Shown here: positions 1-64,000 of the stretch, in pieces
How positions within the stretch are numbered: position 1 is the first letter of the stretch
Layout: each line of letters begins with the position of its first letter
NCBI RefSeq assembly: GCF_021155765.1
Contig: NC_060105.1
Location: forward strand, 8,615,501-8,679,500
DNA length: 64,000 nucleotides
Direction: 5' to 3'
Source of the DNA: Diprion similis
Taxonomy: Eukaryota > Arthropoda > Insecta > Hymenoptera > Diprionidae
Translations under genes and position numbers: made by a program
The notes under the pieces: model-generated
Database searches by the model: none
What the model was told of the DNA's origin: nothing
The model's input: only the letters and a program-made list of their open reading frames with translations

Positions 1-297
1 GTGTATTACGGAAATACGATTTTTCTGTACTCAATCCGGAAATGTACAAAAGTATTTTACTTAACCCCCTTTCCCATCTAAAACAACATTTCATCAAGCT
101 TTTGACAGTTGTCAATGCTACTAAGTACCTGAATCCATAAGAATTTTCAAACAAATTCAAACTTGTGCGACCTGTTTCATAGTTCGCACTGAAATTGAGT
201 CACTGCATCTTACTTTAAACAAATATCTTATATTATTCCAAATATTTACCTGTGAATGACAATTTTTATGATAATCAAGAGGGGCACTGCTGCAATG
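1..297. other. 5' flank of the dynein intermediate chain gene
   Basis: AT-rich sequence upstream of the dynein start codon. It probably holds 5' UTR or the end of a 5' intron, but I could not place a splice site or transcription start. No other gene is visible. Confidence 0.4.
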
Positions 298-3200
298 ATG
301 TCGGATCGGAAAGCAGAATTAGAACGGAAGAAGGCCAAGCTGCAGGCGATTCGAGAGGAAAAGGAAAGGCGGCGTAAAGAAAAGGAACAAAAAGATGTAA
401 GAAGAAAAATCTTATGGAAGAACATCGTTGATTTAGGATTTTCTTCACCAGAATCTTGAATTCGTTCCTTACTTATCTCAAAATTGGTGTGATATTTTTT
501 ACAAGGTCGAGGAAGCGACTGTACGAGCTGCAGGTGCCGATAAGGATCATCGGAAAGACTTGGATGCCATGTTATCATCTCTTGGGGTAGCACCAGTATC
601 AGGTAAAAAATGCATACTTTGAAACTTATATTACGTTGTTCAAAAATTCCCCGTCATACACTGTTAGTGGATTTATATAAAAATATTGGATAACAGATTG
701 AATTGTGATCACTTTACGCTTTTCATTTTTGTTGTTCATATTTCAGGTAAATTAGAAAATCGTATTCTCTGCTAAAATCAATCTTTAAAAAATTCCTTCA
801 GTCAGGCTTCATAAATGTTATCAAAAAAATCTCAAATTTTATTATACATTTATATGCTTACAGATGTATTATCCAGTCTCTCTAGTATGAACTCTTTGAC
901 TCCAGAGCAAAGTGCCAATGCTACACCAGACGCGAGCTTACAACCTTCCAGTATCAATTCTGTTCAAAGGTATTCTTCAAGATTCTAGGCTTAATATTTT
1001 ATTTGTGTTGTATTTAGTTATTATGTTTTACTTTGACTTCATAATAAAGGTAGTAGAAAGTCAATTATGTAGTATTGTGGAAATAAGGTTGAAAATGTAT
1101 CTAGGCTTGAAAAATTTCGTCTATTTTTTTGATATTTGATGTGTTCAATGAAGACAATTATTTAAATCTTTTGTCCATTCGTAGTATTCCAGGAAGACGA
1201 AAGGCTCCACGTGATTTAACTGCTGTTTCTGTGGCGCATACCGATATACCACCTAAGGAAGCTGTGGTATATAGTAAGCAGACACAAACTGCTCAGACGG
1301 CGCACACTTCACACGACGGTGAGTCTTGTTTTTAATCGTGCTTTAGCGTTTAAAATAGGTTTAACATCTTTAACGTAGTCAGAAAAGTCAGGTATTTGGT
1401 GTTATTCCACCAATGTCAACCGTACCTTTTCTGTTTTGAGTTCAACATAGCACACAATTGATTTTGGAATGTTAATACTGTGTACCATTTTGAAATTAAC
1501 ATGTACGTCCTCTATGATCAGTGATTGTAGAGAAAATGAAAGTAATTTCAACATTAAAAACACCACGACAATTGTGTGCTGCATACAGATTTGGTATCTT
1601 AATATGTGTATATAAAAAATCGCAAGGGCTTATTAAATTTTTATTTACATTTTATATGTTCGTCGAATGAATTAAATATCAACGGGATAAACAATTTGAT
1701 TTGATATCTGTGTGGTCAAAATTTTGCGTACTTAAAGGGAGGATACATTCAACTTTTCAAGTACTCTACTAATTCTTAATGCCTTAACCTTCCGTCTAAC
1801 TTGTTTTCTGTCTGAAACAAATTAAATGAGAGTTCGATTCTAGACGAATTATGTGATAATGACATGGATTCTCTCACGTCGGCTGCATCGCCAGTCATTG
1901 TCACAAAATTCGTATAGAATCGATTTCACATTTTGTTTCGGACTAGAAACAAGTTAGCTGGAAAGTTAAGGCATCAATAAATATTACTGTACATGATGCC
2001 TTAGTGTTAGGGAGACGGTAAATTTATTTCTTGAACAGTTTTCTGTGAGGAGTAAGATGGTGATAAAATGAAAATTAAAAAAAAAAAAAAATTTGACCTT
2101 TTTCCAATTTTCTTTCCTCGACCAAATTGCAGCATTGTAAAATCCATACGCAAAAGTTCGAAGAACATAATTTTACATTCGGTAAAAATTAGACTATTTA
2201 GAAAAAATGAAATCGCTTTCTGCTTGAAAAATATGTTAAAGAATCATATTTATACTATGGATATTACGATACTCCAATTTGGACGAGAAAAAAAATTCAA
2301 GAAGGGTCAAATTTTGTTTTCGTAATCTCTATTTTATCACCATCGTATTCCTTGCAACGAACTGTTCGAGAATTAAATTTACCGTCCCCCTGGCACCAAG
2401 ACGTTTTGTACCTGAAAAGTTGGGTGTACCCTCCCCTTAAATAAAGGCCCAAGCGTCATGCAAAGATTTTGAATAAACTTGTAATTTCATATAAATAATT
2501 ATTTTAGCCAAATATGGTATTGATATTAAAAACTGCAGAATTATCCTTGTTATTAGTTACACGGTGAAAGTAATATTCTGTATTTGAAATTTAACCAGAA
2601 AATTAATATTTTCGCTAGTCAGGATTCAGGTTTGAAGTTTTTATACGTTCAACTGTTTCACAAAAAAATTGTTGTCCAAAACAAAAGAAATTCAAGTTTT
2701 GGGATAAATCAACTTAAATCCTGATTATGAAATATTATGAAGAAAGTTGGCATTCAACTTTAGAATTGAATTACGAATATGGAATGCAATTTGTTTATTT
2801 TTTTATGAACATTTTTCATATTACCTTTTCAATTATATCTAACAGTTTCATGAGCTTTGTGATAATCAGCTCGCGAGTTAATGTAAGTCTTTTTTTTTTT
2901 TTTCCTTTTTGTTTCAACGTCTTAATCTCTGTGAAGCTGAACCGTACTCTGTTATTAATGACAGTCTATATATCTTGTGTGATTTAATTTAGTTAATTCT
3001 TATGTTAACTCTTACGATTTTCTACGATTCTTACTTTTAATACAAATAATATTTTGTTATAATTGCATAATATAACATGCGAGGAAACCTACATATTCAC
3101 ACGACACGTCGGTACGAAGAATTTTGTTTCCCTACCTCCAATATTTGTTTAACACTCCGTCTTTGGTCATAATCTAAATTGAGTCTAGCAATGTTCGCGG

Positions 3201-6054
3201 AGAGGCATTACATAGTAGAAAAAAATCATTCTGATTAGAGTGCTCTTCTACGTCGGAGTTTCAAGATTTTCTAATAAATTGTGTAATTATGTCACCTTCA
3301 CTTCATCATGTCACAAATATGTAGCCATTTCCGTTCATTGTTCAATTCAGCACAATTGCAAATCATTCAAAATTTCATTCAAACTATATTTTCAATTCTG
3401 AAACTCCAACTTTAAAATATCTCAACAGCGTTGATCCATATTTTCATACTTATATGAAATTGAAATACAAAACAAATAATATTATTATGAACTTTTTCAA
3501 CGCTATGCATTACGCACAGATCAATGTCAACGAATTGATGGAGCGTATCAAATTCAATTGAAGATGCACACTTTGGAAGTCAAAATACCTCTCCGCTACA
3601 CAAACGTACAAAGACAAGTAATACATAAAAGAAACGTATGTACAGAACGGCGAATTCCAAACGCAAAGCTCAAGTATTTATACTGCATTGAGATTGTTAT
3701 GAATCATTAAAGAATGTTATGAATCAAACTCATAATGAAATAGTTCTTACAAGTTGAAAGCTTAGGAATCAGGAATAGCTGTAAATAAAAAAGTGGTAAC
3801 AAATGTTGTATTTATTCTAGATTTTGAAGTAATCGTTCAAGTAATGATATTGATGACTTTAGTTATCAGTATTTGGGGTTCAATAATGTTCACTTTACAT
3901 TCCGTAGTTGATCTGATGATTTTTTAGAACACAAAAGCATTATGACACATTATTATGTTAATCGTTTGAAAGAAGGTTTATCTAGTATAAATATAACTGC
4001 GTTACATTCCAAAATAATATTTATGGATTTTGCGATGAATGCCTCATTCTGTACATACAAAAGCTTTCATTCTTGTTCGTTACGTCTGACTTTTCAGTTT
4101 AACTATAGTGTAATTTGTTACTTTCGTTGTTTATGAATATTGGTTTGGTTATTTCATTTAATCTCGGGATTTTAATTTAACCACTAACAATAATAGAAGG
4201 GTCAGTTCAATTGTAGATTAATCTTCTTGGAAGAAGATGTTATGTATATTTGTTGGAATAACAGTGTGAGGTTTGGTCTAAGGTTAAAATTACTATAAAT
4301 ATATTAACATATCTATCGTAATAAACATGTTTCAGATATTATACTGTACCTCTTGTGACATGATAGTTTTTGGCGATCAATGTCTAATCAGTCATATATT
4401 TTCTTATCAGAAATTTGATACGAATAGTTGAGCTATAAAATTTTGCAATCGTCAAATTAACACTTCTCAATTGATCAATAAGCGATTCTGTTAATTACAC
4501 AGTTTATCAATCCACTAATCATGACACAACTTGGTACTTTAGAACTTGGGATAAAGCTGCTCCTCTGGTTGGTATTTAAGTTGAAAGTATACAGTCGATC
4601 ACAGCTTCTAAGCGGAAACAGGGGATTATTAAATTGAAGTAAAATATAAAGTTGTAACGCGAGACGTGAAAATAACTCGAGAACATGAAGGTACTGGTTG
4701 ACCTAAAGTTTCTGCGATACTTATCGCCTTTTTTTCTAAAGGTAAACTCCAATCCTAGAAAATATGATGAATTGAATCAGTCAGGTTCAATCATTTTGAT
4801 AATTTATCACTGTGAAATGATTTTATTTTTAAGAAAACTCACAGTGTCTTTATTTTATCTAGAAATTATATTCATCGTTAAGTAAAAAAAGCTGTGGCTG
4901 ATGCCTACTATATACGTTATATATACTTAATTGCAACCTTATGTGGTATCCGGGTTACTACTTACTGTATAATGTACTGCGTTGTATTACTGCAGTTCAC
5001 TTAGCATAAGCAGGGCTCACGATTTTGCCTTTATCAAAAAGAATTCTGTAAATCTGTACAAAGAAAGAAATTGTTATTGAACGAAAATATCCACTTCATG
5101 TTCATTTTGCCTGCTTAAAACTTAAAATCAAGGATATTCGTAATTTAAATAATCGAAAGAAAGTATGAATCTCTTTCATGGTGGTTAAATTTATATTTAT
5201 ATCTTGACGTACAAAGTGGTGAACGATGATATTGAATTTTTTAACAACTGCTTATGCTAATTGATGTTGCGGTATCTTTAACTGTGCGCGTATGCCCTTG
5301 TCTTGCGATACAATTGGTCGAATCACCTGGTGTTGGACATAAGGACTGTCCACCTCTTCCTCCGCATACTCGATCTTCTCCTCCTGTTCAACAACCACAC
5401 CAACTCACTCTTGCTCCGCAGGCTACTTTGAGACCGACTGGTGGCGTCCCAGGAAAGGTGGGTCTGCACCAAACTACCTATGTATGTTCTGTCTACTTTT
5501 TTACTACACTTCCCTATATACCTTATTATAACTGTATTATAGAGGTAGATACTGGGTTAATAGAATTAAGTATTATGCCGATACTGTATGTAAGACTTGA
5601 TGCGTACCTTGTTATGAAATTGTCTGAAGATTGAAATCAGGCTCGATATTCATACGTATTTTAATTATCAACCATCTTATATACAGTATCACGGTTTGCT
5701 TGTACAAAAAGACGGCTTTCGACTGCTTAGATTTGCTTGAAAAAACTACGGGTTTACTAATAGAGAGGTACATACATGAAATTGGCAGGGTTTGTTTGAT
5801 TTTACAAATTACTACAAATATATGTACACATGTATGTTCTTATGACATTGAGTGGCATATTCACATACCTTTGTACAAACATTTGTTTCCATATCCACAT
5901 TGCGTTGCTTGCTTTGATGCTGACTAATAAGCGGTAACATAACAACGAAGAAGGATAAATAATGTTCATCATTTATCGAGAAACATCCGGGGGTTAGCAT
6001 AAGTGTGACAAGGCGTGTAAGTGAGATTTGGTACTCTGTTCAGCTGTGAAATTG

Positions 6055-6090
<36 letters not shown>

Positions 6091-9000
6091 AAAAGAATAC
6101 ATCCACCAGAGCAATACAACGATGTTCAACCGCTGTGAATAGGGAACAAATAATCTAACAACTTATCAATCAATTACTTTCCAGACATAATATCGTAAGA
6201 CTCAAAACAATGCAGAAGTCGTCAACGAGTTCTTACAATTCAGAGTTTGACTGTCTTGTTAACATGAAATTTTATAGAGCCTTAAATTTAATGTCAGCTG
6301 AAAGTTATTCCTGTAAATTCTTAGTGAAACCCTCAGGATAACATTTTTTGTTCTATACTGGAATCATTCTTTGATGAATTAATTTTTTTTTTTTTTGGTC
6401 AAAGTAGTTGCTATTCCACAGTTGTGCGGAGTACAGGGGTCGGACAACCGTTCGCGTTCAATTAAATTCATGTTTTCATGAAAATAAATAAGAATATCCT
6501 TTAGAGAATATTAAAAGGCAGTGTTCTTGAATATGTACGTTTCCTCCAATTTGTAGGGACCACAGCACTACACGATTTGGCAATTACAAATCAAACTGAC
6601 CTAACTACATTCAGCGTATCGAAATTACTTTTCAAATTTGAATAACATATCTGTTCAAATCGTAAAACATAGCTAATCACCAAGACGCACAATACTTTAA
6701 TAGCAGAAAAACAAATCATTTCACTAACATTGAATTATTGTCTAACTACAATACGTCTAGGACTACAGACGTATCTTTTCGCTCAAAGACTTTCTTTAGT
6801 TTCAATAACTGCCCTGTCTTTTACGCAGCTTACTCACTTGTATTGTAACAGGAAGTTAAAATTTTGAACTCTTCTCGCCAAATTATCTAAACTTTTGACG
6901 CGGTTCTGTTATTCGCGACCTAAATTCATTGGCTAGAAATGAAGAATTATTTTTAAAAACATAACGATTGCTCTGAGTGTAGAGAGGTGCCCTTAATGTA
7001 GCGTGTCGATGTCCAATTGTAACTAAGTGAAATTTTTTTTCCCTCCCCTCCTCAGCTCATGCATTCGGCTATTACGGTAAGTTATGATTTCTCTTGGTTT
7101 CCACCCATTTTGAGGCTCAGATTAGCTTATAGTTTATGCACAATTTATCCCCAATTGCCCTTCTGCAAAAAGTTAGTCCTTTCAGTTGTACATCCGCAGG
7201 GAAATATTCTTCACCATTGCTAAAAGTGAAAAGAAAACTACAAGGGCCCGTTTCAGAATCTGTAGAATGTATCATTTTGTTCTGCAAAATTCTATGGATG
7301 CTCGCTGTGCATTGACCTTTGCGTGACTGAATGGGTTAATATCGTAAAGTGAGGTGCATATTGAACCAACGGTTAAATTGGACTGATTTATAGGAAGTAC
7401 ATTTCTTACCCTATACTTTTCTATAGAATGGTCCAATTTAACTGGTGGTTTATTGTACCCTGCTTTACTATGTGTATATATTCCAACAGATGATGCATAT
7501 TTCAATGATTCGAAACAAATATGTAACAAACAAGGACAAATGATCGAAGAATACACAAAGGCGTCAGATGCTGTTTTAGTTATTATCCAGTTAGCCGTCA
7601 ATAGTTACTTAATTATTCGAATCGACTCTCCACCCAAAAACATTATTGACACCCACCTGTCTTGATGAGTTGCTTTTGTACTGTCAGTCTTTTTTAACTT
7701 TCCTTGGTTTTTCTTGAAGACATAACTACTGCCTGAATGTAACAACGATTCTCTCCAAAGCTTACGCGGAATCTGTTCTTTAGTCTTTCTTCTCCCTCCC
7801 CTGATTCCTTGCAATCGGATTCATTGGGTGTCTACATTTTTTCTATCTTTCTTCTTCGTCAAATTATTTTCATATTTCTCATTATCGACCTGACCAACCT
7901 GACATCTCGACTCTGAAAACTGTCCAACTATTGTGTGAAGTTTACTAGTTCCTCAAGGCTTTTAACATTCTAAAATTACCTCTATTTTCAAATATCCTCT
8001 TTCCAAGAATAACGTTTCTCATCGTAAAACTATGGTTTTATCTAGGTTTTTATTACTACACAATTTTCTTTTACATAAATTTTGATATACACTTATTATG
8101 ATATTTCATCTCATTTATATGAAATCAATGTGAATTGTCGAATATATTGATCATTGGCTCCTCTGAGAGCCTGAAAAAAGAGTAAAATTTTTATTAATTT
8201 TTCTAAATACAAACGTTACACTATGGGAAATATATAAAACTATACTATTAGTCATTAACTTACAATTCTTTAAAAAATATGTCCACTGCCAAATCTTGTC
8301 ACAACTTAACGCACCTTCCAGAGTTCTCAAAGCGAATACATATCGGCTGTTTTATTACTAACAATAATTGTTCATCTACGAATACGATAATCAGGCAGCT
8401 TAGGTTACGGTTTATTCTTATTTTTTTTTTACACCATTGTATGTGATGCCACGTTATTGTAGAAAATATGCAATATGCATTTACTTTTAAAGAGAAAAAC
8501 CACATATCACGGTGTAAAATGATTTTGCTTTGGCTCATGGGGATATGGGTATAAATTCTAATAATTTAGATGAGGAAATTTAGATAAATTCAATTAGAAA
8601 ACAGAACGAGGTGTTCTGATTGCTGATATAAATTCTTAACCACGATATTCAAGGAAGGTCGTAGCAACAAAATTTGTGGATGATATTTTCAAAATTCAAC
8701 GAATACTTGATAAAAATAATAAAACCAATGTCAGTATAAATCCATTTCTCTATTTAGAATATTGTTATACATCGAGGTACGCATGATTAAGGATTCACTT
8801 CATATTTCTTATTTTGTATACTTCGAGATTCTTTCTAACTACAGATATATCTTTATATGTTAGTTCAACTATTCAATATGTTTGTTCATAATCACTCTCC
8901 AAAAAATTAATTTCCATCTATTCATTAGAAAGAAAAAATAGTCGGAGATGTCAGTACGCTTATGCTACTTACCTCCCTAATATAAAAATCCTTTTTGCTT

Positions 9001-12000
9001 GCCTCCTTTTTTTTGTTGCTATGGATACTCCTTAGGATTTTATTGTAGCTCTTGATTAATAATGATAACAGGCCCTAGCATAGAACAGCGAAACGTTTAG
9101 AAAATGCAATTATACCGTGGAACTAAATTTAAGATTTTTTTTTTGTTTTCTTTTTATCTTGTTCTTTGACTCACAGCATGTAAGCAAACGAATTTTTTTG
9201 AAATTACTGATTGTTGATTCATATTTATTTGAGGAAGGTGAAAGTGTGCTGCTTCATCCTTGAAGCTGTAATAATAAAACTAAAAACAGTCAAATTGAAC
9301 TTATAATTATTCTACTATTTCTTTGAGTGAAAAATAAATTATGGAACTGAAAGAGAAAAAATTCCAATCATTAACAACGTTACGTGATACGATTTATGTT
9401 AAAAATAATATGCTGTAAGGTTGAGAGCGCATGATTAGTTGAAAGTCACAAATCATGGTCAAACAGTTGTAATACTGAGTAAATTGAAATTTTAAACAAA
9501 TCTAAAACAAAACCTAAAGACATTCTGATCAATGAACCATGAAATGTGATTTTGACGTGGTAAACTTATTTAGATGCCTAATTAGGGAAAGCTTTTTGCA
9601 TGTAGCTATAGCTATATAACACTGACTCGTCAACTTGATACATTTCAATCTGTTGGGGCAATTTTCGATGCATTTCTACATTTTGTCAAACAATTGTTAT
9701 CTGTTATGATAATTTTTATATTCGCCTAAGAATTTTCAAATTTGCCATGACTGTAAACGAATTACTTCGTCATAAAATTTCAAAGTTGGGTTAATAACAT
9801 TTACAGTTGAAAATCAGACTATAAAAATTTGCCAATTTTGAAGCCATAGATTTATTCAATGTTTATGTAAATGAAGTGAAACCATAATATAAAAAGAAAA
9901 AATATGAAAGCATTTGTTTGGATAACACACCTCAACTGTAATTTTTTTTTTTTTTTTTTTTAAAGTCAGTCACTGCTCACTTTGCTTTATTTCTAATTTT
10001 TTTACTTGATCACGGACCATTTGTTTTTTTCGCATTGTGCGGTGAAAAAAAAGTTTCGTTGAATACACAAATTATTGAGAGACAATGTTGATGATGCATC
10101 GACGATTGTTCGTATAGCAGGCTTGGAATGCAAAAAAATTAAGATACAAAATTGATTGAAGTTTTCTTTTCCCTCCTTCAAGACGAGTACAATCTAAATC
10201 CTGGTTTAGAGTGGGAGGACGAGTTTACAGGTAGGTAATCTTCTCCGAAGTTGATTTACTCTACCTTATTGTGTCACAAAAAATCACTACTTTTGTTTCA
10301 CGCTCACAAAAAAAAAAAAAAAAAAAAAAAAACAAACAAAAACTTATGCTCTCACATAAATATTCTGTGATTTCAATTTCACTGTGCCTGTACTTAAATG
10401 AGGGAGTCCACATTTAGGCCTATCCAAATTGCTTGATGAATTGAAGAAATATTAATCGATCTTTATATAACAGTTTTGCCTGCAAAAATGCTACATTCTC
10501 AATTAACTCGCAAGTTAATACATTGGAGACAAATACTAATGGAAATTTAGGTCACTTTTTAACGAAGTCTAATTATCATATTCTCAGTCTATCCTTCAAT
10601 GTAGTAGTATAATTCAAATTATCGCAAGACTTCTTGCAAACTGTAACAACGTGGAACTTTTATCTTGATTTTGCCTTAAATATTATTGCAACATTGTGCA
10701 TTAGGTACATATGAGCTTGATTAGTTTAATATTCATAAAATGTGTAAGTGATTGAAATACAATCAGTGAGTAACGCTCGTATTATCAGTTTGTTTTGTTG
10801 GATTTGCCTCAATTAGCAATTGTATTTCCTTCAATTAATTTGACAGTCTTGTATTATGTTGTCGATTCGTGCATGAGACTCGGAAGCTGTGTTAACTTGT
10901 CTCTACTTGCCTTGCTTTTATCCTCTGCATCTTTTTCTGTAGGTAAAAATAAGTCCAAGTAAGGTGGCATGATTTTTATTCATTCCTCTGAAATATCTTT
11001 CTTCGATTGAATATGCCACTAACTGTAATAAAAAATGTATTCCTGCTGATAATGATTGGTTTGTTAAGACTAAGAAATTATCATAAAGCTAGCTTCAATG
11101 ATATAGTGGCCCATGTCAAACTACACTGCTTGATAATTTCAACGACAAAAGCTCAGTCAATGCTATTTTATACATCGATAATTTTATTCTCGAATGAATA
11201 TCGGTCATTAGGAAGTTCACGAATTCACAGCCACTAGGAGAAAATGTCTTATTCAGTCTAAATTTGTGGCGTGTGTAATTTGGTGGTTTTCACAGATTGC
11301 ACATTTGCAACTGAAACTCAACCGATCCATCTTGTCAATTATTATGGAGTTTGTCGTGGTCTGTAACTGAATCATTCTCGATTAGCACCTCAGGGTGGAG
11401 AGACTCGAGTTAAGCAAATCAAATATCTGAAGGGGGTACATACCTTCAGCACTGGGGAAAATGAATATTTATATGATTGTATTTTACGGAGTGTATTGTG
11501 AAGAAAATAACACAAAATATTGATTACATATTATTTACTGATCATTCAAAAGTGAGAAAAAAATTTGTTAAGAAAATTATTTTTGACAAATTACATGTGT
11601 ATTGGAATTCTTTAGGCCACTGTTGCACTTTCAATTGATTCCGTCAATATAAGTCGATGAATCTGAAAAGTTCAAACAGCTTGTTGTACTGTAAAGTTTC
11701 AATACGCATGTAATTTATCACAAATAATTTTCTTAGCAAATTTTTTTTTCACTCTCGAACGATCAACAAATAATGTGTAATTAATATTTTGTGTTATTTT
11801 TTACGGTATACTCCATAAAATAAACCATAAAAATATTAATTTTCGCCAGTGCTGGAGATATGTACTCTCTAAATAATTATCTCTATTGCGCACGAGTTAT
11901 GAACCTTTAGTTTTGTAAGACAGGTATACAACTATTTAATGCATGGGTCTCACAATGTTTCATAATATTTATTTATTAATTTATTTATTTGAAAACTTTG

Positions 12001-14622
12001 CTTGAGCAGGTATGTTACCTAGAGCATTATTTCGATGCTTTTTCAAAGAGTTTCACGCTTCGTTTGATTTCTCTTTAATGCAAGCATCATTTCATGCTTT
12101 TAGTAATATAAAAACTAAAGAGTATACTATTAGTCAGTAAGGCGGCCGATATCAATCCTTTGTTCAGTGACATTGAAGTAGTTTGATAACGACAAGTCCC
12201 TTCTTGCAATTGATGTTGTTATTTAAATTACATGGATCATTAAACCATCGGTAGAAGCAATGTGTGCGATTTATTAATGATTACAAAGTGAGGGTTTCAA
12301 ATGCTCAAACTCGTAGTTGTTTAGCTAAGCCTACCCTACGTTTAGCTTGACCCCTTTCATCGATGTAATCATTCAATAAAACATTCATGTTTACTAATGA
12401 TGATCGCAACATGTGCTAAATCACTCCATAGAATGTAAATTGAAATTAGAAAGAAATGAGTAGTTAGACTAGCTAGTTAGGGTCGTGATGGGTCTGGGGT
12501 ACTCGTTACGGGGCCAGCTTATTCACCACAGTTTTGACATTTGATGATGGCCAAGCCGAGGATGAAGAAAGCAGTCTGCCTCACATGGACGGATTCCAAA
12601 GTAAACTTCCACCTGGGATTTTGCCTCATGGACTACCGCAAGTCAAAGAAGTTCAACCAGCCGTTACACAAGTCGAACAGGAGAAAGAAAAAGAAAAACC
12701 CAAAGAAGGTGTGTCTATGTGTCGTTTACCCAAATTTATGTAACATGTAACTTTGCATTTACAATGTTTAATGTTAATCTAATTTCAACGTACATTACAG
12801 TACGAGAGCTTAGCGAGGAAGAAAAGTTGATGACTATCCTGTCGGAAGAATTTCAACGATTCTTGGACCGTTCGAGCAGAGTGGTGGAAAGAGCTCTCGG
12901 TGAATCGGTAGATATTTATACAGATTACACTGGTATAATCGATGGAGAAGATGGAATGTAAGTACAAGATGTTTATATTTGTAAATTACTCTGAATAAAT
13001 TAATGCGTTTTTCTGTAATGGTAGGATTTTACTTAGAAATGATGGATGTATTGTAAACATGAGTAAAAATTTTTCAGTGATGAAAAGAGTCATCAGCGTC
13101 TATCACTGAATCGTTCATTTTTCTGTGATCGCTGGTCACGTAATCGCTGCATTACTTCATTGGATTGGTCACCGCAATTTCCAGAACTGTTGGCTGCGTC
13201 TTACAAAAACAATGATGACACACCAAACGATCCAGATGGAGTTTGTTTAATCTGGAACACTAAATTTAAGAAAACAACACCTGAATACATTTTTCATTGC
13301 CAGTCGTCAGTCATGGCCACAACTTTTGCTAGGTTTCATCCGAATTTAATTTTGGGTGGTACATATTCAGGGCAAATCGTTCTGTGGGATAATAGGGTTC
13401 AGAAAAGGACCCCCATTCAACGCACTCCACTTTCAGCGTCTGCACACACAGTAAGTTTATCTATCAATTTAAGCCCACCATTCACCTCATCATTTATTGC
13501 AATAATAAATTCACAAAAAAATGTTGACTCGAATGATTTGATCTAATCAATAATTTTCTCGCTTCCCAGCATCCTGTGTATTGTTTAAGCGTAGTAGGAA
13601 CTCAGAATGCGCACAATTTGATCAGCATTTCAACAGATGGAAAATTATGCTCGTGGAATTTAGACATGTTGTCTCATCCTCAAGAAACGCTTGAACTTCA
13701 AGCAAGACAGTCGAAACCAGTCGCTGTAACTTCGCTTGCTTTTCCAAGTGGAGATGTTAACAATTTTATTGTTGGCAGCGAAGACGGTACTGTTTATTCA
13801 GGTGAGTAAAAATATTTTCCTTCCCAGTATTTCGATGCGAGAGTAAAAGTGTTCCTGCAGAAACATGTTCGTTATGATTATTCAATTGCAGCTTGCCGTC
13901 ACGGAACGAAAGCTGGCGTGACAGAAACTTACGAGGGACACTTAGGGCCTGTTACCGGAGTCAGTGCTCATGCAGTACAAGGGGGCATTGATTTCTCTCA
14001 TCTGTTTCTAACTTCGTCTATTGATTGGACGATCAAATTGTGGAGTCTGAAGGAGAACAAGCCTTTATATTCGTTTGAGCACAATGGAGATTATGTGTAC
14101 GATGTCGCATGGTCTCCTACACATCCTGCTCTATTTGCAGCCGTTGATGGATCTGGTCGTTTAGATTTATGGAATTTAAATCAGGATACCGAGGTTCCAG
14201 CAGCGAGCGTAATCGTTGATGGATGCCCTGCTTTGAACACAGTCTCTTGGACACCAAGCGGACTGCATGTTACTGTGGGCGATGATACTGGGAAAATATG
14301 GGTTTACGATGTAGCCGAGGTACGGTTTGCAGTGCAATACGATATCTATCATTATATTCAATTGTATTTTGAAAAATCTCATCTCAATTTTCACATGATA
14401 TTTTGTTAGTTTTCTTTTCGTTGTAGTTAGGATTGTTACATCTATTCTTCTTACGTTTTACAGAATTTTGCTCACCCACGAATCGACGAATGGAACAATT
14501 TCCTCTACACTCAGCAAGATCTGAAGAACAACAAGGCCGATGAAGAGTTGGATAAGCTCAACTTGAGTTCTGGCCCTTCGTCTTTGATATCCATGCCATC
14601 TTTGTCGGGTCCGATCAGATAA
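298..14622 (+). CDS. sw: Cytoplasmic dynein 1 intermediate chain, 13 coding exons
   Basis: Scaffold subunit of cytoplasmic dynein: it binds dynactin p150 through its N-terminus, carries the light chains, and docks on the heavy chain through WD40 repeats. Exons: 298-396, 506-602, 864-969, 1185-1318, 5422-5457, 7056-7076, 10183-10230, 12532-12708, 12801-12957, 13078-13450, 13570-13801, 13892-14319, 14464-14622. All introns are GT-AG and phases agree. The full form is 688 aa; without the three microexons it is 653 aa, near the usual length. The N-terminus [16 protein letters not shown] is the charged coiled coil. SKQTQT in exon 4 fits the LC8 site, with the Tctex-binding stretch just before it. 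[16 protein letters not shown] fits the roadblock-binding helix. WD40 repeats run from exon 10 to the end ([40 protein letters not shown]). Two ATGs occur in tandem (295, 298); 298 gives the family start MSD. The first nine exons spread over 12.7 kb, while the WD40 half is compact. Confidence 0.95.
1731..2441. mobile_element. Inverted-repeat element in dynein intron 4 (outer)
   Basis: The left arm (1731-1764, then continuing from about 1993 past aatttatttcttgaacag to ggtgataaaat near 2068) is complementary to the right arm (about 2330-2441). Matching blocks include cttaaagggagga against tcctccccttaa-type sequence and gatggtgataaaat against attttatcaccatc. The arms are diverged, roughly 80% by eye. 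No transposase ORF is present, so it is a non-autonomous foldback/MITE-like element. Confidence 0.75.
1761..1992. mobile_element. Nested inverted-repeat element inserted in the outer element
   Basis: A hairpin of about 230 bp whose arms run from ctaattcttaatgccttaac through gattctagacgaatt to the complementary aattcgtatagaatc and gttaaggcatcaat. It interrupts the left arm of the surrounding element at GTAC, which occurs at both ends (1761-1764 and 1989-1992) as a likely 4-bp target duplication. Removing it restores the outer arm's match to its partner. Confidence 0.7.
2442..5421. other. Dynein intron 4, remainder
   Basis: AT-rich intron sequence without a supported gene. Short open frames here show no recognisable family and no coding bias that I can see. 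A short T-run lies near 2889. Confidence 0.5.
5422..5457 (+). CDS. sw: Dynein intermediate chain microexon A (36 nt)
   Basis: Encodes [12 protein letters not shown] when read in phase 1 from exon 4. A long pyrimidine-rich tract ending in ctccgcag precedes it, and the donor is gtgggt. It is a multiple of 3 and phase 1 on both sides, so it can be skipped without frameshift. An alternative upstream acceptor after cataag (exon 5344-5457, 114 nt, same phase) is possible but has a poor pyrimidine tract. Confidence 0.7.
6060..6088. repeat. Poly(A) tract
   Basis: An uninterrupted A-run of about 29 nt in the intron between microexons A and B. No target duplication or retroposon body was recognised upstream. 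Confidence 0.9.
7056..7076 (+). CDS. sw: Dynein intermediate chain microexon B (21 nt)
   Basis: Encodes AHAFGYY in phase 1. The acceptor follows a strong tract (ttttccctcccctcctcag) and the donor is gtaagt, a near-perfect consensus. Aromatic-rich like microexon A. Phase 1 on both sides, so it is skippable. Confidence 0.72.
7336..7476. mobile_element. Short inverted-repeat element (hairpin)
   Basis: About 140 bp. The left arm (cgtaaagtgaggt... accaacggttaaattggac...tatag) pairs with the right arm (ctata...gtccaatttaactggtggt...gctttac). The inner 19 bp pair with two mismatches and the outer arm is more diverged. It lies in the intron between microexons B and C. It could be a tiny MITE or a hairpin RNA source. 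Confidence 0.6.
7477..10182. other. Dynein intron between microexons B and C, remainder
   Basis: AT-rich, with short homopolymer runs (T-rich near 9943-9961). Nothing coding is supported. Confidence 0.5.
10183..10230 (+). CDS. sw: Dynein intermediate chain microexon C (48 nt)
   Basis: Encodes [16 protein letters not shown], continuing from microexon B in phase 1. The acceptor is ttttccctccttcaag and the donor is gtaggt. Acidic and aromatic. It joins exon 12532-12708 ([13 protein letters not shown]). In Drosophila the equivalent of that exon follows the LC8 site almost directly, which suggests A, B and C are optional. Confidence 0.75.
11436..11865. mobile_element. Long terminal-inverted-repeat element, about 430 bp
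   Basis: The left arm begins gtacataccttcagcactgg and the right arm ends ccagtgctggagatatgtac. Arms of about 165 bp pair along most of their length, with shared blocks such as aataacacaaaatatt and aagaaaattatttttgac. About 100 bp of central sequence is unpaired. There is no ORF. It lies in the dynein intron before the exon at 12532. Confidence 0.8.
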
Positions 14623-14815
14623 AAATATATTCAAGCTCAGTGATTTATTAACTTAATTACCTAATTACTCAGAAACTAATTGTACCACTCGATAAATAGG
14701 AAGAAACAGCTTACCGCAGCTAAAACTCACTCTTTTACAGTCAAAGTCAAACGTTACAAAAAAATTTGGAGTAATATACATTTATATATTACTATATTAA
14801 TGTTGTAGTCAGAAA

Positions 14816-14821
14816 AATAAA
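14816..14821 (+). terminator. sw: Candidate poly(A) signal of the dynein intermediate chain gene
   Basis: AATAAA about 195 nt after the stop codon. Further AATAAA copies at 15072 and 15427 could give longer 3' UTRs. Confidence 0.5.
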
Positions 14822-16050
14822 TCATTACTATGCAGTTATCGTAGCAAAGTGAACCATACTAATGTGAAACATAAAAGATTACCATTGTACTGTTAGATAT
14901 TCTTCATTTTGACGAGACAGACTGATCGGACGTTTAATACGAGTAAGCAGTTTATATCATTTTGTGGTACTGCTCTGTGTTACAAATCAAAGTTCGCCTA
15001 ATTTAAATCCTCGAACCTGTATTGTGAATTATAAACTGAGCAATGAAACCTAGTCTCTCAAACTCAGAGTGAATAAATTAATTAAATTTAAAAAATGGAT
15101 GAAAAAAAAAACCGCAGTAAAATTTAACACTGCAATTTTCATATAATACTCAGTGCAGGTGATTCGAGTATATTTTTAATGCTTTATATGTAAATAATAC
15201 CATTTAAGAGTCACGCTATACTTTAGAACAGAGCAGAGGACGTTAATCTAATGGTTGAAAATCTAATCGAGATCCGGATGAAAGATCGGCATCCAGAATT
15301 TAAGATCTCAGCGAAAAATGTCTCGTTATAAATTCCATTGATCATTAACGAAGTAACTTAGGTTTGATTATTATGGTGGATAGCGCGTTTTCTAAAATCT
15401 ATTTCCATGCCCTGTAACAAATTTTGAATAAACATGTTATCTTAATAATATTCGCGTTGCACGAATAATCTCATTATCTATTTATGAAAAGAAAAAAAAA
15501 AAGGTAAAATTATACTGACTATGGAGATACATTAATTAATGATGAAAGTTTGTGTCAACATGAATCGTGATAGTGCTGTTCTTATTTCGCATAAAGAGGT
15601 CTATACGTTTATCCATATTTTATATGATACTTCGAGACTATTTAATTTAGGACCTTATAGGATGAAAGTTGTTCTTTTTTCTGTCATGAAGCCATCGTAA
15701 TATTATTTCAGTCATACGTATGCATTTCCAACTGTACCATGCGTGTAGTTTGAAGTATATACATATAAAATGTAATTATAATAAATACATCCATTTGCCG
15801 CTACCAGCGGAATGTTATGTTTTCCGTCGATTGTAAATTCTTTCGTAAAAATTAATTGTGTTTTTTATTATAAAATTTGATTGAATAAAGTGGCAATGAT
15901 AATTTTACAAAATTACGAATTATTAAATATTCTATCGACTAGCTCATTGCATTTACTTGCACATGGATTAGTAACGCCGTTGACTGAAGAATATATCAGT
16001 CAACGTTAACGCATTCGTATTATTCTCCAATTTAAACTACGCGGGAATAT
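14822..16050. other. 3' flank of the dynein gene
   Basis: AT-rich sequence with no supported ORF. It probably includes alternative 3' UTR ends up to about 15.45 kb. Confidence 0.4.
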
Positions 16051-16210
16051 CGCCACACGCGCGAACTTCAGAGCATTGGGTCGAGTGGCGGCCATCTTGG
16101 AACTAATCGACGCGTCGAACGACAAATGACAGTCGGCGATAGAATTTCCTCGAACTCGGACGTGCGCGTCGCGGATTTTAATTCGACCGTGCCTCGTGTT
16201 TAATCCCATA
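16050..16210. promoter_or_regulatory. GC/CpG-rich promoter-like segment with a YY1/Pho-type motif
   Basis: A local rise in CpG in otherwise AT-rich DNA (gcgggaat, cgacgcgtcgaacg, gtgcgcgtcgcgg), with GCCATCTTGG at 16091-16100, which matches the YY1/Pleiohomeotic core. It sits between the dynein 3' end and POLR3K, and upstream of the candidate exon at 16724. The direction is not certain. Confidence 0.4.
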
Positions 16211-16723
16211 TATATTCGGATGTTTGTGTATCTGCTGAAAAATGTGCTTCAGATAAGTGAAATTATTCTTCGTCTACTCGATACATACAACCTAAGCTAC
16301 GATTCGGGCTTTGGGAATTCAACCTCACTTTTACATGGCCAACAACAAATGACTGTCGCCGGTTTGGTAGTCGTTGCTTGTTTTATTTTCTCATAATCAC
16401 GATTGAAAGAAAGTTAAGCGCATTGCAGTGTTCTAATATTGCGACATGGAATTGGTTCGTGACATTCTAATATCATTTCATGCTCCGTGTAATCAGCCTG
16501 TGTCTGTATTAAGTGTCGACTTTTTGTTCGCAAATTCATTCGTGCGACTCTTTGATTGCTGTTACGTCTTTCGTAATCTCATTCGCGTTACTCGTAAATG
16601 ATATTCCGAGTAAAACAGTTGAAGTAAATCAGACTTGTTGAAGCGTTCCAAACAATTGCAATCAAGCCTCTGACACGTTAAAACAGTGAAATAGTGAAAG
16701 TGAAAAAACTTGGAGAATCAACG

Positions 16724-16811
16724 ATGGATTCGGATCTCTGGACAATCTTGCATGGTCGTAAATGTGGAGCTGAGCAACGTGCGCTGACATGCTGTAGGTG
16801 TTTGGCGATCG
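16724..16811 (+). CDS. Candidate orphan first coding exon
   Basis: ATG in good context (acgATGG) opens 29 codons rich in Cys near the end (ALTCCRCLAI) and stops at a consensus donor, GTAAGT, in phase 1. It lies 500-700 bp downstream of the CpG-rich segment, so it looks like a first exon. I found no partner acceptor or family before POLR3K. It may be an alternative upstream exon of a neighbouring transcript or a chance frame. Confidence 0.25.
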
Positions 16812-17462
16812 GTAAGTCTCTCGAACTTATTTATGCGTGTATGTATGTACATACATCTCTCAAGTCGGATCGCGTCAAGGTCATTCTGTAGTAAGCATAT
16901 CAATATACATGTTATTTCTGAACCATGGACAAATTTGACTTATTTGACCCACAGCGTAGGTAATTTACTATTGCGTCTTACAAACCAATGCAAATTGGAA
17001 ACTTGACTACGAGAACGTTGGTATTTAATCAGTAAAGTTTGAAACTAAATAAAAACCTGAAGAACACATGACGCTGAAGCCAGCAGCCAAAGTTACTAGC
17101 CGGATGTGTTAAATTTTTTGGAAATTTAAAAATGCAATTCAATTTTATCCTCATAATTTTTTAAAAGTATTGGGGGTTCATAATATGTCGCAAAATTTTG
17201 ATTTTCGATCTTGAATACCTTATTTGAATGAGCATTAGAACGTTTGGCTGATAATTCAGGCTGCTAGCTTCAGTTACGTGAAGAACACGATAAATATAAT
17301 TAAATCGAATACCGCATAGACGACTCGTATTTGACTTATCGCCGGTCGAAAATCAAGTCTACTAATTTAAGACAGAGAAGAAACGCGTATCTCAAGTTAA
17401 TAGCCGTTAACTGTATGCCAACTATAATTTAATGAATGTCCGCCATATTTTCGCATTAGTTG

Positions 17463-17578
<116 letters not shown>

Positions 17579-18159
17579 TTGTCTGTGAATCGACTAATTG
17601 TCGCCATAAAACATTATCTGAGATAAACTTATTTGAAAGTTGACTATTTATCAGTATTTATAAATCTTATCAGTGTATATTATGCACTATGCTGTGCATT
17701 CTAAGTTTTTACTTGATCTTTAGGGCATTTGAGGATGATATGACTTTCACGAATTAGGCTCACTGAGGGGCCATTTAAATATTACACGACGTTACTTTTT
17801 ACCATCCAGCTTCCACTCGAGAATTACGTATTATTGGTGAACTCCTGAAACGTTTTCGTACATGATACGGTCAGAAATTCGCGTAATTTCAGTTTGAAGT
17901 CGTTTATTTCATACCTAGATAAATAAATTTTCTTTATTATTATGCGGACAAATTGCGCCCTTTGTGAGTAGTTTTTCATGTATTCCAACAGTGCAAATAT
18001 CTATGAAAATATCTTTCGTCTTGGTAGTAAAAATTTTACAGTATGAAATGGCTTTCGAATTTAACCGCGTCTTTTGAGCGTGGACTTGAGTCCGGACGGC
18101 TTGGAAGTCGTGAAACCGATCACCTGTGATTTCCTCCACCATCCTCCGGACGGCGCACG

Positions 18160-18574
18160 AACGGCGCCGTTGCATCATTCAACAGAATTCTCGTTCTGTC
18201 GTTTATCACGTGTCGACCAGTGTTCTAGTAATAACATGTTAAGAAAGTGAATAATTTCGTGTGTGATATACAATTTAAATAGGTAAGTTTAAACATAATT
18301 CACTGTAATATCATTTTACCTTAATGGTTAAACAATTTATCGAATTTCTATAATCCTAACCTCTCTGTATTCGTAACTCGTATTGGGCACGTTAATCTTT
18401 CATTATTCATTTGATCTATTTGATCTATTTGCGAGTTACGATGTCACGTATTCAGTTAGTCATTTAACAAAACTCAGCTGACGAGCTCAAACGAGTTGAA
18501 ATATCTTGATTTTTTTTATCTCATCGCGCACATCCCACATGTTCCCCGTCATCTTCTAATTTTCCATTTTTCAG
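18160..18574 (+). promoter_or_regulatory. POLR3K: POLR3K promoter, untranslated exon 1 and 5' UTR intron
   Basis: A donor, ATAG|GTAAGT (GT at 18283), pairs with the acceptor tttttcag at 18574, eight bases before the POLR3K ATG. Exon 1 would therefore be non-coding and end at 18282. Upstream lies CpG-rich DNA (acggcgccgt near 18160) and an E-box, CACGTG, near 18208. The exact start site is not visible. Confidence 0.55.
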
Positions 18575-18581
18575 ATGGGAT

Positions 18582-18908
18582 ATGCTGCTATTTTGTCCAA
18601 CCTGTGGAAACATTCTACATGTCGAATCGGGCTTGGCGAATTACCGATTTGCGTGTAATACCTGCCCTTATGTCTTTAATATATCGCAAAGAATAACAAG
18701 TCGGACTTATCCAAAGCTCAAGGAAGTAGACGACGTTTTAGGTGGCAGCGCTGCGTGGGAAAACGTCGACGCAACAGATGAACGCTGTCCCAAGTGCTCT
18801 CATTCTCGGGCCTACTTCATGCAGATACAAACGAGATCTGCCGACGAGCCAATGACCACATTTTACAGATGCTGCAATCCACAGTGCAGTCACAATTGGC
18901 GAGATTAA
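18582..18908 (+). CDS. POLR3K: DNA-directed RNA polymerase III subunit RPC10 (C11)
   Basis: Pol III subunit needed for RNA cleavage, termination and reinitiation on tRNA and 5S genes; nuclear. The protein is 108 aa, the same length as human POLR3K, and the family is recognisable end to end. The N-terminal zinc ribbon has C5, C8, C25 and C28. The conserved linker is YPKLKEVDDVLGG (43-55). The C-terminal TFIIS-like ribbon has C69, C72, C97/C98 and C102. The acidic hairpin D88-E89 within TRSADEPMTTFY is the part known to reach the polymerase active site. The CDS is uninterrupted. The first ATG after the 5' UTR acceptor gives the family start MLLFCP. YRDC follows 183 bp downstream on the same strand, so the 3' UTR must be short or the transcripts overlap; AATAAA occurs near 19035. 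Confidence 0.97.
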   Translation: MLLFCPTCGNILHVESGLANYRFACNTCPYVFNISQRITSRTYPKLKEVDDVLGGSAAWENVDATDERCPKCSHSRAYFMQIQTRSADEPMTTFYRCCNPQCSHNWRD

Positions 18909-19091
18909 TTGTATGCATTTAAATTTAATCATTTTATGGAGGTGATAAATATTGATGAATCACTTCTGCTATTCAAAGTTGTGTACATCTCACTATTTTA
19001 ATCAGAATTTGAGTAGAGAAAATTTTGACGTAGAAATAAAACTGAAAATTTTGAGGACTCACCGATCGATCTGTCGTCATAATCAAGAAGA

Positions 19092-19877
19092 ATGTTGAAA
19101 TTATTTCGCAGCAGACCAACAATGAGTTCCGATGAAGTAAGGAAAAAAAGCATGGGTCCAATGAAACAAACATTGAGGTCGCTCGAGACGCAGCTTAAAA
19201 ATCTACAGCCTGGTATGTCAGATTTTGGGTTCGCTTATGGATCAAAGAATGTGGCTATGGCCGTTCGCTTGCTTCAAGATAAACACGTCATAGCATTGCC
19301 AACGGATACCGTCTATGGTTTGGCAGGATTGGCCCAAAGCAATGAATCTGTTAAAAAGTTGTATGAAATCAAGCAACGGGATCCTTGTAAACCGCTGGCA
19401 ATTTGTGTCGGTGAAATTGTGGATGTAAAGACTTGGGGTATCGTCGATTCTCTGCCAAAAGGATTGCTGGAAGCGTTATTACCCGGACCTGTGACATTAG
19501 TTTTGAAACGTACACCAAAACTGAATCCACTATTTAATCCTAATGTGCAAAATGTGGGGATTAGAATTCCTAATGCAAAATTTATCAGAGATATTGCAAA
19601 AAGACTAAGGGAACCGTTGGCTCTGACGAGCGCCAACGAGAGTAACAAGCCAAGCACGATACATCCCGAAGAATTTTCTGCACTTTGGTCGCATTTGGGA
19701 GGTGTTTTTTATCCGGATGAAAGAGTCGCAAGCGATGGACTGGAAAGAGCTGGTTCTACCGTTGTTGATTTATCTCAGCCTGGTGGATATTCTATAATTC
19801 GTAAAGGAAGCGCTGAATTTGAAACTGTTCAAGTTTTGAAAAGCTTTCAGTTAATAGACTGTGATGATAAACGTTGA
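19092..19877 (+). CDS. YRDC: Threonylcarbamoyl-AMP synthase (YrdC domain protein)
   Basis: Makes threonylcarbamoyl-AMP from Thr, bicarbonate and ATP, the first step of N6-threonylcarbamoyladenosine at tRNA position 37, in cytosol and mitochondria. It is 261 aa in one exon; human YRDC is about 279 aa. The YrdC/Sua5 fold is clear: PTDTVYGLA (70-78), KQRDPCKPL (94-102, the Lys/Arg nucleotide-binding motif), PGPVTLVL (131-138), GIRIPN (156-161) and the LTSAN motif (178-182). The N-terminus MLKLFRSRP is short and basic, like a mitochondrial presequence. A second in-frame ATG at 19122 (MSSDEV) would give a form without it. The Sua5-specific C-terminal domain is absent, as usual for animal YRDC. Confidence 0.96.
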   Translation: MLKLFRSRPTMSSDEVRKKSMGPMKQTLRSLETQLKNLQPGMSDFGFAYGSKNVAMAVRLLQDKHVIALPTDTVYGLAGLAQSNESVKKLYEIKQRDPCKPLAICVGEIVDVKTWGIVDSLPKGLLEALLPGPVTLVLKRTPKLNPLFNPNVQNVGIRIPNAKFIRDIAKRLREPLALTSANESNKPSTIHPEEFSALWSHLGGVFYPDERVASDGLERAGSTVVDLSQPGGYSIIRKGSAEFETVQVLKSFQLIDCDDKR

Positions 19878-22800
19878 TAAATGTAGAAACTTGATTGTGA
19901 GAAATAGCGAAAATTACATTTCCATGTTACCATGATTTTGTTTTGAAAAATCATTGTTATAAAAAATTGTACAGATATATATGTTGAAACTTTTTTTTTT
20001 TTGTTTAAAATACAGTCTAAACAAAGAAAATAATCTTTCAATTTCTTTCCTACAATTCGTAAAACATAACAATACATAACAATTTCTTACGGAATGAAAA
20101 ATATGAAAATCTCGGTGTGCGTTGCAGCCTGATACGTTTTAGTAACCGTGTTGTATCATTCGTCAGTTTGTCGTACTAAAACGAATTCCATAATTCGTAC
20201 TATTACGATGCAATGCAAATTTAAACGGGGGTTCGAGAGCTAATCAATTTACAATGTACAAAAAATTATTACACAATTGATAATACCGTTTATTTATAAA
20301 TAATATAATAATGAACTGGGTTGGCTCTGAACTAGCAAAACGTTCGGAGCATAGTGCATAGGTATTATAGTATCTGTACAATCAAGTGTTTTTTCATTGT
20401 GGTCTTTTATTCACTATTTATTCTGCAGCTTTGAACAGTTATGCTAGTAGTAAATTGAAGTAGTAACGTTTATTCTTTAACGATAAGAATAATAATAATA
20501 ATAATAATAATGGCCCTTATTTTTTCTCAAATTCATTAGTTATGTGTCAGTTTTAAAACCAGTGTGATTATAGCGCATCGACTGACTAGGTTTTAGTGTA
20601 GATGTCAATGCGATCAGAATATTTTTCAAACGAGTTACATATGTAGGAGCCTTTACAAGATACTATAAATATTATTAATACAATTATAGTGTCTTTTGTT
20701 TGGCATAATATAGTATAGTACAGTGTAAGAAAATCATTGTATCACTTACATTTCTATATCAACTGGTGACAACTCTCTCATTTCTCTTACAGAATTCGCT
20801 ATTTAAATAATTTACAAACTCGTGAACTAGATAAATATTGTCATACCTGACATAGATAATGTACAATTACATTTGCCCAATGTCGAACTTATTTCTTAAC
20901 AACTCGTGTCGAGCTATCCGCTATTATTATTTTGCAAACTGTATGATCGGGGAATAGAAACTCTGCAGCAGCAAAAGGCATTGAATTTCTTGTTTACCTT
21001 TCAGAAAGTCTTTTTAAGGGAGCAGCGAATTTCCGATCGCAAGTCAACAAGATAAACGTGCAAAGATATATTACATTGCAGATTATGAACAGAAAATGCT
21101 TAGTAAAAATGCTAATATATTCGTCTTCGAATATTAACAAAGCGCAGGTGGAAATTTATTCAAATATCAAAGGCCTTTTTTTCAAAAAATTTCAAACAGT
21201 CTTCTTCTATTCTACGACGGACCAATTATGGCCCAAACTAGATTGAAATATAATTACAATTTGTATTTCCTTGAACTGACGCTTGGCTTTTGTCCAAATG
21301 AGGAAATTAAATCGGTACATAAATCTTAATTCACAGCCTATTCAAACTCATATTATACATAACAAAGCTATAACATATGGTACTGAATTTCAAAATCTTG
21401 TCATTATTTTATGTAGATTTTTTTTAAATACGTTTTTACTTGGGCTAAAGCGGTAAACACTATGACTCACATATTATTTGTGAGACAAAAAAGGGGACAA
21501 ACTATTCTTGTAATCAAGTGGTGGTGGCCATGCTCTAGAATATCATTCTATATTGAATACCCATTTTAATACATACTTAAAGTAATGTCGTTCTGACAAG
21601 ATAAGTGTTGTGTGACGAACCAAACATTCCAGACATTTATAAGTTCGAATATATGGGAGAATGCCGACTTAATAGTGGAAGGTCTCTTTAAAAATAATTA
21701 ATCAGCTTGAAAGTCATTCGCATTTTCAATGCATTGGTTTGATAAAACCACCATTCTTTATTAGCTATATTTATTCGTGTAATTATTATTTATTCTGAAC
21801 TCCAAGGAAAAAAAATCTTCTCTATTCCAAATGTAGTACGCGCCACCTCTATAATCACCGTTATTTCATACAGACTTTATAGAAGTTTTATAGAAAGTTC
21901 CGATTACTAAATCGAAAGTGTCTTTACTAATAACAAGGGAACTTTAGATTATTCATTATAATCGCGCAAATAAATATATCATTTCGTTAAATACTAGTAT
22001 CTGCCTGAGTTCTAAACAATTTCGATAAAATCATCTGCAAATCAATATTATTGGGATAATATGAACTATAACCAGCCTGGAGGAATTAATTTATTCAAAC
22101 CGCGTCAGAATGAAAAGGAAGGATAACGACTTTTAGCGCTATTTGAGGATCTTTGTAAATGCTACGGAGTAACCAAGAACAAATACTACTTGGAGTATGA
22201 AAAAAAGTTTGCAACCTTCAATAGAGGCTGTTCTAGTCAGGCGTGGAATATTTTCAAACTTGAATTTATCACAATATCATGTGATTATTCTCATATATCA
22301 CAAGACTGCTTTGAGATGAAGTAAACTGGCTACCGGTTTGCATAATAAATGTATGGATTATTAAAATTAGAATAATTTATAAACGATAAAATATCATTAT
22401 CCTATTTTTAAATAACAACGGCTACCAGTTTATGGATTATCTCAATGTACGGTATTTTGACTAAGAAGTAAGTTTTAGTGATAGCGGAGCCTTTCGCGTC
22501 TGCCCTCTACAGTAGCTGTAGTAAATTATATCAGGGAATTTTAACGTCAAATCAGATCTTGAAGACAGTGTCGACCAATATTTGAAAGATTCTTGTGGTT
22601 TCAAAATATATTATTTTTCATATTTATTGGCGTTAATATCGAACTGGTTTACTTCTAATGCAAAAATACTTGTCTGGTGGTTTGATCAGGAGATAATTTG
22701 CACATTCACCTCCTTAGTGACAATTATTATCGTTCTTTCGTTATTCTTGGTGTCGCAATTTCAACTTTTCACATCGTATATTTACGTATAAATAACTTAA

Positions 22801-22922
22801 GTGGGAAAGATTTATTAGCAATTAATTACTTATCGTAGTTTTTGGGATATAAATTAATTACAAATATGCAACGTGCAAACACATACACACACAAGCATAC
22901 ACGATCCATCTCTTTCTTTCTT

Positions 22923-23001
<79 letters not shown>

Positions 23002-23670
23002 TCGAAGATATGAGTTTAAATTTGAAAATTCGTATATAAATATATAAATATATATATACATACATTTTAAACAATTTAATTTACGTGACGAACTTTTGTG
23101 TTCACCGTTTTTGCTACTGAGGACGAACCAATTACTTCAAAAAAATGTGGATCAAAATTTTTTTTCTTCTACATTTGATCGATGGATGAACTAGATTTTC
23201 CCGACGATTCGTATGAAATCTAACTTTTTCGTCTCTCCCTTCTGGACCCTGAATTCAATACTCGACCACCTCATTTTTTTTTTTTTTTTTTTTTTTTTCT
23301 TCATGTAGAAAATATTTCTTTTCTTTTAAATACAAAACACTCGTTGCGTTTAAATACTAACTATGTGAATGCCCGAAGTGTTGTCAGACAGAAATGATTA
23401 AATACGAGTACCGATCTATCAATTGAAAGTTGAAAATATTTCCTGTGTAACATTATTGGGAATTTGAAGTTGTTAAAATATTGAAATAATTATTTTACTT
23501 CTCATTTCTCGAGTAATTCGGGATGATCGATGAAGTAAAACGGAACGTAAACAGGAGATAAAGCAATATTTGAATATAAAACTACCATTGAAAATGGGGT
23601 ATGTCGATTCCTGTGTTATTTACTATTCAGACATGACTAACACCTCGATTTCTTATAAGTTAAAATCAGT
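19878..23670. other. Intergenic region between convergent YRDC and LMBR1
   Basis: 3.8 kb of AT-rich DNA holding the 3' UTRs of both genes. I saw no clear gene. Canonical AATAAA signals close to either stop codon are not obvious. It contains a small AAT repeat near 20487-20512 and the TC repeat listed separately. Confidence 0.5.
22909..23000. repeat. (CTTT)n/(TC)n microsatellite
   Basis: A few CTTT units followed by about 35 TC units. The Ser/Leu and Arg/Glu frames here are repeat artefacts. Confidence 0.97.
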
Positions 23671-26600
23671 CTAGTCCTCCTTATTAGAAAACATGCTCAA
23701 AACTCCTTTTCTTCCATCGCGTTTGAATATTCCCATTAAACTGCTCCGTAATCTGTAAGAAGCGAAAGTTTGTAAAAAAAAATAAATCATCGATTGTTGA
23801 CAAATAATAACATGTATGTACATTCGTTTACTCTTCATTCCGTTGAGTCTGATCAGAGTAATGTAAAAACTGTTTTACTCACCTTGCATATATTTCCTTT
23901 CGTACAGTAGCCGTGAATTTAGTAGCGAGGCAAGCAAACGTGGCAATTGTGAATATCAAATTGTAGAACAAGACCAATTTGAAATTGCCAAGCCACTCGA
24001 TCCGCCCAAAGTCTCCGAGTAAATCAAAATTTGTCATTCCTGTTTTGAATTATAAACCGTTAGTTCAAGAATCATTATAGTAAAACATCTAAAAGTTTTT
24101 ACCGTCCTGTCATAAATATTAAAAGAAGGAAAAATAGGTCAACATTATGAAATACCTAACTCACCAAGTATTCTCGACAATAGCGGAAGGGCAGAGCTGA
24201 GTACAAGCAGCAGCGCACAATTTGCAATGATGTGCGTTAGGGGAGTGGAATGAAAGTGGGGTCGAACTCTACGGACTCCGGGTAGGGAATAAAGACCGAT
24301 AGCGCTTGTCGCAGCCAAGTATAAGATCACCGCAACTTCAACTGTCGCCCCAATCGGCCCCAGCTTAGACAGAGAGCTGATTCCTAATGTAAATTGCTGT
24401 AAACAACGACGACAGGATGTTTAGTTAAATCAAGACAGCTCTGGTAGTGGTTTTTTTATTTATGTTCAACTCACTCTTGTGCTCAGAGGTAAGGCCTTAA
24501 TGCCGATAAGTAACTCGATGGTATTTTGGACGGCAAGAAGAGCCGTCGTTGTTGAAAGTACCAACAAGGCAAGCATGGCTATAGGATACAACAAAGTTCT
24601 GCGCACCCACCAAGTACGCCTCTGTTTGTCCAATAGCTTTCTTCTCTGTTGTACAGACTCTAGTGTCTGAGTTAAACCGCGTTGTAACTCTCCATTTTTA
24701 AGACACATTAGACCAGGATTTGCACTCGGTAATTCTTCTTCGTCGTCCACAATGTTTCCGCAAGTTGCCGGAGACATAGGCATCGGTGATATGTAAGATT
24801 TACCCGTCGCTGTAGCATGTTGCAGTCTAGACGAAAGCAAGAGGCTTTATTTGAATTATTCTAATTATGCCGTATTAACAAGTGAAAATAAAAATTCTCA
24901 TTGAATCGAGATTCAGAGAAGAAAGAGAAACTCGTTTTCGAAGTAACACAGTAACATTCAAGTTCTATGCTGACCTTCTTTGATTACAATCTTCTTCAAA
25001 CTTGTAGGCAAAAAATTCTTCATCCAAATTCTTTAGGAATTGAGGTTTAACAAGAAACGAGCCCACAACTCCAAACAATTGGACAAATCCTACCGGAGTG
25101 CACACTGTGGAGTAATTTTACATCCCATTAGAGAAAATGTTGAGCTAATTATTTATTGGAATACAAAGTGAATAACAATTTCTCGGGATAATATATTACT
25201 TACGTAATAGCATAACCACTCCGACAAAAGACACGCAGGAGTATAAAAACGGCAAGTAATAACTCCATAAATCTGTGAAAATAGTCAGATATTATATACA
25301 CGTTATAATCAATTAAAGAATCAAAGACAAAAGTTTTATCATACTCACTGAGCAATGTGTGAAGACTTGACTTGTGGTGATCGATGAGAGCGGACAAGAT
25401 GTAAGTCATTCCAAGAACTAGTGCTCCAAGTAGGCACAATACAGTCACTGTTTCATAAACCCTAGCCATAACACCCTAAAAAGAATAGCGTAAAATATAA
25501 CTCGAACGAAATAGCTGATGATTTTCACACTTATTACAAATTTTTGAAATCAAAATTTCCCTGCAGTAACAAGAATATATATATCTCTAGTGTGGGCACA
25601 ACAAGAAAAAGAATTAATTCAGTACTTCTTACGATCTTACATATGATTTTTCTATCAGATGAATTTTGTAAATGTATTATTCAAATCGACTCTTTACCTT
25701 TCGATACCCAACGAATCCCTCAGATTCCGTGAAGAGGTAGGCGAATGGCAAAAACACGAACAAGGATAAGTTCGAAAACAGAAACACATGGTTCCAAAGT
25801 CCTGCAATACATGAAAGTACAAAATTACAAAATTACGAATCGATAGAAAAATTAATCGAGCAAAGGAGAACGGAGTCAGATAATCGTCAGGCTTTATTTT
25901 AGGCCTATTTGTTATTTTTGAACTGAGAAAAATTCATGTCACTCTTATTACCTTGTATCAGGGAGCTGTTGAGCCACTTGACGTAGTAGCTGTTGGGGTA
26001 AAGTATGAGAACTTCGTTGCTAGCAATGGATACCGGTAAAAGTAGCGTCGCTCCGACCGAAACTGCGAGTGCAGCGGTACAGAGCCACAGACTAATTCTG
26101 TATACCGTTGCCTCATCTTCGTCCACTACAATATAATCCTCTCTATCTTTCCTTCTGAACCTTGCTATCAGTGCGTAGCTCGAAATGTATAGCAGCAAAA
26201 AGAGCAGTAGAAATATCTGTAAATTCGAAAAAAAGAAAGGTACAGAATATGAGAATGATAATACATTTCTTCTACAGCTATTCTGAAACTATATGATTGA
26301 AAAATTTTTCATTAGTACTCTACAATTCTCAAAGAATTTGTTACTTTAATTGAATGGATAAAAAATGTATTGCATTCACGTTTAGGATCATGAAACAGCT
26401 TCATTATCAGTATCGTTGATAAAACAACAGTCAATATTGTGAGATCTGGTTAACTGTAACATGTAATCTAAACGGTGAGTGAAAAAAACAAATTTTCGTG
26501 ACCTAGTTGACACAAATGAAGCCTCATATATATACAATAATTGGTGTTTGTATTCGATTTCACATTCGCGAAAGTGAGTGTAAATTGATAATTTAAACAT

Positions 26601-29600
26601 TGATATTTGCATTTGTAATATGCGTGATATAAGGTCGCCAAATTAATGAATAATAGATTTCGGTAAAAAATTGTTATATACAAATGAATAAATTTGTCGC
26701 CGAATCTTTCCCGGGTTTTCAATTTATTGCTAAAGTTTCTTTCGCCAACCCGCAAAACAGGATTGCTGAAAACTTTTATTTAAAAAACTTTCGGAATTTT
26801 TTTATAGAGAGGAAAGCGAAGGAAAAAAAAATTTTCACACGCGATCTGAGAAGCAGTTATGCGCACGTTGTCAATCTTGAACATTTTATTTTATCGAAAA
26901 TAAAATTTTTTCATGATTGTAAGATAATTTTTCAAAATTTTGGACGCCTCAAATTTTTACTGACGAGTATATAAAACGCTATCGGAACAATAATTCAGCT
27001 ATTATCGAAAAGCAAAAGAAGATAGAAATCATCACGATGCATAATGTAAATTCTATGATTTTGATGTTTGAATTTTCTGAATACTGAACTCGAAAATTTC
27101 TGTCTGCTCACGTTTTTGTTTTAAATTTTCTTTTCTTTTTTGATATTATTACCACAATAAACCAGGTTCGGTTATGTAACTTCAAGGGCATCATCGTGAC
27201 GATGTTTTATCCGTAGAAACAAATTGGATTTCACGCCCAGAATTAACTTTGTTTAACCCGCGAAAGATTTATGTATACAGAGTTACATAAGCGACGATCC
27301 GTTTATATATGTTTTTTGTATGCAGTAACGGTATTTGTAAACCGTTATTTTTATAGGTAAAGAGGAATTGTCTTATACGTTCTCAACGTTCTCTTTCGTT
27401 CAACAGTAGATGAGAAACTTTTTTATATTTCAAAAGCATACGATTTCAAATCGAATTTTCCCTTCGTAAAAAACGAGGTTGATGTTAGTGACGTCGTCAA
27501 CGTCGCAAAGTATTCGTCAAATACGTTAACGTTAACGTAACGGAACATCGCATCGGGAAGAAAAATCATCGTTGTCGAATTATCGAAAGACTTCATAGGA
27601 GTTGAATTTTCAAAATGTATTATAAGTATGTTTTCCTTATTATGGCTGACTAAATTTTAGACAATCCCGAAGGTACGGGGTCAGGATGTTTCCTGAACAT
27701 GCATCGTTATAGTAACGTTACTAACTTCAATCTCATAAAAAATCACTGTTTCGTGATCTTATTGTTAGAACGACTTTGAAGAGAATTAGCTTCAGATTAT
27801 TCTGAAGCTCCAAAATAACTGGTTTATCTAAAAACACAGGTGCGGCGAGTTAAAATTGCGTTCTTTCCATTTTTTATTTATTCTCAAAACCAGTTTTTCC
27901 TCACATCGTTTACTTTATAATATACATATATGTATACTATACCTACACGTATGTATTTACGTCTGTTTTTATAGTAACCAAATGACATTGCCACGAATGT
28001 CGAATACTAAAATCGTGGAATTTCATTTATTCCTTTTTCATATCGATTTTCATTTCTTGCGTTTAAAAATAGACATTTTTCTAACCCGACATTGTAAATA
28101 TTACAAAGATGCACTATACATTATGTATTGTACATATTATATTTAATATTTACACGTTTCTTGATCCTTGTCGTCAATTTTTGTGTGAAAATATTTGTCA
28201 AGAATTTTCACGCCAGTACAATATTTCAAGATTTTGGCAACGAAGGCATGATATTAGAAAAAAATTTTACACAAAATTCGCACGATCGGATTTACCGATT
28301 AGACCCGAGATTTATTTTTTATCCTTTTCACTTACAGTTTCGATAAACTTCAACTTGACGTGATTACAGACAAATTCGCATTACCAGTCACGATGTTACA
28401 GTAATAGAAGTATAAATCGTTGCGTCGGTTCACAATTGACAACAGAAGTATCGACATCCTTTTATCGCAATTGTTCACAAAGTGTACTTCTACAATTATT
28501 TTCAATAACTTGTTATCCTCTGATGAGAATTTCATCGGATTATTGTAACGATATGAATTCACTTCCTCGATATATAATGAAATTGTTATTAAATTATTAC
28601 GCGAGAAACGTGGGAAAGAATAATTTTCAATCGCTGCGTTTGCTCGGATATCGAGGCATTCCTTATATTATAACATATACCGTGTGATTATAAATTGCTC
28701 GTGTATTCTGCTGTCGAGCTACTACAACAGGTTGCAGAATGATAAAAACATCCAACGAACTGGTAGGGGCCGAGAATATCTCTCGGCCACTTATTGTTAG
28801 ACATATCGTATACTATATATATATAGGTATGTGTTTTTGTCGTGGGTCATCATCATCATCATCATCAAGTCGTCGAAGTATTGCAGGCGATTCTCTCTCT
28901 CACTCCCACTATACCACCCCCCCCCCCCCCCCCCCCTTCTCTTTTTCTCTCTCACTATCTATTTATCTGCCAACTATTGCCGTCCCGACGAGACAAAAGA
29001 AAGATAATACCTGAGCATACCTGTAAGGTATGTCTGTGTGTGTGTATGTGTGTGTGTGTGTGTGCACCTAATACCAATGTAATGCGAAAATAGAATCGCC
29101 TCGCCACGCGTCTACACGTTACACGCATGCAGCAGTGATCAGCCCCTCGACGATGCTCATTGTGTCAGCCTTTGTTATCCGTGACGACGACGCGAGATAT
29201 AGCCTCGATGGTATAGGCGATGAAAAAAATTGAAAGAAAGTATATAAGTATACCTACTTTTTGTATGTGAATACGGAAAGTCGATATAATTGTAAGGGTA
29301 ATTCGATTACGCTGAATTGAATTTAGATAATAATTTTACAGTCTATCCTGCGTTTTATTAAGCAGTCTTGTTTAACTTTATTGAAAAATATGTCGGACAA
29401 AAGTTGTTGGAGACAAAGTAAGAAAAGAGTGGAACAAAAAAAAAAAAAAAAAAAAAAATAGATTAATAAATACAAAATGTCAAGAAAGGTAAAAAAGTAT
29501 TTTATGTTTGTCTTCGTATCGACAAAAATAAGGGAGAACAAGGGGAATGAAAATTTGTTTTTGAACAGAAATTTCTTTTCAGTCGAAGCACCGTCGGGAA

Positions 29601-30796
29601 TGTAGATAAGCAAGACACGTCTGTCTCGTATTGTATATACGAATTTAATGTTTTTTTTAAATTTATTTAAATGGTTTTTCGTAACGTACTTTTTTACGTT
29701 TAAAAATTTTTTTTTTTTTTTTTATACCCAATAACTTTTTTTTTACATATTTTTTGATACAGTTATTAGATCTCGAATTAAACGGTTTGACCCTTTTTTA
29801 TAATGATCTCGAGGGTTGACCATCGATGGTCTGAATCCAAAATTTTTACCAGATTCTGCGGCAGCTTCGCCAGTCATCTTGTTGAATTCGTGTTTCAAGT
29901 CAGGAAATAGCGATTGTAGAAAGTAAATCGTTATGACCAAAGATTTAGGGAATTAAATTTACTGAAAGTTTATTTATTTATTATCATTTTTAGTTAAATA
30001 GTGAAAATTCAGAGCGAGTTATTTGACAAAAACGAATTCTGCCATAAATTCAAGACGGCTACCAAACCTAAGGCAGAATCTGGTCGAAATTTATTGCAAT
30101 TTCAAGATTAGCTGCACTGCAGACACAGCGAATTACACACTTGCTCGAATAATGTGGCTGAAATTGTAGGAATTACGTTTATCGTAAGTTTGCAATTTTA
30201 AGGAAAAGTCGTTATTTTATTGAAAGTTTAGGATTGTGCGAAATATTCATTGAATGTAACGTAATAAAATGTTAACGTGTTACATTTACTCATATCATCA
30301 AAACTCAACTACTTCAACATCATGCTAGAATTAAAAAATGGCGATGCTTTTTTATCCAAATGTTTGTTTACCACCCTTAAACTTCGCAAATTCTTCTAAT
30401 TTTAACATTTCAATTTTCACCAATTAACGAACTTTCACCATGTTTTCTATAACGTTTAAAATTTGTTCATTCATCATCGATGAAATTTGTCTCATTATTC
30501 TTGTAACTTACTTCAATGCGAATAAAGAGAGGGAAAATCTTTGGTATTAAGAAAATGGGGTAAAAAAAAATTGTGCGCATCTTTTATTTCCTTCACTCTC
30601 ATCAAATTGCTTGTAATAAAAATTTGCTGAGCTTCGTTTATATTGCAATATCGTTCGTGATAACTACGTCATCGTGTATTCTATTAAAATATGTAGGTTT
30701 CATTATCAACGATTCGATTCGACTCTACAACGAGCTGTCCGTCTCTTATCAACCCAATATTATTTCTTATGCCTATCGTCGTACGCTTGCGTTTCA

Positions 30797-30833
<37 letters not shown>

Positions 30834-31830
30834 TGCATGTATACGTTTATATGCATGTAGAATAATACAGGCGTCATCGACATCGACGCGGGCGCCAAGA
30901 AACGCGAAATACGTGTTGGATTCACAATCCGTCGCTCAACTGACGCAGAATGTATTATACATACATGTACATACGTATACCATTTCGTTGCCTTGACGCT
31001 TATTTGCATGTTATACGGTTATTTGCATTTTGGCTGATCGATCATTTCAATGTTACAATATAGATTAAATATGTAGAACCTTGATTGTTCACGCAGATGT
31101 TTGTATTAAGGTTTAGTTAAGGATCATTGTACAAAGCAAACTGCTCGAATGAAAATGAAGATTCACAATGATTCGATCATTCTCGATACTTATTTTATTT
31201 GTGATGCTGATTTTAATCGACTGTTTCAAATTTAAACCCGTATATATATTTATATATATATATATAGATGTCGAAATTAGTATGATTTTAGTATTTTTAA
31301 CCATAGATAAATAAATAAATAAATCTAGAGGGGGTATATAAATTTTATATATAGTCGTTTCATTTATTTAAAAAAAATTTATGACAATTCTCAGGGATTT
31401 TAAACGATTATATATCTTATTCTTTATTCGCATTAACGAGTGTAAATATTTTCACCAAAAGACAGTTCACACTGTATTCATGAAATATGCGAACAATCAT
31501 TATTATTGTACGAAAGAAGGGACGAAAGCCGGTTTGAATTTTCAGGGTTTTCTTTCGAAAAAAGAAAAAAGGAAAAAAAAACAAAACATATATTCGATTA
31601 TTTTTTATAAAAATAATTCGTTCTCATTAACACGCATAAAATAGAATAGAAATTTAATTACGCAGGTATATAAATTTATAATATCTATACCACGGTCGAA
31701 ATATGATGGATTTTTTTACATTTACTTTCTTATTTTAGAGAAATTTCGTGAAACTTTATCTTGCAATAAGTTATGCAAACAATTGATTTAGTTCGTACAT
31801 TATCGTCATCTATTTATTCACGAGTCCTCG

Positions 31831-31863
<33 letters not shown>

Positions 31864-34800
31864 ATGATGACGACGATACTGTACTATATAATCAATGAAC
31901 GATACGTAGGTACATGCATACACGCGGACCCCTGTGACCCCTGCGGATAAATTCATCAAACGAGCACATCCTCCTCGTCATACGATGACGTAGTACATGT
32001 TATAAGAAATTTAGATTTTTAGACTATAGCGATAATTCACGTCTGCGGTTGAAACGATAAGGAAAAAAATATATATATATAAATATATACGTACAGACGG
32101 TGAAAAAAAGAGACCGATTTAATATTAAGCTGCTGATCTCGAAGTAAAGTTTGTTTATTATGTATTGTATAATGTTATACTCGTTGCACTTGATGATATT
32201 TATCTAACAGAATGACGTACATACATAAATACATATATACATACGTACATTTTAATCGGAGGCTGCGGCGAGATGAAAAAACAACCGGCTTTAAGTGTAT
32301 TCAGAATAATTTTCAACTGTTAGCATAATAATTTTTTTTAAAAGGAGAGGCAGGAGTGATGTACCGTTAGTGTAGAGTCAGTAATGTGCAGGCAATTACA
32401 ATAATAACAGTGTTAACAATAATCATAATGCTGGTATACACGTCAGTCTGTAACTATATATATATATATATATATATATAAGAAATCAGTATGTATAATA
32501 ATTAGTAATAACTTGTGTTCCTAACGTCTATCAGGTGAAGAAAATAAGGATTAAAAATAATGCAAAAAATGCGGCAGGGATGAAGGTCCAGGTCTGTTCG
32601 AATGATTTTTAGATTTTGAGCAGACTATTTTTTTTCTTTCTTTCTTTTTGCGTCAAGTTTTATGGGTCGAACGAGATGGAATTAATTATTGATTCGATCT
32701 ATCGCACGTATATATTTCAATGAAAGTGTGCACTTGAAAATTTCTCATCGATGCGATGGATAAGAATTTTCAAGCACTTGTGACGTTTTTAAATTGATTT
32801 CGCGCAACGAGGATGTTCTTTGGCGCTGTTTTATAGCTGATTCTGATTATCGGTATAATCAGGTGTTATTAGACAACCAAATCTGAACGAGTGATTTCTA
32901 GATATTAATTCCGGAGCTTTTCGTGATTACAATCATAATCATTCTCAACGTTCTGATTTGCCAATATTAAGGGTGAAATTTCGTTGCATTTCATGATAGT
33001 ATGAGTCGTTCTTTTTCTACGAGGTCTATTAGCGAGGAAAATGAAATTAGTAACGTTGACGTAGCAAAAAATTTGAATAAAAATCATCATTTTTAAATTT
33101 TAGAAACCTTATAAAAATATGTCGTTCGACGATGTTTGCGTCTGATAGTTCAACGTCTTCACTTCACAAAATTATATAGAATTTTCGATGTATTGGATAG
33201 GAAACTGAAGAAATTGCAACATCTTTCATCAATCTAAAGATTTTTGATATTTTCACGAATGTTTTCAAATTACGCGTTTGATTACAGTATAATTTTTCTT
33301 GAGTTTTCGCGACAATTAAAAGCAAATCCCGTAGATTACTGTTTGTTAAATTACGATGACGAAACTGCATGAGTGGCGGATCTTTTCAAAATCGTGATAT
33401 GAAATTTTTAACTTGTTCTTGTCTTTTAATCAGCGTTAGCCGTTATAATAAATCCGTTCGGTATAGATTCGACGTGGAAATTCAGCCTCCTCTTTGGGAC
33501 ACGCATTGGAATTGAAATAAAAATCTGAAAAATTAGGGAATTATTTGAAACCGACTCGGGAGACACACCGATCGAAATTTAAAAATGACCTTTTAAAAGT
33601 ACCATTCTAATCAGGGTGTCCAGTTATTTATGGAAACGTAATTCCCTGAGAATTCTAGCTTCTTCCAGGCAAGAATTATTATTTATCCAGTTTTTTCTCG
33701 TTTACACAATAAATAAAAAATACAAAAATCATACGAACAAGAATTTTCAATATTTGACTAGAGCAGAGTGACTCATTGTGAGGTGAATTTGTAAGAATTC
33801 TCTAGCACGTACAATTTAAAAAAAATCAGGACTTAGTTCACGACCATTGTCTGAAAGTTGAAAGAAAATTTGTTTCTTCTCACCAAATGGCTAAATTTTT
33901 ATTAACCTGGGATGAAAATTAGTATATTCCAAATGAAATTCTCTGAGATTCCCAGCTTTTTTCCAGGGGATATCAAAATTCCCTGAGATCTCCCTGATTC
34001 CATAATTTCCATAAATACTCGACACCCTGCTAATGTACATATATCTATTCATATACAGGGTGTCCCAGACTAAAGTGCAAAAATTGATAGGGGTTGTAGA
34101 GAAGGTCGAACTAAGTGAATTATCCCAAAGAACATGTGATCTCCGAAGTCGCGTTTACTCAGTTACGACCTCCTCTACAACCCCTATCAATTTTTGCACT
34201 TTAGTCTGGGACACCCTGTATATTACATTTAACCTCCTGACAAGAAACTACGTATGTACACACCATCGTACCGAGATTAGAAACGATTAAAACGAATCTT
34301 CAAGATTTATCCTAGAAGATTCTTATTCGATTTTATTAATCACCTTTCGAACAATGACACGATCGATTCAACAACTTTTCTCATATTCTAAAAGCTTCGC
34401 ACAATGAGCTGCAACAATCACACATCATATTAGGTATGAATTGCGTCCTTGATATATATGTATATACTTGTTTAATTTGAAAACATGCAAACACGACGTC
34501 TTTTATCGTAATTTCAATGTCGTCGCCGGCTTGTCAGCTGTGTTTGATCAAGAAGAATCGACCTCACGCAACGTTTTTTTTTTTTTTTTCTTTTTTTTAT
34601 TTATTTCTACTTTACGCACGAGGCGAAATTTAATGCCGTAGCTGCTGCTGCTGCTGCTGCTGCGATTTAGTATCAAGACAAGGTCATTTGTTCTCCAGAT
34701 CTAGCAAGGTCAAGAAAGAAAATAGAAAAGAAAAAAAAAAGAAAAAATCTATACACCTGGTAATCGACGGCGCAAAATTCCTGCGGCAAAGAGACTCTGA

Positions 34801-35209
34801 TTCGCGTATTTTATTTAACAATTTCTCGAAAAAACGAAGGGTGAAAACTCGGGTGGTTCCCGTATATTTGACGGGATGATCAATCGGTCTTTTTACTCTG
34901 CCGTACAGGGGGAAACGAGGTCGACGACCCGTTAATCGGGATCTTTCTCTGCTGCTGCCGAGTGTAATTGTGGACAAAGAAATGGAATAAAGGGAGAATT
35001 AACGATTTAACGATAGTCGAGATACGCCCTGGTCGAAATAAAGCGATTTTTGCCTGTAAACTAATGTGTTAAGCTGAGGTTTTGGACCCTCGGAATGCGA
35101 TGACGATACGTGATATGGTTTCAAACGTTGGGATAATTGGTTTCCTTACGATATTCTCTCGTACTGTATTGTGGAATAACTGTTCCCGCAGATCCGCGTC
35201 ATCTTCCAT
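23671..35209 (-). CDS. LMBR1L: LMBR1/LMBR1L-type multipass membrane protein (lilipod family)
   Basis: Plasma-membrane protein of the LMBR1/LIMR family. Family members are the human lipocalin receptor LMBR1L and Drosophila lilipod, which promotes BMP signalling in germline stem cells. Exons in transcript order: 35209-35150, 26216-25952, 25801-25698, 25475-25349, 25272-25204, 25104-24975, 24826-24475, 24396-24165, 24039-23883, 23752-23671. Phases fit throughout and give 525 aa, against about 490 in human. Family blocks: LREQLFHNTVRE in exon 1, SIASNEVLILYP and YVKWLNSSLIQG in exon 2, FTESEGFVG in exon 3, WSYYLPFLYSC in exon 5, CALLLVLSSALP in exon 8, LLGDFGRIEWLGNF in exon 9. About nine hydrophobic segments are visible. 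The extra length lies mainly in the cytoplasmic loop of exon 7. The donor after exon 6 (GTCAGC) is the weakest site. Intron 1 is 8.9 kb. Confidence 0.94.
26217..28900. other. LMBR1 intron 1, 3' part
   Basis: AT-rich intron sequence with no supported gene. Some CpG-richer patches occur (near 27480-27560, with the palindrome acgttaacgttaacgt). Confidence 0.5.
28844..28936. repeat. (CAT)n followed by a C20 run
   Basis: A short CAT/ATC repeat (about 28847-28866), a TC patch, and then 20 consecutive C residues at 28917-28936. Confidence 0.95.
29034..29064. repeat. (TG)n microsatellite
   Basis: A TG/GTAT repeat in LMBR1 intron 1. A second TG run lies at about 30799-30832. Confidence 0.95.
29740..30150. 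mobile_element. Decayed inverted-repeat element in LMBR1 intron 1
   Basis: The left part (about 29825-29915, holding accagattctgcggcagc and gaattcgtgttt) is complementary to the right part (about 30035-30110, holding aaggcagaatctggt and acgaattctgcc). Identity is moderate. A minus-strand open frame at 29743-29940 lies inside the left arm. Confidence 0.5.
31835..31880. repeat. (GAT)n-type trinucleotide repeat
   Basis: gatgatcatgatgat... passing into gatgacgacgat; simple sequence inside LMBR1 intron 1. Confidence 0.9.
32458..32480. repeat. Short (TA)n run
   Basis: A TA dinucleotide tract in LMBR1 intron 1. Confidence 0.9.
33612..34029. mobile_element. Inverted-repeat element with CTAAT target duplication
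   Basis: It starts cagggtgtccagttatttat and ends with the diverged complement ataaatactcgacaccctg. CTAAT flanks it on both sides (33607-33611 and 34030-34034), as expected for a 5-bp target duplication. It is 418 bp with no ORF. Sub-terminal copies of ccctgaga/tctcaggg type motifs recur inside. Confidence 0.75.
34054..34220. mobile_element. 167-bp MITE with perfect 48-bp terminal inverted repeats
   Basis: Both ends read tacagggtgtcccagactaa inward and match without mismatch for about 48 bp. TA flanks each side, which fits a Tc1/mariner-type target. The interior is a further imperfect hairpin. It sits 20 bp from the previous element and shares its CAGGGTGTC terminus. Confidence 0.85.
34641..34663. 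repeat. (GCT)n trinucleotide repeat
   Basis: About seven GCT units in LMBR1 intron 1. No ORF of note. Confidence 0.9.
35150..35209 (-). CDS. LMBR1L: First coding exon of the LMBR1-type gene
   Basis: Sixty nt encoding MEDDADLREQLFHNTVRENI, followed by a consensus donor (gtaagg) in phase 0. This matches the phase-0 acceptor at 26216 and supplies the conserved REQLFH...VRE start of LMBR1 proteins. The start context is gaagaagATGG. It is easily missed because it is short and lies 8,933 bp from exon 2. Confidence 0.9.
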
Positions 35210-36880
35210 CTTCTTCACCTGTTTGTCAGTCTGCAATTTATTTCCGTGAAATGTACGATCACGGAATAAAACGACATTTTAGACGCGAATTATTCGTCTT
35301 CTCTATCGCCGATTTTTTCTTTCTTTCTTTCCTCTTATCGATTCTATTCTCTTGTTCAGATTATTTTTTTCATCATCCGACTGACTGACTGATTCATGGA
35401 ACGATGATGATGATGATGTAGGTATAATAGTTGGGAAAAATTTTGTATACAGATGAATTTCTTATTTTAAGTTAGAATTTCACTCGATTTCCAAATACAT
35501 GTTTGTCTTTTTTACACTTCAATTTTCTCCTAGATTTCTTCTTCTTCTTCTTCTTGATATCGCGACGCGTTTTTTTTTTTTTTTTTTTACACTGAGGCGT
35601 TGGAAATACAACCCGCTATTTCCAAACGCTTTTTTTACATTGTTTATTAACCGACTGACTAACCAATAAACTGACGTCGTCTTACAAACTGAAGTTTAGC
35701 ACGTATGTTACGGCATGACGATCCATGCCAGATTTTACTGCGACGTTGCACCAGACGTTTCTTCCTTCGTCTATATGCACGTCATGTTATTTAGTGCCAT
35801 CTTCAACTCGTTTTTAATATCATTTAGAACTTGACGAGTTTTGTCGGTAAAACAGTTTTACTTGTTCTTCAATAGTCGGCTTAGTTCGACGGAGCGACCG
35901 ATGCTAAGGTACTTATGTTACAAATAAACGATTTAATCGAAAATCGAATTTGACCAAAGCGATTCTAATAAAATTTGTAATCATTCAAATACAGCGATAG
36001 ATGAACTTTTTTCTTATTCAAAAATATAGATTACTACTGTATTTGAATTTAAAAAATTTGGAATTTTATATTGTGAAACTATTTTATTTATACTCGATAT
36101 CGATAATATTGTCGTTTTTCCTTCAATGATCGTGATTTTATTTTTTGACTTATTTTTGAGTTATAAATTTTTAAATACTTCAAGTTCCGACGCAAGTTAA
36201 ATTTCGTCTTCTACGGAATCAAGGAGTTCGCTTTAAACCGTTCTCTACAAATTAAAGATCACATTTTCTTTTGTGGGATTATCGATTGCTTCGTGCGATA
36301 CACAATAGATCTTATAATCAATCTAATTCCTAGATGTTACTGCAAATTACGAATTAATATTAGATTGTGTAAACAACTTTGTTTTATACTTAAAATGCTT
36401 CAAACCATACTTCAATTTATACAGCTATGTTGGGATTAATTGGAATATTTTACAACACATTGCAACAAATGAATTTCAAAGCATTTGAACTTAATGATCC
36501 GAATAGTTGAAAATGCTGCAAAAGTTTTGTGAAAATGGGGAAATCACATGCACTTTTCTCTATTTTCAATTCATATATCATTTAATTGTTGTATAACTTT
36601 TCGTGCGAATTGCATACATGCAATTATATACATTTCAATCACCAATTAAATCTCCTTCGAAATATAACAGTTATAATCACACGCAACAAATGGGTACATA
36701 TTTAGTGTATATGTCAAAAAAATATATATATGTATAAAAACAAGGTTCAGTCTTTCGACATGAAGCTGAAGCTGAAGTCAGCAATAAAACATCCGTTGAA
36801 AAAAATTTCAAATAATATAATTCGAAAGTTCAGTTTCATACCTATGATTCTACAAATTGTCTAACATGTGAATTATTGAA
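35210..36880. other. Region upstream of LMBR1 exon 1
   Basis: Expected to contain the LMBR1 5' UTR and promoter. A CTT repeat (about 35540-35556) and a T-run (about 35571-35589) are visible. No start site can be assigned. Confidence 0.4.
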
Positions 36881-36927
36881 ACGTTTGATTTATTTTCGGA
36901 TTTTATTAGCTTAGGCGTTAGTCAATT

Positions 36928-36990
36928 TTAGCATTTTTGCCCAGGTCCAGCTTCCTTCTCAGGACATGTGCAACAGTCTTTGCAGGAAAC
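36928..36990 (-). CDS. Candidate terminal exon of a small Cys-rich protein
   Basis: After a splice acceptor (ttgaacag) the frame encodes VSCKDCCTCPEKEAGPGQ plus KC and stops: 20 residues with five Cys (C-x2-CC-x-C spacing). AATAAA signals follow on the same strand at 36907-36902 and 36894-36889, 21-34 nt after the stop. A stop followed closely by poly(A) signals supports a real 3' end. The spacing resembles metallothionein, but I could not find the 5' exon(s), so the identity is open. It lies between LMBR1 and YOD1, on the same strand. Confidence 0.4.
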   Translation of the reverse strand, partial: VSCKDCCTCPEKEAGPGQKC

Positions 36991-37249
36991 CTGTTCAATT
37001 GGTGGATTGGAAAAAGTCGCGAGCTGGGATGGGAGGTGAAAATATAACAAAGTGAGTTTATTGCTTTTTCCTTGGTAGCTCGTTTTACTAAGCACATTTA
37101 TTTTTACATAGTAAAGTACGGCAGTGAAGCTCACTGAGTACTTCGAGTTAATTAAATTAAAGCGACCAAACCCAGCATTATATGTATACGCAAATTTGTC
37201 TACGTGCGATAACTTTGGACGATAGTATTGCGATTGGCAATCGAGCATT

Positions 37250-37280
<31 letters not shown>

Positions 37281-39051
37281 CTCTGTAGTAAACATTGCAC
37301 GAGGGTATAGTGATGTGTAACAAATGTGGTTAAAACAGATTTCCTACCACTACATTTATCACGTTATATTAACGTATATTTCACAATAAAAATTGCGCTT
37401 AACATTATCGTTTAATTTTCACTCTTCAATTGCATTTTGGGTCGGTGAGCTTTCGGTCGTCCAGTCATTTTGTATTTATTTATCATTCCTAGAACGTTGG
37501 TAAACGTGTTAAGACGAGTTCAATATTTGCAATAATTTCTGAAAAGTTGGAATTTCAATGATATTATACAAAGAAATATTTCAAAGTTTGTAAACTGCTT
37601 GTATAACGGTTAGTCTTATACGTCTATCGATCGTTCTAAAGGAAAAAAAAAATAAAAAATACCAATGAAATCTACGTATTCGCTTAAGTATTCACACTAT
37701 AAGGCGGCTGTAATTGCAAGGCAAATATATGGTAAATTAATAACACTGCACACTTTGAATATTCCGAAATAATTACACACACACGCTCACACACGCACAC
37801 ACACACTCACAGCACGCATTGGCAGTCACGTTTGTTTGCACATTGCACAGTGAGTCTTATTTGTACCGGATATCATTTCTCATGTACTCATGTATCAGTC
37901 GTAGCGTTTGAATAATGCAAATTATCATTTTTATTGCATGCCAATATGTGGGCTCAACACAAATTTACGAATATTGATTTATATATTTTTCAAGAAGAAG
38001 AGGTTGACACATGAATTTATAGACACGATTCTATTTATTTTAGAAAACAGCTTTCGAAACGCAGTTTCCCATTTGGAAAGTTTATCAGGCTGATAAAAAG
38101 AGCTTTAAATGCTGACAAAATTAGATTCAAACTCTATACATCGCAAGTGATTAAGTGTCGCGAGGCATCGAATTTACCTAGTTGTACAGAAATATTTATC
38201 GCTCTTGGGTGTGAACCGATTACCGTGAAAAATTGTAGGAGGATAAAAAAATGCAAAGAATAAAGAAAGACGAATAGATTATTTAAGCATTGGAAAATAA
38301 CAGTGAAGTTGATAAGTACGATGTCTTTTTAAATATTGTCACATAAAGAGCCAACTGAAACACAAAAAATAATTTACATTCAAATTTTGCCACATAATTT
38401 ACGACATAGACGTGCATGCTTAATTCTATAAGAATCATATATTTACACTGTACATAATTGTTGAGATTTTCTTTTCTCCTGTTATATCAACCTCGCATGG
38501 TTGTAGGTAAGGAAAATTTCTATCGCTGCGCTTTCGAATTATACGTCTCATGACTTATCAAGTCTTCGAATTCAATATTTAGTACGATACGACTATTATC
38601 ATTATTATTATTATTCACATATTTATAATTTCAAATGTCAAACAAATGGCAAATACTGTTTAACAACAATTCAATTAAAGGGTGCAAAAAAAAGTAGCGA
38701 TATATCGATCAATTCCAAATCACACTGTGAGCGGTAAATATGCAAGTGCAAACAACGTACGTGAACCGTCAGACTATGCATGCGTCGTTACGTCGAATAC
38801 CTATTTTCTTTCTTTCTTTCTTTCCTATTAACATCCCAACATTTTCATAGTGCGAGACTAAGAATTATGTTTCAATTAATCTCAATATTGATTGCCAGTG
38901 GTAATTTCTTGGACTTTGTTGTTTGACCTTTGAATTTTATGCGATTAGTTCTTAACGGCGCATTTAATCAAATAAATAACTGAAGAGCATAGGGCTTGGC
39001 AGTAAATTGAAAACAATCTTTACCGGTAATTACCGGCTGCTGTATTTGGCG
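36991..39051. other. Intergenic, downstream of YOD1
   Basis: AT-rich. It contains a T-run (37254-37280), a CA-rich patch (about 37777-37812) and probably the YOD1 3' UTR. No gene is supported apart from possible missing exons of the Cys-rich candidate. Confidence 0.4.
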
Positions 39052-40311
39052 CTAGGCAACTACTTCTCCAAAGTTCATGTGACCCGTATCCTTCGCGTGT
39101 TGCTGCGCCGCTAGCTGCCCGTTTAGCATAACGTTACACTCCATGCATTTCAGGGTAAACTTTTGCACGTCCGTGTACTGACGACTGGATTTAGCTTCTT
39201 TCGCCAATTCCGTAGCTTGTCTCAACAGCCTGTCGTCGCTCGCAGGAAAAATTGTTTGGATACTACCACCCTGTTCAAGATATAATATAGATTATTTGGT
39301 TATTTCCTTGTTTCAAGATTATCAAAAAGTAGCCTCGATTCGAACATCGAAACTTACGATCTCTGCACTCGTCTTTACTTTTTATGAATCAATTCGCGTT
39401 AACTAATCGTGCAGCTGCTTCTTCTTTATTAATTCGATTTACAAACGAAATTTAGAATATAAATAATCGTATCGTCACATACGTAAATAAATAATTAACT
39501 TACGTCCAACGGTTCCAAGTAAAGAGGATCGTAGTGAATACCGTCGAACATTAAGAAGACCCTTTGAGCATAGTGCTGATCCTCGCCAAATCTGTTTATG
39601 ATAGCGTTAATACTGTCAACTACGGCTATTTCCAATCCATAAAACCAAGAAAGTATCGCCAGCTCTATCGCACCGCCCCAAGAGTCGACCTTCTTTATCC
39701 ATTCGCAATACTCGCCGTTAGGACGTCCAAGTATCGCCTCCGAATACTCTTCAGGATTAGCCGAAACGCTTTCGGCAATTATTTCCCTCATGAAACTGGC
39801 GCAGGTTGTATCGACCTTTCCTGAAAACCGATGGATGAATATACATAATACGAGTGTTAGAAAACTTCAGTTTAATTTATACATAGAAAATAGTTTTACC
39901 GTTAAGGACATATCCGACGCTGGTGAAAAGGCAAGAATTATCCGCGGGCACGATCTTTTTCATTAGAACGCCGGGACTATCGCTCAGAGTTTCGGTGTCG
40001 ATGATATGAGATCTCGCAACCGTGTGATGTTCACGCTCTAACGATTGCTGCTTCGGTTTAACAGGCGGTTGTTTTTCTTCAACGATCAGCGTGTCGCCGG
40101 AAGTGATTCCAGAATCTTCCAGCGCTACGTCTTCTTTGCTTAGATCCAACGCTTTGGGTGGAAAGCCGCCCAGAATGTGGAGAGCGACTTGAGGTATTCC
40201 CGTCAGGTCTGACAGCTTGGATTTTAATTCGGAAACTTTGTCTTTACCTGTTAAACCTTTGACAAGGTTTTGACCTGATTTTGTTTTAACCTTCAATACA
40301 AAACTTGCCAT
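39052..40311 (-). CDS. YOD1: Ubiquitin thioesterase OTU1 (YOD1)
   Basis: OTU-family cysteine deubiquitinase that works with p97/VCP in ER-associated degradation and quality control. Three exons: 40311-39900, 39820-39504, 39270-39052, with consistent phases, giving 315 aa; human YOD1 is 348 aa. Residues 1-80 form the UBX-like domain that binds p97 ([14 protein letters not shown], then [13 protein letters not shown]). The OTU domain begins near 115. The active-site loop PADNSC gives catalytic D124 and C127, and H233 in GIHYDPLYL is the catalytic His. The C-terminus has the C2H2 zinc finger, KCMECN...[11 protein letters not shown], typical of OTU1. The three exons divide the protein roughly by domain. 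No residue expected for activity is missing. Confidence 0.96.
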
Positions 40312-41729
40312 TGTCGATGAATTAACAATTTTTTGTCACAGCGATTGGATTGTAAATTTACGCCGTAAATTTTTTAATTAATATCCTTCCTTAGCGTCGG
40401 ATATGAAATCTTTGAAATTGGATTTTTGACTTTTTTTCTTCTTTTTTCTCTTATCAACTGGCCGACCGCTCTTGATCATCACTCGTTTTTCTCAATAATA
40501 ACACATGATTTGTCAGAATTTTATTTTATTTTATTTATTTTTTATTTTTTATTTTTTTTCCCTTGTAAATTTATAATTAAGGACAAACGGAGTTTGTTTT
40601 TTGGTTGGTTACTCGGTTTTTCTGCCTGTGAATGCGTTTTTCTTTATGTCTGATCTGTGTGCGTACCGTGTGAAGTTTGCTACTTTAGTGCGGGGGACTT
40701 TCTTTACTTTCATAACCGCTCACAATCAGTCAGTTTTAACTGGTCATCGCATTTTATGTCGATATGTTGCGTGTCGAAGGTGGCGTTAAGGTTGACTCTG
40801 TTAGATCTCGCTTTTACCCCCACCTTCATTCGTTATTGCGAACTAAGACTGTTTCGGTTTGATTCGTCTATCGGTAAGCAAAATCTCTTCACGGAATCCC
40901 GGTGTTTTTTTTTCTGTTTTTTTTTTATTATTATTAACTTTTTTTTTGTCTTCTCCCGGCGCCAAATTTTTCAAAATATCGTGGAATGTCGGAAAAATTC
41001 GAATAACCGCAAGTAACGATAGCCGTTTTTTTTTTTTTTTTTTTTTTTCCCCCTATAATCCATTATCTTAATAATGTGTTCGGTTTGTGGTTTTCATAAG
41101 AAAGTGCGAAAAATATGATAATTTCGTTTTTTTTTTTTTAAGTAGATCCCTTTATTGTCCTTTTGTATATTATAACACAATGAATAACAATTTCAACCAT
41201 CGCGACAACGTCATATTCCAGTGTGATTTTTACCAGGCCATTACCGTTATCCAGTCGCATTGGTATATTAATAATCATAACTAAGTAATAATTTTTCTTT
41301 TCGCATCCCCCCCCCCCCAACAAGAAAAACACATGCACTTGCAATTTTACATTTGCATGTGTGCTGAACAATTATCATTTACGTTATTACGAAGACTTTC
41401 GTTTAATGTATATTAACGTGTACAAGATGTAATGTAATGTTTTTTAGATTGAAAAAGATGTGCCTGACTGTGGAACAAGATATATATATATATATTTATA
41501 ATATATATTTATATATATTATACAATTAGGGACTTAAAGGACAAGTCGAACTATGAATTATACATACAAGATTAATATATAAATTATTAGTTATGAATAT
41601 GTGTATGTGCATATAACGTGTGTGATTTATGCCAGGTTGATAGTTGGGTATATTATATAATAGAATTGCAATATACCAGAATGACAATAATATTCGAGCC
41701 GCACAATCATACATAATATATATATGTAT
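40312..41729. other. Upstream of YOD1
   Basis: Holds the YOD1 5' UTR and promoter, T-rich on the plus strand (about 40540-40560, 41025-41048, 41128-41140). No other gene is supported. A short C-run lies near 41308-41317. Confidence 0.4.
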
Positions 41730-42381
41730 ATTAGACTGTATCACAAAAATTGCCTATTTTTTTTTTTGAAAAATATACTGAAAATATTGTTCAGGATAAC
41801 GAAAAAAGGCGCCTGTTAAAATGGGAGCTCTTAATTTTAATACTAAGGAGTGCCTCATCGCGATTTTCTACTTCCCATAAGAATAACATGGCAAAAATGG
41901 TTCTTGCTCCTTGCGATTTTTATAACAAGATAACGACGCGTCGTACAGAAAATTCATAAACATGTTTTTGTAGGAAATTGAACTTTCTACAAAAAAGGTC
42001 TCTTGTCATTTTACGATAAATCTATTCTTTCAAAAGTTATTTGAGGTCCTTTGCTGATGTTTGACCTCAAATAACTTTTGAATGAATAGATTTATCGTAA
42101 AATGACAAGAGACCTTTTTTGTAGAACGTTCAATTTCCTACAAAAACATGTTTCTGAATTTTCTGTACGACGCGTCGTTATCTAGTTATAAAAATCGCAA
42201 GGAGCAAGAACCATTTTTGCCATGTTATTCTTATGGAAAGTAGAAAATCGCGATGAGGCACTTCTTAGTATTAAAATTAAGAGCTCCCATTTTAACAGGC
42301 GCCTTTTTTCGTTATCCTGAACAATATTTTCAGTATATTTTTCAACAAAAAAAATAGGCAATTTTTTTGATACAGTCTAAT
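41730..42381. mobile_element. Near-perfect 652-bp palindromic (foldback) element
   Basis: Two arms of about 315-320 bp (41730-42048 and 42063-42381) are inverted copies with roughly ten mismatches by eye, about 97% identity, around a 14-nt loop. The ends are attagactgtatca and its complement. GTAT at 41726-41729 and 42382-42385 looks like a 4-bp target duplication. It has no transposase. The high arm identity suggests recent origin or gene conversion between arms. Confidence 0.9.
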
Positions 42382-45300
42382 GTATATAGATATATGTATG
42401 TATGTATGTATGTATTGTATATTATTGATATTAAATATTATATAAGTGTAGACGTGTATTAGAAACGTATAGTATATTATAATATACGCAATATACATGT
42501 ACCTATATGTATATTGTGTGTGTGTACGTTATTGTATTATTATATTTGTACATATACGGTATAATAATATGTTATCAATAATTATAGTGAAGTAACAATG
42601 TTATACACGAAGTACACAGTCAATATGAAGGTGTATAATGTTACGTTATTACAATTATTAGTACAAGTATTCAACGTTAACAGGTTTACGGATTTTTTCT
42701 TTTACTCAAAATTAACATTATATATTCCTTTTGTTCAATCTTAATACTTGTGGTGTTTTTTTTTCCTCATTATTTATTTTTTTATTTTTATTATTCTTCA
42801 GATTTCTTTTCTACTTCACGTGTCTAGTAACATTTAACAATATGCATCACAGATATGTCGTTGTTTATAAAACAAATTATCATGTATATATAAAAATGTT
42901 ACACGAGACAGAACAGATAACAAATGAACAATCAACGAAAACACGTTTATTTATCCGAATGCATGGCTGAAAATCTATTAAGATAATTGCAGTATCTTCT
43001 TTTATAATGATTCAATAATTAGTTTAACATACGAATGAAATTGCTAAATTTTATCGTATCAATTGCTCTATGTTACATGTATATATATATATGTAGGTTA
43101 GTAGAATATTGAAAAACGCATCAATGGCAGCCATGAAAAGTGTTGGTCTTGAGGGCTGACGATTGAAGTTTTAAAATATATTTCTATAGAGAGAAGTGTT
43201 GGTAGAAAAAAAAGAAAGAAAAAAAAAATCGGCTTATTTGACCGGCATTAATTTTATATCTTTATTTTTCTTGATATTAATAAATTTATTTCTATTCTTC
43301 GATATATGATTAAAAACTTTTAAACAGTGAATCATTAATATCTATAAATATTTCGAGGCAATGCTGTGTTTCTATTAGGTATTTGTCGAAATTTATTGCG
43401 ACGCATGCGACCGGTACGGAAGTTAAATATTGCAGACCGAATAATTTGAACGGTCAGATTTTATGTGATTAGAAATTTTTTTTTTTCCCACTATTATTAA
43501 GAATACGCGATATATAATTAATTATAATTCGCGCTCGATAATTCGTACGCAACAATGATTATACACGTTATAACAGTATTGAGTCGAAACAATTTCTTAA
43601 TCAGCTACACATTTGTAAAATAAAAACAACCTCTGATATCGTGCAATGCGTCAAGCCCTTCACCCAGTGGACATTTCTTAGATCTCTTGATCATTGTAAT
43701 ATATATATATATGTATGTATATACTCACCTTTAATTATTTTATAGGTATTTAGTCTAAAGCCCTAAATTTTCTACTACGCAAGCTTTTAATTTCAAGCCA
43801 TAAGTGGGTCAGGTTTTTATTGTATATAATATACTTATATATGAATTTTGTACGTAATGTAACGTCAATTGGGTATCAGATTTTTGCGTAATTATAGCTG
43901 CAGGCCTATTAACGCGTGTATTTTAATTAAAAACGAGAAATATACACTCCGCTCTATCCATCATATCACTTGGTTATAAATTAACTGGAATGTAATTAAA
44001 TTAACTGAGTTTTTTTTTTTTTTAATATTTTTATATATTACGAGGATGGCTTTTTCAGGGGAGTTTAATTAATTTGTCGATGTTCGTCGAACGCTTCTAA
44101 CGATAATAACTTCGAACAGGGTACAAAGCGTTTGAGTTTTTCTTATCGCGTTGACAGACTTTTAAATTTCGCCTTTTTTCAGACAATATTTTATCACAAT
44201 CCGGCGAGGATTCTTTCTTTGCAAATCATTGCGGGTGTTCTTTTATTATTTGTTTTAATTTTTTTTTTTTTTTTTGACGGGGAGGAAACGCAGGTATTAA
44301 AAAATTAATATTTGAGGAAGAGTCGACGTGTAGTGTAGTAATTAAAAATAATTAATACACCCCATCTATAATTCTACCCTCTTAGATTATATTCAGATAA
44401 ATGTAAAAAAGCTGTTAAACTGAGATTGATAATTACCAATTTGTGCCAGTTTGCATTTTGTACGTAATTGTGGAAATAATACATGTTTGGTAAATATAGA
44501 TTAACGAGTATCTTACACATCGGCGATGAAGTTTTAATCGAAAACTAGCAGTTGTTTTTAATATATATAACGTATATTGGATTAGATTTCTCTCTCTCTC
44601 TCTCTCTCTCTTTCACTGGTTAACAATTTGAAGTAACGAGAATATCTATAATGCCTACCATATTACATACAATTATAATAAAACAATAAAAAAAATTAAA
44701 AAAAATTTAGAATGTGTCTCTCTCTTTTTCGAAAAATTAAACAACAATTTATCTACGCGATTATTACTCTGTCTCGGGGGAAACGGTACACGTAAGTTGC
44801 AATAAATTATTGATACGAGTGCATACCAATTACAAGCTTTAAATCACTAACAATAAGTCACCATTCTTTTCTTCTCACGTCACTCATAGCGCAACCCGTG
44901 ATGAGACATTTGGATGGTAAAATCATTATATGCATCTAAAGGAACCACATCGTGTTTTTTATTGTTTCCCTTTCGTTTTTTCGTCTAAGAAAAGACTTTA
45001 TTTAATTTCCGAAGTATAAATAATAATAGTAATAGTAATAATAGTAATAATAATTATTATTATAATAACAATAATAGTAATAGTAAAGGCTTTCATCTTG
45101 GTCGAATATCGAAAATAATATAATATATAGTCACTGGAATTTTCACTTACGATATTAGGTTTTTTTATAAATAAAAAGTGATGTAAAATTTTTTTCATCT
45201 TATCAACTATAATACTATTCTTCATTCGTCACTTTGACGAATGAACTATTTGACTATACGCAATAATATAGCGAAGAAACAGAAGAGGCCGTTGATGGTA

Positions 45301-45695
45301 CAGTCCTTTATTATATATTATTGTAAAAAGTAGCGTTAGATTAATGAAAGAAATAAAAGGTGAGAATGATGTTAATTTTTGTTAATAAAACGTAAGAATA
45401 AATAGAAATAAATATAAGTTGGAGAGTGGAAAAGAATTAATAAGCAGTTAGGCTTAAATAAATAATAAAGGGAATCTTTTTTCGTACATATACCTGATTA
45501 TGGTGTAAAAAAAATAATTGTTAAATGTTAAAGACGACGAGGATAAAGACCTTCTTCAATCAGGTTATTGCTTCAGATCAGTGAAAATTTTCTCGTTGGG
45601 TTGCGCTATCAGAAACGCGTCTTCCGAAACAATTCACTGTTGGTGATTACAAATGATAATAATTAATTTTTATTAAGGGAAGCACTAATTGTTGC
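42382..45695. other. Intergenic, 3' of uridine phosphorylase
   Basis: Very AT-rich, with simple repeats: (TATG)n near 42395-42415, (TC)n at about 44590-44611, and AAT/AGT trinucleotide tracts at about 45019-45085. No coding region is supported. Confidence 0.5.
45669..45674 (-). terminator. UPP: Candidate poly(A) signal of uridine phosphorylase
   Basis: AATAAA on the minus strand, 22 nt past the stop codon. Another lies near 45303-45310, giving a longer 3' UTR. Confidence 0.4.
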
Positions 45696-48600
45696 TTAAT
45701 CGTAGGTCTCGGACTCTTGTTGTACTAGCTTAAAACGACGGGGACTCTTTACGCACATCGATCCGTGTCCTTCGACCGAAAGACGACCTTTGCGTTGCAG
45801 ATATCGCTTTATGTATCTTGATATCAATTTCTGCGGACGAATCTGCCATTCTTCTAATACCTCCTTTGGCGCCATTACCTAGAGCAATGATGAATAAAAT
45901 TGACCTTGAATTTAGAGCGTATATTTATTTTTTTTTTAGATAAATAACGAAGGCAGAAGTAAAAATATTGCGTCGTAATTTTTGTTTGTAAATAAAAAAA
46001 ATGTTTTCGATATTAGCCGCAGTGCGAATATTTCGTAATGTTAACGTTGTTATCTATTATCGCTTACTTCCAATCGTCGCATCGTCAAAGGTCGGGAGAT
46101 TATCTTTTCATTATAACGATGACGTACTTTTTAATGAACTTTTACGTACCCACACGGCTGACCTCTTTAATATGTTTTTAACTTTGCTTTCAAGTTTGTA
46201 TTTTTGTTTATTTGTTTGTTTACTTTAAAAAGTTCGCATCTGCGATTTCGACAGCGTATCATTTTCTGTGATTTTAATCTAGTCGATTTTGCCCGGAAAC
46301 TACTGATTCTCAGCTTTTTTTTTTTTGTAAAAGCTCGTTTATACATGGTTAGAAAAAAATGTCTCCAGCGGTCTACTAAAATTTTAATCACTAAGTGATA
46401 GATAGAAGAAAAAAAACTGTAAATTGAAAATAAAATTTCGATATCAGAATTTCAATGTTAAAATCACAATAATATTTGTATATCATATTCAGTAACAGAA
46501 ATGTAAGAAATTGAACAAATACAAAGTTAAATCTGCCGAGAGAATATGCTTAAGTGAATTTTTCTGTCAGTCTAACAACTGACCTTAAGTTAAGGACTTT
46601 ATCGTTATGTATTATTATCAATAAAATAACTTACCTGATCGCCTTTGAGTCGATCGAGTAGAGTTACGCAGACGACCGCTGATTTAATGCCGGCGTGGTG
46701 GGTTAGAGATGCGAAAGACAGGCTTTCCATTTCGATATTAACAACCCCAGCCTTGTGGACCTTGTTCAGATACTCCATCTTCTCGTTTTCGGAAAAATCA
46801 CAGAATGCACCGTCGAGACGTCCCTGACCTTCGTAGAAATCGTAGGTACACATTGTCTTGCCAATCACTGTGTCGTACGGCTCTTGATCGGGTCGTGACA
46901 TCGCCTTTAATTCGCGCGCTAAATGCTTGTCTAGTTTTGACGGTCTGTGAATCATTTTACCTAGGACTGGCTGAAATAGAAAAAAAAAATACATACACCA
47001 AGTTAGCATCTGAAATTTTCACGAATGTCTATCATGGTGGAATTGTATTGAAGTAAGGATTTTAATGACAATTTAATCGTTCTACATTCTCAACGAATCT
47101 GTTGTGAAGTTTCCTTTTTATTTTCTTTTTCTTTTTTCTTTTTTATCAGATACTCTTGATCGTAACGTTGATTATTTTTATTAATTGCCTTTCGATGAAG
47201 GGAAAATCGTTGCAACTTTTCGATTGTACGTTGATTTAATGAACTCTGAATACGATAGAGCAAAATTCCGTAGAGCAAAAGTACGGAGAATAAAGTGAAA
47301 GTTGGAAAATTAAAATGTACTCAAACAACGTAGTTTACTCGATGAGTGAGTGTAAAAAATTGGAAAAACCGAAAATCAGAATGACCAGGATTCCGAAGGT
47401 AAAAATATCGAATATCCAAAACAAATATATTTTAACACTTTTTGCGAAACGACGCGACGTTTAACTTACGAGTTCTAAAAACGGCCTGAGAAGACCGTCG
47501 ACAGCCTCTTCGGATATGACGACGGTACCACCTTCGAGGCCGATTCCGCCGCAGGTTCCGATCCTGAAGAAGATCGGATCCTTCACTTTGGCGTGATACA
47601 TGAGCTTTATAATTTCGTGAAGCAGTATCCCGACCGAAGGAATGCCCATGCCGTGCTGTATATTATAAATAAAAATAAAAAAAAAACGAATTAACATATA
47701 TGTTTATTTATATTTATTTAATTTTTACGCATTAATATCGTAAGTCTTAATTTCCGGATGGTATTTGGGCGATATACTCACGCTCACTGAGAGAACAGGG
47801 CCAACTTTGTACATTGAATAACGATAGGAAAATTGACTGATGTCAAATAGGGTTGTGCCGCATGGTAGTTTGTGACCGATTTCTTGCATTATGTAATTTG
47901 CGAACTGTTCGACTCGCTTCGGCGTTCCCCCCATGCAGACGAACTGTAAAAGTGCACAGAAAAATGGACATCGGAATAATTAATCAAACGAAAATGACGA
48001 AATGCAATTGCGTGTGTATATTTGCGAGGTTCATGTAACAAAATACGTGTTTATTAATTGTAAGTTAGATGAGGAGCAATTAGGCAGAGATCACGTGGCT
48101 ATGACAGGGGCAGTTAACTCAGTGAATTGGAGAAATCGTATGAAACGAAACGGAAAAAGAAAAAAAAACAAATAATTATAAAGTAGATACGTTACGTCAC
48201 GTATGTTGCGAATTTGCCAGTGGCGTAATCATACATATATACATACATTTCTTATAAAATTGAGCAAACAATTTCTAAATGAAATTTAATTAACATTTCG
48301 TATTCATTCTTTTTGTCTATGAAACCTTTTTCAATTCTCTTTCATACTTCTCCGAAAACGCTTCCGTTTCCCATTTTCTGTCTTGTTTTTTGTATTTATT
48401 CTTGAATCTCACTCTAATAATTTATGTTAAATGAAAGTTAGAAATTAGTTTTTCATAAGATTTTAGAATCTAGAATATGATAACAGATTTTGAGTTAGAC
48501 GTTAGTTTAATCGTGAAAATGAAATTACAGACACTAGGTCAAGAAAAAAACCTTACTCGGTGAAATTCTTCGAGAGTATTTTTCCCGGTTTCAGTGAGTA

Positions 48601-49345
48601 AAAATCTCTATAAAAATAACAAAAAATATAGAATAAAAAAACGTTTGCAGCTTTTTGCTTGCAAACCTGTGCAATTAATGCTCTCCAAAGGAAATTACCC
48701 GTCATTAATACACATTATATGATCTTTGCATATATTACGCACAAGAACACTAATCTTCATTCAAAGTTTGACTTTTATTTATCTGTATTATGTTTGTTTT
48801 TTGATGAGTTAGACCAGAATCCTGGTTCTAAGATATTATATATTAATCATAGACGTGTTTCCGGGGTTTTCAGATTTCTCATTTCCGCTTTCTGGTTAGT
48901 TAGCAATTAACTCGTGTATCGTGTTACGGTTTTTGCCATTCCGTACGCGCTCTTTTTTTTTCTTTTCTCATTGATTCTTCTCAAAGACTAAAGTTTACTT
49001 TTATATTCCTATATCGCAAGCGGTATTATTTTATCCGATGAAACCGTACGCCAGTGGTTTAATTATATACGTGCTTTTGTGTGTATAATACGTGTTATCC
49101 ATATCGTATTCACAGTCTTCACATGTGTGCATACGTATGCTGAGGGTATATAAGCGCAGCTGTGCAATCGCGAAATTTTCGCCGCTAGCAAATTGCGATA
49201 TATAGATATATATAATTATACGGTGTGAGAAGAAAGAAATCGCGGGACAAAAAATAAGTAAATAAATAAAACTAAACAAATCACGTACAAAAATGAAAAA
49301 ATGAATGTTTGAAACGTCGTCCTCCATTTAAATGAATTGTATGGA

Positions 49346-49376
<31 letters not shown>

Positions 49377-52019
49377 GACTTATCAGTTATTGGCGAAGCT
49401 CAGATTTCGTCGCAGTAAATTTAATACCTATTTGCCGGTGATTTAATTCTAAGAATTGCGATAACTTCGCCATTCTTATATATTATAGTATCGAATATCG
49501 CAAAGGTGTGATAATTTTCGTCATTTATTTTTTCAATTTATTCATAAACTTCATGTGTTTTTTTTTTTTTTTTTTTTTTTTTTTCAAACGCACGTTTCTG
49601 TGTTTATCGTTTAATTTGCGCTAAAGTTATAAATATGCGGATTGAAATGCAAAATAATCAAACGTACAATGCTATTGGCGTTTATCGTTAATCGCGTGAT
49701 ATTATATTGTTGTATCGTGACGTCATGTGAAATTATTAATACAGGGATGATAATTTTTCGGTCGTACCTTAACGTCGCCGAACATTTCGACCAGGTCGTG
49801 GGAACCACTTCCAAGAGCGAGATGGTACAAAATGTCTTGGTCCATAAGCTCGATGTTCGGATTCCTAAGCCTGACCGAACCATCTGGGTACCTGGAACAA
49901 TGAAAATCATAGCTCTGACGATGGGTGTATAAAAAGTGAATTTCAGATCATACGCACGGAGAGAAAATAAAAGAGATGATTTTATGGAAAATTGGAGTTT
50001 TTTTTGGCGAAAATATACCTACTTTGTAAAATTAATGCAGAATTTACTGTAAAATCAGCGAATAACACTGAGTGCTGAGTAAAATCTGCTACATTTATTG
50101 TAAAAAATATTGTTTTCATGGGTATTTTTTACTATAAATTCTGTTGCGTGTCTCTTTTTCTACGGTTTTTAGTAAAATCTAATCTTTTTTTTTCTCTACG
50201 TGAAACAATTGCACAGTAAATATATTGATGGAAATATATTGTAGCAGAACTTGTCGGGTGTTTAAGGAGATGATATTTTACAGTTTTGTTGTTAAGGAGT
50301 ATCTCTATACCTACATGTAATAGTGATTTAAGACGACGGCTGATCAATTACGTGGAATTTACGTAATGCGGTTACGTTTACTGTGACGAAGATGCGTGAT
50401 ACGGTTTTTTGTTTTCATTTTAGAAACGCAGCTGTGAATATAAAGTCGAAGTTGAAATTTCGTGATTCGGTGGGAAAGATGAATTAGCTTTAAAAAATAC
50501 CTCTGGCGTAAAATGTACACACAATTACTTTTTACAAGATAAGGGTAAATTGCGCTTTGTTTAACGAATGAAAATAATGGACTCGACTTCGATGCAAAAG
50601 TCATGCCGATGCGGATAGCAGTGATGTTATAATTAGGGTTTCGGATTTCTTCGAGAATACTCGACTATTCGGGAAATTTGTAAAACTTTGAAAAAATCAT
50701 AAAATTGTTAATTTAATGCAATACAAATTACGCTTATTAACAATCATTCGTATTTGTCACTTATTTAGTCTTGTTTACATTTAAATGTTAATTACTTACA
50801 TATTTTTCTAAAAAAAAAAAAAAGAACCAACCAAATCAAACTTTGAATATCTTCGTATAAAACTTTTAATTTATCTTTTTATTAAAAAGCAATCTTAGTT
50901 TCCTGACGTGAGTAAAAATATTTTATCGCACAGTCTTTTACTTAAACAATTAATATGTATCTGAAGTATCTTCGTAAAAACAAGATATTTGCAGAATTCC
51001 TTAAATTTTTTGAGAAAAAAATCTGTTCCCATTACAGATTGCTTCTGATGCGCACAAACTGTTGTAATTTTGTAAATATGTGCTTGTCGAAATGCGAATT
51101 GTGTATTTGCAGTGTTTGCAAGAAATAAACAAACAACGATCAAGGCCTCCTTGAACTCAGAAACAGCGATAAACTCATTCGAATCAGATCGATTGCGAAA
51201 ATTACCTCGCGATTCGTATCAAATGTTTCGCGTTCCATTGTCGAAATATTACAAGATTATAGAATTGATATGCGAATATCATCGTCCTCGAAATAATCAT
51301 TCATTTTTTTTTCTTTCTTCTCAATCGGTCAAAATATTGTTTGGTTTTTTTTTTTTCCTTTATTTTAATCCCCGAATTAAATTTTGATGAGAGAAAAATA
51401 ATAATGCAAATTTTTTGTATACAAATTACTAGACGGCGAGCTGATTATTTTATTTATTATAAAAATTAGAAATTAAAAAGCAAAAAAAAAAAAAAAAAAA
51501 AAAAAACAACAGTATTCGAATTGTTTTCATTTCTGTTTGTGATTTCACTTCACCCATACATTTCGACACGTGTGTTCAGCGATATTATACACGCAATATT
51601 CAACGAGGTTGAAGTCGTTAACGTTATCGTAACAAAACGTTGGAAAGAAATTGACCAATTTCAAATTTCCAACGCCTTTAAAGAAACTTGGTTTTGTAAA
51701 ACACATACATACGTACGAGTGTCTGTCTTTTTTTTTTTTATCACGCTTTGACAAATTTCAGACAATTCGAAATAGCAGTTTTTCCCTTCAACACGAATCG
51801 TCACAGTGACGTTACTAACAACTTCAGCATATTCAATATTTTTTGAATATACCTGATTTTTTCCAACGTTTCAACGTCCGCGTGAAATCCATTGCTCGAT
51901 CCGTTGTTGTCGCATGATTCATTCGGCAATTTCAATTCACAGTTATGATAGTGGGTTGCACCGTCACCTTCACTTTCCGCTTCTAACGGAGCGTTGTGTC
52001 TGCAGGTGCAAGTCGGCAT
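45696..52019 (-). CDS. UPP: Uridine phosphorylase, 6 exons
   Basis: Cytosolic pyrimidine salvage enzyme: uridine + phosphate gives uracil + ribose-1-phosphate. Exons: 52019-51853, 49891-49768, 47943-47782, 47655-47470, 46970-46635, 45878-45696. Phases agree and give 385 aa; human UPP1 is 310 aa. Signature blocks: NPNIELMDQDILYHL (exon 2), MGGTPKRVEQFA (exon 3), YKVGPVLSVS joined to HGMGIPSVGI (exons 3-4), FRIGTCGGIGLEGGTVVI (exon 4), GKTMCTYDFYEGQGRLDGA and VVNIEMESLSFAS (exon 5). These cover the phosphate, ribose and base pockets of the eukaryotic UPP family. Extra sequence lies at both ends: a polar N-terminal tail starting MPTCTCRHNAP, and a basic C-terminal stretch in exon 6 (IRPQKLISRYIKRYLQRKG and on). 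Exon 3 has overlapping GTGAGC/GTGAGT donors; only the second keeps the conserved SVSHGMG join. Confidence 0.95.
49558..49584. repeat. Poly(T) tract
   Basis: About 27 T residues in uridine phosphorylase intron 2. A TTA repeat lies at about 49349-49374 in the same intron. Confidence 0.9.
49990..50160. repeat. Imperfect inverted repeat in uridine phosphorylase intron 1
   Basis: aatgcagaatttactgtaaaat on the left is roughly complementary to attttttactataaattctgttgc on the right, with further copies of the taaaatctgc motif between. It may be a decayed inverted-repeat element. Confidence 0.4.
51482..51507. repeat. Poly(A) tract
   Basis: About 24 A residues in uridine phosphorylase intron 1. Confidence 0.9.
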
Positions 52020-52340
52020 GTTGAGAGTGCAAATATTTGCTGCTTAAAACCGGTTCGAAGCTGCAGGTAAAGCGGTATAATAAGATTCTCGACACAAGCG
52101 AATACTCGTTTCCTTTTCTAGCTCTCACGATCGGGTTTTGCCTTTTTTACTTTCGATCTTCCTCTTCGAATAATATCACTGTACTTTTCTTTGAAAACCA
52201 ATTTTGAGTAACGATTTTTCAAAATTTGGAAATTCTTCACGCATTCGAGACAATTTTTTTTTTTTTTTCTTTCACTTTTATATAAACGTTGCGAAATCCA
52301 AGGACTTAAAAGGTACACTTATTGTGCGAATCTGTCAGCT
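52020..52340 (-). promoter_or_regulatory. UPP: Uridine phosphorylase 5' UTR and presumed promoter
   Basis: Sequence directly upstream of the minus-strand start codon. No TATA box or initiator stands out. A T-run occurs at about 52254-52268. It is placed here by position only. Confidence 0.3.
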
Positions 52341-52597
52341 GTGATCGGTCAACGGTTGGTGTGACGTTCAGCGTTACGCGATCTGCACTGAACCATACTG
52401 ACACGGGGTCTTTAGCTAGCCTTATACCACATCGAGTGCCAAACTCCCCTCCACCGTGTTTTTACCACTGGTTGCAAATTCTTTTATTTCTTCGCATTTC
52501 AAGTTGAATGTGTTGAATAAATGAATGAAGAATCTTGAAACTTTGAACGTTCGTATCGAATACGCGATGAACGATTGCGTGCGTAGTAGTCTGAACC

Positions 52598-52623
52598 TTT
52601 TTTTTTTTTTTTTTTTTTTTTTT
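52598..52623. repeat. Poly(T) tract
   Basis: About 26 T residues; a second run of similar length lies at 52816-52842. Confidence 0.92.
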
Positions 52624-52810
52624 ATGGAAAATTTGACTATCCACAAAATAAAACCAAAAACAGCTTCTCAACTTGTATAGTTTTCGAGATATTTCGGTTA
52701 GAGTGTTTCAACATTTCAATCAGCATGAATCACCTTTTAGAATTTTATTACAGAGTTTCGATTTTACGAGGCTTCGTTTGAGGTAAAAACTACCTTTTTG
52801 AAGGTACGTG

Positions 52811-52842
<32 letters not shown>

Positions 52843-52889
52843 CAAGTCGGCCTGATATATATGTATACATCAACAATTGTATTTATTTT

Positions 52890-53040
52890 TTCGCTAATAA
52901 CATGATAAATATTAGATTTAGGAAAATTTTACAAGAAATCTTTTTTGTAGAGCATTAAATTTCCTCCAAAATAGTTACGAGAAATTTTTTTTTATAATAC
53001 ATATAGTTTTAAAGTAATGAACAGTTTTCTTTGAAAAAAT
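52890..53040. mobile_element. Decayed fragment related to the 41.7-kb palindrome
   Basis: The stretch with tttacaagaaatctttttt, tgtagagcattaaatttcct and ccaaaa parallels the right arm of the 41730-42381 element (aaatgacaagagacctttttt, tgtagaacgttcaatttcct, acaaaa) at about 80% by eye. Only part of one arm is recognisable. Confidence 0.5.
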
Positions 53041-53288
53041 TTCTAGAGAAAGTTGAAGTTATTGATATATTAAATTGTTTTGTTTTACGCATTATATTTA
53101 TTATATATATATCTATACGATAGCTTAGGAACGGAAATAAAAATCTTTCGAATTACTTATAATTAGCGATCTTTTGTCAGGATCGGTATTCGCAGGGCTA
53201 TATTCGGGATGGTTTACTGTCTAAAAATATAAGATTTTCTCGCTAATATATGATCTAGATAAACGGTTTGGATGATTGCCAATTTTTA

Positions 53289-53312
53289 CCGCCGCCGCCG
53301 CCGCCGCCGCTG
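53289..53312. repeat. (CCG)n trinucleotide repeat
   Basis: About seven CCG units in AT-rich flanks. It gives a poly-Pro frame that I do not take as coding. Confidence 0.9.
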
Positions 53313-53567
53313 CGATATCCACATCGTAAGTTTAGCTTGAATAATGGGATTATTAACTCCTTGAAAATTATCCTCCGCAGAGTTTATGCATTGTTGAATA
53401 ACTGCAGTATGAGCTGTAGGAATTTTCATAAATGTAAAATGAAATTTTGTCAGACTTGGAAGATGGGGTATAAGCCGTTGGCCATGAATTTGCGACTGAT
53501 ATTGAAAATTCTCTTACGCGAAATTCCACACACATCGCTACATATACGTGTAAACGACAATGAAATT

Positions 53568-53594
53568 TTATTTATTTATTTATTTATTTATTTT
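53568..53594. repeat. (TTTA)n repeat
   Basis: About six TTTA units. An (AAT)n run follows at 53780-53819. Confidence 0.92.
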
Positions 53595-53777
53595 TTGATT
53601 TCTCTGTCTCTAGAATTTACAGTCAAATTTCTGCATCGCGAATCTTTTTCACAAAGATTTTGTTGACATTCTATTAAAATCTATTTCTCAAACGTATATC
53701 CTTTAAAAGATTTAACCAGGCAACTGGCTTGTCCGCAATCACGATTATTTTCAAAAGTCCAAATTTAAAACATTAAC

Positions 53778-53819
<42 letters not shown>

Positions 53820-56800
53820 GGTTGAATATATTTTGAATACACTCATATAATATTTTACATATCAATATTCCTAGCTATTTGTATTAATTATCGTACTTTT
53901 AATTGATCCTCAGTATATTCTTATACGTAAAGGATAATTGTGTTCAAGGATATTATAAAAATAATACAGATATTGTACACAATTGCATTTAATCGTATCG
54001 CTAATAATGATAAATCAATGCTCTTCTATACATAATTTTCGCTCAATATCTGAAAAGGAAAACCATTGTCTCTATCTCTAGTCTATATACTTACATTTCA
54101 TTTATAAAACAATTCATTGTCAGATGTGAACGTGCCATCTGTAACCAACGATTACGTAATTGATACTACTCAAAGCTACGTTTACTCCGAATCGGCACGA
54201 ACGGATGTGTAGATATACATGTACGTGTGTTATATATATGTTGCACGATATATCATACGTTACTCATATGTACATACATACGTATCGATACTGAAAATTA
54301 TACTGTTTTGTGAAAATTGTTTCAAACTTTTGTTGCGCGATCGAACGTCGATTTCGCATTACACTTGTACTACGAAGAGAAATTTATATTCTATAACATA
54401 TTTGGCGTGCAGAAAATTGACAAGATTTTAATATCATGTGCAATTATTATTATTATAGTCAGTTTTTCGCCATATTACCGCGGTACGCTGTAGGAATTTT
54501 TTTTTTCTTAATTTTTCTTATTTTATACACTTTTAAAAACAAGCACAACATTGTATGACTTTCAGAGTTCACTTTAATTATTCTTCGGTCTTGTTGACGA
54601 ACTTTGTGCAAAAATCTTTTTTTACATATTCAATTATCTTTTAAATACGAAGTTTAAAAAAATAAGAACGGTTCAGTTATTTATGAAATGTATAAATACT
54701 ATACGTACAACTTTCCAATTTATTTTACAAGTATTTGGCGAAACACGCGATGCCGAATACGTCACGTACAACCAGCTACGTCAATTCTGTCGCGTCAAGT
54801 CTGATTTTATCCTTTATTCCGGTTGAATCATGGGGAACTTGAGCTATCAGTGACAGAATCAATCTCTTCGTTTCTCAGATATTCGCACGGAATGATCGAC
54901 ACCGACCACCCTGTACAGCTTCAACAAGTATGTATTCAATTCCAAGATACTTTTGAAGATCTAACGTCGACGTCCACAATATATTTAGCAGCTTCCGGAA
55001 CAGGACTTCATGGATCTTGTATTTTGTAATTTATTGCTCATATTACGATCCGTGAACATTTCGTCAATTAATATGTTGAAAAAAGATCCGGACATTTGAG
55101 AAAGAAACTTACTCAGGTGACTTATGGTTTAGGCATACAAGCATTACGCGTTCTCACGTGATTTTCTATGTCTTTATCGAATTTAGACTACTAAAAATAT
55201 TGTTTAGCTAATGCCGTCATTTTAACCGATCCTCGCACGAGTACTATGAATTTCTTCTAGCAAATACGTATCGCAATTTCTCCAGCGCTACGATACTGTA
55301 AAACTGAAATGGATTCAAACTCCTCTCGTAACTTTAATCATTCGTCCTTACTACGAATGTATATAATATGCGATGCGTGGATTAAGGTCGTTTTTCCGTG
55401 AATCATTTTGGATTAAAGGTTTCTTTACACGTATGAAGATTGTAGGGCACACTGAGTTGCACAAGCGTTGGCAGCGATGAATTTTTAAATTCAATTTCAG
55501 TACCTCAATATTGCTCAATTTTGTCACCTTTATTATTCAGCGAAGTTAAGTTTCCTTCACGGAATGCGTTTGCCCCGTAATGAATGATCGATCAATCGTA
55601 TCGAGAATTCCAGCGCTCATGACCAATTGAATATACTAGAAGCTAGTGATGCGTTAACCAGAGGTGATAAAGTAGGTAGCTAAAAATTTCTTTCGAGGAC
55701 ATTGAGATCGATTAGTTTTCTTTGCGTGTATAACATACTCGGATCCGTTATACTAGTTATAATACAATCGTACGAGGATGTGGATCGTTGAATAATTTGT
55801 AACGAGATGAAGAAGAGATCGAGGAAGAGATATAGTATAGTTATTTATCAATACCGGAGTTACGAGAGATCTTTCTCTGCGGGTTTATCATTTTTTTTTT
55901 CGTATAAAACCGATAATCTCGGTGTTGAAAAATCGATAGAAAGATCAAGGCTCAAACTGATCTACTCTAACGTAGTCGAAGCCGTTTGAATGCGTGTGTT
56001 ACGATTAAAAAAAAAACAAAATACAAAACACAAGCTTTAAAAATTTAACAATACAAAGTCCGGACTATCATGAACGGTGCATGCAAAGGTTTTTTTTTCA
56101 AATTTTTAGGTTCATCTCAAAGTTGAACTCTAAATGCAAAAAAACAAACGACTGATTTTTTTCAAAAAATTTCAAACAATTTGAGACTTTTTCCATTTGT
56201 TTTGAGACGCACAAAGCAACTGAAAATCTGTAGTCCGAAAGAATTTCGATTAAGGTGGGATCATTTCTTATTCCCCGTATAAACATAAATTAGTTGTTAA
56301 AGTTGCGGGTTCGTAGTTTAACTTGGCTCTCGGAGTACTAAGCGAACTTTAATTACAAGTACGAAGTTTCTCCCTAGTGGGATCAGGCTTCTGCGGTCAC
56401 CTGCTCTGATATTCTTGCCGCTTTGTTGTATTAATTTTGGCCTTCCATGATACACCGGAATTTAAGAAAAGGTGTTTTCTTAAAAATTATTAACAATACG
56501 CTATATGCTCGATAGTCAATGCTCAGCAATCGGAAGTTTTATCCGTTCGATGCGATTAGGGTTGAAATATCAAAGTTACGAATACTCGAACTACATAGGA
56601 TAATAATATTTGAAATTACAGAATAATGTTTCTGCCATTTTGCATTGCTTGTTAGATATTTTTCGATAAATATGGAAGGTGAAATAGACGTTTGAATTCG
56701 TCATTCAAGTTCTACGATTACAGTTACCGTCTATTGATGAGGGATTTTGTGAAAAATATACATTTTCGAAATAACATGTGTGAGAAAAATATTTTATTCC

Positions 56801-57600
56801 GATCTCTGGAAGTTTTCTATTTAAAAAAAAGGCCAGTTTCACGTACCACCGTAGCGTATAATGGACTGGGTACTTGTGTGGACAATAAAGCCGAGAGCTT
56901 TACAGTGCACATGACAGCAAGTCACTGCGAGTATTGATTAGGTTGATTAAAACGTAAAGCGCGGTTTACTTTTAGCCTGTGGATATAAATAATGTGTAAC
57001 TTGAGAAATCAGTAAACGCGAGTCACTTCACGGCGAGTAACTTTTTGCGCTTTTATAAATCGAGCATATGTATAACCAATTCTGATGATAAATTTGTTCA
57101 GGAATTATCTCAATTCCGATAAAAATAGAATTTCGAATTATTGTCAGGTATATACGTCAAAGAGCCTTAAAATAAAAATCTCTCAATAATAAGCAGCGTT
57201 TAATCTGAAACCTTGCAAAACTGCTTTCACGTTCACTTTAATACGATAATTACACTGGAATATACCGTACAAGTCAACCTTTGAACGATTAATGAGATTT
57301 TTTTCACATCCTGCCTTCTAGTTTTACACTGAATTCAACATTTTTGAAAATCCTTGATTACTTTCAATCTTTCGCGTATAATGAAATGGTGTTTTGGAAA
57401 AATCCTCGACGTTCCTTGCAGGTTTTTCATATTCCCAAACCATTTCGTATCCAAATAGTCTTTCAAAGAAATGCAATCCGCCTCCTTCCCAATTACAATT
57501 TGACCGAGGTAGAGGATCCACTTGATCTGGTTCACTTGATGGGATTCCTCGCTACCGATACCCTATTCCCGCCTATACATTCCTCGATTTTTTCCTACCC
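53820..57600. other. Intergenic, nothing recognised
   Basis: About 3.8 kb of AT-rich DNA with several short open frames on both strands, none with a recognisable domain, conserved motif or matching splice partner. Confidence 0.45.
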
Positions 57601-57624
57601 TATAAGGAGGGTTGGTTGATTGCC

Positions 57625-57638
57625 GTTGCCATGGCGAC
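57625..57638. promoter_or_regulatory. Candidate X-box (RFX site)
   Basis: GTTGCCATGGCGAC fits the RFX X-box pattern RYYNYY-N2-RRNRAC on both strands. It lies in a locally CpG-rich patch (57600-57720). It is a single motif with no nearby gene identified. Confidence 0.3.
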
Positions 57639-57719
57639 GAGGTAAAGGCGACAAGCTACCTCACGGTCCTCACGGTGGTGAACTCCAGGGTGTGGTGCCG
57701 CAATAGGCAGCTGGTGTCT

Positions 57720-60300
57720 GCAGGACGCACCTTATATCCTTCACAAAAACACAAATCGACGTGACGAATGACTCTTGAATAGCGATTAGAATTCTTCTTC
57801 CTTTTTTTTCCCTACTTTTTTTCCCCTTTATACAACCGTTTAGTTCAGCTTCGTTGTTTTCTCCATGGTTGATGATATTTGGAAGTGAATCGATCCCTCG
57901 AAAGGATCTTGTTAACATTTCTTCTCAAATTTGCACCGTTTTATCTTCTTCGTATAGACATATATATATATATTGAGTGGTATTCTTTGTCGTTACAAAT
58001 TGTTACAAAGTCGATAAGCCTGACGACATTTCTTCTACTTCTGCGTCACTTTCTGTATAGTATAGGTGTATAGGTATATATGTATATATAGGCATGCAGG
58101 CGATTGTTCGTTTTTCTTCATCGATTTAGCTTCTGAACTTCGGGGGTATTTCAAGACTCTTATCGAATTGGAATATAAGTATATACTTGAACCGGAGTGT
58201 ATATTAAAATGGCGTGAACTGAGCACCCGCCACTTGACAAATTTTTTCAGCACTTGTAACGCGGAGTCTTCAACGAATAAGCGTTAATGAAAAAATAAAA
58301 AAATTCAAAGATTTGAAAAATCGAAGGATTTTTGGTGAATTGAGTCAGGAGAAGAGACATTTTGTGACGCGGTATACCGCAGTCGCTTGCTGAATAACTA
58401 ACTACACGGTCGATTCTTTTACATTTACCTGAGTTTTTAGACGTTCTAGGTTTCGAGTAACAAAATTTGTATTAAATCGAAACGTAGACATATTTCGATT
58501 AAACGTTTCCAACGCTATAGTCATACTATTTGTTATTTGTGGTAAAATTTATCCTGTAAAGTATGTGGATTAACATAAAGAGTACAGATATAAAGGAGGA
58601 CTATCTCTCTATCTATTCTACAGGAGTGGAAAGTGACGATAAAACAGAGTACAATTAAAGTGGCATTACTGTAGCAAAAGTTTCGCAAAACGCCAATCAG
58701 ATTGAGGCCTTATTGTTTATTAGCGCCATTCTGGTTACTTGTTGATCCACTGCGTTTGTTGCTTTTTGGTGTACACTCTTTCAGTTGAAAACCCATATCA
58801 GATACTTTTCCTCACCTCCACCCTTCATAGGGTGAAAGCAATGCTTGACGCAACTTATAGTTTCGTCGTTTAGCATCAAATATTCAATATCGTTCAAAGC
58901 TTTAAGCATGGGAATTTTCTTGATTAAATAAATTTAGCAAGATTTTTTTTCAGCGTAAATGTGTAATACAATCCTATGAGTAAACAACAAGATGTATAAC
59001 CTCCGTATGGTAAAAATGTGTTTCTATTAAACTGCACGTGTCTGTTTTCACACCATGCATGTCACGTGTGTCAAGTAACATTGTTAAGGCTTACCGCATG
59101 CCCTGAATTTCTGCGTGTAAATGCATCTCGGTTTCATGCTGCACTCTATGCATACGTTTTCCCGATGTGCAGTGACAATGTGTATGTACGTCTACTACTA
59201 CCCACGCTTTTATCGGATTTGAACTCACGCCGCGACGACGTGACAACAAATGCCTATTCAATTTAATGCGTTTTTGCCGAACGCTATATATATATGCTTC
59301 TGACGAACAATGCGGTATAACGCTCGCGCGTTCCGGTATCATCGTCGAAATTCTCGCTCTGCTCTCGTGATCGGCTTTTGTAACCCCTGCAATTTTTTTT
59401 TTGCACACACGACAAAATTTTTCCACCTAATATATGCTTTCCGAATTCCAACCATTCACACCCTCCCTTGTTGGATATTATTTTGCGAATAGTTTTTTTT
59501 TGGAAAATATGTCAAAACGATTATTTTAAATCGACAATTATAAGTTTAAAGAATTTTTGTGGAATTATTCTGAACATTGATAATTTACAAGAAATCAAAA
59601 AGATTCTGTATGAATAATTTCTGCGAAGCCAGCAATAATATTGCCAATCTATGATGATTTTTGAATAGTAAATCGAAAATGATGTATCAAAAAATAGAAA
59701 TTGACTTGCACAAGAGTTTTTTTTTTTCTTCTTCTTCTTTTTTTTTTTTTTTTTTATTTTACATTGTAGGTTTAATCTGATTGTCGCTGGAAAAATAGGC
59801 GGTGGTAAAAAGAACATTTAATCCATTGTAAAAAGAAGAAAAAAAAAAAGAAGTTTAGAGAAATCAGAACGGTTTTACTATAACGTATATAATATTCTCA
59901 TCGAAATCGACGAAGCACCGTTTGTTCTAATTATTTTTCTTTATCTCTCTGTCACCGTCAGAGATTATATCACTCACAGCGTACCGATTATTGTGCGCGG
60001 AAACCCGTCTATCTTAACAGAGATATCTATATGCATAAATATATATTTGTATACGTATAATACAGTATTTTTCAACAATGAGTCTTTCAATAGCGAAACC
60101 GGTTTCAAAGAAAAAAATCTAAAATGAACAACATTGTCGTGTAGTTTGGCCCGGAAGAGTTTATCTCACTGATCAATGGACGGCGAGTACATATGTCACG
60201 AGGCTACGTCTTATAGCTATAGTACATATATACTTTATTGAATACGTATAAGCGTTCTGCGAACTTCTTGTTCTTTGTGTCGTGTATGTACGTATATACA
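57720..60300. other. Intergenic, nothing recognised
   Basis: AT-rich with short T-runs (for example about 59717-59757, a T/C run). No supported gene. Confidence 0.45.
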
Positions 60301-60307
60301 TACATGG

Positions 60308-60745
60308 GGAAGTCCATGCCAACCAGACAACTGATTCATCCGGACCACTTTTTGTTTCTCTCATCTTTCTTTTATTACCTTTCAACAGCCATTCAAACTA
60401 CTATCCATTATTTTTTTCACAATTTTATTTCAATTTAATCTCGAGTCATCAATTTTTAAAAACTTCAAATGCTTACGATTGAAAGAGAGAAAAAAAAAAA
60501 GGAAGAAGCTTGTTTCTTACGATAAAGTAACATAGATTTACAGAAGTATTAATATCTGTTTTTTTCGCTGACTTATTGTACAAGCATTTGAAATTTTCAA
60601 AAATTGATGAGTCGATATTGGATTGAGATGAAAATCTGATTAAAATTATGGGTGATTAGTTTGAATTCGTACCGAGAGATGAAGAAAAATCAGCAACATC
60701 AGAAATAGTCAGGGGCAATGGCATGTTGAATTGGCATGGAATCCA
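60308..60745. mobile_element. Diverged inverted-repeat element, about 440 bp
   Basis: The left arm (gtccatgccaa ... ttcaaactactatccatt ... gagtcatcaatttttaaaaa) pairs with the right arm (tttcaaaaattgatgagtcg ... gggtgattagtttgaa ... ttggcatggaa). Arms are about 170 bp and about 75-80% complementary by eye. No ORF of its own. Confidence 0.65.
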
Positions 60746-61030
60746 CTATACAAACATTGTAAAATTTTCATGTATATTTCATTACGGTATGATTGGTTAT
60801 GAACTCGTAACACGCTGCGACGATTCGACGTTCGATTGTTAAAAAATTAGTCAACGGAATCAGCCTACACGAATCTACTTAGAGCCAACTGCGACGCATC
60901 GATATATTATTTTCGTATCCTCGAGTTAAATGTGTTGTCCATGTCATGACGTTGCACTCGTCAATTGTATTTGTATGTACGGTATACGCGTGACCTCTAT
61001 TTTCAAATATTTAAAACGTCAATCAGCGCG

Positions 61031-61130
61031 ATTGGATCGTTTCTGCCGTTTAAAGACCGAACGCGTGTGTCATCCGCCAATCGCAGTCCAGGAACAACGT
61101 CGTCTGCTGCTGTCCTTTAATCACGATTGG
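61031..61130. promoter_or_regulatory. Cluster of three CCAAT boxes
   Basis: ATTGG at 61031, CCAAT at 61077 and ATTGG at 61126, spaced 46-49 bp apart, in CpG-richer DNA (gaacgcgtgtgtcatccgcc). Multiple spaced CCAAT boxes are typical of NF-Y promoters. No downstream gene is visible in the window. Confidence 0.3.
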
Positions 61131-61479
61131 CTTTTCTCGACGAATAAACATACAACAGTATTACAAACGTAAGAACTAACACGCGTTTAAACAATCGAGA
61201 GTAAATCTCGCTGCTCGATAAGAATGGTATAAAATTTTTCGCAACAGGCAAAAACACGATCAGCATAATTCCTTACGGTTATAAAAATTATTTCACGAAA
61301 TGGCGAAGTACTGTGTAGACCAATTCCTTGAATATTCTACGCTTACAGTGAAATAAAAATTTCCAGTTCAATTTCAATAATCGATTCAAATTTAACAATG
61401 AAATATCGAGGGGTGGATGGATTATATCGGAGAATGAAATGGATAGGAATATAAGGTAAGCTTAATAGAGCTATAGGCT

Positions 61480-62160
61480 AGCTATAATGCGAAGAGTGCG
61501 GATACCACATCGATGCGCACTTACTCGTCGTGTTCTTCTTCCAGTAGCAACGACATCCTCTCGTAGGTTGACTCTCGGTCGGATGATGGGAAGAATATTA
61601 TCGCCTATAAGTCGATTGATATCAAGTAATACGGAACACCGTGTATACGCGGGGTGTTGTCACCGGTAGCTATAAGCGAAAATGTAAAACTCGACGATGG
61701 CTCTTGCACCACTTTGGACTCCAGGCTTCGCTACTGGCTAGGCTCCTCGTTCGTCGATGCGCGCGATCTTCGCTATGGGAAAGGGCCGCTGGGAGCGCTG
61801 CGCGGTGTCCGTTTCACGGCGTATCGCAATTTTAGGCTTGCGCCAACTGATGAGCACCACTTTTGCCGCCTGTGGTAAAGATTCGAGTCCACGAACCTCG
61901 CGTCGTCGCCTCTACTAACTGCATGGCCCTCTGGATTCATGTACTTAATATGGAATCTGGATCCCGCACGGCTATAAAGCTTTTCTCCAGCAATCCCCTC
62001 GCAGTTTCATTTCACCCCTCGAACCCCGTCCCTTGTCCTCTCCCCTACGGACCTACCAAATTGGATTATTGTATAATCTCCTGCAGAATTTTCACTCCGA
62101 GAAACGTCGATAGTCAGACCCGCCCGTCGACCGTTCTCTGACTGCATTTCTCACCTTTGC
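61480..62160. promoter_or_regulatory. GC-rich segment with a TATA box, possible promoter
   Basis: The most GC-rich part of the window. TATAAA at 61973-61978 in ggctataaagc is followed by pyrimidine-rich DNA, as in a plus-strand core promoter. The open frames here (61487-61878, 61863-62141) have no recognised domain. Confidence 0.3.
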
Positions 62161-62183
62161 TTTAAAGGTGGACATTTTTTTTT

Positions 62184-62206
62184 CTTTCTTTCTTTCTTTC
62201 TTTGGT
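62184..62206. repeat. (CTTT)n repeat
   Basis: About five CTTT units following a T-run. Confidence 0.9.
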
Positions 62207-63740
62207 TTTTTTTTTGTCTATGTAGAAGGGAAGCAAGGTGGCGACAAGTTTGTTCAATTAAAATTCACTACTCTCAATAAATTCGGAATACCCTGATGTT
62301 TTCTCACGAAGCTTAAATTGAGTATATTTTGGAAAGATTATTTATGATGGCGAAAGCTCCAGAAATTCTGCACATTGAATACGTAAATTTGTATGGAAAA
62401 AATATATTGTATTGCTTCGGATAACACAAATAATTAGAAATTGAATAATGCTATTTCCGAAAGTTAGCTTAACTGAATGTCCTAATCATGGTTGAAGTTT
62501 GAAAACGATTTAAAAAATAAAATAAAAAGATACATTTTTCCCTATGTTCCGCTATAATTCCCTGACTATTTCCGGTTTTCCCGGTCTGTCGCCACCCTCT
62601 TAAAAAGTCTGCGATGCCTTGGGCTCGTTCGAAAATTTGCAATTCATAGGAATCCTCGTTTGAAGATACTTTCCTGAAAAGCTTCGAACTGTTTCTAAAG
62701 TCATCGTAATTATTTTATCATATTTCTTATGTCTTCACATATTGTTGGTGGTTCGACAGTTTTCTTGTATTAACTTTGAAATGAGAGATGTTTTCGCAGA
62801 AGGTTGAAAATTTTTCTATCATTAAATTTAGCAGCAAATTTTTAGGTAGGATCGATTTTCTGGATTACAAAAAATGCGTACTTGAATCCTGAACAGCACC
62901 AATGAAAAATATACTCGGTCGAGTTTATTTTGAGTAATAATCTGTCGTTCGAACTCCCCGACAGATCAATGAAAAGTTAGAGCAGTCGAATGGAGATGGA
63001 TTAATACACTTTGTTAACGATCGTCCTAGCAATTGTTGTTAGAACGAATAACTACCAGTTTAGAATTCTTTTATATTTTTAAAACAGACTCTATTCTGTT
63101 CAATTCGAAATTCGTGAGAGTGAAAAATTCTGATACATACGAACTATCTCTGAAGATAATTACAAATAATTACAAACGGCTTCAAGTTGGGGCTACTTTA
63201 AAAATTACAAGTTAAATTGATTATTTGCTGCTATAATTACATCCCATCTGTAGATTTGCTGCCGTCCTTGAGGCTTATTGTTGGCTGAAGGTTACTCTCG
63301 GCAAACTCCGTGTAGTGGCAGGAAGGAATTCGGATGTCGAAATATTTGGTAGTTGGAGGGAAAGGAAGGAAATTTAATTTGTTGCGATTTTAGTTGGACT
63401 GTAACGACCCAACAACCTAAATTAACATTTTATGTAATATTTTTACGCAGTACAGAATGTGAAATAAACTTCGAGCAAGCAACTCGAATGTTCCCATAAA
63501 CACGCTCGAATCATTCGCTACATTCACACGGATCGATGGACAATGGACATCGATGTTTTCCAATGAAAACGAATTCGAAATACTTAAGCTTACACGAACT
63601 TATTCCACTTCAAATTGAAAGATCTTCCATTCCATTGTAAGTCACGGAAAGAACTAGTTTTGAAATTACCAAAAAATTAATTTGTACCGTCTAACTCTGT
63701 AGCAAGTGGTTTTTAAATTTTGGAAAATAAAACCCACCTT
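62207..63740. other. Intergenic, nothing recognised
   Basis: AT-rich DNA without a supported gene. Confidence 0.45.
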
Positions 63741-63757
63741 AGTTTACACTGTTTTAC

Positions 63758-63848
63758 AATAATGTAAAGCGATAATGCTTGGTACTATGATTGTTGTAAT
63801 AGTAGTACATATAACAAAGATCAAATGCAGGATATACAGGCGGGGCAT
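63758..63848 (-). CDS. Possible signal-peptide exon at the window edge
   Basis: ATG at 63848 starts MPRLYILHLIFVICTTI and continues hydrophobic for about 30 residues up to a possible donor (GTAAAA, GT at 63757). It looks like a signal peptide or signal anchor. The frame is open further upstream and no downstream exon was found, so it may be chance. Confidence 0.2.
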
Positions 63849-64000
63849 TCGCGGCCCTGTCACCAATTTCCACCGTTGAAGCAACATCCGATCTCCGGAG
63901 ACTCGGTACGTACCAGTACGATTGATTGATTCGATGCACGTTCCGTGTCGGTACTTGCATATTATCGAGTGACTGTACACCTGCTGCACAAACAGCATAT

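Follow-up and report, generated by a model that had tools for sequence, protein, structure and literature searches.

A candidate W-acidic motif for kinesin-1 binding in a predicted cassette mini-exon of the dynein intermediate chain of Diprion similis

Three mini-exons lie in a gap of 11.2 kb (1318 to 12532) in the gene for the cytoplasmic dynein-1 intermediate chain (DIC) of Diprion similis. We give a nearly even chance to the proposal that they are cassette exons and that the third supplies a W-acidic motif which would provide a splice-controlled link between dynein and kinesin-1, placed differently from that of mammals. Coordinates are those of the window, the whole stretch of 64,000 nucleotides that was analysed (NC_060105.1, positions 8,615,501 to 8,679,500, forward strand).

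How a minus-end motor gets to axon tips is a basic question, and in mammals one reported answer is a direct link between DIC and the kinesin light chain (KLC) in neuronal splice forms (PMC4893161). If the proposal is true, the existence of a differently placed insect version would imply that the dynein-kinesin link is under strong selection, would offer a genetically handy test system and would give the linker between the LC8 and roadblock sites of DIC a partner. For this link the analysis offers a candidate, its motif and a test that hinges on one residue.

Results

Organization of the DIC gene

Judged from its sequence, the host gene is that of DIC, and its model of 13 exons (Table 1) yields an uninterrupted protein of 688 residues. 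The Dynein_IC2 region (PF11540, residues 108–136, E 1e-12), the LC8 motif, the roadblock-binding helix and the WD40 propeller (PF00400, E 9e-15) are all present. The N-terminus aligns with PDB DIC2 chains from residue 5 of those chains on, the region of the LC8 motif with the intermediate chain peptide 3fm7_C and that of the roadblock helix with 3l9k_W.

Table 1. Coding exons of the Diprion DIC gene (window coordinates; residue numbers of the 688-residue form; ranks among gap candidates)
Feature	Position	Strand	Details
Coding exon 1	298..396	+	start codon; N-terminal coiled-coil-like; aligns to DIC2 chains
Coding exon 2	506..602	+	gene model
Coding exon 3	864..969	+	serine-rich; without tryptophan
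Coding exon 4	1185..1318	+	Dynein_IC2 region; LC8 motif KQTQT, residues 132–136; phase 1 end ACG/gtgagt
Mini-exon 1	5422..5457	+	36 nt, 12 residues; cag/GCT...AAG/gtgggt; rank 2/225
Mini-exon 2	7056..7076	+	21 nt, AHAFGYY; cag/CTC...ACG/gtaagt; rank 1/225
Mini-exon 3	10183..10230	+	48 nt; aag/ACG...CAG/gtaggt; LEWED, residues 173–177; rank 3/225
Exon after mini-exons	12532..12708	+	follows exon 4 directly when the mini-exons are skipped
Exon with roadblock (LC7)-binding helix	12801..12957	+	region aligns to 3l9k_W
WD40 exon	13078..13450	+	gene model, WD40 profile
WD40 exon	13570..13801	+	gene model, WD40 profile
WD40 exon	13892..14319	+	gene model, WD40 profile
Last coding exon	14464..14622	+	ends at TAA

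The preliminary description of this DNA had given the sizes of the mini-exons and their four junctions, which proved exact to the base, and had placed them between the LC8 motif and the roadblock-binding helix, as the gene model bears out. Each of the three is in phase 1 at both ends in the model, as had been said, and the eight isoforms that had been foreseen could all be built in frame, with lengths from 653 residues (the skip form) to 688. The term microexon, which had been applied to all three, suits them under the limit of 51 nt found in the available literature text; under the limit of 30 nt it suits only the exon of 21 nt. Together they add 35 residues (146–180), which begin 9 residues past the LC8 motif and follow the PF11540 region. 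The insert does contribute aromatic and acidic residues, as had been noted: 10 of its 35 residues are aromatic (compared to 2.2% in the remainder of residues 1–260) and D and E are frequent in the part that mini-exon 3 encodes.

Evidence that the mini-exons are exons

Splice matrices were built from the nine other donors and nine other acceptors of the gene (those of the eight other introns and the outer ends of the gap), and stop-free candidates of 15–60 nt with phase 1 at both ends were scored within the gap. Among 225 such candidates the mini-exons take the first three ranks. On the opposite strand none of 281 candidates reaches the lowest mini-exon score (best 13.9 vs 14.4). Twenty unselected stretches of 10 kb, read on both strands (40 strand-stretches), served as a control: 14 of 10152 candidates reach that score, which corresponds to 0.39 expected per 11.2 kb and a Poisson probability of 0.0075 for three or more, and no strand-stretch has three. 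Over seven scoring settings, including this one, P ranges from 0.0022 to 0.28, and the strand-stretches with three or more number 0, 1, 0, 1, 2, 1 and 12 of 40. Because P varies to this extent, the splice signals taken alone are moderate evidence. The base composition of the mini-exons is exon-like, with a pooled G+C of 0.495 vs 0.321 in the intron (P 0.001); mini-exon 1 (0.583) falls in the top 0.6% of intron windows.

That the three are no exons but open stretches that happen to lie between an AG and a GT is very improbable. This idea can draw on the setting in which lengths need not be multiples of three, with its P of 0.28, its 12 of 40 control strand-stretches and mini-exon ranks of 1, 3 and 4 among 1124. 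It is opposed by ranks 1–3 in each of the six settings that require a length divisible by three, by the pooled G+C and by the finding of the pattern [LM][DE]W[DE] in none of 9939 distinct null pseudo-exons. A less remote, though still improbable, explanation is that they are small constitutive exons between long introns, always included, so that every DIC of the insect would bear the motif. Their splice sites are good, and mini-exon 2 outscores all candidates; against this stand the symmetric phases of all three, the in-frame skip form and the small size within a long gap, features typical of cassette exons, and the origin of mammalian and fly DIC isoforms in alternative splicing, as the available accounts describe it. 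From their frame-preserving lengths, equal phases and in-frame skip form the mini-exons are probably cassette exons.

When the 35-residue peptide was compared with the genome, the one match was mini-exon 3 itself (residues 19–35), mini-exons 1 and 2 being too short for the search. An origin of the three by tandem duplication was considered and set aside, the peptides appearing unrelated by eye.

Splicing signals of insect microexons

Neuronal microexons of insects that depend on eMIC/Srrm234 are described as having UGC near the 3′ splice site, a long AG exclusion zone, a UCUC tract and CUAAY (PMC8797185). Like the Diprion mini-exons they are small and in frame. Mini-exon 1 follows this code in part, with TGC at −10 and an AG-free zone of 76 nt; in the same gene a TGC also stands no more than 10 nt from the 3′ site of two constitutive exons. 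Neither the TGC nor the long AG-free zone is seen at mini-exons 2 and 3, and CTAAY is absent from the AG-free zones of all three. The PF15230 profile found nothing in the Diprion genome nor in any of 14 controls and is thus uninformative.

A W-acidic motif in mini-exon 3

In W-acidic motifs, reported in neuronal DIC splice variants among other proteins, the tryptophan is typically flanked by D or E and L or M is frequent at W−2 (PMC5450233). This pattern occurs once in the 688-residue form, at the LEWED of mini-exon 3, and nowhere in the 653-residue form. LEWED lines up with the sequence TNLEWDDSAI of SKIP, as given in the available text of PMC6214655. Shuffling of mini-exon 3, which is D/E-rich and in which LEWED was noticed only after the peptide had been read, produces [LM][DE]W[DE] at a rate of 1.8%, and 0.5% of the shuffles have the five-residue form. 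DIC exons 1–4 encode no tryptophan. Those of the insert are at positions 152, 153 and 175, that is 22–23 residues apart; the pair in mini-exon 1 (TDWW) follows an acidic residue, with none after it, and represents a possible second W-motif. The motif of mini-exon 3 points to a likely function that the preliminary description had overlooked.

The kinesin light chain of Diprion

KLC is encoded in the same genome, where one gene was seen, and the TPR stretch searched is a close match to KLC1 structures. Equivalents of R251, N287 and R312 (KLC2 numbering) are present with the right spacing, as are those of N244 and K325, which were located through the Y-acidic site residues N259 and K340 of KLC1, and so is the LFP-acidic segment DLFPDDDNDD. 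In published work N287L/R251D dramatically lowered the binding of W-acidic cargo by KLC2, and R312E KLC2 is reported to be unable to bind it. A conserved groove is expected in any animal and the insect groove therefore speaks to feasibility alone. An older DIC-KLC interaction is cited as lying outside the TPR motifs (PMC9203973), which counts against the proposed link.

Searches for relatives and for earlier descriptions

A degenerate pattern of mini-exon 3 had no match in prokaryotic genome contigs or in viral contigs. Queries from the WD40 part matched 24 stretches of the prokaryotic contigs, none of which encoded a relative, and three stretches of the viral contigs, one of which encodes a relative over 28 residues at 46%; this was rejected as a DIC and read as a WD40 match. 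These collections are prokaryotic and viral by description and are therefore uninformative on conservation in insects.

One 11-mer occurs in none of the papers whose text was searched. At least one of six sub-peptides occurs in 93 papers; the 20 of them that were listed contain only GLEWEDE and bear titles unrelated to dynein. The titles and opening parts of abstracts among the matches listed describe no W-acidic motif in an insect DIC, and those papers on insect microexons or splicing that were searched for the word do not mention dynein in their main text.

Discussion

Mini-exon 3 would put a W-acidic motif into a presumably disordered, acidic linker just past the LC8 site. By analogy with mammalian DIC1 we infer that LEWED would bind KLC: when the exon is included, DIC would settle into the concave TPR groove of KLC and displace the LFP-acidic segment of KLC itself, and dynein, loaded as a kinesin-1 cargo, would be carried in the plus-end direction along microtubules. 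Skipping of the exon would leave dynein without this handle. In a two-part motif, mini-exon 1 may contribute the second and weaker tryptophan, and mini-exon 2 may serve as a spacer. If mammalian DIC1 is a guide, the mini-exons would be spliced and regulated, probably in neurons, and have a role in transport. Since mini-exon 3 is probably optional and would encode a tag of the KLC-binding type, splicing may decide whether dynein rides kinesin.

Two other functions deserve weighing. The cassettes could be real and serve to change the length, charge and aromatic content of the linker beside LC8, tuning the binding of light chains, dynactin or NudE, with LEWED incidental. The proximity of the insert to the LC8 motif agrees with this, as do reports that linker length modulates light-chain assembly on the intermediate chain and that isoforms of differing linker length may differ in autoinhibition (PMC9771362). 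It is nevertheless unlikely in our judgement: it leaves unexplained the exact match to [LM][DE]W[DE]D and the parallel with mammalian DIC1, and the dynactin/NudE site is placed by the same source at the N-terminal single helix, about 100 residues off. An effect on light-chain or dynactin binding, which the preliminary description had suggested, is possible; no motif supporting it was found in the insert. Alternatively, where mini-exon 3 is joined to the exon that follows it, the sequence reads EDEFTVL, which we take to fit the LC3-interacting consensus and which could link dynein to autophagosomes by binding Atg8. The strict pattern is found once in the 688-residue form and is absent from the 653-residue form. 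However, it appears in 3.0% of shuffled mini-exon 3 sequences, more often than LEWED, and we judge this role extremely improbable.

Comparison with known systems

In flies, a review gives at least 10 tissue-specific DIC isoforms, and the earlier remark that the Drosophila counterpart joins the flanking exons almost directly is therefore probably incomplete. The isoforms are those of Drosophila short wing/Cdic (Nurminsky 1998), like the Diprion gene product an insect DIC, and arise by splicing.

SKIP (PLEKHM2) resembles mini-exon 3 in having L-E-W followed by two acidic residues, and a splice variant (exon 7) that removes its second W-motif is reported. It differs in being a lysosomal adaptor rather than a motor subunit, and an X-ray structure with the KLC2 TPR is reported (PMC6214655).

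A close parallel is mammalian DIC1 (Twelvetrees 2016, PMC4893161; Kuta 2010, PMC2908135), which according to the available text shares with Diprion DIC, as predicted here, short optional inserts, splice-dependent W-motifs and an isoform without these motifs, widespread in mammals and corresponding to the predicted skip form in Diprion. Neuronal DIC1 is reported to carry two W-motifs, in a pair of short loops subject to alternative splicing, and ubiquitous DIC2c to lack both. Binding to the KLC1 and KLC2 TPR was measured for the WD1 peptide (KD 7.6 and 9.2 µM), the WD2 peptide alone did not bind, and a blocking peptide based on WD1 reduced the mean population velocity of dynein-GFP in axons by >50% (PMC4893161). 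KLC binding is thus demonstrated for mammalian DIC1, whereas the Diprion motif is known here from sequence. The positions also differ. Mammalian splice variants are described in the part of the chain that follows the coiled coil and precedes the Tctex/LC8 sites, the Diprion mini-exons lie downstream of LC8, and phase-1 candidates for inserts at the mammalian position (DIC introns 1–3) score at most 8.1 vs 14.4. The inserts of the long DIC2 chain 7z8f hold EYW and TLHWDTD with tryptophans 35 residues apart, a wider spacing than in the Diprion insert. While splice-dependent W-motifs are known in mammalian DIC, the Diprion sequence suggests a new insect candidate located after the light-chain sites, and we put forward, tentatively and as something less than an even prospect, that insects and mammals each evolved control by tiny exons of a two-part tryptophan handle for kinesin-1, at different sites of DIC, by parallel evolution.

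The DIC gene and its three mini-exons

The window (C1:8615501-8679500) belongs to an assembly of 269 Mb in 60 contigs. TTAGG repeats, which fit an arthropod, are present at the start of contig C1 (17,417 matches in all, overlapping and on both strands, vs 2 for the reversed control pattern). The model of the cytoplasmic dynein-1 intermediate chain (DIC) gene has 13 coding exons and yields 688 aa with three mini-exons and 653 aa without them, both forms being uninterrupted. The Pfam domain Dynein_IC2 (PF11540) matches residues 108-136 with E 1e-12, and WD40 matches the C-terminal half. Parts of the protein align to the intermediate-chain peptides 3fm7_C and 3l9k_W, which are from Drosophila. 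The neighboring zinc-ribbon gene is RNA polymerase III subunit-like.

Features of the window (positions in the window)
Feature	Position	Strand	Remark
DIC gene	298-14622		
Inverted repeat, imperfect	1989-2411		arms 100 nt, 77%; perhaps MITE-like
126-aa open frame	5254-5634	+	partly proline-rich; overlaps mini-exon 1 out of frame, probably by chance
Mini-exon 1	5422-5457		36 nt
Mini-exon 2	7056-7076		21 nt
Mini-exon 3	10183-10230		48 nt
Internal alternative 3' site of mini-exon 3	10210-10230		would give a 21-nt version, EWEDEFT, without the leucine; scores far lower (8.4 vs 14.4)
Pyrimidine tract, then TGTAG/GTAAAA	10930-10950		possible site of recursive (zero-length) splicing, after mini-exon 3 and ahead of the next exon
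Inverted repeat, imperfect	11493-11811		arms 115 nt, 84%; perhaps MITE-like
Long (AT)n microsatellite	about 17468-17576		
TFIIS/RPB9-type zinc ribbons	18582-18908	+	Pfam
Sua5/YrdC protein	19092-19877	+	Pfam
Open frame	24466-24840	-	no Pfam match
OTU1 UBX-like domain	39877-40311	-	Pfam
Nucleoside phosphorylase, part	46605-47009	-	Pfam

The boundaries that the preliminary description had proposed for the mini-exons are exact to the base. As it had also stated, their lengths are multiples of three and they are in phase 1 on both sides, so that all eight combinations remain in frame. Splice matrices were built from nine donor and nine acceptor sites of the DIC gene, leaving out the mini-exons' own; they came from its eight other introns and from both outer borders of the gap, the 11.2-kb interval from the exon end at 1318 to the exon start at 12532. 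The matrices were applied to stop-free AG...GT stretches of 15-60 nt in phase 1/1. The mini-exons rank 1, 2 and 3 among the 225 candidates in the gap (scores 18.8, 14.8 and 14.4), and none of 281 candidates on its opposite strand reaches 14.4 (top score 13.9). In 20 unselected 10-kb genome stretches, both strands included, 14 of 10152 candidates equal or exceed the lowest mini-exon score, giving 0.39 expected per 11.2 kb and a Poisson P of 0.0075 for three or more; none of the 40 strand-stretches holds three. This P varies with the settings: six others gave 0.0022, 0.031, 0.034, 0.041, 0.093 and 0.28, with 0, 2, 1, 1, 1 and 12 of 40 strand-stretches, respectively, holding three or more, the last value coming from a setting that admits lengths not divisible by three. 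Pooled mini-exon G+C is 0.495, vs 0.321 for intron and 0.445 for the gene's other exons (P 0.001, random placement), while taken singly mini-exon 1 alone stands out (top 0.6% of intron windows, vs 12% and 9% for the other two). On the combined evidence, the three are very probably real exons.

Splicing signals

Fly eMIC-dependent exons are described as marked by a UGC close to the 3' splice site, extended zones free of AG, tracts rich in UCUC and strong CUAAY branch points; their turnover among insects is rapid (PMC8797185). In mini-exon 1, TGC stands at -10, the AG-free zone is 76 nt long and UCUC/CUCU words number two. For mini-exons 2 and 3 the zone measures 26 and 19 nt, and TGC is absent within 50 nt. 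Constitutive exons of the gene share such marks: TGC lies at -5 in one and at -9 in another, and their AG-free zones reach 94 nt. A search with PF15230 found no match in the genome and none in the controls either. Neuronal control of the mini-exons is a guess.

A candidate kinesin-binding motif

The aromatic residues noted in the preliminary description make up 29% of the 35-residue insert vs 2.2% of the remaining residues 1-260. Mini-exon 3 encodes LEWED, of which the 688-aa form has a single copy and the 653-aa form none. W-acidic motifs are described as having a central W, typically with flanking D or E, and often L or M at W-2 (PMC5450233), and the SKIP peptide in a solved complex with kinesin light chain (KLC) 2 is TNLEWDDSAI (PMC6214655). 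LEWED shares with LEWDD the L, E, W and second acidic position, whereas the first acidic position is E in DIC and D in SKIP. The pattern [LM][DE]W[DE] is found in 0 of 9939 distinct null pseudo-exons and in 1.8% of shuffles of mini-exon 3 (0.5% for the five-residue form); as LEWED was spotted only after the peptide had been read, none of these values comes from a test planned in advance. The prior for a KLC motif is raised because this W-motif class is already known in mammalian DIC. TDWW of mini-exon 1 could supply the weaker half of a two-part motif, but no acidic residue follows its tryptophans.

Only inclusion of mini-exon 3 creates, at its junction with 12532, EDEFTVL (residues 176-182 of the 688-aa form). 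This LIR-like competing motif matches a strict LIR (Atg8-binding) pattern, although a match of this type arises in 3.0% of shuffles.

As to the candidate receiver of LEWED, KLC maps to two places at C8:8288353-8289240, which we read as exons of one gene; since only the best candidates were scored, the count is at least one gene. Over the TPR stretch searched, the protein is nearly identical to PDB KLC1 chains (best 5 of 16 chains as alignments). R251, N287 and R312 of KLC2, whose mutation is reported to impair W-acidic binding, all have kept equivalents. KLC1 N259 and K340 are reported to line the neighboring Y-acidic site; N244 and K325 were placed from them with the offset of 15 given by the KLC1 N343/KLC2 S328 pair. 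The set of five residues fits one place in the open frame, with the right spacing, and the self-inhibiting LFP-acidic segment reads DLFPDDDNDD. The insect protein has N at the N343/S328 position and is therefore KLC1-like; it may take Y-acidic peptides too. The kinesin side of the proposed switch is thus present in the genome, which is expected of any animal and supports feasibility only.

Comparison with mammalian DIC

According to PMC4893161, mammalian neuronal DIC1 carries a pair of W-motifs, each in a short loop subject to alternative splicing, and ubiquitous DIC2c lacks them. The WD1 peptide binds with a KD of 7.6 uM (KLC1 TPR) and 9.2 uM (KLC2 TPR), WD2 alone is reported not to bind KLC TPR, only the double mutant of full-length DIC1 consistently reduces KLC co-precipitation, and a WD1-based peptide cut the mean anterograde population velocity of axonal dynein by over 50% (PMC4893161). 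One review places the older DIC-KLC contact outside the TPRs (PMC9203973), at odds with that account.

Mammalian DIC splice variants are described as C-terminal of the coiled coil and ahead of the Tctex and LC8 sites (PMC2908135). The long DIC2 chain in PDB (7z8f, 638 aa) has two inserts ahead of these sites, one with EYW and one with TLHWDTD, neither of which is present in the 612-aa isoform 2C chain. In contrast, the insect insert starts nine residues after the LC8 motif. The exons upstream of it encode no W (the first W of the 688-aa form is residue 152), and no phase-1 candidate in introns 1-3 scores above 8.1 in the phase-1 scan. As the order along the protein differs from that in mammals, the insect and mammalian exons are unlikely to be the same ones by simple descent; they may have arisen in parallel or go back to an ancestor with both placements. 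We regard docking of insect DIC on KLC through LEWED as a tentative reading, its chances falling just short of even; its precedent, a splice-dependent W-motif in DIC, is that of mammalian neuronal DIC1 (PMC4893161).
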